From Rheinheimera sp. 4Y26 (GTDB taxonomy: Bacteria; Pseudomonadota; Gammaproteobacteria; Enterobacterales; Alteromonadaceae), in assembly GCF_025245835.1 (NCBI RefSeq), contig NZ_JAOBWS010000001.1:1-64000 (forward strand): DNA of 64,000 bases, in the 5' to 3' direction. Positions 1 through 64,000 of the stretch are shown piece by piece; position 1 is the stretch's first letter, and every line of letters starts with the position of its first letter. Below the pieces are notes generated by a model. The model saw only the letters and a list, made by a program, of their open reading frames with translations, was not told the DNA's origin and searched no databases. The translations under genes and the position numbers were made by a program.

Positions 1-3000
1 GGGTTTGTGGCGGCGTCGACCGGGACGGAGCGGCGGTTATGTGAGTTGTGGCAGCAACTGCTGGGTGTAGAGCGTGTTGGGGTGTCGGATAACTTTTTTG
101 CGCTGGGCGGGCATTCGTTGCTGGCCGTGCGGTTGCTGGGCGCGATGAAAGCGGAGTTTGGTCAGGAGCTGGCGCTCAAAACAATCTTCGCCAGGCCTGA
201 GATCCGTCAGCTGGCATTGGTATTGGAGACAACATCACCGGTCAGGCCTCTGTCTGTCCAACCGCTGGATGATTTGCCGTCAGGATCTGACGTGATTGTG
301 CCGCAAATGCTGCCATGGCTGGCGCTGAACCAGGATCAGCTGGATTATATTTGTGCACAAACACCTGGTGGTGCTGGCAATATTCAGAATATTTACGGCC
401 TGACACCGTTACAGCAAGGGATCTTGTTTCATCATCTCAGTCAGCCACAAGACCCCTATATCATTCCGATTTTGTTTTCGTTTGCAGATCAAGCGACAGT
501 TGCTGTGTTTCTGCGCGCACTTGAGTTTGTGATTGCCCGGTATGATGTTTTGCGAACCATGTTTCTCTGGGATCAACTGCCCGAACCTGTTCAGGTGGTT
601 CAAAGGACGGCTACCTTAGCTGCACACTGGCAGAAATTTGACAATCAGGCGCAGGCTCAGGCGTTTTTGCAGCAACAATTACAGCGGCCTGACGGACTTT
701 CCTTGCAAAGTGCTCCCTTAATGCACGCTGAGATCACCTGGGTTGGGGCTGCACAGGAGCATCAGGTGCTGCTCAGGTTCCACCATCTTGTCACTGACCA
801 TGTTGGACTCGAAGTACTGGCCCATGAAATAGCCTTATTTTTACAGGCTAAACATCAGCAATTGGCAAAACCACTGCAGTTCAGCAGCTTTATCGGCTGG
901 CTTAAGCAGCAATCGCCCACCCAGGCGGAGCAATATTTTACGGCAAAGCTGGCTGATTTTGCGGAGCCCTCATTACCCTTTGGCTTGCGGGATATTCATC
1001 TGGATGGTCAGGGCGCGGTGCGGGAGCATCACCTGATGCCGGTTGCGCAAAGCCGGTTATTGCGCCAGTTGGCAGCAAAACATCAGGTGAGTCCGGCGGC
1101 ATTGTTTCACGCCGCCTGGTCGCTGGTGATTGCCAGCTGCAGTGCCACTACAGATGTCGTTTTTGGCAGTGTGTTGCTTGGGCGCACACAACATACAGAT
1201 ATGGCCACCATGGTTGGTACTTTTATCAATACCTTGCCTGTGCGTGTCACTCTTGACGATTTATCTGCGGCAGAATTGATCCGGCAAATGCAGAGCCAGC
1301 TGAACGATCTGCTGCAGTATGAGCACACCCCATTGGTTCAGGCCAAACGCTGCAGTGCGGTACCAGCCGACATGCCATTGTTCAGTGCGCTGCTGAACTT
1401 CCGTCATTCGTCAGCTGAGCCTGCACAGCAACAGGCGGCAGAGCCGGCATTGCAACTTTTAACTTCAACAGAAACCAGCAATTATCCGTTTGAATTAACC
1501 GTTGACGATCTGGGTTCAGAGTTCCGGTTAAAGCTGCAGCTGGTGCCGCAGATCAATGCCCGGCAGGTGATGGATTACACCCTGAAGGCACTTGAACATG
1601 TGCTGGATGCGTTAAATACCGGTTCTGCAGCGCTGGTAGGTGGCATGTCGTTACTCAGCGATGCAGAAGTGGCAGAACAGATCAAATGCTGGGGCCGCCC
1701 GGACGGACAGCATAGCCTGAACGCGCCAGTCCCGGCTCTGATCAGCCAGCTTGCGCAGCTTCAGCCAATGGCTGTGGCACTGTGCTGTGAAAAAGAACAA
1801 CTGAGTTATCAGCAACTGGACTATATGGCCGGGCATTTTGCGGCATACCTGCGGCAGTCGCACAAGGTGCAGGCCGGCGATTTTATTGCGGTGAAGCTTG
1901 AACGGAGTATTTATCTGCTGCCGGTACTTTTAGGGATCTGGCGCGCCGGTGCTGCTTATGTGCCACTGGACCCGTTAAGCCCGCCGGAACGTCAGCAGCT
2001 GATATTGCAGGATTGTCAGGCAAAATTGGGCGTCAGCGACAGCGGGATAGACCAGGCCGGCATAGGTCAAATCCGGCTTGATGACCCTGAGGTGCTTGCA
2101 GTCATGCACCAGAGTTGTGCGCCTGAGCAGAGCCAGAGCGCAGACGCTGATGATCAGGAGTTACCGGCCTATGTGCTTTACACCTCAGGGACCACAGGTG
2201 TGCCCAAAGGTGTACTGCTGTTACAGCGCAATGTCCGGAATTTTCTGGCCGGTATGCTGGCAGCGCCTGGCCTGAAGTCCGGTGACCGTCTATTGGCCGT
2301 AACATCCATTAGCTTTGATATTCATGTGCTGGAACTGTTTTTACCTTTGCTGGCTGGTGCCCGGCTGGTGATTGCCAATACTGCACAAAGCCGGGACGCC
2401 AGGGCCTTACGCCTCCTGCTTCAGCAACATCAAATCACCATCATGCAGGCAACACCAGCCAGCTGGAAAATGTTACTGGCCGATGGCTGGCAGCCTGACG
2501 CCGGTTTTACCAGCCTGTGTGGTGGAGAGGCATTGCCGCAGACTTTGGTCGACAAACTTTGTCATGGTGGCGCAGTACTTTGGAATATGTACGGGCCCAC
2601 AGAAACTTGTGTCTGGTCCGCCTGTGGCAGGATTCAGCCGGCAGAACCTATTCATGTTGGCCGTCCTGTGACCCACACCGAATTGTATATCCTTTCTGCG
2701 AAAGGTCAGTTGTTACCTGCCGGAGTCATTGGCGAGTTATGGATAGGCGGTCAGGGGGTCAGTCCTGGTTATCTCAATCGGCCGGAGCTGAGCAACAAAA
2801 TGTTTGTTGCGCCTGTGACGCCGCAGATCCGTCAGTCGTCAGCGGGCGGCAAGCTGTTCCGCACCAATGATTTGGCCCGTTGGCTACCTGATGGGCGGCT
2901 GCAGATTATGGGACGCGCCGATCAGCAACTGAAAATCAGGGGTTACCGGATTGAGCCCGGCGAGATTGAGTATCAGTTGCAGCAGTCAGAGCTGGTGACT

Positions 3001-6000
3001 GAGGCTGTTGTTGTGGCGGTACGCGACCCTCAGCAAGAGCCAATACTGGTCGCTTATGTCGTGCCGGCAACACCTGCAGTAGCCGGCAATGAGCTCCACA
3101 AGGTGCTCAGCGACATGCTGCTGGCTGTTCTGCCCGCCTATATGGTGCCGGCCCTCTTTGTGCAATTGTCGGAGCTTCCGCTGACTGCCAACGGCAAAAT
3201 CGATCGAAAACAATTGCCGGCACCAGATTTTGGCACTTCGGCTGCTCCTTTTGTCGCGCCTGCAACAGCCCTGGAGCAGGTGATTGCGAAGTGCTGGCAG
3301 CATTGTCTGGGTCTGTCGCACATCGGTGTGCACGATAACTTTTTTGCCATGGGCGGGCATTCCATTATTGCGGTTCAGGTGGTCAGTCAGTTGGGCTTGC
3401 ATGGCATCCGGATCAGTCCGTTGCAACTTTTTGCACACCCCACTATAGCCGGGCTTGCAGCCAGTTTGCAGCTGCACAGTGATGCGCAGGAGAGCGAGTC
3501 TGTACCCGCAAATCTGCTGGATGCGAAGACTGAATCTGTGACACCGGAAATGTTGCCGCTGACCGACCTTTCTCAGCAGGATATTGACCAACTGCTCAGC
3601 CAGATCCCGGGTGGAGTGTCACGTATTCAGGATATCTATGACTTAGGACCGCTGCAGGAGGGGATTTTATTTCTGCATATCGCCAGTGAAACCGCCGATC
3701 CTTATTTACTGCAAACAACATTTACTTTGCCGGATCAGGCTGCTGTGAACCGGTTTATTGAGCATTTGCAGCTGGTGGTGGCACGGCATGATGTGCTCAG
3801 AACAGCGGTGTTCTGGCAAGGTCTGTCAAGACCGGTGCAGGTGGTCTTTCATGAGGCTGGAATTCCTGTGCAGTGGCATAGGTTGAGCGAAACACAAAAT
3901 CCGGAGCATTACACTGCAGCGCTGATGCAGCAGCCCTGCCGGATGACTTTAACCCAGGCCCCGTTACTGTCTTTGCACATTGTCAGTCAGCCTTCGGTTT
4001 CGCAATGCACCCTACTACTCAGGTACCATCATCTTGTGACCGATCAGATGGGGATCCGGCTGGTCTGTGAAGAATTACAGCTGCTGCAAAACGGCCAGGC
4101 TGAGCTGCTGCCAGCTGTCCGGCAGTATCGCGATTTTATAGCCTCTGTGCGTCAGTCTGCCAATCAGGATGCCGCCAGTCTGTTCTTCCGGCGCATGCTG
4201 GGTGATAAAGATAACGCCACTCTGGTGTTCAACATAAAAACGGATCCGGCGGGGCAGAGCGTACGGCAACAAATCAGCTTGGCAGACGAGCTGGCTGCCG
4301 GTTTGCGAAACAGTGCGGCCCTTTTGCATGTTAGCCCCGCAGTGCTGATGCACTGTGCCTGGGCACTAATGGTTGCAGCCTGTGCCGGTGACAAAGACGT
4401 TGTGTTTGGTACCGTGCTGTCCGGGCAGGTCCATCACAAACCTCAGGCGGGTCAGATGCTGGGGGTGCTGGTCAATACCCTGCCAATCCGGGTTAACACT
4501 GACGGCGTGACGGCCAGGTCATTGGTGCAACAGGTTGCATCCGGCTTGCAGCAGCTGCTGAACTATGTTCAGGTGCCGCTGGTGGTCGCGCAGCAGTCGA
4601 GTCCGATCGAAGCGCCTTTGCCTTTGTTTAACACTCTGCTCAATTACCGCCATACCGAAAAAACACAGGCTGCGGTCAGTGGTCAATTGCCTGAGCCGGT
4701 TGATGTCAGCCTGCACAGTCACTATCCGGTGGAATTGTCTGTTGATGACGATGGCCAGAGTTTTCAGCTGACATTACAAACCCACGCCGGATATCCGGCA
4801 GAGCGTTTGCTGGGTTACCTGCAACATGCACTGGCCGGGATGCTCGATGCATTGGCACAGCCAGAGGATAGGCCGGCCGTATTCTGTCTGTTGTCCGCAC
4901 AAGAGAAGGCACAACAGCAATTTATCTGGAACAACACCCGGTCTGATTATCCGCAGCAGCAATGTGTTCATCAGCTTTTTGCGGCGCGGGCCGCGTTGCA
5001 GCCGCAGCTGCCGGCTGTGATCTGCGATGGCGTGACGCTCAGCTACGCTGAACTGGATCGACGGGCCAATCAGCTTGCACATTATTTGCGCGAACAGTAT
5101 CAAGTCGCGCCGGAACAGCTGATTGGCTTGTGCCTTGAACGTTCTGAACTGGTGATTATCGCGATGCTGGCCGTGCTCAAAGCTGGAGCAGCCTACGTGC
5201 CGCTGGATGCAGCATACCCAAAACAACGTTTGTCTCGGATGCAGGAGGATGCCGGTTTAGCTGTGATTCTGGTGCAACAATCCACCAGCGACAGAACTCA
5301 GGCTGAGGTGCAACTGGTACTGGATGATCCTGAAGTACAGCGGGAACTTCAGAGTGCTCCATGCACTGATGTTGATGCACAAAAGCCGACAAGTTCAAAT
5401 CAGCTGGCTTATGTGATCTATACATCGGGCTCTACCGGTCGGCCAAAAGGGGTGATGATTGAGCATCGTAGTCTGACCAATCATGTAACTTATATCAGCC
5501 GGGAATATGGGCTTGGTGCCGGCGACCGCTGTCTGCAGTTGTCTTCGGTGAGTTTTGACAAGTCAGTCGAAGAAATATTTCCGACCTTATGCAGTGGGGC
5601 AACGCTGGTGATTTTTAAACAACAATTGTTCGAAAGTCCTCAGGCCTTTACGGCCATGTGCCGGCAGTATCAGGTTGATGTATTAAATCTTACACCGGCA
5701 TTTTTTCATGAATATGTGGTGCAGGCGTCTAATGGTGAATTGCAGGGGATCCGCCACATTAGTGTCGGCGGCGACAAGCTTAATAGCCAGGATATTCAGG
5801 ATTACTTCAACAAGCATCAGCAGCCACCACGATTATTAAATGTGTACGGACCAACGGAAGTCACGGTTGATGCCTGTTATACCGAGGTTGATCTGTTGTA
5901 TCCGAACAGTATTGGTAAACCGGTTGCCAATGCACAGTGTTATGTACTGGATGCGCAGTTACAACTGGTCCCGGTTGGGGTTATTGGCGAACTCTACATC

Positions 6001-9000
6001 GGTGGTGTGGGAGTGGCCCGTGGTTATCTGAACCGACCGGAACTTACAGCGGAGCGCTTTATTGCCAATCCTTTGGCAACAGGAAGCGGAGACAGGCTGT
6101 ATCGCACTGGCGACTTAGTCCGTTGGCTGGAACACGGTGCTATTGAGTATCTCGGCCGGGCCGATCATCAGGTGAAAGTGCGTGGTTTCCGGATTGAACC
6201 GGGGGAAATAGAAAGCTGCCTGATGGCGATGCCGCTTGTCGGGCAAGCGGTGGTTGTTGCCATCAGGGCACCGTCTGGTGGTCAGCAACTGGTGGCTTAT
6301 CTGACGGTTGCGTCCGAATATGCGCAGTTATCAACAGAGGTTGTGACGCAGCAAGCGCAGCGGCAGCTGGCTGCCAGCTTGCCGGAATATATGGTGCCGG
6401 AGCTGTTCATGGTATTGCCGGCTTTGCCGATCAACCCCAACGGAAAAATTGACCGGCATGCCTTACCACATCCGGACAGCATGCAATCTGTTCAGACGTT
6501 CGAAGCGCCGCAGACCGAAGGAGAAAGAGTTATTGCTGCGGTCTGGCAGGAGGTACTGTCGTTGCCGCAAGTCAGCCGGACCGATCATTTCTTCCGGCTG
6601 GGTGGTCACTCTTTATTATTGACCCGGGTGCTGGCGAGATTGCAGCAGGTCCTGCAAATCCATATCCCCCTGAAAACGTTATTTGAGTCGCCGGTGCTGT
6701 CAAAGCTGGCGGCGCAGCTCGACCAAATCACCAGAGTCAAAGCTCAGGTGAAGATCAATCACGTATCCCGCTCGCAGCGCCTGCCTTTGTCTTATGCGCA
6801 GCATCGCTTATGGATGCTCGATCAGATTGATGGGGGTGGCATTCACTACAATATGCCTGCGATATTCAGATTAAGCGGTCAGGTGGATAGTGATGCTCTG
6901 GAGTATGCCTTCAGTACTATTGTGCAGCGCCATGAAGCATTGCGGACTCTTTTTCTTTGTGATGACCAGGGAGAGGTGTATCAGCAACTGCAGCCGGCCA
7001 GCCAGTTCCGGGTGCAAAGTCTGGATATCTCTGCACAATCTGCAACAACAATCCCGGCGCACATCCAACAGCTGTTAGCGCAGCCATTTGTCTTAAGCCA
7101 GGATTATTTGCTGCGGGTACATCTGCTACACGACAGCGCGGAAAGTGCAGTGTTGCTGATCAATATGCACCACATTGCTGCTGATGGCCATTCCGTGGGC
7201 CTGCTGATGCATGAGTTGAGTCTGTTATACCGGGCAAAGCAGGCAGGTCTGGTGGCTGAGTTGCCTGAATTGCCGGTGCAATATGCTGACTACGCCTACT
7301 GGCAACGCCAATGGTTAAGTGGGGATGTGCTTGAACAGCAGTTGCAATACTGGGAGCAGCAACTCCATGGTCTGCCTCAGGTCCACCAACTGCCCATTGA
7401 CCGGCCCAGACCGCTTCAGCAAAGTTATGCTGGTGCTTCGTATTGTCATCAGATCCCGGCAGAGCTGACAGCGCGTCTGGCGGCTCTGTGTCACAGGCAC
7501 GATGCCACTTTATTTATGGGCATTCAGACATTGTTTGCCATTTTGCTGGCCCGCTTCAGCAATGAGCAGGATATTGTGATGGGAACGCCTGTGTCTAATC
7601 GGGAGCAGCCGGAACTTGAGCAACTTATCGGTTTCTTTGTCAATACGCTGGTACTGCGTAACGATCTCACCGGCAAGCCCGGATTCAGTTCACTGTTAGC
7701 ACAAAGCAAAGATATGCTGCTGGCAGCCTATGAGCATCAACACACACCATTTGAACTGGTCGTCGAGCGGTTAAAACCGGAAAGAACACAGAGTTACACG
7801 CCGTTGTTTCAAATCATGCTGGTATTTAATCCGGAAGTTCCGTCTGCTGTTGCATTGCCGGGGCTGCTCGCTGAAGCGCCGTATTATGCGACAACCACCG
7901 CAAAGTTTGACTTAACCTTACACGTGAACGAAGAAGCAGGTGCGCTGACGCTGAACTGGGAATTTAACACCGACCTGTTTAATCCGGAATCAGTGCAAAC
8001 AATGGCCCAGGCCTTTGAATGCTTACTGGACGGCATACTGGCAGAGCCTGAACTCAACGTGTATGCGATCAATATGCTGCCGCCGGCCTTGATGCAACAA
8101 GTGACTGTAGACTGGAATCGCAGCAAATGGCCGGGGCAGGCTGATCTTTGTATGCACGAGCTGTTTATGCAGCAACTGATAGCGGCGCCTGAGCACATTG
8201 CGACTATAGATGCTGCGGGTCATACACTGACTTATTTACAATTATACAGTCAGGTTGTGCAGCTGGCCGCGCAGTTACAGCCGCTGCTTCCTGCCAGTGC
8301 TGAGCCGCTGATTGCGATTCGGTTACCAAAGAGTCCGTTACAATTGGTGGCGGCATTGGCGGTTCAATATGTCGGGGCAGCCTATCTGCCGCTGGAAACT
8401 GATTGGCCCGCATCAAGATGTGAGCAAATCCTGCTTCAGGCCGATGTGCAGTTGCTGATCGCCACAAGCAGCCTGACCGCTTTGGCAACAGAAGGACTCC
8501 GTGTCTGTTATCCGCAGCCAGCAGTAGTGGAGCAGAGCCGGGCCGAACTTCTGGCGCAGGCCAGTGGTTATACGCCGTTACAAACCCCTGCATCACTGGC
8601 TTATGTCATCTTTACTTCAGGATCCACCGGCAAACCCAAGGGAGTGGCCATTGAACATGGTGCGGCGGTGAATACCTTGCTTGATATCAACCGGCAGTAC
8701 GGCGTGACTGCGGCGGATAAAGTGCTGGCGGTTTCTGCTTTCAGTTTTGACCTGTCGGTGTATGACTATTTTGGCATGCTGGCAGCAGGCGGCACTGTTG
8801 TGTTCCCGCAGCCGGAATTGGCGAAAAATCCGCAGCACTGGCTGGAACTCACTGAGCGTTTTGCTGTTTCTGTCTGGAACACAGTGCCGGTTTCGGCAGC
8901 GCTGTTGGTAGAGCAACTGGAAGAGCAAAGACGCAGTTCTGCTATTTGTTTTAAAGCGGTCATGATGAGTGGAGATTGGATTGATCCACAGCTACCGGCA

Positions 9001-10863
9001 AGGCTCTGGCAGTCATTTCCCGGTAGTCGGTTATACAGTCTTGGCGGGGCCACCGAGGGCTCTATCTGGTCTATTCATTACCCTATCGAACAGGATACCT
9101 CAGCTTTATCCAGTGTCCCTTATGGCCGGCCTATGTCAGGACAGTCATTCTTCATTTTAAATGACATGTTGCAACCTTGTCCGCCACAAGTTACAGGTGA
9201 GCTTTTTATCGGGGGGCTGGGTGTTGCCCGCGAATATTATCGTGACAGCGAGTTGACCGGGCGGCAGTTCTTGTGGCATCCGGAGTTAAAACAGCGACTG
9301 TACCGGACCGGAGATCTGGGCCGGTATCGCAGTGATGGCCTGATTGAATTCCGCGGCCGTCGGGATAACCAGGTCAAGATCCGTGGTTTTAGGGTGGAGC
9401 TGGGTGAGATAGAGCATACGCTGAAATCGCACCCGTTCATTGGTCAGGCTGTGGTTGATGTGCAGCAGACAGCTTCAGGTGACAAAGTGCTGGTTGCTTA
9501 TCTGGTGCTGCACAACGAACAGGTCATAGCGAGCCGGCTGGAATTTATCGAGCAATGCCGTGATTGGTTGCGCAGTGTCTTACCGCATTACATGGTGCCA
9601 CAGGCGTTCGAAATTCTGTCCGCTTTGCCTGTAACCGCGAATAACAAAGTTGACCGTAAAGCATTGCCAGCGCCGCAGTTGCAACATAGTGAACCCGAAA
9701 TGATCTTACCGGCAGACGCATTTGAGGCTTCGTTGTGTGCGATCTGGCGGCAGATTTTCGCCAATCCTCAGCTTGGCATGAAAGCCAATTTCTTTGACCT
9801 TGGCGGGCATTCGCTGCTCGCCACCAGGTTGATAGCGAAAGTGCGCAGTCAGTTAGGGTTGCAGGCCACACTGGGTGATGTGTTTTTGCATCCGCAGTTA
9901 CAGGAGTTTGCCAATCAGTTACGGCTGCGGGAACAGGAAAGTTTGACCAGTGAGTTGCCGGAAACCATGCTGCAACTGAGTACCACACCTGGTTCGGGAA
10001 CACTCTTCTGTTTTAATCCCGGAGCCGGCACAGCCCATTGTTATGGGCGTTTGGCTGCTGCGTTGTCCGGCCAGTATCAGTTGGTCGGCTTACATTCGCC
10101 GCTGATTTACGAACCGCAGTTTTTTGCTGATTTTAAGGCGCTGGTCAACCGTTATGTACAATTGATACTGCGATACCAGACTGAGGGGCCTGTCACTTTA
10201 CTGGGCTATTCGTCGGGTGGTGTCCTCGCTTATGAAGCGGCCTGCCAACTGGTTCAGCAGGGATATCAGGTCCGGGTTCTGCTGTTAGACAGCTACGCGA
10301 CTATGGCTGAATATGAAGTACCAAGCCAGGCCTGGTATGCCCCTATACAGTTGGCCTTGCAGGAAATTCTGCTGTTACAGCCGGAACTGGACTGGCATCA
10401 GCTGGATGCAACGGATGTTCCGGCAGCGCTGAGCTCTCTGAGCAAACAGCTGCGCCGGCAGTTTCCTGATCATTATATTGCACAGGTCAGCGAAGAAATG
10501 ACCTGTCGCTATTTGCAGCATTTTATCACGCTGGACAGGTTGAAAAGAGGCCACTGCATCCGCCAGTCAGCGCTGGATTTGGTGTTGTTCAGAGCTGAAC
10601 TGACGCCACCGGCCGATGGCTTTAATCAGAATCTGAACTGGGACTTGTACAGTAGTGGCAGTGTCAGAATTTTACCATTACAGCAATCGCATCAAACCAT
10701 GATTGAGTCTGCGGAACTGGCGATGTCTGTGGCTGAATATTTGCGACTGCCTGTGCCACATCAGGCTGACAGAGATGCCGCAAAGGGACAAAACAGCACT
10801 ACCCATCAGGGGCTGACCCCAGACTTATGCCATGCGGGAGGCGTCAATGAATACAGCGCCTGA
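1..10863 (+). CDS. Nonribosomal peptide synthetase, C-terminal modules with thioesterase (5' end outside window)
   Basis: The reading frame is open to the left edge, so this is the 3' part of a larger gene (about 3,620 residues visible). Domain order by approximate nucleotides: carrier protein (7-230), condensation (385-1650), adenylation (1735-3220), carrier (3250-3460), condensation (3620-4860), adenylation (4960-6480), carrier (6500-6720), condensation (6780-8080), adenylation (8150-9680), carrier (9720-9920), thioesterase (9990-10760). All four carriers keep GGHS with the phosphopantetheine serine. The thioesterase has GYSSGG and an LLLDSY aspartate, so the chain is released here. Specificity pockets read by alignment to GrsA are DILQLGMVWK (glycine-like), DKENSGVVDK (unassigned) and DLYNMSLIWK (cysteine-like). 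The third condensation domain has the normal HHxxxDG motif, so no heterocyclisation is expected. The first two have HHLVTDH and HHLVTDQ. No epimerase or methyltransferase domain is visible. The stop codon overlaps the next gene. The peptide product is unknown. Confidence 0.97.
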   Translation, partial: GFVAASTGTERRLCELWQQLLGVERVGVSDNFFALGGHSLLAVRLLGAMKAEFGQELALKTIFARPEIRQLALVLETTSPVRPLSVQPLDDLPSGSDVIVPQMLPWLALNQDQLDYICAQTPGGAGNIQNIYGLTPLQQGILFHHLSQPQDPYIIPILFSFADQATVAVFLRALEFVIARYDVLRTMFLWDQLPEPVQVVQRTATLAAHWQKFDNQAQAQAFLQQQLQRPDGLSLQSAPLMHAEITWVGAAQEHQVLLRFHHLVTDHVGLEVLAHEIALFLQAKHQQLAKPLQFSSFIGWLKQQSPTQAEQYFTAKLADFAEPSLPFGLRDIHLDGQGAVREHHLMPVAQSRLLRQLAAKHQVSPAALFHAAWSLVIASCSATTDVVFGSVLLGRTQHTDMATMVGTFINTLPVRVTLDDLSAAELIRQMQSQLNDLLQYEHTPLVQAKRCSAVPADMPLFSALLNFRHSSAEPAQQQAAEPALQLLTSTETSNYPFELTVDDLGSEFRLKLQLVPQINARQVMDYTLKALEHVLDALNTGSAALVGGMSLLSDAEVAEQIKCWGRPDGQHSLNAPVPALISQLAQLQPMAVALCCEKEQLSYQQLDYMAGHFAAYLRQSHKVQAGDFIAVKLERSIYLLPVLLGIWRAGAAYVPLDPLSPPERQQLILQDCQAKLGVSDSGIDQAGIGQIRLDDPEVLAVMHQSCAPEQSQSADADDQELPAYVLYTSGTTGVPKGVLLLQRNVRNFLAGMLAAPGLKSGDRLLAVTSISFDIHVLELFLPLLAGARLVIANTAQSRDARALRLLLQQHQITIMQATPASWKMLLADGWQPDAGFTSLCGGEALPQTLVDKLCHGGAVLWNMYGPTETCVWSACGRIQPAEPIHVGRPVTHTELYILSAKGQLLPAGVIGELWIGGQGVSPGYLNRPELSNKMFVAPVTPQIRQSSAGGKLFRTNDLARWLPDGRLQIMGRADQQLKIRGYRIEPGEIEYQLQQSELVTEAVVVAVRDPQQEPILVAYVVPATPAVAGNELHKVLSDMLLAVLPAYMVPALFVQLSELPLTANGKIDRKQLPAPDFGTSAAPFVAPATALEQVIAKCWQHCLGLSHIGVHDNFFAMGGHSIIAVQVVSQLGLHGIRISPLQLFAHPTIAGLAASLQLHSDAQESESVPANLLDAKTESVTPEMLPLTDLSQQDIDQLLSQIPGGVSRIQDIYDLGPLQEGILFLHIASETADPYLLQTTFTLPDQAAVNRFIEHLQLVVARHDVLRTAVFWQGLSRPVQVVFHEAGIPVQWHRLSETQNPEHYTAALMQQPCRMTLTQAPLLSLHIVSQPSVSQCTLLLRYHHLVTDQMGIRLVCEELQLLQNGQAELLPAVRQYRDFIASVRQSANQDAASLFFRRMLGDKDNATLVFNIKTDPAGQSVRQQISLADELAAGLRNSAALLHVSPAVLMHCAWALMVAACAGDKDVVFGTVLSGQVHHKPQAGQMLGVLVNTLPIRVNTDGVTARSLVQQVASGLQQLLNYVQVPLVVAQQSSPIEAPLPLFNTLLNYRHTEKTQAAVSGQLPEPVDVSLHSHYPVELSVDDDGQSFQLTLQTHAGYPAERLLGYLQHALAGMLDALAQPEDRPAVFCLLSAQEKAQQQFIWNNTRSDYPQQQCVHQLFAARAALQPQLPAVICDGVTLSYAELDRRANQLAHYLREQYQVAPEQLIGLCLERSELVIIAMLAVLKAGAAYVPLDAAYPKQRLSRMQEDAGLAVILVQQSTSDRTQAEVQLVLDDPEVQRELQSAPCTDVDAQKPTSSNQLAYVIYTSGSTGRPKGVMIEHRSLTNHVTYISREYGLGAGDRCLQLSSVSFDKSVEEIFPTLCSGATLVIFKQQLFESPQAFTAMCRQYQVDVLNLTPAFFHEYVVQASNGELQGIRHISVGGDKLNSQDIQDYFNKHQQPPRLLNVYGPTEVTVDACYTEVDLLYPNSIGKPVANAQCYVLDAQLQLVPVGVIGELYIGGVGVARGYLNRPELTAERFIANPLATGSGDRLYRTGDLVRWLEHGAIEYLGRADHQVKVRGFRIEPGEIESCLMAMPLVGQAVVVAIRAPSGGQQLVAYLTVASEYAQLSTEVVTQQAQRQLAASLPEYMVPELFMVLPALPINPNGKIDRHALPHPDSMQSVQTFEAPQTEGERVIAAVWQEVLSLPQVSRTDHFFRLGGHSLLLTRVLARLQQVLQIHIPLKTLFESPVLSKLAAQLDQITRVKAQVKINHVSRSQRLPLSYAQHRLWMLDQIDGGGIHYNMPAIFRLSGQVDSDALEYAFSTIVQRHEALRTLFLCDDQGEVYQQLQPASQFRVQSLDISAQSATTIPAHIQQLLAQPFVLSQDYLLRVHLLHDSAESAVLLINMHHIAADGHSVGLLMHELSLLYRAKQAGLVAELPELPVQYADYAYWQRQWLSGDVLEQQLQYWEQQLHGLPQVHQLPIDRPRPLQQSYAGASYCHQIPAELTARLAALCHRHDATLFMGIQTLFAILLARFSNEQDIVMGTPVSNREQPELEQLIGFFVNTLVLRNDLTGKPGFSSLLAQSKDMLLAAYEHQHTPFELVVERLKPERTQSYTPLFQIMLVFNPEVPSAVALPGLLAEAPYYATTTAKFDLTLHVNEEAGALTLNWEFNTDLFNPESVQTMAQAFECLLDGILAEPELNVYAINMLPPALMQQVTVDWNRSKWPGQADLCMHELFMQQLIAAPEHIATIDAAGHTLTYLQLYSQVVQLAAQLQPLLPASAEPLIAIRLPKSPLQLVAALAVQYVGAAYLPLETDWPASRCEQILLQADVQLLIATSSLTALATEGLRVCYPQPAVVEQSRAELLAQASGYTPLQTPASLAYVIFTSGSTGKPKGVAIEHGAAVNTLLDINRQYGVTAADKVLAVSAFSFDLSVYDYFGMLAAGGTVVFPQPELAKNPQHWLELTERFAVSVWNTVPVSAALLVEQLEEQRRSSAICFKAVMMSGDWIDPQLPARLWQSFPGSRLYSLGGATEGSIWSIHYPIEQDTSALSSVPYGRPMSGQSFFILNDMLQPCPPQVTGELFIGGLGVAREYYRDSELTGRQFLWHPELKQRLYRTGDLGRYRSDGLIEFRGRRDNQVKIRGFRVELGEIEHTLKSHPFIGQAVVDVQQTASGDKVLVAYLVLHNEQVIASRLEFIEQCRDWLRSVLPHYMVPQAFEILSALPVTANNKVDRKALPAPQLQHSEPEMILPADAFEASLCAIWRQIFANPQLGMKANFFDLGGHSLLATRLIAKVRSQLGLQATLGDVFLHPQLQEFANQLRLREQESLTSELPETMLQLSTTPGSGTLFCFNPGAGTAHCYGRLAAALSGQYQLVGLHSPLIYEPQFFADFKALVNRYVQLILRYQTEGPVTLLGYSSGGVLAYEAACQLVQQGYQVRVLLLDSYATMAEYEVPSQAWYAPIQLALQEILLLQPELDWHQLDATDVPAALSSLSKQLRRQFPDHYIAQVSEEMTCRYLQHFITLDRLKRGHCIRQSALDLVLFRAELTPPADGFNQNLNWDLYSSGSVRILPLQQSHQTMIESAELAMSVAEYLRLPVPHQADRDAAKGQNSTTHQGLTPDLCHAGGVNEYSA

Positions 10864-12718
10864 GCAACTGGATTTTGATATTCAGGGTTATATACGGGAG
10901 GCATTAATGCATGGCCGTAATCATGTATCCGCGCACTGGCGGGAAAAAATTTCGGCGCTGATTGCCCCTTTCCGGCTTGATCCGCGGCAACCCGATTTTA
11001 GCCCGGACTGTGGTCTCTGGGAGCGGTTTTTATGGTGTGAAAACTTCACAGCTCTGGGAGAAAAACACAATTATGCTTCATACACTTATTCACCGGTTTT
11101 TGATTGTTATCTTGATGCCGGCACCGATGGAGATTTTTGGAGAAAGAATAAAAATGTATGGTATGCTCTGGCAGCGTTGGTTAACGATTGGTTTATTTAT
11201 GAAATGGAATTATTCAACAAATACACCGAAAACGGTTACACCAAAAAGGGATATAGGCCCGAGCTTGTCGCTGACAGACTGCAACTGTTAAAAGAGCTGA
11301 AACAAAGCCTGATGGAAACGGACAATTCGTTTTCCGTCCATCGTGACCAGGGGTTTCCTGACCATGGCTATCCGCATGATATTGAGTATTTCCGTGATGT
11401 TGATGCAGCATTAACGACTTTAGTCATGCTGACGGGGCTTCCCGGTGGTATTTATCATGATGAATATATGTTTCTGCGCATGGTGCAACTCACGGAATGT
11501 ATCTTTTTTGCGGTCGGAGAAGGTGTTCACGACGGATTAGCGTTTTATCAGCAGGGAGAACAGCAAAGGGCTGCTGATATCTTCCGGCAACTGACGGTGC
11601 TGATGGATGTACTCAGCCGTTTGTTCAGTGTGATGGATACTCTGGCTGTGGAAAACTTTTATCAGGGTTTTCGGGTAGATACCGGTAATGCCGGTGCTAT
11701 TCAGTCGGAAAAGTATCAATGGCTGGAGCGTCTCCTGACCGGTATTCAACCGGACAAACTGGGCGTTGTGCTGCAGATAGCAGAACTGAGGGACAAGTCC
11801 AGGCTAAAAGACACTGCCATGCCGACTTTAAGGCAACTCTATCAGACCATGCTGAACTGCCGGGATTGTCCTGAACTGGCATTTTTCAGTCAGCGTCTGT
11901 TGCATCAATTCCAGTTCTGGAAAGCCAGACACCTGGCGATTGCAATAAAAATGTTGCCTAAAAACTTCGGCGCCGAAGGTCCGCTGGGAATCGGTTATCT
12001 GAAATCGAATTTAAGGAACAATATGACTGAAATGCGGCGTCATAGCAGAGAAGTACCGGAGGTTCGGTTATCCACAAGGGCTTGCCAGCTATTTGAGGGA
12101 CTGACTCTGGTTTGGATACAGTGTACCGATGTTGACCTGCAGAAACTTCAGCTCGCTTTACAAATCAATACCGAAGATATCCGCCAGTCGATGCTGGAAC
12201 ATGCCGATCTGATAGAGCATAACCTTGATGATTATCAGCGGTTTTTCAGCAGTAAACAGGCTGCTTTTCCATTACGCAAACAGATGCAGCACGGTTTACC
12301 TGCACCAACAGTTCCTTTGGTTCCGCGTCTGTTACTGCATCTTGAGTTCTACCGCGGTGTGCTGGCGGGGGTGTTTGATATCGACCGGATTGATGGTGAT
12401 GTGTTAGTCGATGTCAGTATCGAAGCTGAGGTTTACAGTGGTATCGGCAAATCCCGTCAGGTGATCTGTCAGGCCAATGAATTGGTGTTGCGCGATCAGG
12501 CAGGAGTAATGGCCTCGTATTTTTCTGGTCCGGGCGGCCGCACAGCCATGGCAGCTGATGGTCCTGTGGCCGGACGGCGCCTCGGTCTGATGTTATTTTC
12601 ATCACCGGCTATGGCACCTGGCAGCCTTGAGGACACCATCACTTTGATTAACAAATTGTTTTCAGCAGCAGCCGGTACAGTTGACCTGAGTTATTTACGG
12701 TTTCAACCAGGGCCATAA
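10847..12718 (+). CDS. Fusion of a tryptophan dioxygenase/PrnB-like heme domain and a B3/B4 domain
   Basis: The start is ATG 10847, five bases after GGGAGG (10836-10841); it overlaps the end of the synthetase by 17 bp, so the two are translationally coupled. An in-frame ATG at 10832 lacks such a site. About 623 residues. Residues 180-400 resemble the tryptophan 2,3-dioxygenase/PrnB superfamily: YHDEYMF near 203 matches the distal-histidine segment, FWKARH near 357 the proximal heme histidine, and GAEGPLGIGYLKS near 375 the altered GTGGSSG loop. Residues 450-615 match stand-alone B3/B4 domains (a helix-rich lead, then FDIDRIDGDV near 510, SGIG near 531, RDQAGVM near 549). B3/B4 is the editing fold of PheRS beta. 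Inference: the heme half oxidises an aromatic amino acid for the peptide, and the B3/B4 half acts on aminoacyl-tRNA or a related ester. The N-terminal 180 residues are not assigned. The fold call is good; the reaction is unknown. Confidence 0.8.
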   Translation: MNTAPEQLDFDIQGYIREALMHGRNHVSAHWREKISALIAPFRLDPRQPDFSPDCGLWERFLWCENFTALGEKHNYASYTYSPVFDCYLDAGTDGDFWRKNKNVWYALAALVNDWFIYEMELFNKYTENGYTKKGYRPELVADRLQLLKELKQSLMETDNSFSVHRDQGFPDHGYPHDIEYFRDVDAALTTLVMLTGLPGGIYHDEYMFLRMVQLTECIFFAVGEGVHDGLAFYQQGEQQRAADIFRQLTVLMDVLSRLFSVMDTLAVENFYQGFRVDTGNAGAIQSEKYQWLERLLTGIQPDKLGVVLQIAELRDKSRLKDTAMPTLRQLYQTMLNCRDCPELAFFSQRLLHQFQFWKARHLAIAIKMLPKNFGAEGPLGIGYLKSNLRNNMTEMRRHSREVPEVRLSTRACQLFEGLTLVWIQCTDVDLQKLQLALQINTEDIRQSMLEHADLIEHNLDDYQRFFSSKQAAFPLRKQMQHGLPAPTVPLVPRLLLHLEFYRGVLAGVFDIDRIDGDVLVDVSIEAEVYSGIGKSRQVICQANELVLRDQAGVMASYFSGPGGRTAMAADGPVAGRRLGLMLFSSPAMAPGSLEDTITLINKLFSAAAGTVDLSYLRFQPGP

Positions 12719-12794
12719 CGGATATAGGGAAGCCGCTACGCCAAAGTTATCTGGTATTGCGGCTGGCAGTTCAGGAAGTAAGAAAGGTATTGAT

Positions 12795-14048
12795 GTGGAT
12801 ATAAAAAAGCAGGTTGTAACCAAAGATAAAAGTGTACCGGTCAAGTGGGGGCTGGGGCTGCTGCTGATACTTGGTCTCTGGATGCTTTACGCCAGACTGA
12901 CCAGTCAGGAAATCAGTCTGGAACGTAAAAGCCTGGTGATTGCCGAAGTGCGCCAGGGCGATTTAGAGGTTTCGGTCGACGGTTTTGGTGTTGTCAGATC
13001 AGACGATATCAGACTGTTAACAGCACCAAGTAATTCTATTGTGAAAGAGATACTGGTGAAGCCCGGAGCCCGGGTGCAGGCCGGAGATGTGATTGCCCGT
13101 CTGGAAAACCCTGATGTAAGACAAGAGCTGCAAAATGCCCGGCAGGAACTGTCAAAAGTACAGGCAGATTTACGGCAAACCATCGCTGATCATGAGTTGG
13201 CGATGCTCAACGAAGCGACTGAAGTTTCTGATACTCAGGCAAATTACGAAAAAATCTCTTATATCGTTCAAGCCGAGTCTTCACTGGTGGAAAAGGGAAT
13301 TATTTCCAAAGTGACCCATGTCGAAAGCCAGGTTGAAGCAGAACGTTTGAAAGCAAAACTGGTGTTTTTACGGGAGAAGCATGAAAGGCTTAAGCGAATT
13401 CACGCAGAGATGATCAGTATCAAAACTGATTTGGTCCGGCAGCAGGAAGGTACAGTGAAACTGATTGAACACAAAGTCGATCAGTTGGAGATTAAGGCGG
13501 AGCTGACAGGTATGTTGCTGAAATCAGCCATTGGTTTGGGACAGAGCCTGGTGATAGGACAAGAGGTTGCCACTATTGGCAGTGAGGGTTCGCTGGAAGC
13601 CTTTATAAAGATCCCACAGGATAAAGCGCAGCGGATTCAAATTGGACAAAAGGCGGTGATTAATAACCGCCAGGATCAGATTGAAGGGGTAGTCAGCCGG
13701 ATCGATCCTGTGGTTGTCGATAACACGGTTGAACTGGAAATTGACCTACCCGGAGAATTACCGCTGAGTCTGAAAGCGGAGCAGAATGTTGAAAGCAGAA
13801 TCATTATCGGCAGTTTGGCTGATGCTATGTATATTGAACGCCCTGCCAAAAGTACAGAAAACACGATGCTGAAATTGTTCAGGATTGATGAAGATGATTC
13901 TAAAAAAGCGGAATTAGTGCAACTGGCAATGGGCGAAACCGCGAACCAATATATTGAAATTAAATCCGGAACCAAGGTTGGACAAAAGTTTATTATTTCC
14001 GATTTGTCAAACCTGATGACTTCTGAAAATAGTATCGTGCTTGAATAA
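12795..14048 (+). CDS. HlyD/MacA-family periplasmic adaptor of an ABC exporter
   Basis: This is a 417-residue membrane-fusion protein. It starts at GTG 12795, preceded by AGAAAGG; the ATG two bases upstream is in another frame and stops at once. A single N-terminal membrane anchor lies at about residues 16-36. It is followed by a lipoyl-like half (residues about 70-105), a long charged coiled coil (about 110-230), and the returning lipoyl and beta-barrel segments. MacA-type adaptors bridge an inner-membrane MacB-type transporter to an outer-membrane TolC channel; no TolC gene is in the window. It lies 76 bp after the heme/B3-B4 gene and directly before the ATPase and permease, so it is probably in the synthetase operon and serves export of the peptide. 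The substrate assignment is inference from position. Confidence 0.9.
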   Translation: MDIKKQVVTKDKSVPVKWGLGLLLILGLWMLYARLTSQEISLERKSLVIAEVRQGDLEVSVDGFGVVRSDDIRLLTAPSNSIVKEILVKPGARVQAGDVIARLENPDVRQELQNARQELSKVQADLRQTIADHELAMLNEATEVSDTQANYEKISYIVQAESSLVEKGIISKVTHVESQVEAERLKAKLVFLREKHERLKRIHAEMISIKTDLVRQQEGTVKLIEHKVDQLEIKAELTGMLLKSAIGLGQSLVIGQEVATIGSEGSLEAFIKIPQDKAQRIQIGQKAVINNRQDQIEGVVSRIDPVVVDNTVELEIDLPGELPLSLKAEQNVESRIIIGSLADAMYIERPAKSTENTMLKLFRIDEDDSKKAELVQLAMGETANQYIEIKSGTKVGQKFIISDLSNLMTSENSIVLE

Positions 14049-14074
14049 ATATTATAAATTGAACAGGGTGATTT

Positions 14075-14755
<681 letters not shown>

Positions 14756-14764
14756 AGGATATGT

Positions 14765-17206
14765 ATGAATAACTTACGTTATCTGATCAAAAGATCCGTT
14801 CAGGCGGCGTTGGCTGACAAGTCTTTTTTTGCCGGTGTTGTAGTCACTATGGGTATCACTATTGGTGTGTTTCTTGTTGTACTGACTTTGGGATTCTACA
14901 TGCTGTTAAAGCCCTTAAGTTATCCGCAGCAGGACGAGCTTTTTGTGGTGGATTACCAGCGGATAAATCAGAGTGGTGAGGCCGAAACCTCATTTTTTCT
15001 TTACCCTGCAGCAGAAGCTTTGTATCGTAATATTCAGAGTGCCAAAGATATCGGTGTCAAAGCGCAGTCTATGCTGTTTTTTTCCAAAGAAGTCCTGACC
15101 TCAGAACCTCTGCAACCTAACCTTGCGACCGTTTATACCACGGCAAGCACTGCGGATATCCTGGGGATACCTATGGCAAAAGGGCAATGGTTTCCGCCTG
15201 CAGAACTCGGGCAACGTGTGCCTGGTGCGGTGATCTCTTACCAGGTATGGGCAGAGCAATTTAGTTTAAGGGAAGACATTCTTGGCCAGAAACTGGTTGT
15301 GAATGGGGTCAGTCATCCGGTGATTGGCGTTATTCAGGCAGACTTCGTTGCCCCACAACTTGCCGAAGTGGGCCTGACGACACAACTGTGGTTGCCCTGG
15401 GACTTTAATAATTCTGAATACAAAGAAGACTGGCGAAATGTTGAAGGTAAGTTGTTTTATCTGATCAAAACGCCAGCGGCCAGTACCGGCCAGCTCAGTG
15501 TTGTGCTCAGTGCTATGGCTAATGAAATGTTTCGCAAAATGACCATTGATAATCAGCACTTTGTCGGCTGGTCTGCCGATATTGAAGTCACGCCATTACG
15601 GTCAAAGTTAGTGGCCGGTAATATGACCACAGTGATATTTTTGCTGGCGGGTGGCTTAGGATTGCTGTTGATTGCGACCAGTAATATCACCAATCTTTTT
15701 ATTTCGCGGGTGGTGTCAAAACATAAACAACTGGCGATTTCGGCAACTCTGGGAGCGAAGAAAAAGCATTTGTGGTTACAAATGTTCAGTGAAACCTTAG
15801 TGTTAATGCTGGCATCCAGTGCTGTTGCGGTTTTGATAGCTTTATTGGGCTTTGGCTTGATCCAGCGGTTTTTCAGCACTCAGCTGGCCCGCGCGCATGA
15901 GATATCCTTTGACTGGATGACCCTATGTTCGGCATTGTTGGTCGCAGTTGTGCTGGCTTTTATTATTTCATTATTGTCGATCCGTATTGTGAATTACCGG
16001 CAGCTCAGCCAGTCGCTGAAAAGCAGTGGTAAAGGTGTGGGCGTACAAATTTCGTCCGGAGTCCGGAATGCGTTGCTGGTTTCGCAGATTTCTGTTGCTG
16101 TGGTGCTGATTTTCTGCAGTGCCAGCCTGATTAAAAACGCGGCCACAACCCTGCAACGGCATGTCGGCTTCGACAGCACAAATGTGTTACGGCTGGAATT
16201 CAGAATCGCCACTCTGGATTGGCAGGGTTGGGATACCTATGCGCCTAAAGTAACGGAATTTCGTGACAAACTCGCCGCATTGCCAGAGGTTGAGGCAGTG
16301 ACCTTCGCCCGCTCACCACTGGAAGATATTTATCAGTTTGCGCTGACTTACAGTGGAGATGGCAAGCGTTATTACCCCTTCCATCGTAATGTCGACCACA
16401 ATTATCTGGATGTTGTTGGCCAACGCCTGCTGGCGGGCCAGGGTTTTGCGTTAAAGGATGTGCAAAGCCGCACCAATGTTGCAATGGTCAGCGCTACTTT
16501 TGCAGAGCAATTGGGACAGGGCGACATTACCAGTGTCATCGGGAAAACCCTGGCAATCGATTCTATACCCCCCGCCACCATTATCGGCGTTGTTGAAGAT
16601 CTGGTTGTGCCATCAAAAGCCGAAATTCCGCCACGGTTTTATGTTCCGAACGGTGGTTCGGCATTGTGGCTGATGCTGAAGCTGAAACCAGGCACTGTAG
16701 TTACAAGGGAACAAGTGACGGCTCTCATGCGTGATACAAACAACCAGTTTGCGCTGACGAATTTTTCTTCATTACAGGCTGATGTGGACAGGGCTAATTT
16801 TACGCATCTGGTCACGCTGACCGTTGCGGGAAGTCTTGCCATATTTACCTTGTTGCTGGCCTTTCTGGGCTTGTTCGGCATCATTAGCTATGGTGTTAAA
16901 TCACGTACAACGGAATTTAATATTAAAATGGCTATTGGAGCGAAATATAACAACATCTTTAATGAAACCGTGCGGGAAAATATCTCAATACTGATGATTG
17001 GCGCTTCTTTAGGTACTATCTTTATTATTACCTGTCTGTATTTTTACTACGACTTATTGAGTGTTTATATCTCAATTAGTTCTATGTATATGTATGCCAT
17101 AACGATAGTTGCTGTATTCGCTGTTCTGATTTTGTCGAGCTCTATTTCGATGAGAACAATTAAAAAGAACAGTATCGTCAATGGCCTGAAGGGGATTGCT
17201 GCATAA
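14765..17206 (+). CDS. MacB-like ABC permease with duplicated FtsX/MacB-PCD halves
   Basis: The protein has 813 residues and about eight predicted membrane helices: one near 20-46, three between 290 and 410, one near 435-455, and three between 685 and 800. Two large extracytoplasmic regions (about 50-285 and 460-680) correspond to two MacB-type periplasmic domains, so this is the duplicated FtsX permease type rather than the four-helix MacB. An SD-like AAAGGA precedes the ATG at 14765. It is the last gene of the synthetase-exporter operon, since a strong terminator follows 10 bp after the stop. The transport substrate is not known from sequence. Confidence 0.93.
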   Translation: MNNLRYLIKRSVQAALADKSFFAGVVVTMGITIGVFLVVLTLGFYMLLKPLSYPQQDELFVVDYQRINQSGEAETSFFLYPAAEALYRNIQSAKDIGVKAQSMLFFSKEVLTSEPLQPNLATVYTTASTADILGIPMAKGQWFPPAELGQRVPGAVISYQVWAEQFSLREDILGQKLVVNGVSHPVIGVIQADFVAPQLAEVGLTTQLWLPWDFNNSEYKEDWRNVEGKLFYLIKTPAASTGQLSVVLSAMANEMFRKMTIDNQHFVGWSADIEVTPLRSKLVAGNMTTVIFLLAGGLGLLLIATSNITNLFISRVVSKHKQLAISATLGAKKKHLWLQMFSETLVLMLASSAVAVLIALLGFGLIQRFFSTQLARAHEISFDWMTLCSALLVAVVLAFIISLLSIRIVNYRQLSQSLKSSGKGVGVQISSGVRNALLVSQISVAVVLIFCSASLIKNAATTLQRHVGFDSTNVLRLEFRIATLDWQGWDTYAPKVTEFRDKLAALPEVEAVTFARSPLEDIYQFALTYSGDGKRYYPFHRNVDHNYLDVVGQRLLAGQGFALKDVQSRTNVAMVSATFAEQLGQGDITSVIGKTLAIDSIPPATIIGVVEDLVVPSKAEIPPRFYVPNGGSALWLMLKLKPGTVVTREQVTALMRDTNNQFALTNFSSLQADVDRANFTHLVTLTVAGSLAIFTLLLAFLGLFGIISYGVKSRTTEFNIKMAIGAKYNNIFNETVRENISILMIGASLGTIFIITCLYFYYDLLSVYISISSMYMYAITIVAVFAVLILSSSISMRTIKKNSIVNGLKGIAA

Positions 17207-17216
17207 TTGAATAATG

Positions 17217-17247
17217 GCGTGGCTTTCGAATGACAGCCACGCTTTTT
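17217..17247 (+). terminator. Rho-independent terminator of the NRPS/exporter operon
   Basis: GCGTGGCT (17217-17224) pairs perfectly with AGCCACGC (17235-17242) and is followed by five T. It sits 10 bp past the permease stop and closes the operon. It also argues that the next gene has its own promoter, so the ATG at 17252, immediately after the T tract, is not its start. Confidence 0.85.
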
Positions 17248-17308
17248 ATTTATGTATATTCCTGAGATTGATTTGTACTGGGTACGATATAGTCAGTTCA
17301 GCGGGTGG

Positions 17309-18295
17309 ATGTATGAAATGAAAATGAAAAACAATCTGTTTCCTGTAACAGTCAACGATATCAAACAACTATTCTGGACAGGAAATGGCGAAACAGAAAT
17401 TGAATGTACGATTTCTGAGCTTTCTGAACGTCAGTTTGTTGTAAAAACAGAAGCAAAGCTGCCACAACCCGGTTCGCAGGGGATCTTCTGGCGCCCTTTC
17501 TTTCCTATTTTTTCTGCGTCTGTCATCGATGTGGGTGAAGGAATGTTTATTGCTGAACTCGGAGCATTAGATGAGGCAGCCAGGAAAATGCTGGAGACAC
17601 TGCTTGCAGCGCAACAAGGCCAGCAGATCCCTAGTCGTCACAGACCTGGTTTATTGTTCCGGATTATTCTAAAAGCTTTATTTAATCTTGAACAAAGTTT
17701 ACCGCAAATCCACAGGCGGACGTTTTTGCCAGCTGAATTTCCCTGGAGTTTAGCCTTTGAGAAAGAATGGCCAGCCATCTGTAACGAAGTCAGAAATATC
17801 TTTGATCACGTTGATGTCAGTGAAATTCCACTCGGGCCGGACAAACTTGCGAACTGGCATTCGGTGCTGGTTGCAGAAAAAGGTCAGGCCACGGTGCAGG
17901 CCAAAAAGCTGCTGCCCTGTACCGCAAGACTGGTTGAGTCTGTCCCCTCTATGCTGAACGCGGACCTGAGTATTCTCAGGCCCGGCACTGTCATTGGTTA
18001 CCATAAGGCAAATTCGCGTACTTTTTTGCGAATGCACCTGGGGATTATCATTCCAACAGGAGACGTCTGCTTGCAGCTCGAAGATCAAAAGCTCAGTTGG
18101 GAGAATGGTAAGGTAATGATTTTCGACGATTTTTACCCACACTCCGCATGGAATAAGACTGATGAAACCCGGGTGATTCTGATGGTTGATTTCCTTCGTC
18201 CTATGCCTGGCTGGAAAGAAGCATTTATCCGCTTTTTACACCGCAAAACGGCCAGTCCTTTGCCAAATGTGCCAGCCAAATGGTTAGACTGGTGA
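17309..18295 (+). CDS. Aspartyl/asparaginyl beta-hydroxylase family dioxygenase
   Basis: The C-terminal half carries the family core: RMHLGIIIP with an iron-ligand histidine, WENGKVMIFDD followed by HSAWN with the second histidine, and TRVILMVDFLRP with the 2-oxoglutarate-binding arginine. These proteins hydroxylate Asp/Asn side chains or lipid A acyl chains (LpxO branch). The N-terminal 140 residues are not recognised. The frame is open from 17252, but that ATG abuts a terminator. A promoter-like TTGATT...GATATA lies at about 17267-17291, so I prefer ATG 17309 or 17318, the latter 9 bp after GGTGG. Inference: it is a tailoring enzyme for the nonribosomal peptide, supported only by location. 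It is one of two unrelated iron oxygenases at this end of the cluster. Confidence 0.85.
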   Translation: MYEMKMKNNLFPVTVNDIKQLFWTGNGETEIECTISELSERQFVVKTEAKLPQPGSQGIFWRPFFPIFSASVIDVGEGMFIAELGALDEAARKMLETLLAAQQGQQIPSRHRPGLLFRIILKALFNLEQSLPQIHRRTFLPAEFPWSLAFEKEWPAICNEVRNIFDHVDVSEIPLGPDKLANWHSVLVAEKGQATVQAKKLLPCTARLVESVPSMLNADLSILRPGTVIGYHKANSRTFLRMHLGIIIPTGDVCLQLEDQKLSWENGKVMIFDDFYPHSAWNKTDETRVILMVDFLRPMPGWKEAFIRFLHRKTASPLPNVPAKWLDW

Positions 18296-18381
18296 TCTGT
18301 GTGAGTAGCGCCCGAATGGCGAAACAAGCTCAGGATTGAATCCTGATGTGGTGAATATCAACGTTTACGAAGAGTGGAAAC

Positions 18382-18885
18382 ATGAACAAACATTATGTTG
18401 TCGATCGGGTACTACATTGGATATCTGCGATTTGTATATTATTGATGATGCTTAATATGAAATCTCAAATCCATATCATCAATTACGAGGTAAAAGGACA
18501 GAATGCACATCGGCAAGAAGCGATAGAGTCGCATGTGCTGGCCGGACTTTTTCTGCTGGTGATTTTAATGCTCCGGGTCTACTGGTACAGGAAATATAAA
18601 ACTTTGATTCCGCGACATCATGCGCCGGGCCGGGCGCACAATATGATGATAAAAATGACACATGTGCTGATGTATACGTTAGTGGCTGCTTTGGCGGTTA
18701 CGGGCGCCATTCTGGTCAAGAATAATCATATTCCGCTGTTTATTTTTGGAATGTCTGTATCTGATGTGTTACCTGTCCGGGATCAGTTTTTTGACGGAGT
18801 CAGAGAATTGCATTTATGGAGCATTACCGCTTTGGGTTGGCTGATAGGTATGCATGTGATTGGCGTCATGGCGGCCCGGCGTTAG
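18382..18885 (+). CDS. Cytochrome b561-type membrane protein
   Basis: The protein has 167 residues, the usual size of bacterial cytochrome b561 (YceJ type), with four hydrophobic helices at about 10-25, 50-68, 92-112 and 140-163. Histidines suited to two heme b groups are visible: H12 in VLHW, H51 in ESHV, one in MTHVLMY and one near the C-terminus in GMHVIG. The family moves electrons across the inner membrane to or from quinones. It sits between two iron-oxygenase genes; whether it supplies electrons to the cluster is unknown. The start follows an AGTGGAAAC segment. It faces the following TauD-like gene tail to tail. Confidence 0.85.
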   Translation: MNKHYVVDRVLHWISAICILLMMLNMKSQIHIINYEVKGQNAHRQEAIESHVLAGLFLLVILMLRVYWYRKYKTLIPRHHAPGRAHNMMIKMTHVLMYTLVAALAVTGAILVKNNHIPLFIFGMSVSDVLPVRDQFFDGVRELHLWSITALGWLIGMHVIGVMAARR

Positions 18886-18893
18886 TGTCAGCA

Positions 18894-18926
18894 GCGGCTT
18901 GGCTGGCGCGCACGCCAGCCGCTTTA
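18894..18926. terminator. Hairpin terminator between convergent genes
   Basis: GGCTGGCG (18901-18908) pairs with CGCCAGCC (18913-18920) across a four-base loop, extended by outer GC pairs and followed by TTTAT. It lies between the b561 stop and the stop of the minus-strand oxygenase, and could serve both. Confidence 0.65.
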
Positions 18927-19979
18927 TCACAATTCTGCTGCAAAGCTTGCCATATCACCAAAGCACACTAATAACTGGCGTTCTCCCTGATAAGGGTTTC
19001 TGGCATGTGCTTTGAGCCTGTTGTCCAGCAGCAGCAGGTCGCCTGCCTGCCATTGAAATGCAAACTGATGTTGCCGGTAGACATCAAGAATGTGTGCCAT
19101 GTAGCTGTCAGGGATTGGGCTACCGTCTGCAAAATAACAGTTGCGAGGGTATTCATCAGCATGGCTGCACAGCTTTTGTAAAGTGTGTTGTAGCTCAGGG
19201 GCCAGGCAGGAAAAATGCCAGTGCTGGGCCTGGTTAATCCAGCACATATCGCCAGTTTCCCTGACCTGATATACGGCAGGTCTGTCTGCCAAAGTAATTA
19301 AACTGTCATCCGCCGACCAGCGATATTGCATACCTTCGCGCAAACAGATGGATTCGATAACATGCTTGCTGCTGGTATTAAAAATGGTTTTCCAACCCAG
19401 CCCGATGCCATTCTCCGCCTGGTAACGTCTGCAGTAACGGACCCCTTTGTGTTCGAACTCCTCCCGCACCTGCTTGTCCAGTTGCTGGTATATTTCACGG
19501 CTGTCGGCCACCGGGGTCTCACCGCCCACTTTGGCGGCAGTGTGACAGGCAAAAATTGCTTTGGTTGGCCAACGCTGGTTGAAGGTATTTTCATTGTGCC
19601 AAAGCAGGAAACTATTACTGGCATATCCAACAGGTTGTTGCACAAAAGTGCTGCCAACAAGCGGCGTATGTTCGGTATTTTCACGAAAAACAGAAGTCAT
19701 AAAATGGTTCGCGAATTGTTCAACCGCAGCGATATTTCCCAGATTAAACCCACGAAATAATATGCCGCCTCTGATCGACAATTGCTTTAACCAATAATCC
19801 TTTTCAGCAAAAATAGTTTCAACACTGACTGAACTATCGTTGGCTTCGACTTTATACAAACTATAAGGATGATTAGAAAATGAAGAGACACTATATTTTT
19901 TCAGCCCGCCATGCCCGGGACTGGCATTTTCTTTTGTGATTTGTCCTGCTAAGACATCTAGATCTAGTTTGTGCAGCAT
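18927..19979 (-). CDS. SyrP/TauD-family 2-oxoglutarate-dependent oxygenase
   Basis: The protein has 350 residues, a typical TauD/TfdA length. The iron facial triad is visible as WHNE (HxE variant, near residue 127) and LKAHARNPY (distal histidine near 325), followed by the 2-oxoglutarate arginine in GERQLL. HNE in place of HxD is a feature of the SyrP branch, which beta-hydroxylates amino acids during nonribosomal peptide assembly. It is convergent with the b561 gene and has its own AT-rich upstream region, so it is not in the synthetase operon. Role inferred: hydroxylation of a carrier-bound residue or of the released peptide. The start ATG 19979 is the first Met in frame; no strong SD is obvious. 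Confidence 0.88.
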   Translation of the reverse strand: MLHKLDLDVLAGQITKENASPGHGGLKKYSVSSFSNHPYSLYKVEANDSSVSVETIFAEKDYWLKQLSIRGGILFRGFNLGNIAAVEQFANHFMTSVFRENTEHTPLVGSTFVQQPVGYASNSFLLWHNENTFNQRWPTKAIFACHTAAKVGGETPVADSREIYQQLDKQVREEFEHKGVRYCRRYQAENGIGLGWKTIFNTSSKHVIESICLREGMQYRWSADDSLITLADRPAVYQVRETGDMCWINQAQHWHFSCLAPELQHTLQKLCSHADEYPRNCYFADGSPIPDSYMAHILDVYRQHQFAFQWQAGDLLLLDNRLKAHARNPYQGERQLLVCFGDMASFAAEL

Positions 19980-20423
19980 GATGTACCTATGTACGATAAA
20001 TGCGACTAAAATGATTGGCCGATACAGGTGGTTGTAAGTAAATTAAATTACTGCAATGATATTTCGTTCATTTATGATAATACATGATTAATTTAATAAT
20101 GTAATGTTAAATATTTCTTGGGAAACCACACAAAATTCGTGTGCATATCATCTCATTCATTTTCTGACATTGTTCAGATCCCAACATAGTGCTCACACCA
20201 GTTCTGTATGTCTGATGTGCCCGGTCATGTAAGTTGTTCCCGATAGCTTGTCGCTGGTAGCTTTGATGTCAGCAACGGCTGTGTTGTGTCGTGGTATAAA
20301 GCAGGGCTGTTGGATCTGAAACAGAAGTTACAAAAGAAAAGCAGTCGTTGAATCTCATGTGACCGCAGCAACCAGGCGCTTTTCTGCAAGCAAGCGCCGG
20401 TTGATGACGGAGATTGGTAGATG
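19980..20423. other. Gene-free AT-rich stretch upstream of the SyrP-like gene
   Basis: No ORF of substance lies here. The part near 20040-20140 is markedly AT-rich and presumably holds the minus-strand promoter of the oxygenase, though I cannot fix -35 and -10 boxes. An inverted repeat GGCGCTT / AAGCGCC near 20375-20400 lies downstream of the ParB-like gene but lacks a T tract in its direction. Confidence 0.5.
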
Positions 20424-21521
20424 TCACTTTATTAGTGAGTTTTCCTGAATAAAATGAATGACTTGTTCAAAAGCTTCATTAATGGCTTTTGGATGATTCC
20501 AGTCGATGTGTTCCCAATCTACCCCACAGTTCAGTGCCAGCAGATTTTCCGAAAGGATAAACTTCATTAATTCAGGTGATTCCACTGTCCCTAAACGATA
20601 ACGTTTTTTCTTTTCCGGGCTGGCGGTTGGTTTGATATTGTTGAGGACGTCCTGAATCCTTTTGTTCACAGCTCTTTTATGTTCGATATTAAGAACTGTC
20701 TGACCTATCTTTTTGCGATAGCGCTGCTCTTCGGTCACAACGATTTTTTTCATCGCAATAAAAGGAATGGAATTACCGTTTTGATAGGCTTCAATCACTG
20801 CCGGATAACGTGTCAGTACATTGTAGTTGTCAAAAGCTCCCATCGAAATACCCAGCAAGCTCGAGGTTTCGCGGACGGTCAGCCCTTTGCCTTCCGTCCG
20901 TTGCCGCATAGAGCTTAATGTTTCCAGTTCCTGCATTGCTTCCTGAAAAGCCTGCAATTTGCCGTATTGCGGAAGGTCTTCCCGACTGGCGTTTTCCTGA
21001 AACTGTTTGGTGCGAGGCAGCGACGGCTTGTGGTTGTATACTTTAAAATGTGCTGCACCATCGATACCATTGGTATAAACCAAAGCAAAAAAACGACGAT
21101 GGCCGGTTAGCAACTGATAGTTATTATTTTCAACCGGATAAATGGTGGGAACCTGAATTAATTCAGAAACTGATACGTTTGCAGCAAGCTCGATAATTGA
21201 GGCAATAGTCGCGTTGGCTTTCTTCCACTCAATGCTATTGCGGTGAAAGCAGTTTACGATGCAGGACTTGCCAATCACAACAGTGTCACGACAATCAAGC
21301 CGTTCAATCAGTTGTGCTTTGGACAAACTTTTATAAGCAATTTGGTACGCGAGCTGATCGGGTATGATTACCGCAGGGAAAAATCGGGCATTTTTTTTAT
21401 CGGGTTGAATGCGATTGAGAAAAATTGATTTGTATTCGTAGGGTTGCTCAATCAGGATTTTGGAAAAATCCATTCGATTTAGCTCAGCCGTCAGCTGTTG
21501 CTCCAGGGAAATACCGCTCAA
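20424..21521 (-). CDS. Orphan ParB-like nuclease-fold/DNA-binding protein
   Basis: The protein has 365 residues. Residues about 118-160 contain the ParB N-terminal signature, with QLLTGHRRFFALVY in place of the canonical GERRxRA box. Residues about 225-250 form a helix-turn-helix of ParB type (LTVRETSSLLGISMGAFDNY). The C-terminal third is lysine- and arginine-rich, then acidic, and unassigned. No parA, parS array or replication gene is nearby, so it is not an ordinary chromosome-partition ParB. It could be a plasmid- or phage-derived regulator left at the edge of the accessory region. Two small hypothetical ORFs lie upstream on the same strand. The exact role is unknown. Confidence 0.75.
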   Translation of the reverse strand: MSGISLEQQLTAELNRMDFSKILIEQPYEYKSIFLNRIQPDKKNARFFPAVIIPDQLAYQIAYKSLSKAQLIERLDCRDTVVIGKSCIVNCFHRNSIEWKKANATIASIIELAANVSVSELIQVPTIYPVENNNYQLLTGHRRFFALVYTNGIDGAAHFKVYNHKPSLPRTKQFQENASREDLPQYGKLQAFQEAMQELETLSSMRQRTEGKGLTVRETSSLLGISMGAFDNYNVLTRYPAVIEAYQNGNSIPFIAMKKIVVTEEQRYRKKIGQTVLNIEHKRAVNKRIQDVLNNIKPTASPEKKKRYRLGTVESPELMKFILSENLLALNCGVDWEHIDWNHPKAINEAFEQVIHFIQENSLIK

Positions 21522-21627
21522 TCGCCTGCTCCAGTCGTAATATCTGATATCCAGGCATTGTAAGATTTATAAGTAGGGGCAGCAAGTCATCTGACCATTA
21601 AAGTTCGGCTTGCAATAAAGTTGGTAT

Positions 21628-21822
21628 CTACATCGGAGGAACAGGTGAATAACCCAGTTGAGTTAACTTTGTTTTAACAGATTCATCTGTCAGGTACCGT
21701 CGCAGGACCATTTGGGGATCAATATGGATACCGTCCAAACCATCTTCCCGCCCCTGCAGGTAAGCGTCCTTATAAATTTCGCGTAACAAGTGTGTCATGA
21801 TGTCCATTGGGTTTCCATTCAT
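21628..21822 (-). CDS. Hypothetical small protein (64 aa)
   Basis: I do not recognise this protein. It is hydrophilic and helix-prone, with a charged stretch (LLREIYKDAYLQGREDGLDG), and reads like a real soluble protein rather than a shadow. It lies 106 bp upstream of the ParB-like gene on the same strand and overlaps the end of the preceding 105-codon ORF by about 50 bp in another frame. No good SD is seen. It could be a genuine coupled gene, or the two ORFs could be one gene broken by a frameshift. Confidence 0.4.
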   Translation of the reverse strand: MNGNPMDIMTHLLREIYKDAYLQGREDGLDGIHIDPQMVLRRYLTDESVKTKLTQLGYSPVPPM

Positions 21823-22087
21823 CTTGTACTAAATCTTCTATCTGTCCAATAAAAGGTTGCGGCTCCGTCACCCAATCAGGCAAGCAGGCAGCACAAAACT
21901 CACTGTGAGCATGAAAATTACCATTCTGCGCCGGCGCTAAGATACAAAAACAGTGCCTGAGAAAATTAATGAAGTTGTGATATTGGCTTGATAAATCGCG
22001 GATATCAAAGGATAGCGCCGCGCTAGATATTTGGCCTTGACGGTTTTTGCACCCAGGCCAGCTCCATTCTGAACACCGTGACAACAT
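21770..22087 (-). CDS. Hypothetical ORF (105 aa), possibly degraded
   Basis: This is an unrecognised ORF, rich in Cys, His and Trp in its second half (for example FCAACLPDW). It opens upstream of and overlaps the 64-codon ORF in a different frame. No homology, signal peptide or membrane segment is evident. Its only support is its length in a region with no competing gene and its shared strand with the ParB-like gene. Confidence 0.25.
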   Translation of the reverse strand: MLSRCSEWSWPGCKNRQGQISSAALSFDIRDLSSQYHNFINFLRHCFCILAPAQNGNFHAHSEFCAACLPDWVTEPQPFIGQIEDLVQDEWKPNGHHDTLVTRNL

Positions 22088-22567
22088 TACTATTGATACG
22101 GACTACAGGTAGCAAATGTGATTTTTGATGAGTTGGTAATGAGTTAAATCTTATATTCGGCGCAAAAAAAATGACTTAGGTTGTGACCCCGTCAGCAGTC
22201 TGATTTCACCGCAGACAAAATTCTGCATAAGCAGGTTTTTCTGTATTTTATTCTGCCTTTTATGCGCTGCTGACTTTTGTTTCTATTCCGGTTGCAGCTT
22301 ACTGGCGCAGCCCTGTCTGCTAAAAATCCATCGTAGTCTAAAGCCATTATCTATAATGCTGACAGTGAAAATCACCAACTACCCCTTCATGAGTACTCAG
22401 GCAGATCAATAGCCATCGTTATATAACGGCGTATATTACGAATAATAACGCCATGAAAAACGCAAGGTCACGACATCGCATAACAACCGGCTTTGCGTAT
22501 CAAAGGGGCTTGGCAGATAACCAGCTGAAGCACAGGCAGACTATCTGATCAGGCCCGGAGTAGATGA
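22088..22567. other. Gene-free stretch with the mod promoter region
   Basis: There is no coding ORF. The first 320 bases show no feature I can support. The ModE operator (22415-22443) lies in the second half, followed by an untranslated leader of about 125 bases before modA. Confidence 0.6.
22415..22443 (+). promoter_or_regulatory. ModE operator upstream of modABC
   Basis: The left half ATCGTTATATA (22415-22425), a six-base spacer and the right half TATATTACGAAT (22432-22443) match the E. coli ModE consensus (ATCGnTATATA, six bases, TATATAACGAT) almost base for base. The site lies 125 bp before modA, and a modE-type gene ends the operon, so autoregulated molybdate repression is expected. The TATATT half may double as a -10 element. 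Confidence 0.9.
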
Positions 22568-23434
22568 ATGATGCGTCCATTTTCTTTTGCCCGCTTAAAT
22601 GCCGCCGGATTGGCTGCGATGTTTTGTTTCCTTAGTGCTGTTCCGGCACAAGCCGCCCCTTGCGAGTTGACCGTTTCGGCGGCGGCCAGTTTAACTGCGG
22701 CTTTTAAACAAATAGCTGCCCGTTTTGAAAGTAGTCAGGTCTGCAAACTAAGGTTGAACTTTGGCGCTTCAGGGGTGCTGGTACAGCAGATGCGCCATGG
22801 TGCGCCGGTGGATGTGCTGGCGACAGCCGATCAACAAAGTATGGATTTGGCGGCGCAACATGGCCTGATTAACCCAAAAAGCCGCCAGGATTTTATTGCC
22901 AACACCTTAGTGCTGATTGCCCCTGTTGGCAGCGCCATTCTCAGTGGAATAGCGCCCGGTGGCAGTGAACGCAGTGCCAGCGGACTCAGTGCGGCCGGGC
23001 TTGGCGGCACGCCTGCATCGTCAGAGTCGCAGGCTGCGCTGCTGCAGCAGCTGAGCAAACCGCAGGTTGAGCGTATTGCTATTGGCAATCCGGCCAGCGT
23101 GCCAGCCGGCCGTTATGCTAAAGAGGCGTTGCAGCATGCTGGTTTAGCCAAAACGCTGGAAGCCAAACTGGTGTCAGGGACTCATGTGCGTCAGGTGCTC
23201 GATTATGTGGTGCGTCACGAAGTCGAGGCTGGTTTTGTCTACGCTTCGGATGCGAAAGGACAACAGGTGCAACAGCTTGGTGCTGTTGCAACCCAGACGG
23301 CAATCCGTTATCCGCTTGCTATCAGCACAGCTTCGGCCAATCCAGCAGCGGCGCTGGCATTTAGCCGTTTTGTCCGCTCTGAGGCTGCGCAGCAGATTTT
23401 ATTGCAACATGGTTTTAGCCCAAAAGGCGAATAA
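22568..23434 (+). CDS. modA: Molybdate ABC transporter, periplasmic binding protein
   Basis: The protein has 288 residues and begins with a signal peptide (about 28 residues, ending PAQAAP). The mature protein starts LTVSAAASLTAAF, a classical ModA opening in which the serines contact molybdate. Later segments NFGASGVLVQQ, PVDVLATAD and GNPASVPAGRYAKEAL are standard ModA landmarks. It captures molybdate or tungstate in the periplasm and delivers it to ModBC. A poorly conserved Gly/Ser/Ala insert sits at about residues 125-155. GGAG seven bases before ATG 22568 supports the start. It is the first gene of modABC-modE. Confidence 0.97.
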   Translation: MMRPFSFARLNAAGLAAMFCFLSAVPAQAAPCELTVSAAASLTAAFKQIAARFESSQVCKLRLNFGASGVLVQQMRHGAPVDVLATADQQSMDLAAQHGLINPKSRQDFIANTLVLIAPVGSAILSGIAPGGSERSASGLSAAGLGGTPASSESQAALLQQLSKPQVERIAIGNPASVPAGRYAKEALQHAGLAKTLEAKLVSGTHVRQVLDYVVRHEVEAGFVYASDAKGQQVQQLGAVATQTAIRYPLAISTASANPAAALAFSRFVRSEAAQQILLQHGFSPKGE

Positions 23435-23444
23435 AGGAGCTGGC

Positions 23445-24122
23445 ATGAACTGGAGCGCCATTCAATTATCCCTCTGGGTGGCCAGCGTGGCTACAGTACT
23501 GAATCTGTTGCTGGCCGGTGGTTGTGCCTATGTATTGGCGCGACGCAATTTTGCCGGTAAATCCTGGTTTGAAGCAGTGCTGACTTTGCCGATGGTATTG
23601 CCGCCCACAGTGGTGGGTTATTACCTGTTGGTGTTGCTGGGGCGCAACAGTGCTTTGGGTGGCTGGTTGGAAAGCTGGTTTGGCATCCGGCTTATTTTCA
23701 CCATTGAAGGCGCTATTGTGGCGGCAACTGTGGTGACTTTTCCGTTAGTGCTCAAGCCCGCCCGTGCCGCTTTTGAAGCGGTAGACTCTCAACTGATTCA
23801 GGCAGGAAAAGTGCTGGGGCTCAGTAACTTTGCCGTGTTTTGCCGTATCACCTTGCCGCTTGCCTGGCGCGGTATGCTGGCCGGTTTAATGCTGGCTTTT
23901 GCCCGGGCCATGGGCGAATTTGGTGCCACCCTGATGTTGGCCGGCAGCATTGCGGGTAAAACCCAAACCTTATCTATTGCCATTTATGAAGCTGTGCAGG
24001 CGGGTGAACAACAAAGCGCCAACGAGCTGGTGCTGATTACTTCAGTGCTTTGTGTGGTGCTGCTGGTTTTGGCCAATCTGCTGACACAAGCAAAACAGCA
24101 ACAGCCTGGTTCAGGCCGCTGA
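23445..24122 (+). CDS. modB: Molybdate ABC transporter permease
   Basis: The frame is open from 23184, but the true start is ATG 23445, after AAAGGAG and 10 bp past the modA stop; the upstream part overlaps modA in another frame. This gives 225 residues, the ModB length, with five to six membrane helices. The EAA loop that contacts ModC is visible as the segment around [32 protein letters not shown] and [12 protein letters not shown] are ModB-typical. It forms the inner-membrane channel for molybdate. Confidence 0.96.
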
Positions 24123-24165
24123 GTCTGGTTTTATTGGCAAATCTGCGCTGGGAGTCGAGGTTATT

Positions 24166-24828
24166 TTGTTTGAGATCTGTATCAAAAAACGTTTTGCTGA
24201 CAGTGGATTTTCGCTGGATGTGGCTTTTCAAAGCAATGCGCAGCGGCTGGTGTTGCTTGGCCCGTCGGGTGCAGGCAAAAGTCTGACGCTCAAAGCTATT
24301 GCGGGTTTATTAAAGCCCGACAGCGGTCGGATACAGATTGGCAATCAGCTGTTGTTTGACCAGCAAAGCGGTGTAAACCTTGCGCCGCAAGAGCGCAGGC
24401 TGGGTTATCTGTTTCAGGACTATGCGTTGTTTCCGCACCTGAATGTCAGTCAGAACATTGGTTTTGCGCTCAAATCAGGTGTGCTGAATCCGCGCCGCCA
24501 GCATCAGCATCCGGTGATACAGCTTTGGCTTGAGCGTTTTGAATTAACCCCTTATGCACTGTTGTATCCGCATCAGCTGTCCGGTGGCCAAAAACAACGG
24601 GTGGCGTTGGCGCGCGCTCTGGCTGGTGAGCCCGGCGCGCTGCTGCTGGATGAACCTTTTGCCGCTTTGGACCCAAAGCTGCGGCAAAGCCTGCGTGCTG
24701 CATTATTGCAACTGCAAGTCCAGACGCAGTTACCGCTGTTGTTGATCACTCATGATGCAGAGGATGCGGCAGTGCTGGGGCAAACTGTCATTGAATTGGA
24801 GCAGGGGCGGCTGAAAAGCCAAAGCTGA
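24166..24828 (+). CDS. modC: Molybdate ABC transporter ATP-binding protein
   Basis: The protein has 220 residues, shorter than E. coli ModC (about 350) because the C-terminal TOBE/Mop regulatory domain is missing. It has Walker [11 protein letters not shown], the Q-loop in [10 protein letters not shown], the signature LSGGQKQR, Walker [12 protein letters not shown] and the H-loop in ITHD. The start appears to be TTG 24166, preceded by a GGAG/GAGG segment 43 bp after modB. Molybdate sensing through TOBE is left to the ModE-like protein encoded downstream. Confidence 0.95.
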
Positions 24829-24863
24829 ATTAAAACCATGTTTGAATAAAACCAGGAAGTTAA

Positions 24864-25679
24864 ATGATGGACAATCTCAACCCAACTTTTGGCCTGGAAG
24901 CAGATTTAAAGCTGTCGGTGAAAGGCCAGGTATTAGGCGGCAAGCTGCAGGTGTTGTTGCTCAGTGAAATCGACAAATGTGGTTCTATCACCCATGCCGC
25001 CAAAGCCGCCGGCGTGAGTTATAAAACCGCCTGGGACGCCATTGAAACGATGAATCATTTAGCCGGCACACCGCTGGTGGCCAGAGCCGCCGGTGGCAAG
25101 GGCGGCGGCGGTTCACAACTGACAGCGCGTGGTGCTCAGCTGGTGGAAAATTTTCGGCAAATTGAGGCGGCACATCAGCGTTATTTAACTGAAATTGCGG
25201 GTCAGACCGGGGGCTTGCTGGACGATATGTTGTTGTTACGCAGACTCAGTATGAAAACCAGCGCACGCAATCAGTTTCTGGGTAAAGTGATCAAAATCAC
25301 GCCAGGCGTTGTGAGCGCCGAAGTAGTGCTGCGCACTGGCGATGGGGTTGAAGTGGTGGCTGTCATCACTCATGACAGCTGTCAGCGCCTTGGTTTAACC
25401 CCGGATGCTGAAGCTTTTGCGCTGGTAAAATCCAGTGCCGTGATGCTGCTGCCGGCAGGGGAGAACATTAAAACCTCTGCCCGCAATCATTATTCCGGCC
25501 GGATCAGCAGGTTGTTACCAGGCGCCGTCAATACCGAAGTGCTGGTGGCCCTTAACGACATCACCACTATTGCTGCCACTATCACCAATGTCAGCGCAGA
25601 GCAAATGGCGCTGCGCGAAGGAGTGCCGCTCGGCGTGGCTTTTAACGAGTCCAGCGTGATTATTGCGGTGCCTGCTTAA
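24864..25679 (+). CDS. modE: ModE-family molybdate-responsive transcriptional regulator
   Basis: The protein has 271 residues. Residues about 20-110 form the LysR-like winged helix of ModE (SEIDKCGSITHAAKAAGVSYKTAWDAIE). Residues about 130-270 contain two Mop/TOBE repeats, each opening with the SARNQ or SARNH motif that binds molybdate at the dimer interface. It is expected to repress modABC when molybdate is abundant, through the operator at 22415. In E. coli modE is divergent and upstream of the transporter; here it is the last gene of the same operon, so it is autoregulated. AGGAAG precedes the start. Confidence 0.95.
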   Translation: MMDNLNPTFGLEADLKLSVKGQVLGGKLQVLLLSEIDKCGSITHAAKAAGVSYKTAWDAIETMNHLAGTPLVARAAGGKGGGGSQLTARGAQLVENFRQIEAAHQRYLTEIAGQTGGLLDDMLLLRRLSMKTSARNQFLGKVIKITPGVVSAEVVLRTGDGVEVVAVITHDSCQRLGLTPDAEAFALVKSSAVMLLPAGENIKTSARNHYSGRISRLLPGAVNTEVLVALNDITTIAATITNVSAEQMALREGVPLGVAFNESSVIIAVPA

Positions 25680-25737
25680 TGCTTAATGGCCTGACGAGCT
25701 GATGTGTTTATCCGGTTGAGCATGTAGTAGTTCAAAT

Positions 25738-25769
25738 AAAAAAACCACCGCAGGTGCGGTGGTTTTTTT
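25738..25769. terminator. Bidirectional terminator after modE
   Basis: ACCACCGC (25744-25751) and GCGGTGGT (25756-25763) form a perfect eight-base stem with the loop AGGT, flanked by A tracts on the left and seven T on the right. It serves modE on the plus strand and the DUF2235 gene on the minus strand. Confidence 0.9.
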
Positions 25770-25829
25770 ATGCGTAGGACAGCAGGTGGCTGTCGGTTTG
25801 GCTGACCCTGATGGCAATAGCGCAGCCTG

Positions 25830-27080
25830 TTATATCCGTCGTAGCCCATATCTGTTATTGGCGGCCCAGACACATTGCAGTTTGAGTTGTTGTTTACCGA
25901 CCAGCAAATCCACCAGACTATTGAGTTGCAGTTGGAGGTTGGTTTTAATGGCAGCACCCATGCCGGGGCTGTAGTTCTCCAGGGTACAGTTGTGTTGTTG
26001 CCCGCCCAGAGCCAGCCGGGCCTGAGTGGCAAAGGTTTGGAAACGGTCAAACTGGCGGCGGTTGCCGCCCAGATGTTGTGGCGGCAGTTTCAGACTTGCC
26101 GGTTGGTAATTGCTGGCCTGCATGCGCTCAAACACCGAGTCATGCACTTGCATCAGATGGCCCTGACCGGGTGGGGTTTCCACTTTGCGGATATAAGGGC
26201 TGTCCATCACTTTGCCAAACAGCTGGTGTGTTTTGCCAAAAGAGTCGTGCAAAGGCGCCAGTGCGCTGGGGGTGACCGATGCTTGCCACATTGGGTCCTG
26301 GGTATCAAATTCCAGCCCGAGTTGGCTGGCTTTTTCGACCATCCACACCAGGCTCAGATCCGACACGCTGTGGTCTTCATAACCACCGCCGATATCTGAA
26401 TGCACTCCGGCAAACCAGCATTGTTCCACTACCTGATTGGCGGCTAAATCGCCGGTCCAGATCGAAGGTGCAAATGGGCCGCGTTTTTCATCCAGTGCCA
26501 GCGCATGGTACGCGTGGTGTACCAGCGGACTGATTTCGGTATCAAAAAAACTCACCAGCGATTTTGACAACTGCCGAAGGCCTGGCGTGGGCACGCCCAG
26601 CGCACCTACGGTGTCCCAAACACCAATCATCTGAATATCGGGTCTGTGATTATCCTGATACAGCCTGGTGTTTCTTTTCGCAGGTTCAGTGCGGTAATAC
26701 TGATACGCCTGTGGCAGTTTTTCCCAGTGGTCTTTGGGCAGCAGACCTATGGCGTTGATCATACCGGCAATAGCACGGGCGGTATAAGCACCGCGGCTAA
26801 AACCAAAGAGGTAAATTTCATCCTTCGGGTCGTAGTTATGAATCAAAAAACGGTAGCCATCCAGCACGTTCTTTTCGATGCCTTTACCGGTAGCACCACC
26901 GATAAATTTATCTACAGCGCCGCCTGTGCCCACGCCCTGGTCGTAAAACACCACCTGCTGGATGCCATTTTTGTCCACCGGCGCCAGGTGGTGGGCAATT
27001 TTAATCACATTGGTCGGGTTTTGATCCGGTTCGTTCCAGGTGCCGTCACAACAAATCACAATTCGTTTTTTCGTGTTCAT
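25830..27080 (-). CDS. DUF2235 (Tle1-like) alpha/beta hydrolase
   Basis: The start is ATG 27080, eight bases after GGAGG; the frame extends to 27128 without an SD. The protein has about 416 residues. RIVICCDGTWNEPDQNPTNV at the N-terminus and GFSRGAYTAR (nucleophile serine in GxSxG) are the hallmarks of the DUF2235/T6SS_Tle1-like family. HSDIGGGY (about residue 230) supplies another conserved element. Some relatives are type VI secreted phospholipases, but most chromosomal copies are uncharacterised. No vgrG, immunity gene or signal peptide is nearby, so I infer a cytoplasmic hydrolase of unknown substrate. It is a single gene between two terminators. Confidence 0.88.
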   Translation of the reverse strand: MNTKKRIVICCDGTWNEPDQNPTNVIKIAHHLAPVDKNGIQQVVFYDQGVGTGGAVDKFIGGATGKGIEKNVLDGYRFLIHNYDPKDEIYLFGFSRGAYTARAIAGMINAIGLLPKDHWEKLPQAYQYYRTEPAKRNTRLYQDNHRPDIQMIGVWDTVGALGVPTPGLRQLSKSLVSFFDTEISPLVHHAYHALALDEKRGPFAPSIWTGDLAANQVVEQCWFAGVHSDIGGGYEDHSVSDLSLVWMVEKASQLGLEFDTQDPMWQASVTPSALAPLHDSFGKTHQLFGKVMDSPYIRKVETPPGQGHLMQVHDSVFERMQASNYQPASLKLPPQHLGGNRRQFDRFQTFATQARLALGGQQHNCTLENYSPGMGAAIKTNLQLQLNSLVDLLVGKQQLKLQCVWAANNRYGLRRI

Positions 27081-27209
27081 CACAGTGCCTCCGCTGGCAA
27101 AAGATCGGGATTGCCTCCTATGCAGCACGGCATACTTATCTGCATAAAAGCAGTATAGGTGAGCAAAGTTGGGGTGATGGCAGCAATCTGGCTTAGCGCG
27201 CTGAATTTA

Positions 27210-27247
27210 TAAAAAAGGCATAACACCGCCGGTCACGGCCGTGTTAT
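27210..27247 (-). terminator. Terminator of fumC
   Basis: ATAACAC (27220-27226) pairs with GTGTTAT (27241-27247), with additional inner GC pairs. On the minus strand the hairpin is followed by CC and then TTTTTT. It lies 25 bp past the fumC stop. Confidence 0.8.
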
Positions 27248-27271
27248 CAACAGCAGCGACTGTTAGGTCAA

Positions 27272-28633
27272 CTACACCAACAAAGCGGGGTCGAGCAGTT
27301 GTTTGAGTTCGTCAGCACTCAGGCCGGACATTTCAATGGCAACATCCAGTACCGGTCTTTGCTGCAGATAAGCCTGTTTGGCAATAGCCGCTGCTTTTTC
27401 ATAACCAATCAGTGGGTTGAGTGCAGTCACCAGCACAGGATTGAGTGCCAGAGTTCGGCTTGTATTGTGTTGTAAGACCACTAAACCGCCGATACACTGC
27501 TGCGCCAACGCCTGACAGCTGCCCGTCATCAGCTCAATACTGCCAAGCAGATTATTGGCCACCAAAGGCAGCATCACATTCAGCTCAAAATTGCCGGATT
27601 GACCAGCCACTGTAATGGCACTGTCGTGACCTATCACCTGAGCACAGGCCATAGCCACAGCTTCAGGGATCACCGGGTTGACTTTGCCCGGCATGATTGA
27701 GGAGCCAGGTTGTAACGCTGGCAAAGTGATTTCGGCGAGGCCAGCCAGCGGACCAGAGTTCATCCAGCGCAAATCATTGGCAATTTTCATCAGCGCCACC
27801 GCCAGTGTTTTTAAAGCACCGGAACAGGCCACGGCCACATCCTGAGTGGCAATACTAAAAAAGAAATTATCAGCGGGGCGCAGAGCCAGACCGGTGAGCT
27901 GACTCAGCTGTGTGGCAAACAATGCCGCAAACCGGGGGTGGGCATTGACGCCGGTACCGACCGCTGTGCCGCCCTGCGCCAGTTGTTGCAGTCTGGGTAT
28001 TTGTTCAGTGAGTAAAGTCTGACCATGCTTCAGCTGAGCCTGCCAGCCGGAAAACACCTGGGAAAAACGCACCGGCATGGCATCCATTAAATGAGTGCGG
28101 CCGGTTTTAAGTATCTGACCACATTCAGCGCTTTTGTCGGCAATCACCTGCTGCAGTCCAACCAAAGCCGGCAGCAGCTGGTGCTGCAGCGCCAGTGCTG
28201 CACTCAGATGAATGGCGGTTGGAATAGTGTCATTGCTGCTTTGCCCCAGATTGACCTGGTCATTCGGATGCACTGTTTCGCCGGCAAGCTGGCTTGCCAC
28301 TGTGGCCAGCACTTCGTTGACATTCATATTGCTGCTGGTGCCGGAGCCGGTCTGATACACAGAAACCGGATATTGCCGCGCCTCTGTGTCCGCCAGTTGA
28401 GCCTGCGCCGCCTGCACTATTGCCTGGGCTATTGCCGGTTTTAATAACCCCAACTCGGCATTGGTTGTCGCAGCAGCCAGTTTGATTTGCAATAAGGCAC
28501 GGATAAAAGCCAGTGGCATGGTGCTGTTGTTCAAGCGGAAATTGTCGACTGCACGTTGGGTTTGTGCCTGATATAACGCATAGGTTGGGACTTGCAGTGC
28601 GCCCATACTGTCATGTTCGGTGCGGCTGTTCAT
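27272..28633 (-). CDS. fumC: Fumarate hydratase, class II
   Basis: The protein has about 453 residues, of the fumarase/aspartase superfamily. Substrate-binding segments are TGSGTSSNMNVNEV, NLGQSSND and GRTHLMDAMPV, and the signature loop is GSSIMPGKVNP with the catalytic serine. Class II fumarase hydrates fumarate to L-malate in the TCA cycle and is oxygen-stable. The TGSGTSSNMN and GGTAVGTG segments fit fumarase better than aspartase. The start is ATG 28633 or 28636 behind AAGGAG; the frame is open to 28654. It appears monocistronic, with its own terminator. Confidence 0.94.
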   Translation of the reverse strand: MNSRTEHDSMGALQVPTYALYQAQTQRAVDNFRLNNSTMPLAFIRALLQIKLAAATTNAELGLLKPAIAQAIVQAAQAQLADTEARQYPVSVYQTGSGTSSNMNVNEVLATVASQLAGETVHPNDQVNLGQSSNDTIPTAIHLSAALALQHQLLPALVGLQQVIADKSAECGQILKTGRTHLMDAMPVRFSQVFSGWQAQLKHGQTLLTEQIPRLQQLAQGGTAVGTGVNAHPRFAALFATQLSQLTGLALRPADNFFFSIATQDVAVACSGALKTLAVALMKIANDLRWMNSGPLAGLAEITLPALQPGSSIMPGKVNPVIPEAVAMACAQVIGHDSAITVAGQSGNFELNVMLPLVANNLLGSIELMTGSCQALAQQCIGGLVVLQHNTSRTLALNPVLVTALNPLIGYEKAAAIAKQAYLQQRPVLDVAIEMSGLSADELKQLLDPALLV

Positions 28634-28796
28634 CATTGGCTCCTTGGGTTGCAAGGCGGAAGTTTTTTGTTACAAATGGCAGCATAGACCGCAGCAGCCA
28701 TTTTGGCTGCGCGATAACGGACAAACACTGAAATTGCAGGGCAAGTACAGAAAAAACAACGTTGTTATTACCATAACCCTTTTTACTTTATGCTGA

Positions 28797-29342
28797 TCAA
28801 CCAGCGGTCTTTTTACTACCAGTGAGCAGGTCAAACAGATACAACAAGACAGGGCGTACACCTTTGTACATCAGTGCGGCCATCAGCAGTATTGCCGTGC
28901 CAAAAGCTGCCGGAAGCAACACACCAAAGGTGTAACTCATGGCCAGTACAAAACCGAATAAAAACTCTGCCCGGTACAAAGGGAAAAACAGCGCCAGCAG
29001 TGGCAGACTCAGCATCAGCTGTGACAATACCTGTTCCCGGCCTTGCAAAAACAACACAGACACCAGCACCCCAAACAGCAGGGCTGCGGCAAAAGACCCC
29101 AGCACGGCAACCGGATAAGGCTGGTTTACCCGTCGAGAAACCAAACCCAGTAAAAACCAGCTTAACGCTGGCATCAGCAGCGCTCCCCACCAGTTGGAAA
29201 TGGCCGGTAAATCCGGCTGATTCAGTAGGTGATGACTGACGACGCCCCCATTTAAGTGTTCAATCGTCAGTAGAATCCAGATATAGAGACTGGCCAGTAA
29301 GGTAAGGCCCAGTTGATATTTTTTGAATGATGTTTTGGTCAT
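28797..29342 (-). CDS. Uncharacterised multi-pass membrane protein
   Basis: The protein has 181 residues and about five hydrophobic helices (near 10-28, 50-68, 78-100, 107-125, 130-155). I recognise no family or catalytic motif. It stands alone between fumC and a plus-strand exported protein. GGAGCAAC precedes the ATG (GGGAGCAACAGC on the minus strand), which supports translation. Confidence 0.7.
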   Translation of the reverse strand: MTKTSFKKYQLGLTLLASLYIWILLTIEHLNGGVVSHHLLNQPDLPAISNWWGALLMPALSWFLLGLVSRRVNQPYPVAVLGSFAAALLFGVLVSVLFLQGREQVLSQLMLSLPLLALFFPLYRAEFLFGFVLAMSYTFGVLLPAAFGTAILLMAALMYKGVRPVLLYLFDLLTGSKKTAG

Positions 29343-29617
29343 GCTGTTGCTCCCTGAAGAACCACCAGTGTAGTGCGCTGCAACGACAAACCAAGGCGCA
29401 AGAATGTAAGCAAAATTATCCGCTACTCAGCCTTCCGCTGCAGTATCAAGATGCTGTTGTGGGTAAGGGCCGCTTTGTACATCAATGATATTAGGCCGAA
29501 AGTCACTTTTTTGGCCGGTAAAAATCATGACTTCCGGCACCTGCTGCCGGGCCGGCCGCTTTATAGAATGCAGCCATGGTGTTCAAGGTGGATACCTCAG
29601 CAACAGGATTACAACAT

Positions 29618-30037
29618 ATGAAACTTCCAACTTTTTTCTGCATCGCCGCTTTGTTGTTTCCCAGTGCTCAGGCGCTGGCGGCTTATCAGCTGGATCTGAA
29701 CATTCAGCAAATCAAAAGCGCACAAGGTACTTTGCATGTGGCGCTGTATAACAACGAAGCCAATTATGAAGCCGGTCAGCAAGCTGTGGCCGTGCATAAA
29801 GTGCCGGTCAGCAGCAACAAGGTGCAGTTGCGGTTTGCCGGTTTAGAGGCCGGCACTTATGCCATTAAAATTATGCATGACGAAAACAATAACGGTGAGC
29901 TGGATAAAAATGTGTTTGGTATTCCGACTGAAGGTTATGGCTTTAGTAATAATGGTGGTCAGTTTGGCCCGTCCAGTTTTAACGAAGCCGCTTTTACGCT
30001 CAGCGCCAATCAGCAGTTAGCCATTCAGCTGCATTAA
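29618..30037 (+). CDS. DUF2141 exported protein
   Basis: The frame is open from 29576, but ATG 29618 follows AGGA and begins a clear signal peptide (about 22 residues, ending ALA-AYQ). The mature part is about 117 residues, with IKSAQGTLHVALYN, GLEAGTYAIKIMHDENNNGELDKNVFGIPTEGYGFSNN and a C-terminal beta strand. Those segments identify DUF2141: small periplasmic beta-sandwich proteins with a DxNxNGxLD calcium-like loop. The function is unknown. Confidence 0.88.
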   Translation: MKLPTFFCIAALLFPSAQALAAYQLDLNIQQIKSAQGTLHVALYNNEANYEAGQQAVAVHKVPVSSNKVQLRFAGLEAGTYAIKIMHDENNNGELDKNVFGIPTEGYGFSNNGGQFGPSSFNEAAFTLSANQQLAIQLH

Positions 30038-30186
30038 TGATGTTGGCAAAAGCCGGGACCTTATTGCGGCTGATCTCAGCCTGTTGCCACTATTGCGATA
30101 AAGTGCCCTGGCTTGCTGTCGGAGTCTGGTCGGCCTGGGCTTAGCTTGTGTTAAACTGGCGGCTCTTCTGATTTGAGCTTTCCGAT

Positions 30187-31047
30187 ATGCACAGCACCGA
30201 TAAACCCCTGCATGGCATCCTTGCCATGTTGCTGGCCGTTTTTATGTTTTCTGGTATGGATGCCAGCATGAAAGCGCTGACCAGCCACTACAGCCCGATG
30301 CAGATCACCTGCTTACGTGCCGCCTGCGCCTGGCCTTTTATTGTGGCCTGGCTGTGGCACGGCGACAGGCTGCAACATTTGCTTGATGCCCGCTGGTCTT
30401 TGCATATTTTCCGCGCTGTACTGGGTGTGGTGATGCTGGCGGCTTTTATTTATGCGTTAAAAACCCTGTCGCTGGCTGATGCTTATGCCATCTTTTTTGC
30501 CGCGCCTTTGCTTATTACTATGTTGTCGGTGTGGTGGTTAAAAGATTATGTGGCGCCCAGGCAATGGGTTGCCATCGCTGTTGGCATGGCTGCTGTGCTT
30601 TATATGCTTAAACCAGAAGGCGACCAGCTGCTGAGTTTAGGTGCGCTGGCGGCGTTATTGTCGGCACTCTGTTATGCCATTTCTGCCATTACGGTGCGCA
30701 TTCTGGCCAAAACCGACCATAGCGGCAATATGGTGTTCTGGCTGATGACGATGATAGGGCTTGGCGCTGGTCTGTTGGCCATTCCTGACTGGCAACCGCT
30801 GCAAGCTGCTCACTGGCCTTATTTTCTTGCTATTGGTTTAACCGGCGCTATTGGCCAGGTGTTTATTACCGAAGCTTTCCGGCTGGCACCCCCTTCGGTG
30901 ATTGCCCCTTTTGAATATACCGCGCTGGTCTGGGGCTTAGGCTTTGACATCCTGCTCTGGCAAGTCTGGCCTGATGCCACTTTGTTAATTGGCGCTTCGG
31001 TGATTATGGCCAGTGGTCTTTATCTGATTTGGCAGGAAAGGCGTTAA
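30187..31047 (+). CDS. EamA/DMT-superfamily transporter
   Basis: The protein has 286 residues and ten predicted membrane helices in two homologous EamA halves (about 10-140 and 150-285). A TVRILAKTDH linker separates the repeats, and the APPSVIAPFEYTALVWG segment in the second half is typical of S-adenosylmethionine/RhaT-like DMT exporters. The substrate cannot be predicted. It is monocistronic and ends before a strong bidirectional terminator. Confidence 0.9.
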   Translation: MHSTDKPLHGILAMLLAVFMFSGMDASMKALTSHYSPMQITCLRAACAWPFIVAWLWHGDRLQHLLDARWSLHIFRAVLGVVMLAAFIYALKTLSLADAYAIFFAAPLLITMLSVWWLKDYVAPRQWVAIAVGMAAVLYMLKPEGDQLLSLGALAALLSALCYAISAITVRILAKTDHSGNMVFWLMTMIGLGAGLLAIPDWQPLQAAHWPYFLAIGLTGAIGQVFITEAFRLAPPSVIAPFEYTALVWGLGFDILLWQVWPDATLLIGASVIMASGLYLIWQERR

Positions 31048-31102
31048 GGCCATTGTTGAAATGGCTGCTGCCAGCAGCGTTGGCAAAATGCAGGCAGATT
31101 AC

Positions 31103-31135
31103 AAAAAGCCGGCGCTTTGATAGCGCCGGTTTTTT
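31103..31135. terminator. Bidirectional terminator
   Basis: CCGGCGCT (31109-31116) pairs with AGCGCCGG (31122-31129), with an A run before and six T after. It separates the convergent transporter and GST genes and can stop transcription from both sides. Confidence 0.9.
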
Positions 31136-31155
31136 ATCAAAAGTGCAGCGGCAAC

Positions 31156-31842
31156 TTAACCCAGCCGTAAATCAGACTTTATGATGCCAGCTGCCCGCAT
31201 TTCATCTTCATGGCCTTCGTCGCGCCAGCTTTCGTTCAGTGCCGCTTCGTACCAGCTTTGCATACCGGGCAAGGCCAGCATCCGTTTGGCATAGGCCATG
31301 GAAGGAGCGCTCAGCTCCAGACCATAACTCTGGATGCGAAACACTACAGGCGCAAAAAACGCATCTACAGCGCTAAAGCTGTTGCCGGCTAAAAAAGGCC
31401 CGCCAAATTCAGTTAAACCTTGCTGCCATAAGGCATCAATACGCTGCACATCTTTGGCCAAAGCCGCCGGATACTGATGCAGCTTGACCCTGACACCACA
31501 GTTCATGCCACAGATATTACGCAGCGCAGAAAAACCGGCGTGCATTTCACTGGCAGCACAACGGGCATAGTTACGGGCTTTGGCATCTGCCGGCCAGACG
31601 CCCTGGTGTCGCTCTGCTAAATATTCCACTATCGCCAGCGATTCCCACACCACAGTCTCGCCGTCGTGCAAACAAGGCACTTTGGCGGTGGGGGAAAAAC
31701 GGCTGAAGTTGGCAAAGTTATCCGGCAAAAACTGCTGTAGCTGCTCGGTAAAAGGGATGTTCAGTTCGGTCAGTAATAACCAGGGCCGCAGCGACCAGGA
31801 CGAATAGTTTTTATTGGCGATATAAAGCTGATACACAAACAC
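31156..31842 (-). CDS. Glutathione S-transferase family protein
   Basis: The protein has 228 residues, the standard GST length. The N-terminal thioredoxin-like half has NKNYSSWSLRPWLLL, where the serine or tyrosine region would activate glutathione, AKVPCLHDG with the cis-proline, and ESLAIVEYLAE, which binds the gamma-glutamyl group. The C-terminal half is helical (SAVDAFFAPVVFR). The group resembles YfcF/zeta-like bacterial GSTs. The substrate is unknown. Its start is followed by about 220 bp with no gene. Confidence 0.9.
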   Translation of the reverse strand: MFVYQLYIANKNYSSWSLRPWLLLTELNIPFTEQLQQFLPDNFANFSRFSPTAKVPCLHDGETVVWESLAIVEYLAERHQGVWPADAKARNYARCAASEMHAGFSALRNICGMNCGVRVKLHQYPAALAKDVQRIDALWQQGLTEFGGPFLAGNSFSAVDAFFAPVVFRIQSYGLELSAPSMAYAKRMLALPGMQSWYEAALNESWRDEGHEDEMRAAGIIKSDLRLG

Positions 31843-32062
31843 CTCCTTGCTGATGAAGTGATTACAGTACGCCGCTCAGAGCACGTGCTCAAGCGCTGAA
31901 CCCTGGTAAATTTGTGAATATCTGTTGTGTTCGGTGTGGGTGCCATTGTTACCCTCAGGTCGTGGCCTGGCCTTCTTGTTGATGTTCGCTGAAATCAGGG
32001 CTGAGGAAGCGTAGTTGTTTTTGGGTGCAAAATCGCCAGTCCGGTGGTTACTTGGCTATAGA

Positions 32063-33382
32063 CTAAGCCGGTCTTTGTGCCACAACGAGAGCACCATCGA
32101 CATCTTGACCCCCTTCAAGCCGGGGGACTATGTCTTGCATCAGCTTGATGCTAAAACCTGCGCCTTGCAGTGCTGCAGACAGATAGCGCTGTTGGTGACA
32201 GTAACGCCCGTTTTCCTGCAAGAGATAGGCAGGTGTTGCTTCGCTGCTGCGATACTGTTCGACGCTGAAAATAAAAAAGCCGGTTGGTTGCAACACCTGA
32301 AAAACGTTCGCGAAAACCTGCTGCAGATCGCCAAAATAAACCAGAGTATCAGCGCAGATCACGTAGTGAAATTGTCTGGCGCAGTGCTGCATATAATCAG
32401 ACAACTCTGCTTCATGCAGCTCGTCGTAGAGTTGACGCTGCGCTGCTTTGGCCAGCATTTTCCCGGACAAATCCACCCCAACAAGGCTACGGGTCAGTTG
32501 CTTCACATAGGGCGCGCAGAGTCCGGTACCGCAGCCAATATCCAAAACGTCGATTGGCGCGGCAAACTGTTGAGCGCTGGCGATGAGTTGTTCACAGATT
32601 AGTTCTGGCACCTGATACTGCAACTGAGCAAGCGCCTGGTCAAAATAAGCAGAGTAGCTGTCAAAGGTTTGTTTTATATATGAATCTGATGACCTTTGTG
32701 GAATATCCTGATGGCTGTAGGACGCCAGTAAATGCTGTGCCATGGCATCCTTTGGGTTTGTTATCAGGAGCGCCTGCAGCAGTTCGATAGCTTCGGCCGG
32801 GCGGTCGGATTTGTGCAGAACCTGGGCAAGACGAATGGTTGTCACATTGTTGTGTGGATCCAGTGACAATGCCCGCCGAAAGGCAAGCTCAGCCTGAGCC
32901 CATTGTTTTATGTCTGCATAAATATTGCCGAGCGTATGCAGGGCAATTGAATGATCAGGCTGGATAAACAAAGCGCGCTGGACAAACTTCAGCGCGTCGC
33001 CTGTGTGTTTGGTTTCACGTAACACAACCGCCATATTCACCAGCGCCTGAACATGGTTAGGCGCTACGGCCAGCACTCGTGTGTACAGCGCCTGCGCCTG
33101 GGCAACACGCTCGGTTTCTTTGTAAATATTGGCTAAGTTGTTCATTGCATCCAAATACAGTGGAGCGACCGATAGCGAGCGCAGTATATGGGCAACAGCA
33201 GCCTCAGGTTGGCCTGTCTGATAAAACGCCAGCCCTAAGTAATGTAATGCGTCTGGTTGGCTGGGTGCTGTGCGCAATATTTTTTTGTATGCCGCCATGG
33301 CCTGAGGTAATTGGCCATTTTTGTGCAGCGTTCGGGCTTCAGCGATGGCATTAGTAATTTTATTCTGCTTGCTGGTCGACAT
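32063..33382 (-). CDS. TPR-repeat protein fused to a class I SAM methyltransferase
   Basis: The start is ATG 33382 after AAAAGGG; a TTG six bases upstream is also in frame. The protein has 439 residues. Residues about 10-240 form six to seven tetratricopeptide repeats (for example DALHYLGLAFYQTGQPEAAV). Residues about 275-430 are a Rossmann methyltransferase with motif I VLDIGCGTGLCAPY, an acidic post-motif GVDLSG, and motif II ADTLVYFGDL. The TPR part probably selects a protein or peptide partner to be methylated; the substrate is unknown. It is a single gene with an AT-rich upstream region. Confidence 0.9.
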   Translation of the reverse strand: MSTSKQNKITNAIAEARTLHKNGQLPQAMAAYKKILRTAPSQPDALHYLGLAFYQTGQPEAAVAHILRSLSVAPLYLDAMNNLANIYKETERVAQAQALYTRVLAVAPNHVQALVNMAVVLRETKHTGDALKFVQRALFIQPDHSIALHTLGNIYADIKQWAQAELAFRRALSLDPHNNVTTIRLAQVLHKSDRPAEAIELLQALLITNPKDAMAQHLLASYSHQDIPQRSSDSYIKQTFDSYSAYFDQALAQLQYQVPELICEQLIASAQQFAAPIDVLDIGCGTGLCAPYVKQLTRSLVGVDLSGKMLAKAAQRQLYDELHEAELSDYMQHCARQFHYVICADTLVYFGDLQQVFANVFQVLQPTGFFIFSVEQYRSSEATPAYLLQENGRYCHQQRYLSAALQGAGFSIKLMQDIVPRLEGGQDVDGALVVAQRPA

Positions 33383-34031
33383 ATGCAACCCTTTTGATTC
33401 ATTTTTATTACATTTATTATGTTCACTTTATTTGGTGACACGACCTGTGCGTTATCAGCAGGTGCTCAACCTTTATAGACCCTGGCATTAAAAATAAACA
33501 CCGGTCTGGCCAGAAAAACATTTAAAAGTAGAACGCCGGAATGGACGGATACCGGCATTATTGTTTGGTTGTGTTTTTTATAAATTTTCATATTGAGGCA
33601 CAAATGCCAATACTCTTATTTTAAATTATGCTTTTTGTAAATTTAGGTAATATGAATGTTAATTGTTCGGTGGTGGTAATTTTTGAATAAGCGTAAATAA
33701 AATTAGGCGCTGATGTCAGGTTTTTATGCAATCTTCATTTGGTTTTGAGTAATAAAATATTGTAAATAACTAATTTTATTTTGTTTTTAATCTGTGGCTT
33801 CAAATATGCATCGCCGCGCACGGTGGTGATGTTTAAATTATTATCTGAGTATTAAATATTTTATTCCGCCAGAATCAAGCCTGTCAGTTTATTGAATCAC
33901 AACATTCAGACACCGGCTTGCCCTCAAGTCTTGTCCATCAGGAACTGCAGTAGTCCCAGAGGTCCCGATGTATGGAAAATTCATTTAACTTGATGATAGA
34001 TAATCGAAAATAACATAACCAAAGGTGATTT
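33383..34031. other. Gene-free AT-rich intergenic stretch
   Basis: About 650 bases, mostly AT-rich, separate the divergent TPR-methyltransferase and Hcp-like genes. An imperfect hairpin GCCGG / CCGGC lies near 33536-33562. No ORF, repeat or riboswitch consensus that I recognise is present. It must carry the promoters of both flanking units. Confidence 0.5.
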
Positions 34032-34583
34032 ATGAAAACAGGACATTTTGTTGCTCAATATGTTTTTACAATAGCCACTGCGACCACCTTACTGATCACA
34101 CCCATTACAGCTTCGGCTGCTGTTGATATGTTTTTAAAGATAGAAGGCATTCCGGGCGAAACGACGGACAAAGCGAACATCGGAAGTGTTGATATTCTTG
34201 CCTGGTCTGAAGGGCTGTCCCAATCGGGCACCACCCATTTGGGAGGTGGAGCCGGCGCAGGGAAAGTGAATGTACAGGACATCAGTTTTACCAAGTATTT
34301 AGATAGCTCTAGTCCAGTGTTGCGCCAATATATCAGCAGCGGTTCTATTATTCCAAGCGCCATACTCACGGTCAGAAGTGGCGGTGAGATCCCGCAGGTT
34401 TTCTTTAAAATTGAAATGAAAAATATCCTGATCAGTAGTGTCTCGGCTGGTGGCAGTGGCGGTGAAGATCGTCTGACTGAAAATCTTACGCTTAATTTTG
34501 CAGAGGTACGCTGGACTTATATCAAACCAAATGGTGCCGAAGTAACGGCGGGTTGGAATATTCCAGAAAATAAACCTCTTTAA
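34032..34583 (+). CDS. Exported Hcp-like protein
   Basis: The protein has 183 residues. An N-terminal signal peptide (about 29 residues, ending ASA) precedes a domain with the full set of Hcp family landmarks: DMFLKIEGIPGE, ILAWSEGLSQSG, GGGAGAGKVNVQDISFTKYLD, AILTVRSGG and SAGGSGGEDRLTENLTLNFAEV. Hcp normally forms the tube of the type VI secretion system and has no signal sequence. This copy should go through Sec to the periplasm or outside, and no T6SS gene is in the window. AAAGGTG precedes ATG 34032. It is the first of three closely spaced exported-protein genes. Confidence 0.9.
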   Translation: MKTGHFVAQYVFTIATATTLLITPITASAAVDMFLKIEGIPGETTDKANIGSVDILAWSEGLSQSGTTHLGGGAGAGKVNVQDISFTKYLDSSSPVLRQYISSGSIIPSAILTVRSGGEIPQVFFKIEMKNILISSVSAGGSGGEDRLTENLTLNFAEVRWTYIKPNGAEVTAGWNIPENKPL

Positions 34584-34618
34584 TTACTCAATAAGCCAAT
34601 TTTGGAGGAGTACATTAA

Positions 34619-35509
34619 ATGAGGCTATTGCCAAATATTCTATTGCGAATGTTCTTCTTGTGTATTTGTACAACAATGTTCGTGTCTGGTTTTGCAGTGG
34701 CTGAAAACATTGATACAAAAGTTGTCATCGATCACAATAATTTTACTTTGGTGAGTTCCCGCCGGGTAACCAGAACAGTCAGCGAATACAGTATCAGGGC
34801 TGTCGCAACCAATTTGACTGCAGTTGAAATCAAAAATGTGACGGCGAAATTAATTTCAACCCCCCCGAACATCAAGGTGATTGACGGTAACCTGAGTTTT
34901 GGGGTGTTAGCACCCAATGCAAGTGCAACAAGTAGCGATGAATTTACTATCCAGATTGATCTGCGCCAGAGTTATTCATTGGCGGATCTGAAATGGGAAG
35001 TGAATGGAGAGCTGGCGCCGCCTGTGTCCGCACCCTCTGCGGTCGGTATTTTTATGCGTATCGATAATCATGTGATCAAAGGTGACGTCGTTCATAAGAG
35101 TCATAAAGACTGGATTGAGCTGTTGGCCTGGTCAGAAGGCTCGTCAAATACAGGCACAACCCATCAAGGTGGAACCACAACAGGGACATTTAGTTTGGGT
35201 GATGTGGGCGTGACTAAACTGTTAGATTCAGCCAGTCTGCCACTCAGAATGGCGATCGCATCAGGTCGTTATTTTGACGAAGTCCAGATTGATGTCATCA
35301 AATCCTGTGGTGGTAATAAATATACACAATACGCGATAACGTTAAATCAGGTGCTGGTCACCTCTTTAAGTGCCAGTGCGTCCGGTGGCGTGGATAATTT
35401 GGCCGAATATGTCACATTAAATACCGCCAGCATAGAAACCATGTACACCCCGGTCGATCGCGATTGTAGGTTAGAAGACCCTATCTATTCTTTAGTTTCA
35501 TATGAGTAG
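34619..35509 (+). CDS. Exported protein: beta-sandwich domain plus C-terminal Hcp-like domain
   Basis: The protein has 296 residues. A signal peptide (about 28 residues, ending VAEN) is followed by a beta-rich domain of about 110 residues (FTLVSSRRVTRTVSEYSIRA and FGVLAPNASATSSDEFTI). That resembles conserved-repeat Ig-like modules. Residues about 140-290 are a second Hcp-like domain (GIFMRIDNHVIKGD, ELLAWSEGSSNTGTTHQGG, LGDVGVTKLLDSAS, ASGGVDNLAEYVTLN). It is paralogous to the preceding gene but more diverged. GGAGGAG lies about nine bases before the ATG, 35 bp after the previous stop, so the two are cotranscribed. Confidence 0.82.
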   Translation: MRLLPNILLRMFFLCICTTMFVSGFAVAENIDTKVVIDHNNFTLVSSRRVTRTVSEYSIRAVATNLTAVEIKNVTAKLISTPPNIKVIDGNLSFGVLAPNASATSSDEFTIQIDLRQSYSLADLKWEVNGELAPPVSAPSAVGIFMRIDNHVIKGDVVHKSHKDWIELLAWSEGSSNTGTTHQGGTTTGTFSLGDVGVTKLLDSASLPLRMAIASGRYFDEVQIDVIKSCGGNKYTQYAITLNQVLVTSLSASASGGVDNLAEYVTLNTASIETMYTPVDRDCRLEDPIYSLVSYE

Positions 35510-35541
35510 GCAGTTTGCCTGCATTAAAAATAGGAAGCGAT

Positions 35542-36093
35542 ATGAGTATGCAAAAGATGTTATTTAGTTTTATTTGTTACTTAGTGCTTAGCTTTCAGCC
35601 GGCATGGGCAACAATCATTACTGCGACCACCTCAAATATTTCCGGCAATAGTTGGGAGTCGCGTTACACCATCAACAATAACACCGGCTCTGCGATTAAA
35701 TGGTTCACCATTTATTTTGATTTTAATCATTACAGCAATCTGGTTTATATCCCAACTGCGGAAGTCGGTGTGGACTGGGATGTATTCTCAGTTGAACCCT
35801 TCCTCAGTAGCGATGGTTTTGTCGACGCCTTTTCATTTGGCGATGGTATTGGCATCGGACAAAGCCTGACCAACTTTGTGGTGCGATATCAGTTCTCAGG
35901 ACAATATTTACCCATAATGCAGAGTTTTGAAGTGTATGACCCCGATGCGCTGGAGCCGACACTGCTTGATTTTGGTGACGTGGAGATCACAGCAGTGCCA
36001 CAGCCCCCGGTATTGTGGTTGTTTGCGGCAGGGTTTATCTGTCTGCTGTTAAAACGCAAAGGCCCTTTAGCGTTAATTCGCCGCCGAATCTGA
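35542..36093 (+). CDS. Exported protein with PEP-CTERM-like C-terminal anchor
   Basis: ATG 35542 follows AGGAAG; the frame also opens at TTG 35515, which I reject. The protein has 183 residues, with a signal peptide ending PAWA and a beta-rich body. Its tail is VPQPPVLWLFAAGFICLLLK, then basic residues: a Pro-containing motif, a hydrophobic helix and a basic end. That layout matches PEP-CTERM sorting signals cut by an exosortase, with QP where PEP is usual. No exosortase gene is in the window. It ends the Hcp-like trio. Confidence 0.75.
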   Translation: MSMQKMLFSFICYLVLSFQPAWATIITATTSNISGNSWESRYTINNNTGSAIKWFTIYFDFNHYSNLVYIPTAEVGVDWDVFSVEPFLSSDGFVDAFSFGDGIGIGQSLTNFVVRYQFSGQYLPIMQSFEVYDPDALEPTLLDFGDVEITAVPQPPVLWLFAAGFICLLLKRKGPLALIRRRI

Positions 36094-36462
36094 TAAGGAC
36101 GATACAGATAAAAGGCGGGGGCGAACCGTCGAGGTAGCATCTTTGTTGGCCGTTTAAAGGCCTGGTTTTGCCCGGTTGTTTTACCTCGCCGGCGTGAAAA
36201 TACAGTGTGTGCACTAAAAAGCCCTGTCAGAAGACCGGGCTTTTTCTTGCGCACTGACATGGTGCCACATGTCTTGTCATCTGTTTTTATCAGTGACAGT
36301 CACAAGGAGAGCCCTCAGCGCAGTCGTCCTTGTTGTCGATATGATGCTGTCGCGACAGGGCGGCTTTTTGGCACAAAATGCTGGCACATGGCTGGGGTTT
36401 AACTGCACCGGGCCAACGATTTGTGTATGGTGTAAAAAACAGAAGCAATGGAGTGATGTGGA
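36094..36462. other. Intergenic stretch after the exported trio
   Basis: It contains the terminator at 36218-36247 and, further on, an inverted CTGTCGCGACAG near 36347. No coding ORF fits; the small ORFs here shadow the flanking genes. Confidence 0.45.
36218..36247. terminator. Terminator after the Hcp-like/PEP-CTERM operon
   Basis: AAAGCCC and GGGCTTT arms (36218-36224 and 36237-36243) close over a short GTC/GAC inner stem and are followed by a T tract. A-rich sequence on the left allows use on either strand. Confidence 0.75.
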
Positions 36463-36837
36463 ATGGATTTTCAGCAATGCCGTGATTATTGCCTGATGCA
36501 ATTGCAAAGTAGCGAAGATTTCCCTTTTGGCCCCGATATTTATGTGTACAAGGTGGTTGGGAAAATATTCGCTATTTTAAGTGAAAACCTGGTACCCGGC
36601 ACTCCGGCTAAAGTGGCCAGCCTGAATTTAAAATGCGACCCAACCGAAGCTTTGATGCTGCGGCAAATTTTCCCGGCCATTACACCGGGTTACCATATGA
36701 ATAAACAACACTGGAATACGGTGTTGCTGGATAAGTCGGTGCCGGACAACGAAGTCAAACGCATGATTGAGCAGTCTTATCAGCTGGTGGTCAATACTTT
36801 GCCCAAAGCAAAAAGACCACGCCTGAGCCAGCCCTGA
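36463..36837 (+). CDS. MmcQ/YjbR family protein
   Basis: The protein has 124 residues, the normal length for the MmcQ/YjbR family (double-wing DNA-binding-like fold). Landmarks are GPDIYVYKVVGKIFAIL near residue 25, NLKCDPTEALMLRQIFPAITPGYHMNKQHW near 55, and VKRMIEQSYQLVVNTLPKAKR at the C-terminus. A GGAG lies 11 bases before the ATG. The cellular function of the family is not settled. It is a single gene. Confidence 0.9.
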   Translation: MDFQQCRDYCLMQLQSSEDFPFGPDIYVYKVVGKIFAILSENLVPGTPAKVASLNLKCDPTEALMLRQIFPAITPGYHMNKQHWNTVLLDKSVPDNEVKRMIEQSYQLVVNTLPKAKRPRLSQP

Positions 36838-36959
36838 AACCAAATGGCAAAAAGGCGGAAATTGCCAGAGCGCTGAAAAAAATGACTGTTTTCACGCTGG
36901 TTGCTGTAATGTTCTGCGGTTAAGGTATGGCAGGTCTTTTACTGTCAAAGGAAACTCAA

Positions 36960-37580
36960 ATGACACACTGCCCGCAACTGAAGTTATTTCACAACCCACA
37001 AAGCCGTTCGTCCGGTATCCGCATCCTGCTGGAAGAACTTGAACTGCCCTGTGCTATTGAACTGGTTGATTTTAAAAACAAACCTGAAGCCTTATTGGCA
37101 GCCAATCCGCTTGGCAAAGTGCCAACCTTGCTGGCAGACGATGCAGTGGTCAGTGAGCAAATTGCCATAGTGCAGTTTTTAGCTGAGCTGGCACCTGGCA
37201 AAAACTTAAGCCCTTCAGTGGGCGATCCGCTGCGTGGTCCTTATTTACGGGCGCTGGCGCTTTATGGCAGCAGTTTTGAACCGGCCATGATCGATAAAGC
37301 GCAAAAACGCGATGGTGGCTCGCCCGGTATGAGTGCTTATGGCAGTGTTGAAACGGTGGAAGCTTTGGTGCGCACCCAACTCAGTAAAGGCCCCTGGTGG
37401 CTGGGCGAGCGTTTTACCGCTGCCGATGTGCTCTGGGGTTCTTCATTAAGCTGGATCACCCAGTTTGGCCTGATGGCCAAAACGCCGGAAGTGGCTGCTT
37501 ATATTGAACGTTTTTTGCAGCGCCCTGCGGTTATTATGGCGCGGGCGAAAGACGCAGCAGACGCGGCAAAACTGGCCTGA
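36960..37580 (+). CDS. Glutathione S-transferase family protein
   Basis: The frame opens at 36927 but the start is ATG 36960, after AAAGGAAA. The protein has 206 residues. The thioredoxin half has FHNPQSRSSGIRILLEEL with an active-site serine, GKVPTLLADD with the cis-proline, and SEQIAIVQFLAE. The C-terminal helical half has WWLGERFTAADVLWGSSLSW, typical of bacterial GSTs. It differs from the GST at 31156. The substrate is unknown. Confidence 0.9.
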   Translation: MTHCPQLKLFHNPQSRSSGIRILLEELELPCAIELVDFKNKPEALLAANPLGKVPTLLADDAVVSEQIAIVQFLAELAPGKNLSPSVGDPLRGPYLRALALYGSSFEPAMIDKAQKRDGGSPGMSAYGSVETVEALVRTQLSKGPWWLGERFTAADVLWGSSLSWITQFGLMAKTPEVAAYIERFLQRPAVIMARAKDAADAAKLA

Positions 37581-37645
37581 TGTGGTGGCACAAGCCGGGC
37601 AAGCGGCCTGAGCTTCTGCATTTTTGCCACTTTTACGGTTATGAT

Positions 37646-37677
37646 AAGCCCTGATTATTTCTCAGGGCTTGGTTTTT
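37646..37677 (+). promoter_or_regulatory. Terminator-like hairpin abutting the sbcD start
   Basis: AAGCCCTGA (37646-37654) pairs perfectly with TCAGGGCTT (37662-37670), then GG and five T. The T tract runs straight into the sbcD ATG at 37678. The only SD-like AGGG of sbcD lies inside the right arm. It could be the GST terminator, an attenuator, or an occluder of the sbcD ribosome site. Confidence 0.6.
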
Positions 37678-38958
37678 ATGCGGATCCTGCATAGCTCCGA
37701 CTGGCATCTTGGCCAGTTTTTTATTGGCAAAAGCCGTCAGTCTGAACATCAGGCGTTTTTTCGCTGGTTAAAACAACAAATTATCCAGCTCGACATTGAT
37801 GTGTTGCTGGTGGCCGGTGATATTTTTGACAGCGCCACCCCACCCAGTTATGCCCGCGAACTTTACCATCAGCTGATTGTGGATTTACAGCCAACCGGCG
37901 TGCAATTGGTGCTGCTGGGCGGCAATCATGACTCCGTGGCTGTGTTACAGGAAAGTGCCGCTTTACTCAAATATCTGCACACCCAGGTGGTGCCGGGTTA
38001 TCAAACCGATATTCAGCAACACCTTATTGCGTTAAAACGTAAAAATGGCGAAGTGGGCGCTGTGCTGGCGGCTGTGCCTTTTTTAAGGCCAAGAGATTTG
38101 TCACAGCGCCAGGATGGTAAAAGTCAGGCTGGCCAGAGTGCCAGTGATAAAAGCCTGCAGCTGCAACAACAAATCGGCAGTTTTTATCAGGAGCTGTATC
38201 AGGGGGCAGCCGACTACGCCACAGCCCTTGGCAACAAAGAGCTGCCGCTTGTTGCTACCGGCCATCTGACTACAGTAGGTGCCAGCAGCACAGAGTCGGT
38301 GCGGGAAATTTATATCGGCACGCTGGAAGCTTTACCGGCCAGCGCCTTGCCCCCTTTTGCCTATATAGCGCTGGGTCATATTCATCAGGCGCAAAAAGTG
38401 GCGGGTTCTGAATTTATCCGTTATTGCGGCTCGCCTATCCCGCTAAGTTTTGATGAAGCCAGTCAGCAAAAACAGCTGCTGCTGGTTGAGTTCAACCCAG
38501 AGAACGCCAAGCCTGAGGTTCGCAGTATTCAGGTGCCTTGTTTTCAGCCTTTACTGAGCCTGACTTCTAACTTGGCTTCTTTAGCCACTAAACTCCAGCC
38601 GGCGCTGTTGCAGCTTGCGCCCGGGCAAACTTTGTGGCTGGAGCTGGTGCTTAGTGGTGAAGATGTGTTGTTGTCGGATGTTCAGTTGCAATTACAGCAG
38701 CAGCTGGCTGATTTACCGGTTGAGCTATTAAAACTGCGCCGGGAAAGGCGCAGCGGCGCTGCACCCTCATTACAGGCCGACCCTTCATTACAGGAGTTGA
38801 CTGTTGCTGATGTGTTCAGCGCCAGATTGCTGCAGGAAGAGCTGACGCCTGAGCTGAATCAGCGTTTAACCCAGTTGCATCAGCTGGCGTTAGCGCAGCT
38901 GGCCGAACAACAAACTGTGGTTGTGAGCGCTGACAATGCAGGCGGGGTGGCCGGATGA
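37678..38958 (+). CDS. sbcD: Exonuclease SbcD, nuclease subunit
   Basis: The protein has 426 residues and is the bacterial Mre11. Phosphoesterase motifs are HSSDWHLG (residues 5-12), GDIFD, GNHDS, ATGHLT and LGHIH, which ligand two manganese ions. With SbcC it cleaves hairpins and protein-blocked DNA ends, generating double-strand breaks at palindromes. The frame also opens at TTG 37669; ATG 37678 gives the canonical MRILHSSDWHLG opening. It overlaps sbcC by four bases (ATGA), so the two subunits are translationally coupled. Confidence 0.96.
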   Translation: MRILHSSDWHLGQFFIGKSRQSEHQAFFRWLKQQIIQLDIDVLLVAGDIFDSATPPSYARELYHQLIVDLQPTGVQLVLLGGNHDSVAVLQESAALLKYLHTQVVPGYQTDIQQHLIALKRKNGEVGAVLAAVPFLRPRDLSQRQDGKSQAGQSASDKSLQLQQQIGSFYQELYQGAADYATALGNKELPLVATGHLTTVGASSTESVREIYIGTLEALPASALPPFAYIALGHIHQAQKVAGSEFIRYCGSPIPLSFDEASQQKQLLLVEFNPENAKPEVRSIQVPCFQPLLSLTSNLASLATKLQPALLQLAPGQTLWLELVLSGEDVLLSDVQLQLQQQLADLPVELLKLRRERRSGAAPSLQADPSLQELTVADVFSARLLQEELTPELNQRLTQLHQLALAQLAEQQTVVVSADNAGGVAG

Positions 38959-41900
38959 AAATTCTGTCGCTTCGGCTGCTAAACCTGAACTCCTTGCGTG
39001 GGGAATGGAAAATTGATTTTCGCGACCCGGCGTTTGCCACTTCGAACTTATTTGCCATTACCGGCCCGACAGGCGCCGGCAAAAGTACGCTGCTGGATGC
39101 CATTTGTCTGGCGCTTTATCACCAAACACCCAGATTAAAGCTGCTCAGTCAGAGCAGTAACGAGCTGATGAGCCGGCACAGTGCTGAATGTCTGGCCGAA
39201 GTGGAATTTTCGGTGCAGGGTCAGGGGTATCGTGCATTCTGGAGTCAGCGCCGTTCCCGTGGTGCGCTGGACGGTAATCTGCAGGCCGCCAAAGTAGAGC
39301 TGGCCAAACTGGACGGTGAGATTTTAACCGACAAAAGTTCGGAAAAGCTAAAACTGACCGAGCAATTAACCGGGCTGGATTTTGCCCGTTTTACCCGCTC
39401 TATGTTGTTGTCGCAGGGCAACTTTGCCGCTTTTTTAAATGCCAGCGCCAATGAAAGAGCTGAGCTTTTGGAAGAGCTGACCGGCACCGAAATTTATGGT
39501 CAGCTGTCGATGCAGGTGTTTGCCCAATGCCGTGAGCTGGAAACCGAACAAAAACTCACTCAGGCCAGATTACAGGGCATGCAATTGCTGGGTGCTGAAG
39601 AATTAGCAGCGCTGGCAACTCAGGAACAACAACTGAGCGCGGCGCAGCAAGAGTTGCAACAGCAACAACAAAGGTTGGTGCCGCAGTTAAACTGGTGGCA
39701 GCAACAGCAGCAGGCCTTGTTGCAACAGCAGCAGGCCGGGCAAAAACTGCAGCAGGCGCAAGATGCGATGGCGCAGGCCAAAGTGGGCCTGGCCAAGCTG
39801 GACACTTACCCTGAAGTCACGCGGCTGCAACCTTTGTATCAGGCGCTGCTGCAGGCCAGGCAGCAACAGGAACAGGCGCAGCTGCAACTGCAGCAATGGC
39901 AGCAACAATATCAGCCGCTGGCACAGGCGCAGCAGCAAAGTCTGGTGTTGATTGCTCAGTTGAGCGCTGAACGCCACACAGTGTTGCAGCAGCAGCACCA
40001 GCAATACAAAGCTGAGCTGGCCACTTTAGAGCAGCAGCTGGCCGGCCGCCTTTCTGCCGGCATGCTGGCCGAATTACTGGCCGCTTTTCAACCGGCCTGG
40101 CAGCAGGCTGAGCAGCGGGTGCAGCAACTGGCCCATTTAGCGCAGCAACAGCAAAAACTTGAGGCTGAGCTTCAGCAGCTGTCGCTGGCAGGCCGGCAGA
40201 AAAAGGCGCAGGAACAACAGTTTGCGACTGAACAAACCAAAGCTGAACAACAGCTAAAGCAGTTAGTCGCGGCGCAGCAACAGCTGGATGCCGGCGCTTT
40301 GCAGCAACAACAGCAGCAACTGCAACAACAGCAGTTTGTGTTGGCTGGTGCGCTGCAACAACTGACTCAGCTCAGCCAACTGCAGGCCAAAGTGCAGCAG
40401 TTGCAACAACAAAGTAGTGAGCAACAACAGCGCTCACAGCAGCTGGAGCTGCAGGTGACACAGCTGCGTCAGGCGTATAAACAGCAGGAAGCAGTGGTCA
40501 AAGACAAAGAAGTTATTTTTCAGCAGCAGCTGAAAATTACCGAATTATCGGCACTGCGGGCCAATTTGCAGCCAGGGGAAGCTTGTCCGCTGTGTGGCAG
40601 TGCCGACCATCCGGCCGTTGAGGCTTATCAGCAGCTCAGCCCCAATGCCGCTGAGCTGGCGCTGCAGCAGGCCAAACAGCTGCTGGAGCAATATTTACAG
40701 CAGGGCACAACAGCGCAGCAACAACAAACCCGGTTGCAGACCGAGCTTGCCAGTTGGCGGCAGCAACAGCAGGAGCTGCAGCAGCAACAGCAGAACATCC
40801 GCAGCCAGCTGCAGGACCTGACCCTGCCCGCTGAGCTGTTGATGCTGGTGCAACAGAGTGCGCAGAGTCTGGCGCTGGCGCCGCTGGAAGCGCGGCAACA
40901 ACAGCTGAGCCAGGCATTAGCCCAAATCCAGCAGCAGCTGCAGCAATATCAGCACAGTCAGCAGCAGCTGTTAGCGGCGCAGCAACAGTTGCAGCAGGCA
41001 CAGCTGAATGTGCAACAACTTAGTCAGCAACTTGCGCTGGATCGCCAGCACTACCTGCAGCTGCAAAAAGAGCAAAAACAACATCAGGATGAACAGCAGC
41101 GGCTTAGCGTTGAACTGGAAACACAGCTGCAGGCGCTCAGTGCGAAGTTGCAAATACTGGGTGACGCGCCCGTTGCACAAAAGCCCGGCGCCTTGTGGCT
41201 GACAGAGCTGCAACAGCGTCAGCAGCACTGGCAGGCGCAGCTGAAAGGCTGGCAACAACAGGAACTGCAGCGCACACAACTGGAGCAGCAGTTATTGCAA
41301 CTGACACCGCTGCTCAGTCAGGTGCAGGCAGAAGCTGCGCACTGGCAGGCGATCAGCGCAGAGCAGGGCGTAGATGGGCAGCAGCAAGTGCCACAGTCAG
41401 CTCAGGCTGCATCGGCCGAAGCACTGCAGCAGGCTCTGCAACAGCACATCAGCCTGTGGCAGCAGCAACAGCAGCAGCTGGCGCAGCTGTTGGGTCAGCA
41501 ACAAAGTTTGTCAGTACAACAACAGCAGCACGACCTGAAGCTGGCGGCGGCGCAGCAACAATGGCAGCAGGCGCTGGCGGCCAGTCCTTTTGCTACTGAA
41601 ATTGCCTTTATTACTGCTCAGCTCAGTGAAGCGCAGCTGGTGCAGTTACAACAACAAAAACAGCAGTTGCAGGACGCTGAAACCTCAGCCAAAGCCTTGC
41701 TGGCGCAGGCCACTGAACAGCTGACGGCGCTGGAAGCCAGCAAAACAGCAGATTTGCCGGAACTTGCTGTGCTGGAACAACAGCAACAACAGTTACAACA
41801 ACAGCAGCAACAGCTCAGCGAGCAACTGGGTGAAATCCGGCAGCAGCAAAAACAACAACAACAGCTGGCACAGCAACAGCAGGCGTTGTATCAGCAGTTG

Positions 41901-42428
41901 CAACAACAGCAGGACACTTATCAGGATTGGCAAAAGCTGAACAGCCTGATAGGGTCGGCCGATGGTGCCAAGTACCGCCGTTTTGCCCAGGGTTTAACAC
42001 TGCAGCAATTGCTAAAACTGGCCAACCGGCAGTTGGACAAATTACACAGCCGTTATCAGTTATGCCGCAAAGCCGACAGTGAGCTGGAATTACAGGTGCT
42101 GGACAGCTGGCAGGCCGACGCGTTGCGCGACACCAAAACTTTATCCGGCGGTGAGAGTTTTCTGGTTAGTCTGGCGCTGGCTTTAGCGTTATCCGATCTA
42201 GTCAGCCATAAAACCCGGATCGAATCGTTATTTCTGGATGAAGGTTTTGGCACTTTAGACCCGGACACGCTGGAAACTGCGCTGGCGGCGCTGGATAGTC
42301 TGCAAAGCAGCGGCAAAATGATTGGCGTGATCAGCCATGTTGAAGCGCTGAAAGAGCGGATCCCGGTGCAGATCAAAGTGCAAAAACAAGCAGGTTCAGG
42401 CTGGAGCCAGCTGATTTTGCCCGCCTGA
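38955..42428 (+). CDS. sbcC: Exonuclease SbcC, SMC-like ATPase subunit
   Basis: The protein has 1157 residues and is the bacterial Rad50. Walker A GPTGAGKSTLLDA is near residue 36, the Q-loop LLSQGNFAAFL near 150, the zinc hook CPLC near 543, the ABC signature LSGGESFLVSLALAL near 1064 and Walker B LFLDEGFGTLD near 1091. The coiled coils (about 190-530 and 560-1000) are extraordinarily rich in glutamine, with many QQQ runs; the DNA there is a CAG/CAA-rich low-complexity tract. It dimerises through the hook and gates SbcD nuclease access. It starts within the sbcD stop. Confidence 0.96.
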   Translation: MKILSLRLLNLNSLRGEWKIDFRDPAFATSNLFAITGPTGAGKSTLLDAICLALYHQTPRLKLLSQSSNELMSRHSAECLAEVEFSVQGQGYRAFWSQRRSRGALDGNLQAAKVELAKLDGEILTDKSSEKLKLTEQLTGLDFARFTRSMLLSQGNFAAFLNASANERAELLEELTGTEIYGQLSMQVFAQCRELETEQKLTQARLQGMQLLGAEELAALATQEQQLSAAQQELQQQQQRLVPQLNWWQQQQQALLQQQQAGQKLQQAQDAMAQAKVGLAKLDTYPEVTRLQPLYQALLQARQQQEQAQLQLQQWQQQYQPLAQAQQQSLVLIAQLSAERHTVLQQQHQQYKAELATLEQQLAGRLSAGMLAELLAAFQPAWQQAEQRVQQLAHLAQQQQKLEAELQQLSLAGRQKKAQEQQFATEQTKAEQQLKQLVAAQQQLDAGALQQQQQQLQQQQFVLAGALQQLTQLSQLQAKVQQLQQQSSEQQQRSQQLELQVTQLRQAYKQQEAVVKDKEVIFQQQLKITELSALRANLQPGEACPLCGSADHPAVEAYQQLSPNAAELALQQAKQLLEQYLQQGTTAQQQQTRLQTELASWRQQQQELQQQQQNIRSQLQDLTLPAELLMLVQQSAQSLALAPLEARQQQLSQALAQIQQQLQQYQHSQQQLLAAQQQLQQAQLNVQQLSQQLALDRQHYLQLQKEQKQHQDEQQRLSVELETQLQALSAKLQILGDAPVAQKPGALWLTELQQRQQHWQAQLKGWQQQELQRTQLEQQLLQLTPLLSQVQAEAAHWQAISAEQGVDGQQQVPQSAQAASAEALQQALQQHISLWQQQQQQLAQLLGQQQSLSVQQQQHDLKLAAAQQQWQQALAASPFATEIAFITAQLSEAQLVQLQQQKQQLQDAETSAKALLAQATEQLTALEASKTADLPELAVLEQQQQQLQQQQQQLSEQLGEIRQQQKQQQQLAQQQQALYQQLQQQQDTYQDWQKLNSLIGSADGAKYRRFAQGLTLQQLLKLANRQLDKLHSRYQLCRKADSELELQVLDSWQADALRDTKTLSGGESFLVSLALALALSDLVSHKTRIESLFLDEGFGTLDPDTLETALAALDSLQSSGKMIGVISHVEALKERIPVQIKVQKQAGSGWSQLILPA

Positions 42429-42519
42429 GTGCCCGCCTGAGTGCCCACCTAATTGCCCGATTGAGATTGCCGGGCGCGGCTGATGTTTTTTGTCTGAGTA
42501 CGGCTGGCAGCCCCAGGTT

Positions 42520-45500
42520 TTAGTGGGTCAGAACCTTGGTGGACTGCGGGCTGGTGGCGGCTTGCTGCTGGCGCAGCAGCTGCTCAAATTTTTCTGCACA
42601 GAGCGGCGGGCTGCACAAGTAACCCTGATAATGGTCACAGTGCTGCTGGCGTAAAAACTCGAGTTGGGTGGCGGTTTCCACCCCTTCTGCCAGCACTTTA
42701 AAACCTAAGGTATGGGCAATGCCGATAATAGCGGTGGCAATAGCCATATCGTCTTTGCTGCTGGGAATATCATCAATAAATTTTTTGTCGATTTTTAATA
42801 CATCCAACGGGAAACGTTTTAAATAGGCCAGCGACGAATAACCGGTGCCAAAATCGTCAATCGCCAGCCGGATCCCCAAACCGCGCAGTTGATTCAGTGT
42901 GTCTATCACCGCTTCTTCGTTTTCCATCAGCGCACTTTCGGTCAGTTCCAGCTCCAGTGCTGCCGCCGGAAACCCTGTGCTGGCGAGAGTTTCACGCACC
43001 AGAGCTTTCATATCAAAACGTTTAAACTGGCTGGGCGACACATTGACCGCCAGCGTCAGATCGCACCAGCCCTGCTCGCGCCAGCGTTGCCCCTGAGCAC
43101 AACTTTGCAGCAGGACAAAACTGCCGATGTCGTTGATCAAACCACAACTTTCAGCGACCGGAATAAAACGGGCCGGGGAGATCATACCTTGTTCCGGGTC
43201 AAACCAACGTACCAGTGCTTCAGCGCCGATAATACGGCCGGAGCTGATGTCGAGCTGCGGCTGATAATACACTTGCAGATGACCCTGGCGGATGGCTTTA
43301 CGCAGATTTGACTCCATGGTGAGCCGGTCACGCGCGGCTTGGGTAAAAGCATCCGCATAAAAGGTAAAGGTGTTGCGCCCCTCTGCTTTGGCTTTATACA
43401 AAGCCGAGTCGGCGCCTTGCATCAGCGCCGCTGTGGTGTCGGCATGTTCAGGAAACAGACAGATGCCAATACTGGCACCCAATGTCACCTCAAACTGACT
43501 GCCCAGTACAAAAGGTTGTGACAAAGCCTGAATCAGCGCAGCAGCCAGGGTAGCGGCTTCTTCCGGCTCGGCCAGTTGTGGCAACAGCATGGCAAATTCA
43601 TCACCGCCAAGACGCGCCAGTAAATCACCGGGCCGGCTTTGTTGTTTCAGCCTGCGTGCCACCTGTTGCAGCACCTGGTCACCCAGGTGATGGCCATAAC
43701 TGTCATTCACATGTTTAAAGTGGTCCAAATCAAGGATTAACACCGCACCTTTGTGCTGTTCTGTGCGGGCCAGAGTTAAACTTTGCTCCAGCAGTTGCAA
43801 AAATAAATGCCGGTTTGGCAAATGGGTCAGCTCGTCATGATCGGACAAAAACTCCATTTCAGCTTCGGTGGCCCGGATTTGCGACAGATCGGTGAATATG
43901 GCGGCATAGTGGCTGATTTGCTGTTGCTCATCAAACACAGCACTGATACTGAGCTGCAGCTGCAATAACTCACCATCTTTGCGTTTATTCAGAATTTCGC
44001 CTTGCCAGTAATGTTGTTCCTGCAACATTTGCCACATCTGCTGATAAAATTCGGCCGGATGGCGGCCGGAGCGGAAAATCGCCGGTGTATGACCAATCAG
44101 TTCGCTTTCGCTATAGCCAAATAGTTGCTGCAGTGCCGGATTGGCAGAAATAATACGTTTTTGCGTGTCGGTGATCAGGATGCCTTCCCGGCTGCTGTTA
44201 AACACCGCCGCTGACAGTCTGAGTTTTTCATCCTGTTGTTTACGTTCCGTTAAATCCAGATCCATGCAAAAAATCTGCGCTGCTTTATCGTGCAGTTTCA
44301 CTACGGCGTGGCCGGAATACACCGGCACCAGATGACCGTCTTTGTGTTGTAACAACAGTTCAGTCGAGGGGATAGGCTCGCCGGTTTCAGCCATCTGGCT
44401 GATGGCGCAGCGCACATCATGCTGCATTTCTGCCGGAATAATCAGTTGCAGCAGATTTTGCCCGATAGCTTCTTCTTTGCTGTAACCATAAATACGCTCG
44501 CTGGCTTTGTTCCAGTAAAAAGTGGTGCCATCAGCTTCATAACCCTGCACTGCAATTTCCGGTGTGTTGTCCAATAAGGTGCGAAAGCGCAGTTCGCTGT
44601 CCTGCCACTGTTGTTCTGCCTGTTTTTGCCGGCTGATATCTTCAATTTCCAGCAAAATGTGGCTGAGCTGCTGATTGCTGTCGAGGATGCGGCGTAATGA
44701 ATAAGCTTGCCAGTAGCTACTGCGGTCGGGTCTTTGCAGCTGATACTGACCGCGCACCGGCTCCTCTGTTGCCTTGAGTTGTGCCATGGCATGAAGGATT
44801 TCCTGGCGTAACTGAGGCGGATACAGGCTGGGCAGCGCTGCACCCAGCAGCTGAGCTTCCGCGATGCCGGTGACAGGCTCAACTTGTTGATTCAGATAGC
44901 TGATAGTGCCGTCAGGGTCACAAATCACCACAGCAACCGGGCTTTGTTCCACCGCTTTGGATAATAAATCCAGCATGGCTTTGGCGTCGCTGCGCTCGAC
45001 CAGAAAAGCGGCGAGACTAACAGTAAACTGAATTAAATCAATTTCTTCCGTATTGGGCGCCCTGGTTTCTACCAGGTAAATGGCAAAGGTGCCCAGCAGC
45101 GTTTTCTGACTGTTAAAAAAGGGCGTGGACCAGCAAGCGCGCAACCAGGGATAAGGCGCGGCGATCGCCTGAAATTCCTGCCATAACATGTCCTGCCGTA
45201 CATCTGTTACTATCACCGGCTGGCCTGTGGCAGCAGCTGTGCCACAGCTGCCGTTGCCATAACGGATCGGCAGTCCATCCACTTTGGCGTTATATTCAGC
45301 CGGCAGGCTGGGGCCGGCGGCAACTCGCAGGCACTGGCGTTGTAAGTCGGCCAGCAAAATAGAACAGCGCAGGCCAGGTTGTTGCTGTTCGACAAAATTC
45401 ACCAGTTCGGTCAGCAGTTGAGTTAATGGAATATTGTCCAGCAAACGATGCAATAAATGACTCTGGGCCTGTTGTTTGGACAGTTGTTTACGTTTTTCGC

Positions 45501-46482
45501 GGATGTTCTGAAAACACAACACCAGCACAGTGCCATCCTGGGATGGTGGCACCGGGATAGCACGGTAAGCACAGGGGATCACTTCGTTATTGGTGTTGAG
45601 TAATAAGTCGGCTTCACCACTCTGGGGTTGAGGTTTTTGCAGTGTGGCGGCAATGTCGCGCCATACCGAAAGTGCTGATTTTTGTTTGGCGATAATGGTC
45701 AGCATCGGCAGGCCAAGCAGTTGTTGTGGCTGTTGGTAACCCAACTGGCTTAAAGCCGCCTGATTCACAAAAGTAATGTCACCGCTTTGGGCCAGGCCAA
45801 TAATGGCGTCGCCTGTGGCATCCAGCAGCAACTGCACCTGCGCCATACTGGATTCTAACGCCAGCACTGCCTGCTTTTTGGCGTCTATGTCTTCCACCAC
45901 GGCCACATAATAACTCTGCTCGGGTTCAGGGGCTCTGTGCATTGATACCGATAAATTGGCCCAGAAAAACACACCATCGGCACGGCGGTAACGTTTTTCC
46001 ATGTCGTAATGTTCGATAGCACCGCGATTGAGTGCCGACAGTAGCGTCAGATCGGCGGCGAGATCGTCAGGATGGGTGATGTCATGGAAACTGCGGCCGG
46101 TCAGCTCGGTAACAGAGTACTGCAGCATATCGGCAAATCGCTGATTGAGCGTTATAAAGTGACCTGTTAACGACACATGGGCCATGCCCACCGCGGCCTG
46201 GGCAAAGGTACTTTGAAAATGCTGACTGGCCACGGCGGCCCTGTGGCTTTGATACTGATACAGGCGCAGCAGCCAAAACAACAGGCCGGTACAGAGTAAA
46301 AATAATAACCAGCCATTCACCTGATGCAGTTGACTGGCTTGTTGTGTTGTCATCATGCCGGATAGCAACCAAAGATCCAGTTCTGTCAGCCAGCAGACAG
46401 CCAGCAGCACAAAGACCACGACGGCCATTTGTGGGTAGATATCATGTTGTTGAGCTGGTTCTGTGCTTTGGTGCCACATCAT
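42520..46482 (-). CDS. PAS/GAF sensor with GGDEF and EAL domains
   Basis: The protein has 1320 residues. Two membrane helices (about 18-40 and 55-73) lead into PAS (about 85-205), PAS (about 210-330), GAF (about 345-490), three further PAS domains (about 500-880), GGDEF (about 885-1050) and EAL (about 1060-1310). The cyclase site RLGGDEF and the inhibitory site RPGD five residues upstream are intact. The phosphodiesterase has GAEALVRW, NVSPSQF, ELTESAL, DDFGTGYSSL and AEGVE, all the catalytic metal ligands. It could therefore make and/or break c-di-GMP in response to redox, light or small ligands; the signal is unknown. It is monocistronic. The right-hand intergenic region holds its promoter. 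Confidence 0.94.
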   Translation of the reverse strand: MMWHQSTEPAQQHDIYPQMAVVVFVLLAVCWLTELDLWLLSGMMTTQQASQLHQVNGWLLFLLCTGLLFWLLRLYQYQSHRAAVASQHFQSTFAQAAVGMAHVSLTGHFITLNQRFADMLQYSVTELTGRSFHDITHPDDLAADLTLLSALNRGAIEHYDMEKRYRRADGVFFWANLSVSMHRAPEPEQSYYVAVVEDIDAKKQAVLALESSMAQVQLLLDATGDAIIGLAQSGDITFVNQAALSQLGYQQPQQLLGLPMLTIIAKQKSALSVWRDIAATLQKPQPQSGEADLLLNTNNEVIPCAYRAIPVPPSQDGTVLVLCFQNIREKRKQLSKQQAQSHLLHRLLDNIPLTQLLTELVNFVEQQQPGLRCSILLADLQRQCLRVAAGPSLPAEYNAKVDGLPIRYGNGSCGTAAATGQPVIVTDVRQDMLWQEFQAIAAPYPWLRACWSTPFFNSQKTLLGTFAIYLVETRAPNTEEIDLIQFTVSLAAFLVERSDAKAMLDLLSKAVEQSPVAVVICDPDGTISYLNQQVEPVTGIAEAQLLGAALPSLYPPQLRQEILHAMAQLKATEEPVRGQYQLQRPDRSSYWQAYSLRRILDSNQQLSHILLEIEDISRQKQAEQQWQDSELRFRTLLDNTPEIAVQGYEADGTTFYWNKASERIYGYSKEEAIGQNLLQLIIPAEMQHDVRCAISQMAETGEPIPSTELLLQHKDGHLVPVYSGHAVVKLHDKAAQIFCMDLDLTERKQQDEKLRLSAAVFNSSREGILITDTQKRIISANPALQQLFGYSESELIGHTPAIFRSGRHPAEFYQQMWQMLQEQHYWQGEILNKRKDGELLQLQLSISAVFDEQQQISHYAAIFTDLSQIRATEAEMEFLSDHDELTHLPNRHLFLQLLEQSLTLARTEQHKGAVLILDLDHFKHVNDSYGHHLGDQVLQQVARRLKQQSRPGDLLARLGGDEFAMLLPQLAEPEEAATLAAALIQALSQPFVLGSQFEVTLGASIGICLFPEHADTTAALMQGADSALYKAKAEGRNTFTFYADAFTQAARDRLTMESNLRKAIRQGHLQVYYQPQLDISSGRIIGAEALVRWFDPEQGMISPARFIPVAESCGLINDIGSFVLLQSCAQGQRWREQGWCDLTLAVNVSPSQFKRFDMKALVRETLASTGFPAAALELELTESALMENEEAVIDTLNQLRGLGIRLAIDDFGTGYSSLAYLKRFPLDVLKIDKKFIDDIPSSKDDMAIATAIIGIAHTLGFKVLAEGVETATQLEFLRQQHCDHYQGYLCSPPLCAEKFEQLLRQQQAATSPQSTKVLTH

Positions 46483-46623
46483 CCTGATGCCTTGTTCGCT
46501 GGTGGTGCTGCAAACCTGCCCGGCGGGCTCCGACTAATAAGGCGTGGTTTGCAACCGCAACTTAGGAAACAAAATCGGTATGATTTTGTGGTTAAGCGTA
46601 GTTCAAGCTATTGGAATGACCAA

Positions 46624-46652
46624 TAAAATCGGGAATGGCGGCCGCCATTCCC
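46624..46652 (-). terminator. Terminator of the DUF481/MscS operon (perfect palindrome)
   Basis: GGGAATGGCGG (46631-46641) and CCGCCATTCCC (46642-46652) form a perfect 22-bp palindrome. On the minus strand the hairpin is followed by GATTTTATT. It lies 10 bp past the DUF481 stop. Confidence 0.75.
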
Positions 46653-46661
46653 GACATAAGG

Positions 46662-47402
46662 TCAAAAAGCGTAGACAAAAGTTAAGGAGGTCAGAGTGTC
46701 GGTTTTTTTCTTGCCGGGCGGGACATCAGTGTCGTTCTGCACTAAAAACGCTGCTTTCATCTGCATTTTGCCAATCAGGCTGGCACTGACGGCAGATTCA
46801 GCCACAGTCCTGGTGTTTTCCTCACCGTATTCCACACTCAGCGTTTGTTTAAATGAGGCTGTGGTGGAAAATGCCCAGTTAAAACTGGCTGCTGTACGTA
46901 GCATCAGACCATTTTCAGTGACATCGTTGGCGGTGCGGCCAGAGAAATAACCCGGACCAATTTCCGCGTCCAGGGTTTTGTTGTCATCCTGATACAAACG
47001 ATCACCATAACCCACAGAAACCAGGCTGTATTTTTGATAAGCACCAAAAGTGTCGTCGGTGTAAGAGCCCAGGATGTACAGCTTGGCAAAATCATCGTCC
47101 AGTTTATAACCGCCTTTGGCCGACACAAAATAACGTTCTGCAGATTTTTCCGTACTGGTATTACCGTCGGCGTCGGTGATTTCGTCTTCTTTAAAATAAC
47201 CGCCCAGGCTGTATTCATTGCTCCATTGGGTCAGTTCCTGTTTGCTGTCAATTTTGCCGGTGACCGAGCTACCTTTGGTGTTGCCCGACGTCATAATGGC
47301 GCCCAGTTCAGCCTGAGTGGTCCAGACTTTGGGTGTTTCTGCTGCCTGCGCCAGAGCGCTAAACAGCATCAGGGTCAGTGCGGATGTGATGCGGTTGTTC
47401 AT
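46662..47402 (-). CDS. DUF481 outer-membrane beta-barrel protein
   Basis: The protein has 246 residues. A signal peptide (about 20 residues, ending AQAAE) precedes alternating amphipathic strands typical of YdiY-like DUF481 barrels: TTQAELGAIMTSGNTKGSSV at the start of the barrel, KGGYKLDDDFAKLYILGSYT, and the C-terminal SLTFVYAF ending in phenylalanine, the outer-membrane assembly signal. The function is unknown. It overlaps the mscS-like stop by three bases, with AAGGA inside the end of that gene, so it is translationally coupled. Pairing of an inner-membrane channel and an outer-membrane barrel suggests an envelope-stress role (inference). Confidence 0.88.
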   Translation of the reverse strand: MNNRITSALTLMLFSALAQAAETPKVWTTQAELGAIMTSGNTKGSSVTGKIDSKQELTQWSNEYSLGGYFKEDEITDADGNTSTEKSAERYFVSAKGGYKLDDDFAKLYILGSYTDDTFGAYQKYSLVSVGYGDRLYQDDNKTLDAEIGPGYFSGRTANDVTENGLMLRTAASFNWAFSTTASFKQTLSVEYGEENTRTVAESAVSASLIGKMQMKAAFLVQNDTDVPPGKKKTDTLTSLTFVYAF

Positions 47403-48226
47403 TCCTTAACCTCTTTTTTCATATGTAAACTCATCTGCGGGAAGGGGATTTCAATCCCTTGGTGGTCAAAATCCAGTTTTACTTTTTCCAGAATGTCCCA
47501 GTAGACCGGCCAGTAATCCGCTGCCTGCACCCAGGGGCGCACCACAAGCTGTACTGCGGAGTCAGCCAGCGCGCTGACGGCAACCACAGCGGCCGGGTCT
47601 TTCAGTATCCTGGGGTCATTGCTCAGAATATCGTGCAGAATTTGTTTGGCCAGACGCAGATCTGAGTCGTAGCTGATGCCAATCACTAAATCGATGCGAC
47701 GGCGTGGTTCTGCTGAATAATTGATAATGGGCCCGCCGGTGATTTGGGAGTTGGGCACAATAATTTTTTTGTTGTCGCCGGTTTTAAAAATGGTCTGGAA
47801 AATATCAATACGCTCCACCACGCCGCTGATACCCGCTACGTCTACCATGTCACCGGCTTTAAAAGGCCGGAAAATAATAATCAGCACGCCCGAGGCAAAA
47901 TTAGACAAGGAGCCCTGCAGCGCCAGCGCGATCGCCAAACCCGCAGCACCTAAAATGGCAATAAAAGAGGTGGTTTGAATGCCCAGATGCGACAAAGCAA
48001 TGAGCGCCACAGCAATCAGAGCACCGGCATAAACGATGCTGGATAAAAAAGACACCACAGCGCGGTCAACTTTACGTAACAACAAAGCTTTGCTGACCAA
48101 CCGGGCGGCACCCAGTGCCAGCCAGCGGCCTATATAAAAAATAACGAGAGCAATCAATAAATTAAAGGCTGAATTTAGCAAAAAGTCCTGATTTTTGCTG
48201 AGGTAACTGATCATCTGGTCAAACAA
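47399..48226 (-). CDS. Small-conductance mechanosensitive channel, MscS family
   Basis: The protein has 275 residues, close to E. coli MscS. There are three helices at about 18-38, 58-80 and 85-110. The third, pore-lining helix has the Gly/Ala-rich pattern AAGLAIALALQGSLSNFASGVLII that allows tight packing. The cytoplasmic cage has FRPFKAGDMVDVAGISGVVERI and the FQT-KIIVPNSQI segment, all family hallmarks. It opens on hypo-osmotic shock to release solutes. It is the first gene of a two-gene operon with the DUF481 barrel. Confidence 0.95.
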   Translation of the reverse strand: MFDQMISYLSKNQDFLLNSAFNLLIALVIFYIGRWLALGAARLVSKALLLRKVDRAVVSFLSSIVYAGALIAVALIALSHLGIQTTSFIAILGAAGLAIALALQGSLSNFASGVLIIIFRPFKAGDMVDVAGISGVVERIDIFQTIFKTGDNKKIIVPNSQITGGPIINYSAEPRRRIDLVIGISYDSDLRLAKQILHDILSNDPRILKDPAAVVAVSALADSAVQLVVRPWVQAADYWPVYWDILEKVKLDFDHQGIEIPFPQMSLHMKKEVKE

Positions 48227-48386
48227 CGGAAAACTCCTTCTGAAGAAAGTAAAAAGACAACACAGCTGCAGCTATGCCATTGATCTAAACTCAAATATCA
48301 TAACTTGTTCTGGTGTTTTTGCCCGAATGGCAGTTTAACTTTGCCGGATGAACCTCAGGTGAAGTCACAACATAGGAGCAATTTTT

Positions 48387-48938
48387 ATGGATCTGGCCAG
48401 ATTACAACAACAGCTTAAAAGTGGCCGGCAGGCGCCGCTGGAACAATGGCATCCGCCCTTTTGTGGTGATATGCCTATTCTGATCAACCGCGACGGTCAG
48501 TGGCATTACCAGCAGAGCCCGATCGGCCGGATGGAGCTGGTGAAGTTATTTGCCTCTGTGTTGCAACGCAAAAACGGCGATTATGTGCTGACAACACCTG
48601 TGGAAGAAGTGCGAATTCAGGTGGCGGATGCGCCTTTTGTGATTATTGACTGGAGCTGGCAGCAGCTGGAGCAACAACAGTTGCTGCAACTGACCGACAA
48701 TCTGGGTTATCAGTATCTGGTCAGTGCTGAGTTTCCGGTGTTGCTGCAGCCTGAACCAGGTTCGGCCCTGTTGTTGCCTTATTTGCAGCTTGGCAGGGGG
48801 CTTTGCGCCAAATTCAGCCGGGCAGTGTTTTATCAGCTGGCGGAACAGGCAGAACTGGCTGAACTGAATGGTCAGCCACAGTTAGTGCTGTCCAGCGGCG
48901 ATTACCGCTTTAGTCTGGGGTTGGCTGAAGACGACTGA
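48387..48938 (+). CDS. DUF1285 family protein
   Basis: The protein has 183 residues. CGDMPILINRDGQWHYQQSPIGRMELVKLFASVL near residue 26 and the repeated beta segments (VLTTPVEEVRIQVADAPFVI) identify DUF1285, a small cytoplasmic family with no established function. AGGAGC precedes ATG 48387. It is convergent with hemN, with 18 bp between stops. Confidence 0.9.
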   Translation: MDLARLQQQLKSGRQAPLEQWHPPFCGDMPILINRDGQWHYQQSPIGRMELVKLFASVLQRKNGDYVLTTPVEEVRIQVADAPFVIIDWSWQQLEQQQLLQLTDNLGYQYLVSAEFPVLLQPEPGSALLLPYLQLGRGLCAKFSRAVFYQLAEQAELAELNGQPQLVLSSGDYRFSLGLAEDD

Positions 48939-48956
48939 CTATCCCTGGTTTAAAGG

Positions 48957-50315
48957 TTAAATCACTTTGGAATAACGTTCGGCGCCACTAAGCAGATAAG
49001 CATCAAAACAAGCGGCAATCACCCGCACCCAGGGCCGGCCCAGTTCGGTGACTGCTAGTACATCCCCTTGCCAGCGGATCAACTGGTCTTTTTCACATTC
49101 AGCCAGTTGTTGCAGGCTATTGGCAAAATACTGCTGAAAATCCAGCTGCCAGCTATTGGCAAAAGCAGCGGTATCGAGACGGAAATTACACATCAGGCTG
49201 GCGATTAAATCAGCGCGGATCAGGTCGTCCTGGCTCAGGCTCATGCCTTTGTCGATGCTGCTGCCTTTATCATCAAGATCGCGGTAATACTGGTTTAAAT
49301 CTTTTTGTTGTTGCCAGATTTCACTGCCAACCTGGCTGATAGCCGACACGCCAAGCCCGAGCAGAGCGTCGGCATTGTCTGTGGTATAACCCTGGAAATT
49401 ACGTTGTAACACCCCTTGTTGCTGTGCTATCGCCAGACTGTCGTCTGCTCTGGCAAAGTGATCCATGCCAATCGCCAGATAACCAGCCTGTTGTAGTTTA
49501 GCCACCGACAATACCAATAACGCCAGTTTTTCGCGACCATCCGGCAAAGCTTCAGTCGGAATTTTACGCTGGGCGGCAAATCGCTCCGGCAAGTGGGCAT
49601 AACTGAATAATGAAATGCGGTCTGGATTTAGCATGATCACTTGCTCCAGAGTGTCGGCAAAACTGTCGCTATGCTGGTACGGCAAGCCATAGACTAAATC
49701 CAGGTTAATTGACTGATAACCAAGAATTTTGGCACCAAGCACCAGCTCTTGCACCAGCTCGAAACTTTGCTCGCGGTTAATGCTTTGCTGCACTTTGGCG
49801 TCAAAGTCCTGTACACCAAAACTCACCCGGCTAAAACCCAGCTCGCGCAACAGCGCCAGCTTTTTTAAATCGCAGCTGCGCGGGTCAATTTCAATACTGA
49901 GCACAGCGTCGGGGCTAAAGTGAAAATACTGACGAAGGTTCTGCATCATCAGTCGCAGCTGGGCTTCATCCAGAAATGTCGGCGTGCCGCCGCCCAGATG
50001 CAGCTGAGTAACCTGCTGATGTTGGGTGGCCTGCTGATAAAACGCCATTTCCTGCTGTAAATATTGCAGATAACGGTCGGCTTTAGTCTGGTCGCGGCTA
50101 ATCACTTTGTTACAGCCACAGTAATAACAAAGTTGCCGGCAAAACGGTAAATGCAGATACAAACTCAGTGCCGGCCCACTCTGGCGCAGTGCCTGTAAGG
50201 CTTTCTGGCTGCTATAGCCACTGCGTAACAACAAAGCTGTTGGGTAAGAGGTATAACGTGGCCCTTTCACGTTGTATTTTTGTACCAGAGCTTCGTCCCA
50301 AATCATCGTGTTCAT
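48957..50315 (-). CDS. hemN: Oxygen-independent coproporphyrinogen III oxidase (radical SAM)
   Basis: The protein has 452 residues, against 457 in E. coli. FCRQLCYYCGC near residue 60 gives the CxxxCxxCxC iron-sulfur motif of HemN, including the fourth cysteine. HLGGGTPTFL, SIEIDPRSCD, SFGVQDFD, NLDLVYGLPYQ and GYTTDNADALLGLGVSAIS are HemN landmarks. It decarboxylates coproporphyrinogen III to protoporphyrinogen IX for heme synthesis without oxygen. The N-terminal YNVKGPRYTSYPTA matches true HemN rather than HemW. It neighbours yihI, as in many gammaproteobacteria, with two unrelated genes between. No FNR box is clear upstream. Confidence 0.96.
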   Translation of the reverse strand: MNTMIWDEALVQKYNVKGPRYTSYPTALLLRSGYSSQKALQALRQSGPALSLYLHLPFCRQLCYYCGCNKVISRDQTKADRYLQYLQQEMAFYQQATQHQQVTQLHLGGGTPTFLDEAQLRLMMQNLRQYFHFSPDAVLSIEIDPRSCDLKKLALLRELGFSRVSFGVQDFDAKVQQSINREQSFELVQELVLGAKILGYQSINLDLVYGLPYQHSDSFADTLEQVIMLNPDRISLFSYAHLPERFAAQRKIPTEALPDGREKLALLVLSVAKLQQAGYLAIGMDHFARADDSLAIAQQQGVLQRNFQGYTTDNADALLGLGVSAISQVGSEIWQQQKDLNQYYRDLDDKGSSIDKGMSLSQDDLIRADLIASLMCNFRLDTAAFANSWQLDFQQYFANSLQQLAECEKDQLIRWQGDVLAVTELGRPWVRVIAACFDAYLLSGAERYSKVI

Positions 50316-50450
50316 ATCGCATTCGCTTCTGTGGTGCTGGCGACATCATAGCTGCTGTGATTTAGTAGGCTTTGATCCAACACAACAACAGCACAGATTG
50401 CTGAAAACAATAAGCCAGTGCAGCACGCTGGCATTAATCCGGGACCATAG

Positions 50451-51731
50451 ATGAAAACAACATACAGTTTAATATGCAGTGCGCTGCTGATGCCTGCTCT
50501 GGCGCAGGCTGCCACCCTTATTCATGCCGGTACTGTCATTACCGCTGAAGGCTCACAGCTGTTGAAAAACCACACTCTGGTGGTTGAAGGCGACAAAATC
50601 AGTGGCATGGAAGCCGGATTTCGCAGCCCGGCCAGTGGCGATGTGCTGATTGATCTGAAAAATCACACTGTGATGCCGGGCCTGATGGATATGCATACAC
50701 ACTTTTCTTACCAAAGCAGTCCGACAGCCTACAGCGAAGGCTTTACCATGAATGAAGCAGATGTGGCGCTGCGTGGTGCTACTTATGCCGAAAAAACACT
50801 GTTGTCAGGCTTTACCACGGTGCGGGAGCTTGGTGACAGTCATCACATCAGCACAGCGCTGCGTAAAGCCATTGATGCCGGTTATGTCAAAGGGCCGCGT
50901 ATTTTTACCGCCGGTAAATCTATTGCCACTACAGGCGGTCATGCTGATCCAACCAACGGTGTGGCTTATCAGCGTATGGGCGACCCGACCCCGGCTGATG
51001 GCGTGATTAATGGTGCGGATGATGCCCGTAAAGCAGTGCGGCAGCGTTATAAAGAAGGCGCTGATTTAATTAAAATCACCGCGACCGGCGGTGTGCTCAG
51101 TGTGGCTAAAAGTGGCATGAATGCTCAGTTTAAAGACGATGAGCTCAAAGCTATTGTGGAGACCGCCAAAGATTATGGTTTTACCGTTGCTGTCCATGCT
51201 CACGGCAAAGAAGGCATGGAGCGGGCCATTAAAGCCGGGGTCAATTCGATTGAACACGGCACCTTTATGGACGACAACACCATGAAGCTGATGAAACAAT
51301 ACGGCACTTATTTTGTGCCGACCATCAGCGCAGGCAAATATGTGGCGGAAAAAGCTAAGGTGCCTGGATTTTTCCCCGAGATGGTGCGGTTAAAAGCCGC
51401 GGCTATCGGGCCTTTAATTCAGCAAACTTTTGCCCGTGCTTATAAAGCCGGGGTGAAAATAGCGTTTGGCACAGATGCCGGTGTCGGCATGCATGGTGAT
51501 AACTGGCAGGAGTTTGTATTTATGACCGAAGCTGGTATGCCGGCACTGGCGGCCATTCAGAGTGCCACTATTGAAGGTGCCCGTTTGTTGGGTGTGGAAC
51601 AAAGTATGGGCAGTCTGAAGGTGGGCAAAATTGCCGATATTATTGCAGTGCCTGGTGACCCACTGACGGATATTCAGTTGATGGGCAAAGTAAACTTTGT
51701 GATGAAAGCTGGGGTGGTTTACAAAAACTAA
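50451..51731 (+). CDS. Exported metal-dependent amidohydrolase (Xaa-Pro/imidazolonepropionase-like)
   Basis: The protein has 426 residues. A signal peptide ends LAQA, near residue 20, so the enzyme acts in the periplasm. Amidohydrolase metal ligands are GLMDMHTH (HxH), the ITATGG segment containing the bridging lysine (LIKITATGG), VAVHAHG, SIEHGTF and FGTDAG with the catalytic aspartate. The C-terminal beta-sandwich includes [14 protein letters not shown]. Relatives hydrolyse dipeptides with C-terminal Pro or basic residues, and related amides. The exact substrate is unknown. It is monocistronic. Confidence 0.92.
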
Positions 51732-51870
51732 TCTGCTGACAAATGCAGTGTGTTGCGATAACGCACTGCATCTTTGCATCAGTGTTCTGTAGTGATGAAC
51801 TGTTTCGCGGATTCAGCATTACGCCAGTAATCTTTAGCGCTCTGAGAGCCGAAGCGATGCAGCAGCGTTG

Positions 51871-52344
51871 TTAATGCCGCTGCTGCAATAAGGCCAATAA
51901 ACCTTCAATATCCTTTTCAATAGCGGCTTTGAGCTCAATTTCTTTTTGCTGGCGCAGATGATCCTGCCGGCGTAATTCCTTTTTCTCCAGTGCTTTGCGG
52001 GCATCATGGGTTGGCATGTCTTTGATCAAATCGTACATCTCAAACAGCGCTGGCCAGCGACAGGCCTGCGCCAGTTCAGGCTGCATATTTTCCAGCAACA
52101 CCCAGATGCGAAGCGCCGCTTCTGAAGGTTCACATTGTTGCTCCAGCGTGGCCTTGCCAATCAGCGTGATACTGTCGAGCAGATATTGCTGCCGTTCGGC
52201 CAGCTTTTGCTGATGTGCCTGCAATGCCTGTTGTTGTTTTTGCTGTTGTGCTTTTAACTGAAACAGCAATTTGCCAAGATAAAAGGCCAGACCCGCGATA
52301 ATCAACAAACCGACAACAAACAACGTCATCCACATCACATTCAC
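51871..52344 (-). CDS. DUF2489 membrane-anchored protein
   Basis: The protein has 157 residues. A single N-terminal membrane helix (about 6-25) is followed by a glutamine-rich coiled coil and a helical domain with CEPSEAALRIWVLLE and MPTHDARKALEKKELRRQD, the DUF2489 core. The gene follows yihI by six bases on the same strand, an arrangement I recognise from Alteromonadales/Shewanella genomes. The function is unknown; cotranscription with yihI suggests an envelope-linked partner in ribosome assembly or growth control (inference). Confidence 0.82.
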   Translation of the reverse strand: MNVMWMTLFVVGLLIIAGLAFYLGKLLFQLKAQQQKQQQALQAHQQKLAERQQYLLDSITLIGKATLEQQCEPSEAALRIWVLLENMQPELAQACRWPALFEMYDLIKDMPTHDARKALEKKELRRQDHLRQQKEIELKAAIEKDIEGLLALLQQRH

Positions 52345-52350
52345 CTGTTG

Positions 52351-52902
52351 TTACTCTCCGAGTAAGTCTTTACGCCAATCCGTCTGTTCCAGTTTGGCCA
52401 GTGGGTCTAAATCTTCGTCGTCTTCATCTTCGTCCAGATCTAAACCTAACAAAGTCAGCAGCTCGGCATGGCGGGCTGTTTTGGCGTTAAAGTATTTGGC
52501 GTCTTTGCCGGTCAGAATTTCGCCCTGCTCGGTGCGTTCTAATAATTCTGCCAGGCGTTCATCCTGCTCAATTTGCGCCAGTTCAACTTCAGGGGCAATT
52601 TCTACCGGTTTGGCTTTGGCCAGTACAGCCTTAGGTTGAGTGGCAGGTTCCAGCAGTTTTTGTTCGGCAACAGTAGCCACCAGAGGAATAGGCTTTTTGC
52701 TGCCGATGCGTGGATCTTTGTTTTTGCTGCCGCTGGTTTCGGCTTTGTCGGCTTGCACTAAAGCGTTACGGCTGCCGGATTTTAAGCCTGCGCCCTTTTT
52801 CTTGGTTTCTACCGGACGGTCACGTTCCTGGCGGGCTTCTGCAGCCGGTTTATGCCTGATACCAATCTGGCCTGAGGTCCGTGATTTTTTTTTGCGAGTC
52901 AT
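52351..52902 (-). CDS. yihI: Der GTPase-activating protein YihI
   Basis: The protein has 183 residues. The N-terminus MTRKKKSRTSGQIGIRHKP is strongly basic, followed by a disordered Lys/Ala/Pro linker. The C-terminal third (EQDERLAELLERTEQGEILT, AKYFNAKTARHAELLTLLGL, then an Asp/Glu run) is the conserved YihI domain. YihI stimulates the GTPase Der (EngA) and so tunes 50S subunit assembly; here it shares the neighbourhood with EngB, another ribosome-assembly GTPase. It is the first gene of a two-gene unit with DUF2489. Confidence 0.92.
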   Translation of the reverse strand: MTRKKKSRTSGQIGIRHKPAAEARQERDRPVETKKKGAGLKSGSRNALVQADKAETSGSKNKDPRIGSKKPIPLVATVAEQKLLEPATQPKAVLAKAKPVEIAPEVELAQIEQDERLAELLERTEQGEILTGKDAKYFNAKTARHAELLTLLGLDLDEDEDDEDLDPLAKLEQTDWRKDLLGE

Positions 52903-53080
52903 AATGTCTACCTGTAGAAAAGGGCGCGTATTTTAACCAGTTTTGCCGGTGCTGCCTATGTATTTTAGCGCTGAAGTCAGATCTGGCATGATTTGCCGGG
53001 TTTGAGGTGATGTTTTGGGCTGTAGTTGCGAGTGATCAGACATTTATGCTGACAGGTATGACACAAACAAAAAATGGCCC

Positions 53081-53116
53081 AAAAAACAAAACGGCAGTTA
53101 GGGTTACCTACTGCCG
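53081..53116 (-). terminator. Strong minus-strand terminator with no coding gene in front of it
   Basis: CGGCAG...TAGG (53092-53102) pairs with CCTACTGCCG (53107-53116): a ten-base stem with one bulged T and a GTTA loop. On the minus strand it is followed by TTTTGTTTTTT. The nearest upstream minus-strand gene (cytochrome c4) has its own terminator at 53604, so this one must end another transcript. Confidence 0.7.
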
Positions 53117-53235
53117 CCAAAGTGTTGCACTCAAAGGTGCTGAATTTTTGCATATCGTCCTGACTTACGTGAGACACCCTGTCTGGACAGTTTCCCTATA
53201 TTGTTAGGTCATTTCCCTATTTAAATAATTATTCG

Positions 53236-53307
53236 CGATCGTCCTAATACTTTTTAGCTCTTCCATGGATCGCGTTAAAAACGCTGCATCAGTCATGATG
53301 CTTTTTT
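53236..53307 (+). ncRNA. Candidate small RNA, plus strand
   Basis: A promoter-like pair TTGTTA (53201-53206) and AATAAT (53224-53229), spaced by 17 bases, precedes a terminator GCATCA/TGATGC (53286-53301) with TTTTTT. The predicted RNA is about 70 nt, with a GCGTT-AAA-AACGC hairpin before the terminator. No ORF with an SD is inside. Prediction from sequence only. Confidence 0.35.
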
Positions 53308-53540
53308 AATTAGCTAGCACTATTGCTGTCCGTGCATATTGTCCGTTTTGTTGAGTTGTTACAATCTGTAACGGGGTTTAATTTACTCCGATCCGGCGGA
53401 ATGGCAATACTATGATCAAAAAAAAATCACAAAAAAACTGAACTAATTTCAACAGTCAAATTAAATCAGTTAGTTAGCATAATTAATCAGATGAGTTTGC
53501 GAAATATGGAAGTGTTTTTGGGTATTTATCTTACGTGCTG

Positions 53541-53558
53541 TGTGAGATATATCTCACA
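53541..53558. promoter_or_regulatory. Perfect 18-bp palindrome, candidate operator
   Basis: TGTGAGATATATCTCACA is a perfect inverted repeat. The TGTGA and TCACA arms are eight bases apart, not six, so it is not a standard CRP site. The factor and target are unknown. Confidence 0.4.
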
Positions 53559-53603
53559 GCGAGCGAAAAATATTCAGTAGTAATATCAGATTCGACGCAT
53601 AAA

Positions 53604-53628
53604 AAAGCCGGTGACAGGCACCGGCTTT
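53604..53628 (-). terminator. Terminator of the cytochrome c4 gene
   Basis: AAAGCCGGTG (53604-53613) pairs with CACCGGCTTT (53619-53628). On the minus strand it runs into TTTTTT. It lies 18 bp past the stop. Confidence 0.9.
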
Positions 53629-53646
53629 AGCAGAAATAGCTGCGTA

Positions 53647-54288
53647 TTAATGTAAACCACCGAGGTATTTAGAGATGGTTTCAATATCTTCATCGGTCAG
53701 TTTTTTCGCTACATCGCGCATCATGCCATTCATGTCATTGGCACGGGTGCCGGCACGGAATGCTTCCAGCTGAGTTTTAATATAAGCAGCATGCTGGAAG
53801 GAAATTTTCGGGAAGTTCGCCAGGCTATGACCCACGCCACGAGGACCATGACAAGCAATACAAGCCGCGATACCACGGTTCATATCACCAGCACGGAATA
53901 ATTTTTCGCCAGCTGCCACAACGTCTTCCGGTGTTGTGCCTGATTTCATCGTCTGGCTGGAATAAAAAGCAGCCAGATCCAGCATGTCCTGTTCTGACAG
54001 AGCGGCAACCATACCTGCCATCACAGCGTTATTCCGGCCTTCTTTACCACCGCTGGTCATGCCCAGTTTAAATTCTTTTAATTGTTTAAAGATATAACCA
54101 GCATGTTGACCGGCAATTTTTGGATACATGTCGGTCGGGCTATTACCGTCTGGACCATGGCAGGCTGCACAAGTGGCAGATTTAGCTTTACCTGCTTCTG
54201 CATTACCGACCGGAGCTGTTGTTTCTGCAGCAACAGCCTGACCGGCCAACCCTAAAAAAAGCATGACTGGAAGTGCGAATTTTTTCAT
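53647..54288 (-). CDS. Cytochrome c4, periplasmic di-heme protein
   Basis: The protein has 213 residues, with a signal peptide (about 20 residues, ending AVAAE). There are two CxxCH heme sites, CAACHG near residue 40 and CIACHG near 142, each followed by a conserved downstream methionine ligand (MYPKIAGQHAGY; GTRANDMNGMM). The two-domain repeat with YPKIAGQHA and FPKISFQHA is diagnostic of cytochrome c4, a high-potential electron donor to terminal oxidases or denitrification enzymes. It is monocistronic and divergent from engB; the c4-engB pairing is common in gammaproteobacteria. Confidence 0.95.
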   Translation of the reverse strand: MKKFALPVMLFLGLAGQAVAAETTAPVGNAEAGKAKSATCAACHGPDGNSPTDMYPKIAGQHAGYIFKQLKEFKLGMTSGGKEGRNNAVMAGMVAALSEQDMLDLAAFYSSQTMKSGTTPEDVVAAGEKLFRAGDMNRGIAACIACHGPRGVGHSLANFPKISFQHAAYIKTQLEAFRAGTRANDMNGMMRDVAKKLTDEDIETISKYLGGLH

Positions 54289-54469
54289 GTTTATCCGTCT
54301 CTGTTCAGCGTGAACCTGCTCAAAAAGCAGGAAGAAAAAATAATAACCCTAATAATTATGTCTATTTTACACGAATCTAAGCCAGATAAAATCCCATTCA
54401 TGCGGCTAATGCTTCTTCAGATCAATCAGATCCGCTACACTATAGCCAAATTTGATGTCGGAGTAAGTT

Positions 54470-55102
54470 GTGTACAAAGCAAAATTTAATTATCAGCAGA
54501 CCAGTTTTCTAACCAGCGCCCCGGATATTACAGCTCTGCCGCCAGATACCGGCATTGAAGTTGCATTTGCTGGCCGGTCAAATGCAGGTAAATCCAGTGC
54601 TTTGAATACATTAACCCGGCAAAACAATTTAGCACGCACCAGTAAAACGCCGGGTCGTACTCAGCTGATTAACACGTTCCGCTTGGCCGATAATAAACGT
54701 CTGATCGATTTGCCAGGTTATGGTTTTGCCAAAGTGCCGCTGACGGTGAAAGAAAAATGGCAAAAATCGCTCGGTGAATATCTGATGAAGCGCCAGAGTC
54801 TGAAAGGCCTGGTGGTATTGATGGATATCCGTCATCCGTTAAAAGATTTAGATCAGCAACTGATCCACTGGGCGGTAGAAAGTGATTTGTCGGTGTTATT
54901 ACTTTTAACCAAGGCAGACAAACTAAGCCCTGGCCCGCGGAAAAAAACCTTACTGGAAGTCCGAGAAGCTTCATTGGCTTTTATGGGGGATATCACTGTG
55001 CATACGTTCAGTTCGCTGAGTAAACAAGGCTTAACTGAGTTAGAGCAGGTGCTCGACGACTGGTATAGCCGCGATGATGAAAGCCAGCTTCAGGCTGAAT
55101 AA
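54470..55102 (+). CDS. engB: Ribosome-biogenesis GTP-binding protein EngB/YsxC
   Basis: The protein has 210 residues, starting at GTG 54470, six bases after GGAG. GTPase motifs are G1 [10 protein letters not shown]2 in the TSKTPGRTQ segment, G3 DLPGYG, G4 LTKADK and G5 in FSSLSKQG. EngB (YihA) is needed for late assembly of the 50S subunit. Order and orientation (engB opposite to polA and Spot 42) match E. coli yihA. A terminator follows the stop. Confidence 0.96.
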
Positions 55103-55118
55103 TCCCCACTAGTGAATT

Positions 55119-55147
55119 GGCGGTCTTGCTACAAGATCGCCGTTTTT
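55119..55147 (+). terminator. Terminator of engB
   Basis: GGCGGTCTTG (55119-55128) pairs with CAAGATCGCC (55132-55141) over a CTA loop, with one G-T pair, and is followed by G and five T. Confidence 0.85.
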
Positions 55148-55221
55148 ATCAGGTATCACCTGACTTCCGGTAAAACCTGCATTACTTACAACACTGCTTT
55201 AAAGAAGATTTTACTCCCTTA

Positions 55222-55316
55222 AAAAAGAAAAACCGGCCTCTCAGAGAGAGGCCGGTATAGCAAACGGGGAGAAGCTATCAATAATTTCAAATCAACAGGG
55301 TGTCTTCAAAGAAGAC
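55222..55316 (-). ncRNA. Candidate small RNA between Spot 42 and engB
   Basis: On the minus strand a promoter with -35 TTTAAA (55345-55350), a 16-base spacer and a perfect -10 TATAAT (55323-55328) predicts a start near 55316. An 11-bp perfect terminator stem ACCGGCCTCTC/GAGAGGCCGGT (55232-55256) with a T-rich tail ends it near 55222. The 95-nt product has a 5' hairpin (GTCTTC-TTT-GAAGAC) and a single-stranded stretch containing TTCTCCCC, which is complementary to GGGGAGAA Shine-Dalgarno sequences. It contains no ORF. It is co-oriented with Spot 42 but has its own promoter and terminator. Confidence 0.5.
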
Positions 55317-55392
55317 GCGGTCATTATACATAGCTTTTTTTGTATTTAAAGTATTTACTCTAAAAAATCTAATTAAGTTTCAAATTTTGAAT

Positions 55393-55508
55393 AAAAAAAA
55401 CGCCCCACTGCAAGCAGTGGGGCGGCTAAATAAGCCTACTTTCTATGCTGATTCAGGATTTGACTCCAAAAACCACGAAAGATAGAACATCTTACCTCTG
55501 TACCCTAC
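55393..55508 (-). ncRNA. spf: Spot 42 small regulatory RNA
   Basis: The first 30 or so nucleotides on the minus strand (from 55508) begin GTAGGGTACAGAGG and continue through the TTCTATCTTTC segment, matching E. coli Spot 42. The 3' end is GCCGCCCCACTGC, a TT loop, then GCAGTGGGGCG and eight T, the conserved Spot 42 terminator. The middle part has diverged. Spot 42 is an Hfq-dependent RNA that represses catabolic genes and is itself repressed by cAMP-CRP. It lies just downstream of polA on the same strand, as in E. coli. A promoter-like TTGCTT / TAAAAT pair (55539-55544, 55517-55522) fits the start. Confidence 0.95.
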
Positions 55509-55686
55509 AGTTTCTGATTTTACTGTGGCGAGTTCAAAAAGCAAGCATATTTTGTAATTAAACTACATAAAATTGATTTTGTTTTGTTTTTTATGCTTAT
55601 TCGTAATTAACTTACGAAGTGTGACACCAGCAAATTCAGATTATTTGATAGTTGTCAGGCAGATGTTAGCTGTGTGGTGGGCAGAA

Positions 55687-55716
55687 AAAAGCCCCGCTCA
55701 TTCAATTGCGGGGCTT
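55687..55716 (-). terminator. Terminator of polA
   Basis: AAGCCCCGC (55689-55697) pairs with GCGGGGCTT (55708-55716). On the minus strand it continues into TTTTTTC. It lies about 80 bp past the polA stop and well before Spot 42. Confidence 0.85.
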
Positions 55717-55796
55717 AAAGGTGAATTACCAGGAATGGGTATGCTCACGGGTAAACAGACTAAACCAGGGAAAATAAGTTCAATCAGTTTCAATAC

Positions 55797-58589
55797 TTAG
55801 TGTGCTTCATCCCAATTCAGGCCAGAACCTGCTTCGGCCAGCAGCGGTACATCAAGTTTGGCTGCCTGTTGCATCAGGCTGACAATTTGCTGCTGGAATT
55901 CCGGTAGCAGGCCGGCATCCACTTCAAACACCAGTTCATCGTGTACCTGCATAATCATGCTGATTTTGCTTTGATCCTGCTGCTGCAACCATTGATCAAC
56001 GGCTAACATGGCATTTTTGATAATGTCGGCAGCTGTGCCCTGCATCGGGGCGTTAATGGCCGCACGTTCAGCACCTTTTTTACGCGCCATGTTTTTGCTG
56101 TTAATTTCCGGCAAATACAGTCGGCGGCCAAACAAAGTTTCCACATAACCAGCCTGGTGTGCCTGAGCTCTGGTGTTTTCCATATAAGCCAGCACGCCAG
56201 GGAAACGGGCAAAATAAGTGTCGACATAATGCTGAGCTTCGCTGCGGCTGATATCCAGTTGCCTGGCCAGGCCAAAAGCCGACATGCCATAAATTAAACC
56301 AAAGTTCACGGCTTTAGCACGGCGGCGTTGTTCTGTGGTCACTTCATTCAGCGGCACAGCAAAAACTTCTGCAGCTGTGGCGCGGTGAATATCCAGACCT
56401 TGGGCAAAAGCCTCCAGCAAGGCCTTATCCTGAGATAAATGCGCCATAATGCGAAGTTCTATCTGCGAGTAATCCACCGCCAGAATACGCTTGCCAGGTG
56501 CTGCAATAAAAGCTTGACGAATACGGCGGCCTTCTTCGGTGCGGATCGGAATATTTTGCAGGTTAGGTTCGGTGGAACTTAAGCGGCCTGTGGCTGCCAC
56601 TGCCTGATGATAAGAGGTATGCACCCGTCCTGTAACAGGGTTCACACTCTGTGGCAGTTTGTCGGTGTAAGTGGATTTCAGTTTAGCCAGGGTGCGGTGT
56701 TCAATAATCACTCTTGGCAATTCATAGTCATGCGCCAGTTCTGTCAGCACTTCTTCGGCCGTGGATGGTATGCCGGTAGGTGTTTTTTTCAGCACAGGCA
56801 AACCCTGTTCAGTAAACAGAATTTCCTGTAATTGTTTTGGCGATGACAAATTAAAGGCTTTACCGGCCAGGCTGTGCGCCTGTTGCTCCAGTTCACCTAT
56901 CCGGTTGGCCAGAAATTCACTTTGTTGTTGCAGCAAGGCTGCATCAATCAGCACGCCGGTGCGCTCCATCCGCGATAACACCGAAAGCAGCGGAATTTCA
57001 ATCTGTTGTAACACCTGAACTAAGCGACCTTCGGCTTGTAATTGTGGCCATAAATGCTGGTGCAGCTGCAGGGTAACGTCTGCATCTTCAGCGGCGTATT
57101 CGGCGGCTTTTTCCAGTTCAATCTGGTTAAAGGTCAGTTGTTTGGCACCTTTGCCGGCAATATCTTCAAAACTGATGGTCTGATGATGCAGATACTTTTG
57201 CGCCAGGCTGTCCATATCATGACGGGTGGCCACGCTGTTCAGCACATAAGATTCCAGCATAGTGTCAAAAGCCACACCACGCAGGCTGATATCGTAGCGT
57301 GCCAGCACACTCATATCGTATTTGAGGTTCTGGCCTACTTTGGCTTTGTCCGGGTTTTCCAGCCAGCCTTTGAGTTTTTGCAGCACTTCGGTTAGTGACA
57401 GCTGCTCCGGCGCGCCTATATAGTCATGACCCAGCGGCAGGTAATAAGCCTGACCCGGTGCAACGGCAAAAGACATGCCCACCAGATCTGCCTGCATATA
57501 ATCCAGGCTGGTGGTTTCAGTATCAAAAGCAACCAGCTCAGTTTGTTGTAATAACAATAACAACTCATCAAAAGCCTGGGCTGTCAGAATGGTCTGATAA
57601 CCGCTGCGATCAAGTTGTGCTGCATTTTCAGCCGGGGTTTGTGGTGCTGCAGTTGTGGTTGTTTGCTGTTCGGTGACCGCTTCGCTGCGCACCGTATTAA
57701 TTTTGTCTGCACTTTGTACTTCAGACAGCCAGCGACGGAACTCACACTGCTGGTATAGTTCGGCCAGTTTGCCGTAGTCTGGCGTCTGAATATGCAAGTC
57801 AATCAGCTGTTTGGGCAGCTCAACGTCGGTTTTAATAGTGGCAAGCTGATAAGACAACTCCAGCTGATCTTTAAACTCACGCATTTTCTCAGCAATGGTT
57901 TTACTGCCGCGAAAACCCAGGGCTGCAATATCATCCAGTCGCTGATATAAAGTGGCAATAGAGCCAAGCCCCTGCAGTAGTGCCTGGGCTGTTTTTTCAC
58001 CCACACCGGGCAAACCCGGAATATTGTCAGCTTTATCGCCCATCAGCGCGAGAAAATCGATAATCAGCTCAGGCCCAACCCCAAATTTTTCCCGCACACC
58101 GTCCGGGTCGAGGATGGTATTGGTCATGGTATTGATTAGGGTCACATGCGGGTTCACCAGCTGCGCCATATCTTTATCACCGGTGGAGATCAGCACATGA
58201 CGACCTACCGCAGTAGCCTGCATTGCGATGGTGCCAATCACATCATCGGCTTCAACACCGGAAATACACAATAGCGGCAAACCCAAAGCGTGAATGATCT
58301 GATGCAGCGGTTCTATCTGGCTGCGTAAATCATCCGGCATCGGTGGGCGGTGCGCTTTGTATTCGGTATAAAGTTCATTGCGAAAGGTCGGCCCCTTGGC
58401 ATCAAACACCACCGCCATCTGACTGGGATTATATTGTCTGAGCAAACTCTTCAGCATGTTGACCACACCATAAATAGCGCCAGTGGCTTCGCCTCTGGAA
58501 TTGGTTAAATGTGGTGGAGAGTGATAAGCACGGAATAAATAAGAAGAACCATCAACCAGGATCAGTGGATCGGCAGGGATTTGTACCAT
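55797..58589 (-). CDS. polA: DNA polymerase I
   Basis: The start is ATG 58589 after GGAG; the frame runs on to 58721, but that extension has no SD and does not match the family. The protein has 930 residues, against 928 in E. coli. The 5' nuclease domain (about 1-290) has [15 protein letters not shown] and the DDVIGT and GDKADNIPG metal-binding segments. The 3'-5' exonuclease (about 325-520) has FDTETTSLD, so proofreading is intact. The polymerase domain has [17 protein letters not shown], the O-helix [16 protein letters not shown] and VHDELVFEV. It functions in Okazaki-fragment processing and repair. A perfect DnaA box lies about 85 bp upstream of the start. Confidence 0.97.
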
Positions 58590-58673
58590 GAGCTGAGCTC
58601 CGAATTTTTTATTAAGCATGCCACATCCGCCCTTGAACGGCCAGAATGCTTTGCGCAGAAAAAGTGGATATGT

Positions 58674-58682
58674 TGTGGATAA
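58674..58682 (-). promoter_or_regulatory. Perfect DnaA box upstream of polA
   Basis: TTATCCACA on the minus strand is the consensus DnaA 9-mer, with a partial copy (ATATCCACT) directly downstream. It lies between the likely polA promoter and the ATG. A single site is no proof of DnaA control. Confidence 0.45.
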
Positions 58683-58788
58683 GTTTGTGCAAAAAATAAC
58701 AGGCAGCAGTGTAACTACCAAGATCTTTCAGGCATCGAGCTTAAGCTAAGTTGTTGAGAATAAAACAAAAAACGAAGGGGAGAACAAC

Positions 58789-58863
58789 ATGAACCCTTGT
58801 TATTATTCTTTACATCCTGTTGTGGAAAATCTTTTTTACCATCCGCCGACCGCATGCAAATGA
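58789..58863 (+). CDS. Candidate 24-residue small protein
   Basis: AAGGGGAG (58775-58782) lies six bases before an ATG that opens a 24-codon ORF ending in TGA. The peptide begins MNPCYYSLHPVVENLF and ends in PPTACK; it is soluble, with two cysteines and no signal or membrane segment. The SD is among the best in the window, and the ORF lies alone between the divergent polA and the cytochrome c5 gene, so it is not a shadow. It could be a small protein or a leader peptide. I cannot name a family with confidence. Confidence 0.5.
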   Translation: MNPCYYSLHPVVENLFYHPPTACK

Positions 58864-59060
58864 CGTGAGCAGTAAGGGCGAATGGCTAAGTAGACTACCA
58901 CAAAGAGTTCTTTTGCAAAGCAGAAAAATGAAAAAAAATTTGTTGAATAACGCATGCTTTCAGTTAGTAATTCGATGAAAAAACCATCTGAATGTGCTCA
59001 GGTTTTTAAGTTTTAGCCCGAGACCTCACTGAAGGCCGGTTACTGCTGTGTGTTGGGGCT

Positions 59061-59089
59061 TTCCCTCTTTGCTTTGGCAGCGCTATAAT
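59061..59089 (+). promoter_or_regulatory. Promoter of the cytochrome c5 gene
   Basis: A perfect -10 TATAAT (59084-59089) lies 17 bases after a weak -35 TTCCCT (59061-59066). Transcription would begin near 59096, which rules out the upstream in-frame ATG at 59088 and supports ATG 59133. Confidence 0.6.
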
Positions 59090-59132
59090 GCCCCAGAATT
59101 TGTGCGGCTTAATTTTCCGGGGATCCCGATTT

Positions 59133-59528
59133 ATGAAAAAAATCACTGTTGTTCTAGCTTTATTAAGCTGTGCTCTGGTTGCCCAGGCCAGCACCGACGA
59201 CAAAAAAATTGATGAATTAAAAGCGCGGATCGCTCCGGTTGGTCAGGTTTATCTTGCAGGTTCTGAGCCTGTTGTTGCTGCGCCTACTGGCCCACGTACC
59301 GGTGAACAGGTATATCAGAGCGCGTGTTTCGCCTGTCACGGTACAGGCGCCATGGATGCACCGAAAAAAGGTGATGCAGCCTGGAAACCACGTTTAGCTC
59401 AGGGTATGGAAGTGCTGCATAAACATGCGATTGATGGCATTCGTAACATGCCTCCACGCGGCACCTGTGGTGACTGTTCAGATGACGAAATTCTGGATGC
59501 GATTAAATTTATGACTGAAGGCGTTTAA
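59133..59528 (+). CDS. Cytochrome c5 family protein
   Basis: The protein has 131 residues, starting at ATG 59133 after GGGGA. A signal peptide (about 18 residues, ending AQA) is followed by a charged linker and a heme domain with CFACHG near residue 70, KGDAAWKPRLAQG, and the GIRNMPPRGTCGDC segment. That segment carries the methionine heme ligand and the extra cysteine pair of cytochrome c5. It is a periplasmic monoheme electron carrier. It is monocistronic with its own promoter and terminator. With c4 at 53647, this window supplies two periplasmic donors to the respiratory chain. Confidence 0.94.
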   Translation: MKKITVVLALLSCALVAQASTDDKKIDELKARIAPVGQVYLAGSEPVVAAPTGPRTGEQVYQSACFACHGTGAMDAPKKGDAAWKPRLAQGMEVLHKHAIDGIRNMPPRGTCGDCSDDEILDAIKFMTEGV

Positions 59529-59548
59529 GCCTGACTGTTGTGTGACCA

Positions 59549-59576
59549 GGCCGTCTGCTCTGCAGGCGGCCTTTTT
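59549..59576 (+). terminator. Terminator of the cytochrome c5 gene
   Basis: GGCCGTCTGC (59549-59558) pairs with GCAGGCGGCC (59562-59571) over a TCT loop, with one T-G pair, followed by five T. Confidence 0.9.
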
Positions 59577-59778
59577 ATTTGCGCCTTCTGGTGTTTTGCT
59601 TCTTTGTTGTTTTTGCTGTGCAAACCGGCGCTACTCATGCGTTAGCGGAAAAATTGGCGAAAAACTCTGCGGTTGTCTGACTTACACCTCTTTTATCTGG
59701 TTAATCTTTGTGCATAATAGGGGCTGTTCTGCAAAAAAGGTCCAACCTCGGGGCCTCTAACTATAAAAAGAGCATCAG

Positions 59779-62370
59779 TTGAAGGGATTAACAAAAACTG
59801 TCGGCCAGGTTGCCGGGCGCACTGTATCGCAGCGCCGCCTAAAGGTATTGCTGGAACGCTATCGGCTGGCCTGTGCTGTGCAGCGTGCGTTATTAAATTT
59901 ATCTGAACTTGCCAGTACCCTGTCTGATATGTCGGAGTTTTATCCGGCCATCCATTCTTTGCTCAATCATTACCTGCCGGCCGATAACTTTTATGTGGTG
60001 CTTACTGATCACGAATCGGGTCAGATCAATCTGGAATATTTTGCCGATGAAAAAGATCAGCTGAATGTTGCCGATCTGAGTCCGGCTGATTTTGCCACAG
60101 GCCTCACCGGTTATGTGGTGCGCAGCCGTCAGCCTTTGTTGTGTGACCAGCAGCGTTTTACCGAATTAATAGCGCAAGGTGAAATTCAGTCGCAGGGCAC
60201 GCCCAGCCACCATTGGCTAGGTGTTCCTTTGTGCCGCGGTCAACAGTTGATTGGGGTGATGGCGGTACAGGTTTATGACAATTCATACAGTTATCAGCAG
60301 CGGGATGTGGATCTGCTGGAAGCAATAGCGGGACATACGGTCACCGCCATCGACAGAGTAAAAAGCCGCGAACTGTTGGAACTGACAGTACGGGAGCGCA
60401 CTAAACAGTTACAAAACATCAACCAGTCACTGCAGCGGGAGATCCGCGAGCGCAGCAATGCCGAAAAGCTGCAGGCGGCTTTATATAAAATTTCTGAACT
60501 GACCGCCACCAACGCCGACATGCAGGGTTTTTACCGTGAAGTGCATAAAATCCTGTCGGGTTTAATGAAGGTGGATAACTGTTATATCGCCTTGCTGGAT
60601 GAAAGCGGCAAAACCCTGAGTTTCCCGTTTTACCTGGATCAATATTCGCCGCCGGCGCAGGAAAGACCGCTGCGTAAAGGTTTTACCGAATATGTACTGC
60701 GGGTAGGTGAAGCGCGGCTGATCAACCGTGAATTGTCAGAATTGCTGGTAGCACAGGGAGAAGTGCTGCGCCTGGTGTCTGATCCGGATCAGCAGGTGCC
60801 ACTGTCAACCAGTTGGCTGGGTGCGCCTTTACTGATTGATCAGCAGGCGCTTGGTGTTATTGCGGTTCAGTCATACGACGAAGCTTATCTTTACAGCGAA
60901 AACGAGCTGAATATTCTGCGTTTTGTGTCCCAGCATATTGCCGTGGCTATCCAGCGTAAACTCAATGCTGAACAGCAAAAACAACATCAGGAAGAGCTGG
61001 AGCGGAAAATTTTTGAACGTACCCGCGAGCTGCGTCAAACCAATCTGTTTTTACGGTTGCAGGTGGAAGAGCGGAAAAAAATTGAAGAAAAACTGTTTCA
61101 CGAAGCCAATCACGACACCCTGACCGGCCTTGCCAATCGTCAGCTGTTTATGCAGCACTTAAAACAGCAGTTTACCCTGCGCGGCCGGGAGCCCGGTTTA
61201 CGCTTTGCTTTGTTATTCATTGATTTAGACCGTTTTAAACTCATTAACGACACTATGGGGCACCATGCCGGTGATTGTTTTTTAGTGGAAGTCAGCCAGC
61301 GGTTATTACGCACTGTACGCGAACATGATCTGGTGGCGAGGTTGGGTGGTGATGAATTTGTGGTGCTGTTAACCCAGTTAAATTGCGACACTGATGCTGA
61401 AGAAGTGGCAGACCGTATTATTGAAGCTGTGCGCGCGCCTATGCTGCTGCAGGAGCAGCAGGTGCACTCAGGCGCCAGTATTGGTATTGCCTGTTATAAA
61501 CCGGATTACAAAAATGCCGACGCTTTATTACGGGATGCCGATGCCGCTATGTATCAGGCCAAAGCCATGGGGCGTAACAGGTTTGTGATCTTTACCAGCA
61601 CCATGCGGATGCAACTGTTGCAGGAGCTCAGTATGGAGCAGGCGCTGCATCAGGCGCTGGCCGATAAACAGTTTGAAATTGCCTTTGACCCTATTGTTTG
61701 CTCTGAAAAACAACATTTGTTGGGTTTTGAAAGCAACATCCAGTGGGTGCATCCGGATTTGGGTGTACAACAAAACTTCAGTCATCAGGCGCAACAAGCC
61801 GGTGTACTGGCGCAGATTGAACTGCAGATTTTGCAGCAGTTATTGCAGCAGCTACAACAACAGCAGCAACCGGCCTTGTTAAGCCTGAAATTATGCCAAC
61901 AACATTTGATCAATCCGGTGCATTTTGACCGTTTGCATAAAGTGTTATTGCCCTATCAGTCAGTGTTACACCGATTGGCGCTGGGTTTTGCCGAAACCGA
62001 CCTGATCCGGCTTGGCAGCAGTAATCTGAATTACCTGCAACAGCTCAAACGGCTGGGCGTACGCTTGTCGCTGGAACAGTTTGGTGTCGAGATGATGCCT
62101 TTTGGCTTGTTAGCCCAATATCCATTTGATTTTGTCAAACTGGACCCTTCTTTTAGCCGCAGTGTGCTGCGCCATCCGCATAAAAAACAGCTGCTGGAAT
62201 TGCTGCTGAACTTGTCACAGAGTTACAAATTCAGGGTGATTGCTGCCGGCGTCGACGATGCTGAATTACAGCAGCAATTGTTGGAACTGGGCTGTTGTTA
62301 TTTACAGGGGCAGCTGATTCGTAATCTGCAGCAGGCGCAGGCTTCAGTCTTTCTTCAGCAGCTGGCGTAG
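59779..62370 (+). CDS. GAF-GAF-GGDEF protein with a degenerate EAL domain
   Basis: The protein has 863 residues, starting at TTG 59779 behind an AAGAG segment. Two GAF domains (about 35-200 and 235-400) are each followed by a helical coiled linker ([17 protein letters not shown]). The GGDEF domain (about 440-605) has intact RLGGDEF and an I-site REHD five residues before it. The EAL-like domain (about 615-863) has lost its catalytic residues: ESN replaces [10 protein letters not shown] replaces DDFGTGY, and AAGVDDAE replaces the AEGVE segment. It should therefore act as a diguanylate cyclase, with the EAL part as binding or regulatory scaffold. No membrane segment. The last 27 bases overlap the 3' end of rep. 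Confidence 0.92.
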
Positions 62371-64000
62371 CCGTTCCAGATGCGCCAGACCTGTTTGCTG
62401 GCGTTGTGCTTCCGTTTTTACCGGCGCCGTGTGTTGAGCCCACTCCAAATCGTCAGAAGGCAGCTCCTGCAAAAAGCGGCTCGGTTCGGGTTTGACCACT
62501 TCGCCATATTGCCGTCTTTCGCGGGCGTAGGTAAAAGTCAGCTCACGCTGGGCGCGGGTAATACCCACATAAGCTAAGCGTCTTTCTTCTTCCACATTGT
62601 CTTCATCAATACAGCTTTGATGCGGCAGTATGCCTTCTTCCATACCAACCATAAACACATAAGGAAATTCAAGGCCTTTGGATGCGTGCAAGGTTAACAG
62701 CTGCACCTGATCGGCATCGTCGTCTTTGTCATTGCGTTCCATCATGTCGCGCAGCGTCAGTTTGGTGACCACTTCTGACAGCGTCATGGGTTCGTGTTCT
62801 TCGTCGCCTTTAAGCATTTCGCTCACCCAGCGATACAGCTCATTAACGTTTTTCAGCGCCATTTCAGCCGCTTTGGGACTGGCGCAGCTTTCAAATAAAT
62901 AAGCTTCGTATTTGCTCTGGCGCAGCAGATCACGCACCGCCTCCGACGGCTCAGCCCGCACTGCATTGTCGGCAAGCTCCACCATCCAGCGGGAAAAATC
63001 ACGCACAGCCGCAAGGCTTCGGGCCGATAATTCATCGGATAATTCCGGCGCACAACAAGCTTCAAACAGGCTGATATGTAATGAATTGGCCAGGCTGCCA
63101 ATACGTTCTAAAGTGGCGGCGCCAATTTCCCGTTTGGGCGTGTTGATGATCCGCAGCAGTGCGTTGTCATCGTCCTGATTCACCAGCAGCCTTAAATAGG
63201 CCATCACATCTTTAATTTCCGGTCTGGAGAAAAACGAGGTGCCACCGGAAATTTTGTATGGAATACGGTTGGTCATCAGCGCTTTTTCAAACACCCGCGC
63301 CTGATGGTTGCCACGGTATAAAATGGCGTAGTCTTTGTAATTGCTGCGGTTTAAAAAACGGTGGGAAATAATTTCCGCTACCACTTTTTCTGCTTCATCT
63401 TCTTCGTGTTTGGTGGGCAGCACTTTGAGCGGCACACCATAACCTAAAGTGCTGAACAGCGCTTTGTCGTATTCATGTGGGTTGTTGGCAATGAGAATAT
63501 TGGCAGCCTTCAGAATACGTTCGCAGGAGCGGTAGTTTTGCTCCAGTTTAATCACTTTTAAATTGGGGAAATCTTTGCCCAGCAACACCAGATTTTGTGG
63601 TTTGGCACCGCGCCAGGAATAAATCGACTGGTCATCGTCGCCCACCACGGTAAAACGTTGCCGTTCACCCACCAGCCATTTCACCAGTTCGTACTGACTG
63701 GTGTTGGTATCCTGATATTCATCCACCAGCAAATATTGCAGCTTTTGTTGCCAGCGCTGACGCACTTCGGCATTGGCGGCAAACAACAGGGTGGGCACCA
63801 TAATTAAATCGTCAAAATCCAAAGCGTTGTAAGCGCGCAGCTGCTGGGCGTATTGGGCGTAATAATTGGCAAAACTGATGCTTTGTGCGTCCATCGCCTG
63901 GGCCATGGCTTGTTGCGGTAGAAGTAAGTCATTCTTCCAGTTGGAAATTTTGCTTTGCAGCGCCCGCAATAAATCTTTATCACCCTGCAAATCGGCTTCG
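62344..64000 (-). CDS. rep: ATP-dependent DNA helicase Rep (N-terminal part outside window)
   Basis: The frame is open to the right edge; about 552 C-terminal residues are visible out of roughly 670. Superfamily 1A motifs present are [10 protein letters not shown] (motif II), [15 protein letters not shown] (III), KLEQNYRS (IV), [16 protein letters not shown] (V) and [15 protein letters not shown] (VI); Walker A lies beyond the window. [19 protein letters not shown] and the 2B subdomain match Rep rather than UvrD or PcrA. Rep moves 3' to 5' and clears proteins ahead of replication forks. The C-terminal tail ([12 protein letters not shown]) is where Rep contacts DnaB. Its 3' end overlaps the GGDEF gene. 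Confidence 0.95.

Follow-up and report, generated by a model that had tools for sequence, protein, structure and literature searches.

A TDO-like domain fused to a putative, remote B3/4-like domain in Rheinheimera and Paraburkholderia, and its possible connection to tRNA-Trp

In Rheinheimera sp. 4Y26, the end of an NRPS gene is overlapped by a gene that encodes, in a single chain, one half resembling tryptophan dioxygenase (TDO) and another half with remote similarity to the B3/B4 editing domain of PheRS. Which amino acid, and which tRNA if any, would such a protein act upon, and does it serve the neighboring synthetase? We analyzed this gene within the window, the whole stretch of 64,000 nucleotides at the start of contig NZ_JAOBWS010000001.1, and compared it with its relatives in other genomes.

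The fusion gene and its relatives

The features of the locus are as follows.

7..10863, plus strand: NRPS with three condensation domains, three adenylation domains and a thioesterase, truncated at the start of the contig
10832..11428, plus strand: N-terminal helical extension, residues 1-199
10836..10841, plus strand: GGGAGG, Shine-Dalgarno-like, read in the sequence
10847..12718, plus strand: TDO-like heme domain / B3/4-like domain fusion protein, with the ORF open from ATG 10832
11429..12016, plus strand: TDO-fold core, residues 200-395 (profile, PDB and Foldseek matches)
11483..11485, plus strand: Val218, column of the TDO distal His55 (alignment)
11672..11674, plus strand: Arg281, at the position of the carboxylate-binding Arg of TDO/MarE (alignment)
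11930..11932, plus strand: His367, column of the proximal heme ligand (alignment)
12272..12670, plus strand: putative B3/4-like domain, about residues 481-613 (profile matches)
12795..17206, plus strand: three-gene export system (HlyD-type adaptor, ABC ATPase, MacB-like permease)
17252..18295, plus strand: Asp/Arg beta-hydroxylase-like protein
18927..19979, minus strand: TauD/TfdA-family dioxygenase

The reading frame at 10832-12718 is single and uninterrupted (628 aa), and the fusion of the two halves in one chain is real, as the preliminary description had reported. The ATG at 10847 (623 aa) is a more likely translation start than the ATG at 10832, because GGGAGG is located 5 nt before it, and the NRPS stop at 10863 lies inside the gene. 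Constraint is apparent on both halves in a comparison of the window with locus L030, where dN/dS values of 0.05 and 0.08 are based on small counts.

The search for the same architecture elsewhere, proposed in the preliminary description, was successful: a second Rheinheimera assembly encodes the fusion with 98% identity, and Paraburkholderia elongata possesses a full-length ortholog with 30% identity. The fusion is therefore conserved between Rheinheimera and Paraburkholderia. It is rare and sporadically distributed. Searches of viral and phage collections gave no match, and the plasmid collections yielded no full-length match, only four rows (one record twice) covering at most 33% of the query. 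Of two weak matches from the first family search, the one in G070 was dropped as a chance hit with a stop codon within the matched region, and the one in G020 proved to be a stand-alone B3/4 protein. A match to the fusion profile in G1365 (model positions 62-197), whose frame looks hemerythrin-like by eye, was also dropped. No description of a TDO-like and B3/4 pairing was found in the open-access literature, a weak negative given that subscription papers mostly fell outside this search.

The TDO-like half

The N-terminal half belongs to the TDO superfamily, in agreement with its original assignment. It matches TIGR03036 with an E-value of 1.4e-8 (34.5 bits, and 40.6 bits for the P. elongata fusion, both under the equivalog cut-off of 390.7), PF03301 with an E-value of 2.1e-5, and TDOs in the PDB with E-values of 2e-8 to 6e-8. 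In Foldseek, the full predicted model matched TDO with a probability of 1.0, bacterial TDOs showing TMt values of 0.50-0.58; the best E-value was 0.0025, none reached 0.001, and the matches listed were solely TDO, PrnB and IDO chains.

Both heme histidines had been reported for this half, and only the proximal one stood up. The His367 column, which we take to correspond to His240 of XcTDO, is occupied by His in 15/15 sequences of one alignment and in 36/36 of another. The column of the distal His55 contains Val218 in the window; the three fusions have Val, Val and Ile at this position, the 13 aligned unfused TDO-like relatives invariably have Leu, and all 12 canonical and all eight small TDOs have His. 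A conserved His209-Asp-Glu of the fusion does not correspond to XcTDO His55. The fusion points to a group of TDO-like proteins in which the distal histidine is absent. TDO-like relatives without a B3/4 domain were found by the search at 13 other loci, or 14 together with L004; one of these 14, L039, missed by the motif filter, is absent from alignment A4 and from the tree. Arg281, in a column that presumably holds the substrate-carboxylate Arg of TDO, is conserved in 3/3 fusions and 13/13 aligned unfused proteins, which suits a free amino-acid carboxylate as substrate.

The fusion shares with TDO the fold, the proximal His, Phe214, the carboxylate Arg and the QS..Y..E motif, whereas it differs by Val/Ile in place of the distal His, by scores far under the TIGR03036 cut-off and by a long N-terminal extension; an extension of similar length is carried by most of the unfused relatives. 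Of the His-ligated heme in a TDO/IDO fold that characterizes the heme-dependent aromatic oxygenase superfamily, the fold and the His column are present, and the N-terminal half may bind heme. The equivalent Arg of MarE binds the substrate carboxylate, according to the available text of PMC11904535. Similar to the fusion, MarE, PrnB, SfmD and TyrH are TDO/IDO-like heme enzymes in natural-product clusters, but MarE retains His55, and a B3/4 domain is described for none of the four in the available parts of the sources (PMC11791213, PMC11904535).

The B3/4-like half

In both the window fusion and the P. elongata fusion, the C-terminal half matches PF03483 over the same stretch of the profile, with E-values of 0.0057 and 0.0015, respectively. 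The scores on the fusions (14.6-18.6 bits) are all under the gathering score of 29.3, which counts against the B3/4 reading. The best PDB match of a C-half profile was the canavanyl-tRNA deacylase CtdA (9f7e; E-value 0.01). For the C-half, hhalign gave P-values of 4e-6 against three PheT sequences and 9e-8 against a stand-alone B3/4 protein, and the latter and the fusion recovered each other in reciprocal phmmer searches of a small database of fetched ORFs. A profile of two fusions matched, at model positions 504-596, six frames of 749-807 aa, and all three that were fetched proved to be PheT. From these sequence-profile similarities, on which its fold assignment is based, the C-half appears to be a remote B3/4-like domain. 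The superfamily named in the preliminary description is thus retained, whereas its term 'complete' applies loosely, as the Pfam match spans positions 47/50-101 of 174 and the CtdA match 78-212 of 231.

Could the C-half instead be an unrelated alpha/beta domain? Besides the PF03483 scores under gathering, this alternative is favored by a PDB search started from the P. elongata C-half as a single sequence, which retrieved no B3/4 chain (the best hit, at E-value 1.7, was an epoxide hydrolase), and by the best 50 of 416 Foldseek matches to the full model, where no B3/4 chain occurred. Structure prediction, which supported the TDO fold of the heme half, gave only a low-confidence model of the C-half (block mean pLDDT 31-60). 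We nevertheless consider an unrelated domain very unlikely, since two diverged fusions match PF03483 at identical profile positions and the profile matches to CtdA and PheT and the reciprocal phmmer matches point the other way.

The editing His of the PheRS motif P(M/L)HxFD is replaced by Gly in 3/3 fusions, in both stand-alone proteins and in CtdA, whereas all seven aligned PheT proteins have His. In five Trp-linked proteins, no Glu occurs at either candidate column of the LES motif, the register of which is uncertain by two residues. The C-half therefore resembles the PheRS beta-subunit editing domain by profile similarity to PheT, but it lacks the editing His and the other parts of PheRS, and its genomic links are to Trp. 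The initial model of a PheRS-type activity on tRNA-Phe is not supported, given this Gly and the links to a TrpRS gene and trpBAF described below. CtdA, as presented in the available text of PMC10018355, shares with the fusion the B3/4 lineage, the Gly replacing the editing His and a genomic link to the metabolism of one amino acid. In contrast to the fusion, whose C-half is joined to a heme-oxygenase-like half, is Trp-gene-linked and appears to lack the CtdA 'LES' Glu, CtdA is a stand-alone protein acting on canavanine on tRNA-Arg. By this kinship, the C-half may deacylate a tRNA.

Tryptophan genes, the NRPS and possible functions

In P. elongata, the next gene, 49 nt downstream of the fusion, encodes a TrpRS (TrpRS2) that scores 165.9 bits, just below the cut-off of 176.75, while another TrpRS elsewhere in the genome scores 271.8 bits. 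By sequence, TrpRS2 is a second, divergent TrpRS, retaining HLGN and KMSKS. There was no sign that it is of the indolmycin-resistant type: it keeps what we take to be Trp-site residues, namely the 'ADYHA' His, 'LLMSADIL' and 'DQKQH'. The stand-alone B3/4 protein has a strong match in two of 275 family genomes, its source genome included, and in both trpB-trpA-trpF directly follow its gene; these could be the sole trpBAF copies of those organisms. Because of TrpRS2 next to the P. elongata fusion and trpBAF after the stand-alone B3/4 genes, the target of the fusion is likely tRNA-Trp rather than tRNA-Phe.

We tentatively favor, as a quite possible explanation, a self-contained tryptophan-analogue module. 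The heme half, with its TDO fold and proximal His but no distal His, would bind or oxidize tryptophan in its free form or an amino acid derived from it; TrpRS would mischarge tRNA-Trp with the Trp-derived amino acid, and the B3/4 half would hydrolyze it from tRNA-Trp, by analogy with CtdA and canavanine on tRNA-Arg. The second TrpRS encoded beside the module in P. elongata would fit this scheme. Counting against it, a TrpRS adjoins the fusion in one genome only, and the relatives at the 13 other loci lack B3/4. The idea of self-protection through the B3/4 domain, already in the preliminary description, survives in general form, having a precedent in CtdA (PMC10018355, available text), the same protein that the C-half profile matches best in the PDB.

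The preliminary description also suggested that the heme half supplies a residue of the NRPS peptide. The B3/4 fold would then be repurposed for binding or hydrolysis of an aminoacyl thioester on a carrier protein, or serve as a scaffold, with no tRNA involved. TDO itself supplies kynurenine for daptomycin. The overlap with the NRPS stop and the position just before the export genes agree with such tailoring, as does the location of the only TrpRS over cut-off in the Rheinheimera genome on another contig. However, the P. elongata ortholog has both domains and an adjacent TrpRS, and since the fusion is the longest ORF listed on its 26.9-kb contig, no multi-domain NRPS is encoded there; moreover, the CtdA and PheRS relatives work on tRNA. 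We regard tailoring as unlikely, and a link of the fusion to the NRPS product is unsupported. The cluster contigs contain nine readable A domains. Judged by eye, four of these resemble domains for Gly, Cys, Asn and Ser, and the other five were unassignable; none of the nine gave an aromatic code.

A tRNA-dependent oxygenase would combine both halves differently: TrpRS charges tRNA-Trp, the B3/4 half holds Trp-tRNA, the heme half oxidizes the esterified Trp, and hydrolysis frees the product. The TrpRS2 adjoining the fusion, the two domains in one chain and the unusual heme pocket without a distal His are consistent with this scheme, and natural-product pathways are known to use aminoacyl-tRNA (PMC12945691, available text). 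The conserved carboxylate-binding Arg, however, fits a free amino acid and not an ester. This scheme is quite improbable, and equally so in the form of a dedicated TrpRS with an oxygenase whose product enters the NRPS pathway in Rheinheimera.

The least probable explanation is a weapon, immunity or stress device, with the heme half as a Trp-depleting or Trp-sensing unit, the B3/4 half stripping Trp-tRNA to stop translation and TrpRS2 as the antidote. It is compatible with the adjacency of TrpRS2, the sporadic distribution and the case of IDO1 and TrpRS in human cells treated with interferon, a loose parallel (PMC11346423, available text), but the Rheinheimera fusion overlaps an NRPS gene with no adjacent TrpRS in the window, and searches of phages and viral contigs gave no match.

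TrpRS is, to our knowledge, not counted among the synthetases with an editing function. Returning to the tryptophan-analogue module, the fusion and the B3/4-trpBAF clusters are candidates for a tRNA-Trp proofreading factor and for protection of a producer against its own tryptophan analogue; proofreading that guards tRNA-Trp, if true, would be out of the ordinary. No more than half of the tRNA synthetases have a known editing function, and few specific editing factors of the stand-alone type have been described (PMC10018355, available text). On the Rheinheimera side, the assembly apparently lacks a repeated A-T unit between contigs C33, C14, C21 and C11. A second TauD/TfdA-family dioxygenase is encoded on contig C14, and the true TDO of this genome on contig C31.

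The fusion gene and its distribution

The window spans the first 64 kb of contig C11 of a 4.08-Mb genome, and the fusion ORF in it follows a nonribosomal peptide synthetase (NRPS) gene, with which it overlaps, as the preliminary description had noted for the synthetase stop.

7-10863: NRPS with three condensation domains, three adenylation domains and a thioesterase, overlapping the fusion gene
10832-12718 (+): fusion ORF, 628 aa
12795-17206: HlyD/ABC/MacB-like export set, downstream of the fusion

Residues are counted from 10832; an in-frame ATG at 10847, located 5 nt past GGGAGG, is the likelier start, and numbers in this shorter form are lower by 5. The export genes show distant similarity to DarC/DarD/DarB (darobactin export), with scores below the cut-offs.

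The same two-domain architecture, which had been proposed for a search in other clusters, does occur elsewhere. When 84,980 species were scanned by a pattern-based method, which can miss diverged copies, 15 loci were returned, and full-length fusions are those of the window, of Rheinheimera UBA8519 (locus L030, 98% identity) and of Paraburkholderia elongata (locus L031, 30%). Matches of any kind were found in 3 of 147 genomes of the family, 4 of 369 of the class, 3 of 394 of the order and, with a profile built from two full-length fusions, 31 of 398 of the phylum; in these overlapping samples, each of which includes the window's own genome, only that genome carries the fusion. It was not found in the four other same-genus genomes of the family sample, and P. 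elongata gave the sole match among 398 genomes of its own family. Between the window and L030 (58 differences in all), dN/dS is 0.10 overall, with 0.30 for residues 1-200, 0.05 for 201-400 and 0.08 for 401-628.

The heme half

The window fusion is matched by TIGR03036 of NCBIfam (E 1.4e-8; 34.5 bits, cut-off 390.7) and, below gathering, by PF03301 of Pfam (E 2.1e-5), whose gathering threshold the P. elongata ortholog passes with 38.8 bits. An AlphaFold2 model built from 15 input sequences has a mean pLDDT of 60.7, with ten-residue blocks at 61-92 within residues 191-310 and 331-380. Foldseek ranked tryptophan dioxygenase (TDO) first for this model (prob 1.0, best E 0.0025), followed by PrnB, human TDO and IDO1, with no match at E 0.001 or better.

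Both heme histidines had been claimed for this half, of which the proximal one stands and the distal one does not. In an alignment of 36 TDO-fold cores, the proximal His is present in all, whereas the distal-His column holds V, V and I in the three fusions, Leu in all 13 unfused TDO-like proteins aligned, and His in all eight small and all 12 canonical TDOs. The column aligned to Val218 varies among the H55A, H55S and wild-type XcTDO chains of the PDB, and therefore the His of the conserved His209-Asp-Glu stretch does not take the distal position. The carboxylate-site Arg is kept in 35 of the 36 cores, the exception being one small TDO with Lys. MarE retains both His55 and the carboxylate Arg (PMC11904535).

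A FastTree tree of the 36 cores, with a canonical TDO as root, places the fusions in a single clade (support 0.965) and the canonical and small TDOs in a second one (0.998); the unfused TDO-like proteins, separated from both (0.973), are the sister clade of the fusions. A trio made up of a small TDO with the distal His, a PLP enzyme of class V and a TDO-like protein with distal Leu recurs at L004, L033, L037, L038, L041 and L042, with L039 (left out of the alignment) and L043 as additional loci of this group. Among the 14 unfused TDO-like loci, a small TDO is encoded at eight and a PLP enzyme at six; the Micromonospora stretch also encodes nitric oxide synthase together with a globin.

The B3/4-like half and tryptophan genes

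PF03483 matches the C-halves of the window and P. elongata fusions, below gathering, at profile positions 50-101 (E 0.0057) and 47-101 (E 0.0015) of 174, respectively. Against the PDB, a profile of all three C-halves has as its best chain the canavanyl-tRNA(Arg) deacylase CtdA (9f7e; E 0.01 over 78-212 of 231), followed by splicing-factor chains (E 0.25 and 0.58); with the stand-alone protein described below added, CtdA is again first (E 0.036), followed by PheRS beta (0.16 and 0.18). No B3/4 chain was among the PDB matches when the P. elongata C-half was used as a single-sequence query. By hhalign, the C-half aligns to the three PheT proteins described next (P 4e-6) and to the stand-alone protein of locus L029 (P 9e-8). 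In the phylum genomes, the only full-length match of the two-fusion profile was the window's own; its positions 504-596 matched six other frames of 749-807 aa, and all three of those fetched are PheT (TIGR00472). That the C-half is something other than a B3/4 domain is improbable in our view.

The column of the PheRS editing His has His in all seven PheT aligned, and Gly in all three fusions, both stand-alone relatives and CtdA. For the PheRS Glu, the register is uncertain by two residues, and at both candidate columns Glu is absent in all five Trp-linked proteins.

The stand-alone protein, recovered with the fusion C-half, matches PF03483 at E 3e-20. Used as a query, it gave some match in 199 of 275 genomes of the window's family, and strong, nearly full-length ones in two: G020, from which the protein itself comes (E 4e-153), and G124 (E 1e-47), where the identity is 43%. 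Among the matches listed, the remaining ones lie in frames of 794-1005 aa, a length close to that of PheT. In both genomes, which belong to two genera, trpB, trpA and trpF lie directly downstream.

L029:8345-11696: stand-alone B3/4 gene, then trpB-trpA-trpF
L085:6497-9782: the same arrangement

By eye, DegT- and Gfo/Idh-like genes occur in both stretches, and that of G124 also holds trpC and a trpD-like gene. The two stretches are candidates for a Trp-analogue cluster with built-in tRNA proofreading. An EamA exporter is encoded nearby in L029.

In P. elongata, a TrpRS with HLGN and KMSKS motifs (TrpRS2) is encoded 49 nt downstream of the fusion; against TIGR00233 it scores 165.9 bits and so narrowly misses the cut-off of 176.75, and another TrpRS of that genome scores 271.8. 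A Trp-deprivation device with TrpRS2 as its antidote seems very improbable. The genome of the window has one TrpRS over the cut-off and a true TDO separate from the fusion. No multi-domain NRPS was seen in the 26.9-kb P. elongata contig that carries the fusion, since the longest ORF listed there is the fusion itself. A function that involves no tRNA, which we regard as unlikely, would suit the position of the fusion gene beside the NRPS in the window but not its setting in P. elongata. The toxic small RNA of Betaproteobacteria RF02278 (Rfam) was found at L031:6283-6342, ~0.9 kb past the TrpRS2 gene.

A precedent is CtdA, which works as a stand-alone B3/4 protein in the deacylation of canavanyl-tRNA(Arg) and whose gene adjoins canavanine-degradation genes (PMC10018355). 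Here, B3/4-like domains are linked to tryptophan-metabolism enzymes and to a TrpRS, and this would be the CtdA principle applied to tryptophan, with an oxygenase joined to the domain in the fusion. Since it retains the carboxylate Arg, the heme half would act on a free amino acid; the B3/4 half would then clear the resulting or a related analogue off tRNA-Trp. We favor this reading tentatively. The boldest alternative, oxidation of the residue while on the tRNA, is clearly unlikely. We found no description of the TDO-like and B3/4 pairing in an open-access library, a weak negative given that the name 'B3/4' is not searchable.

The NRPS cluster

Pieces of the NRPS cluster are spread over contigs C33, C14, C21 and C11, an order inferred from repeated end sequences. 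The cluster is broken at identical repeats, and one repeated A-T unit seems absent from the assembly. Contig C33 encodes SbnA and SbnB (2,3-diaminopropionate), an ABC exporter of the cyclic-peptide type that scores above the TIGR01194 cut-off, and an acylase with distant similarity to PvdQ (49 bits, cut-off 950), which together hint at maturation of an acylated peptide. Adenylation domains were called by eye from specificity codes, which assigned four of the nine readable domains; domains 1 and 3 of the window presumably activate Gly and Cys, and domain 2 gave no assignment. Three further genes lie in or next to the cluster.

L020:12934-13917: TauD-family dioxygenase
18927-19979 (-) of the window: TauD-family dioxygenase
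17252-18295 of the window: Asp/Arg hydroxylase-like protein

Inside the cluster, L020:3478-4917 encodes a 480-aa protein with a weak likeness to circularly permuted ATP-grasp proteins (PF14403, E 0.037).
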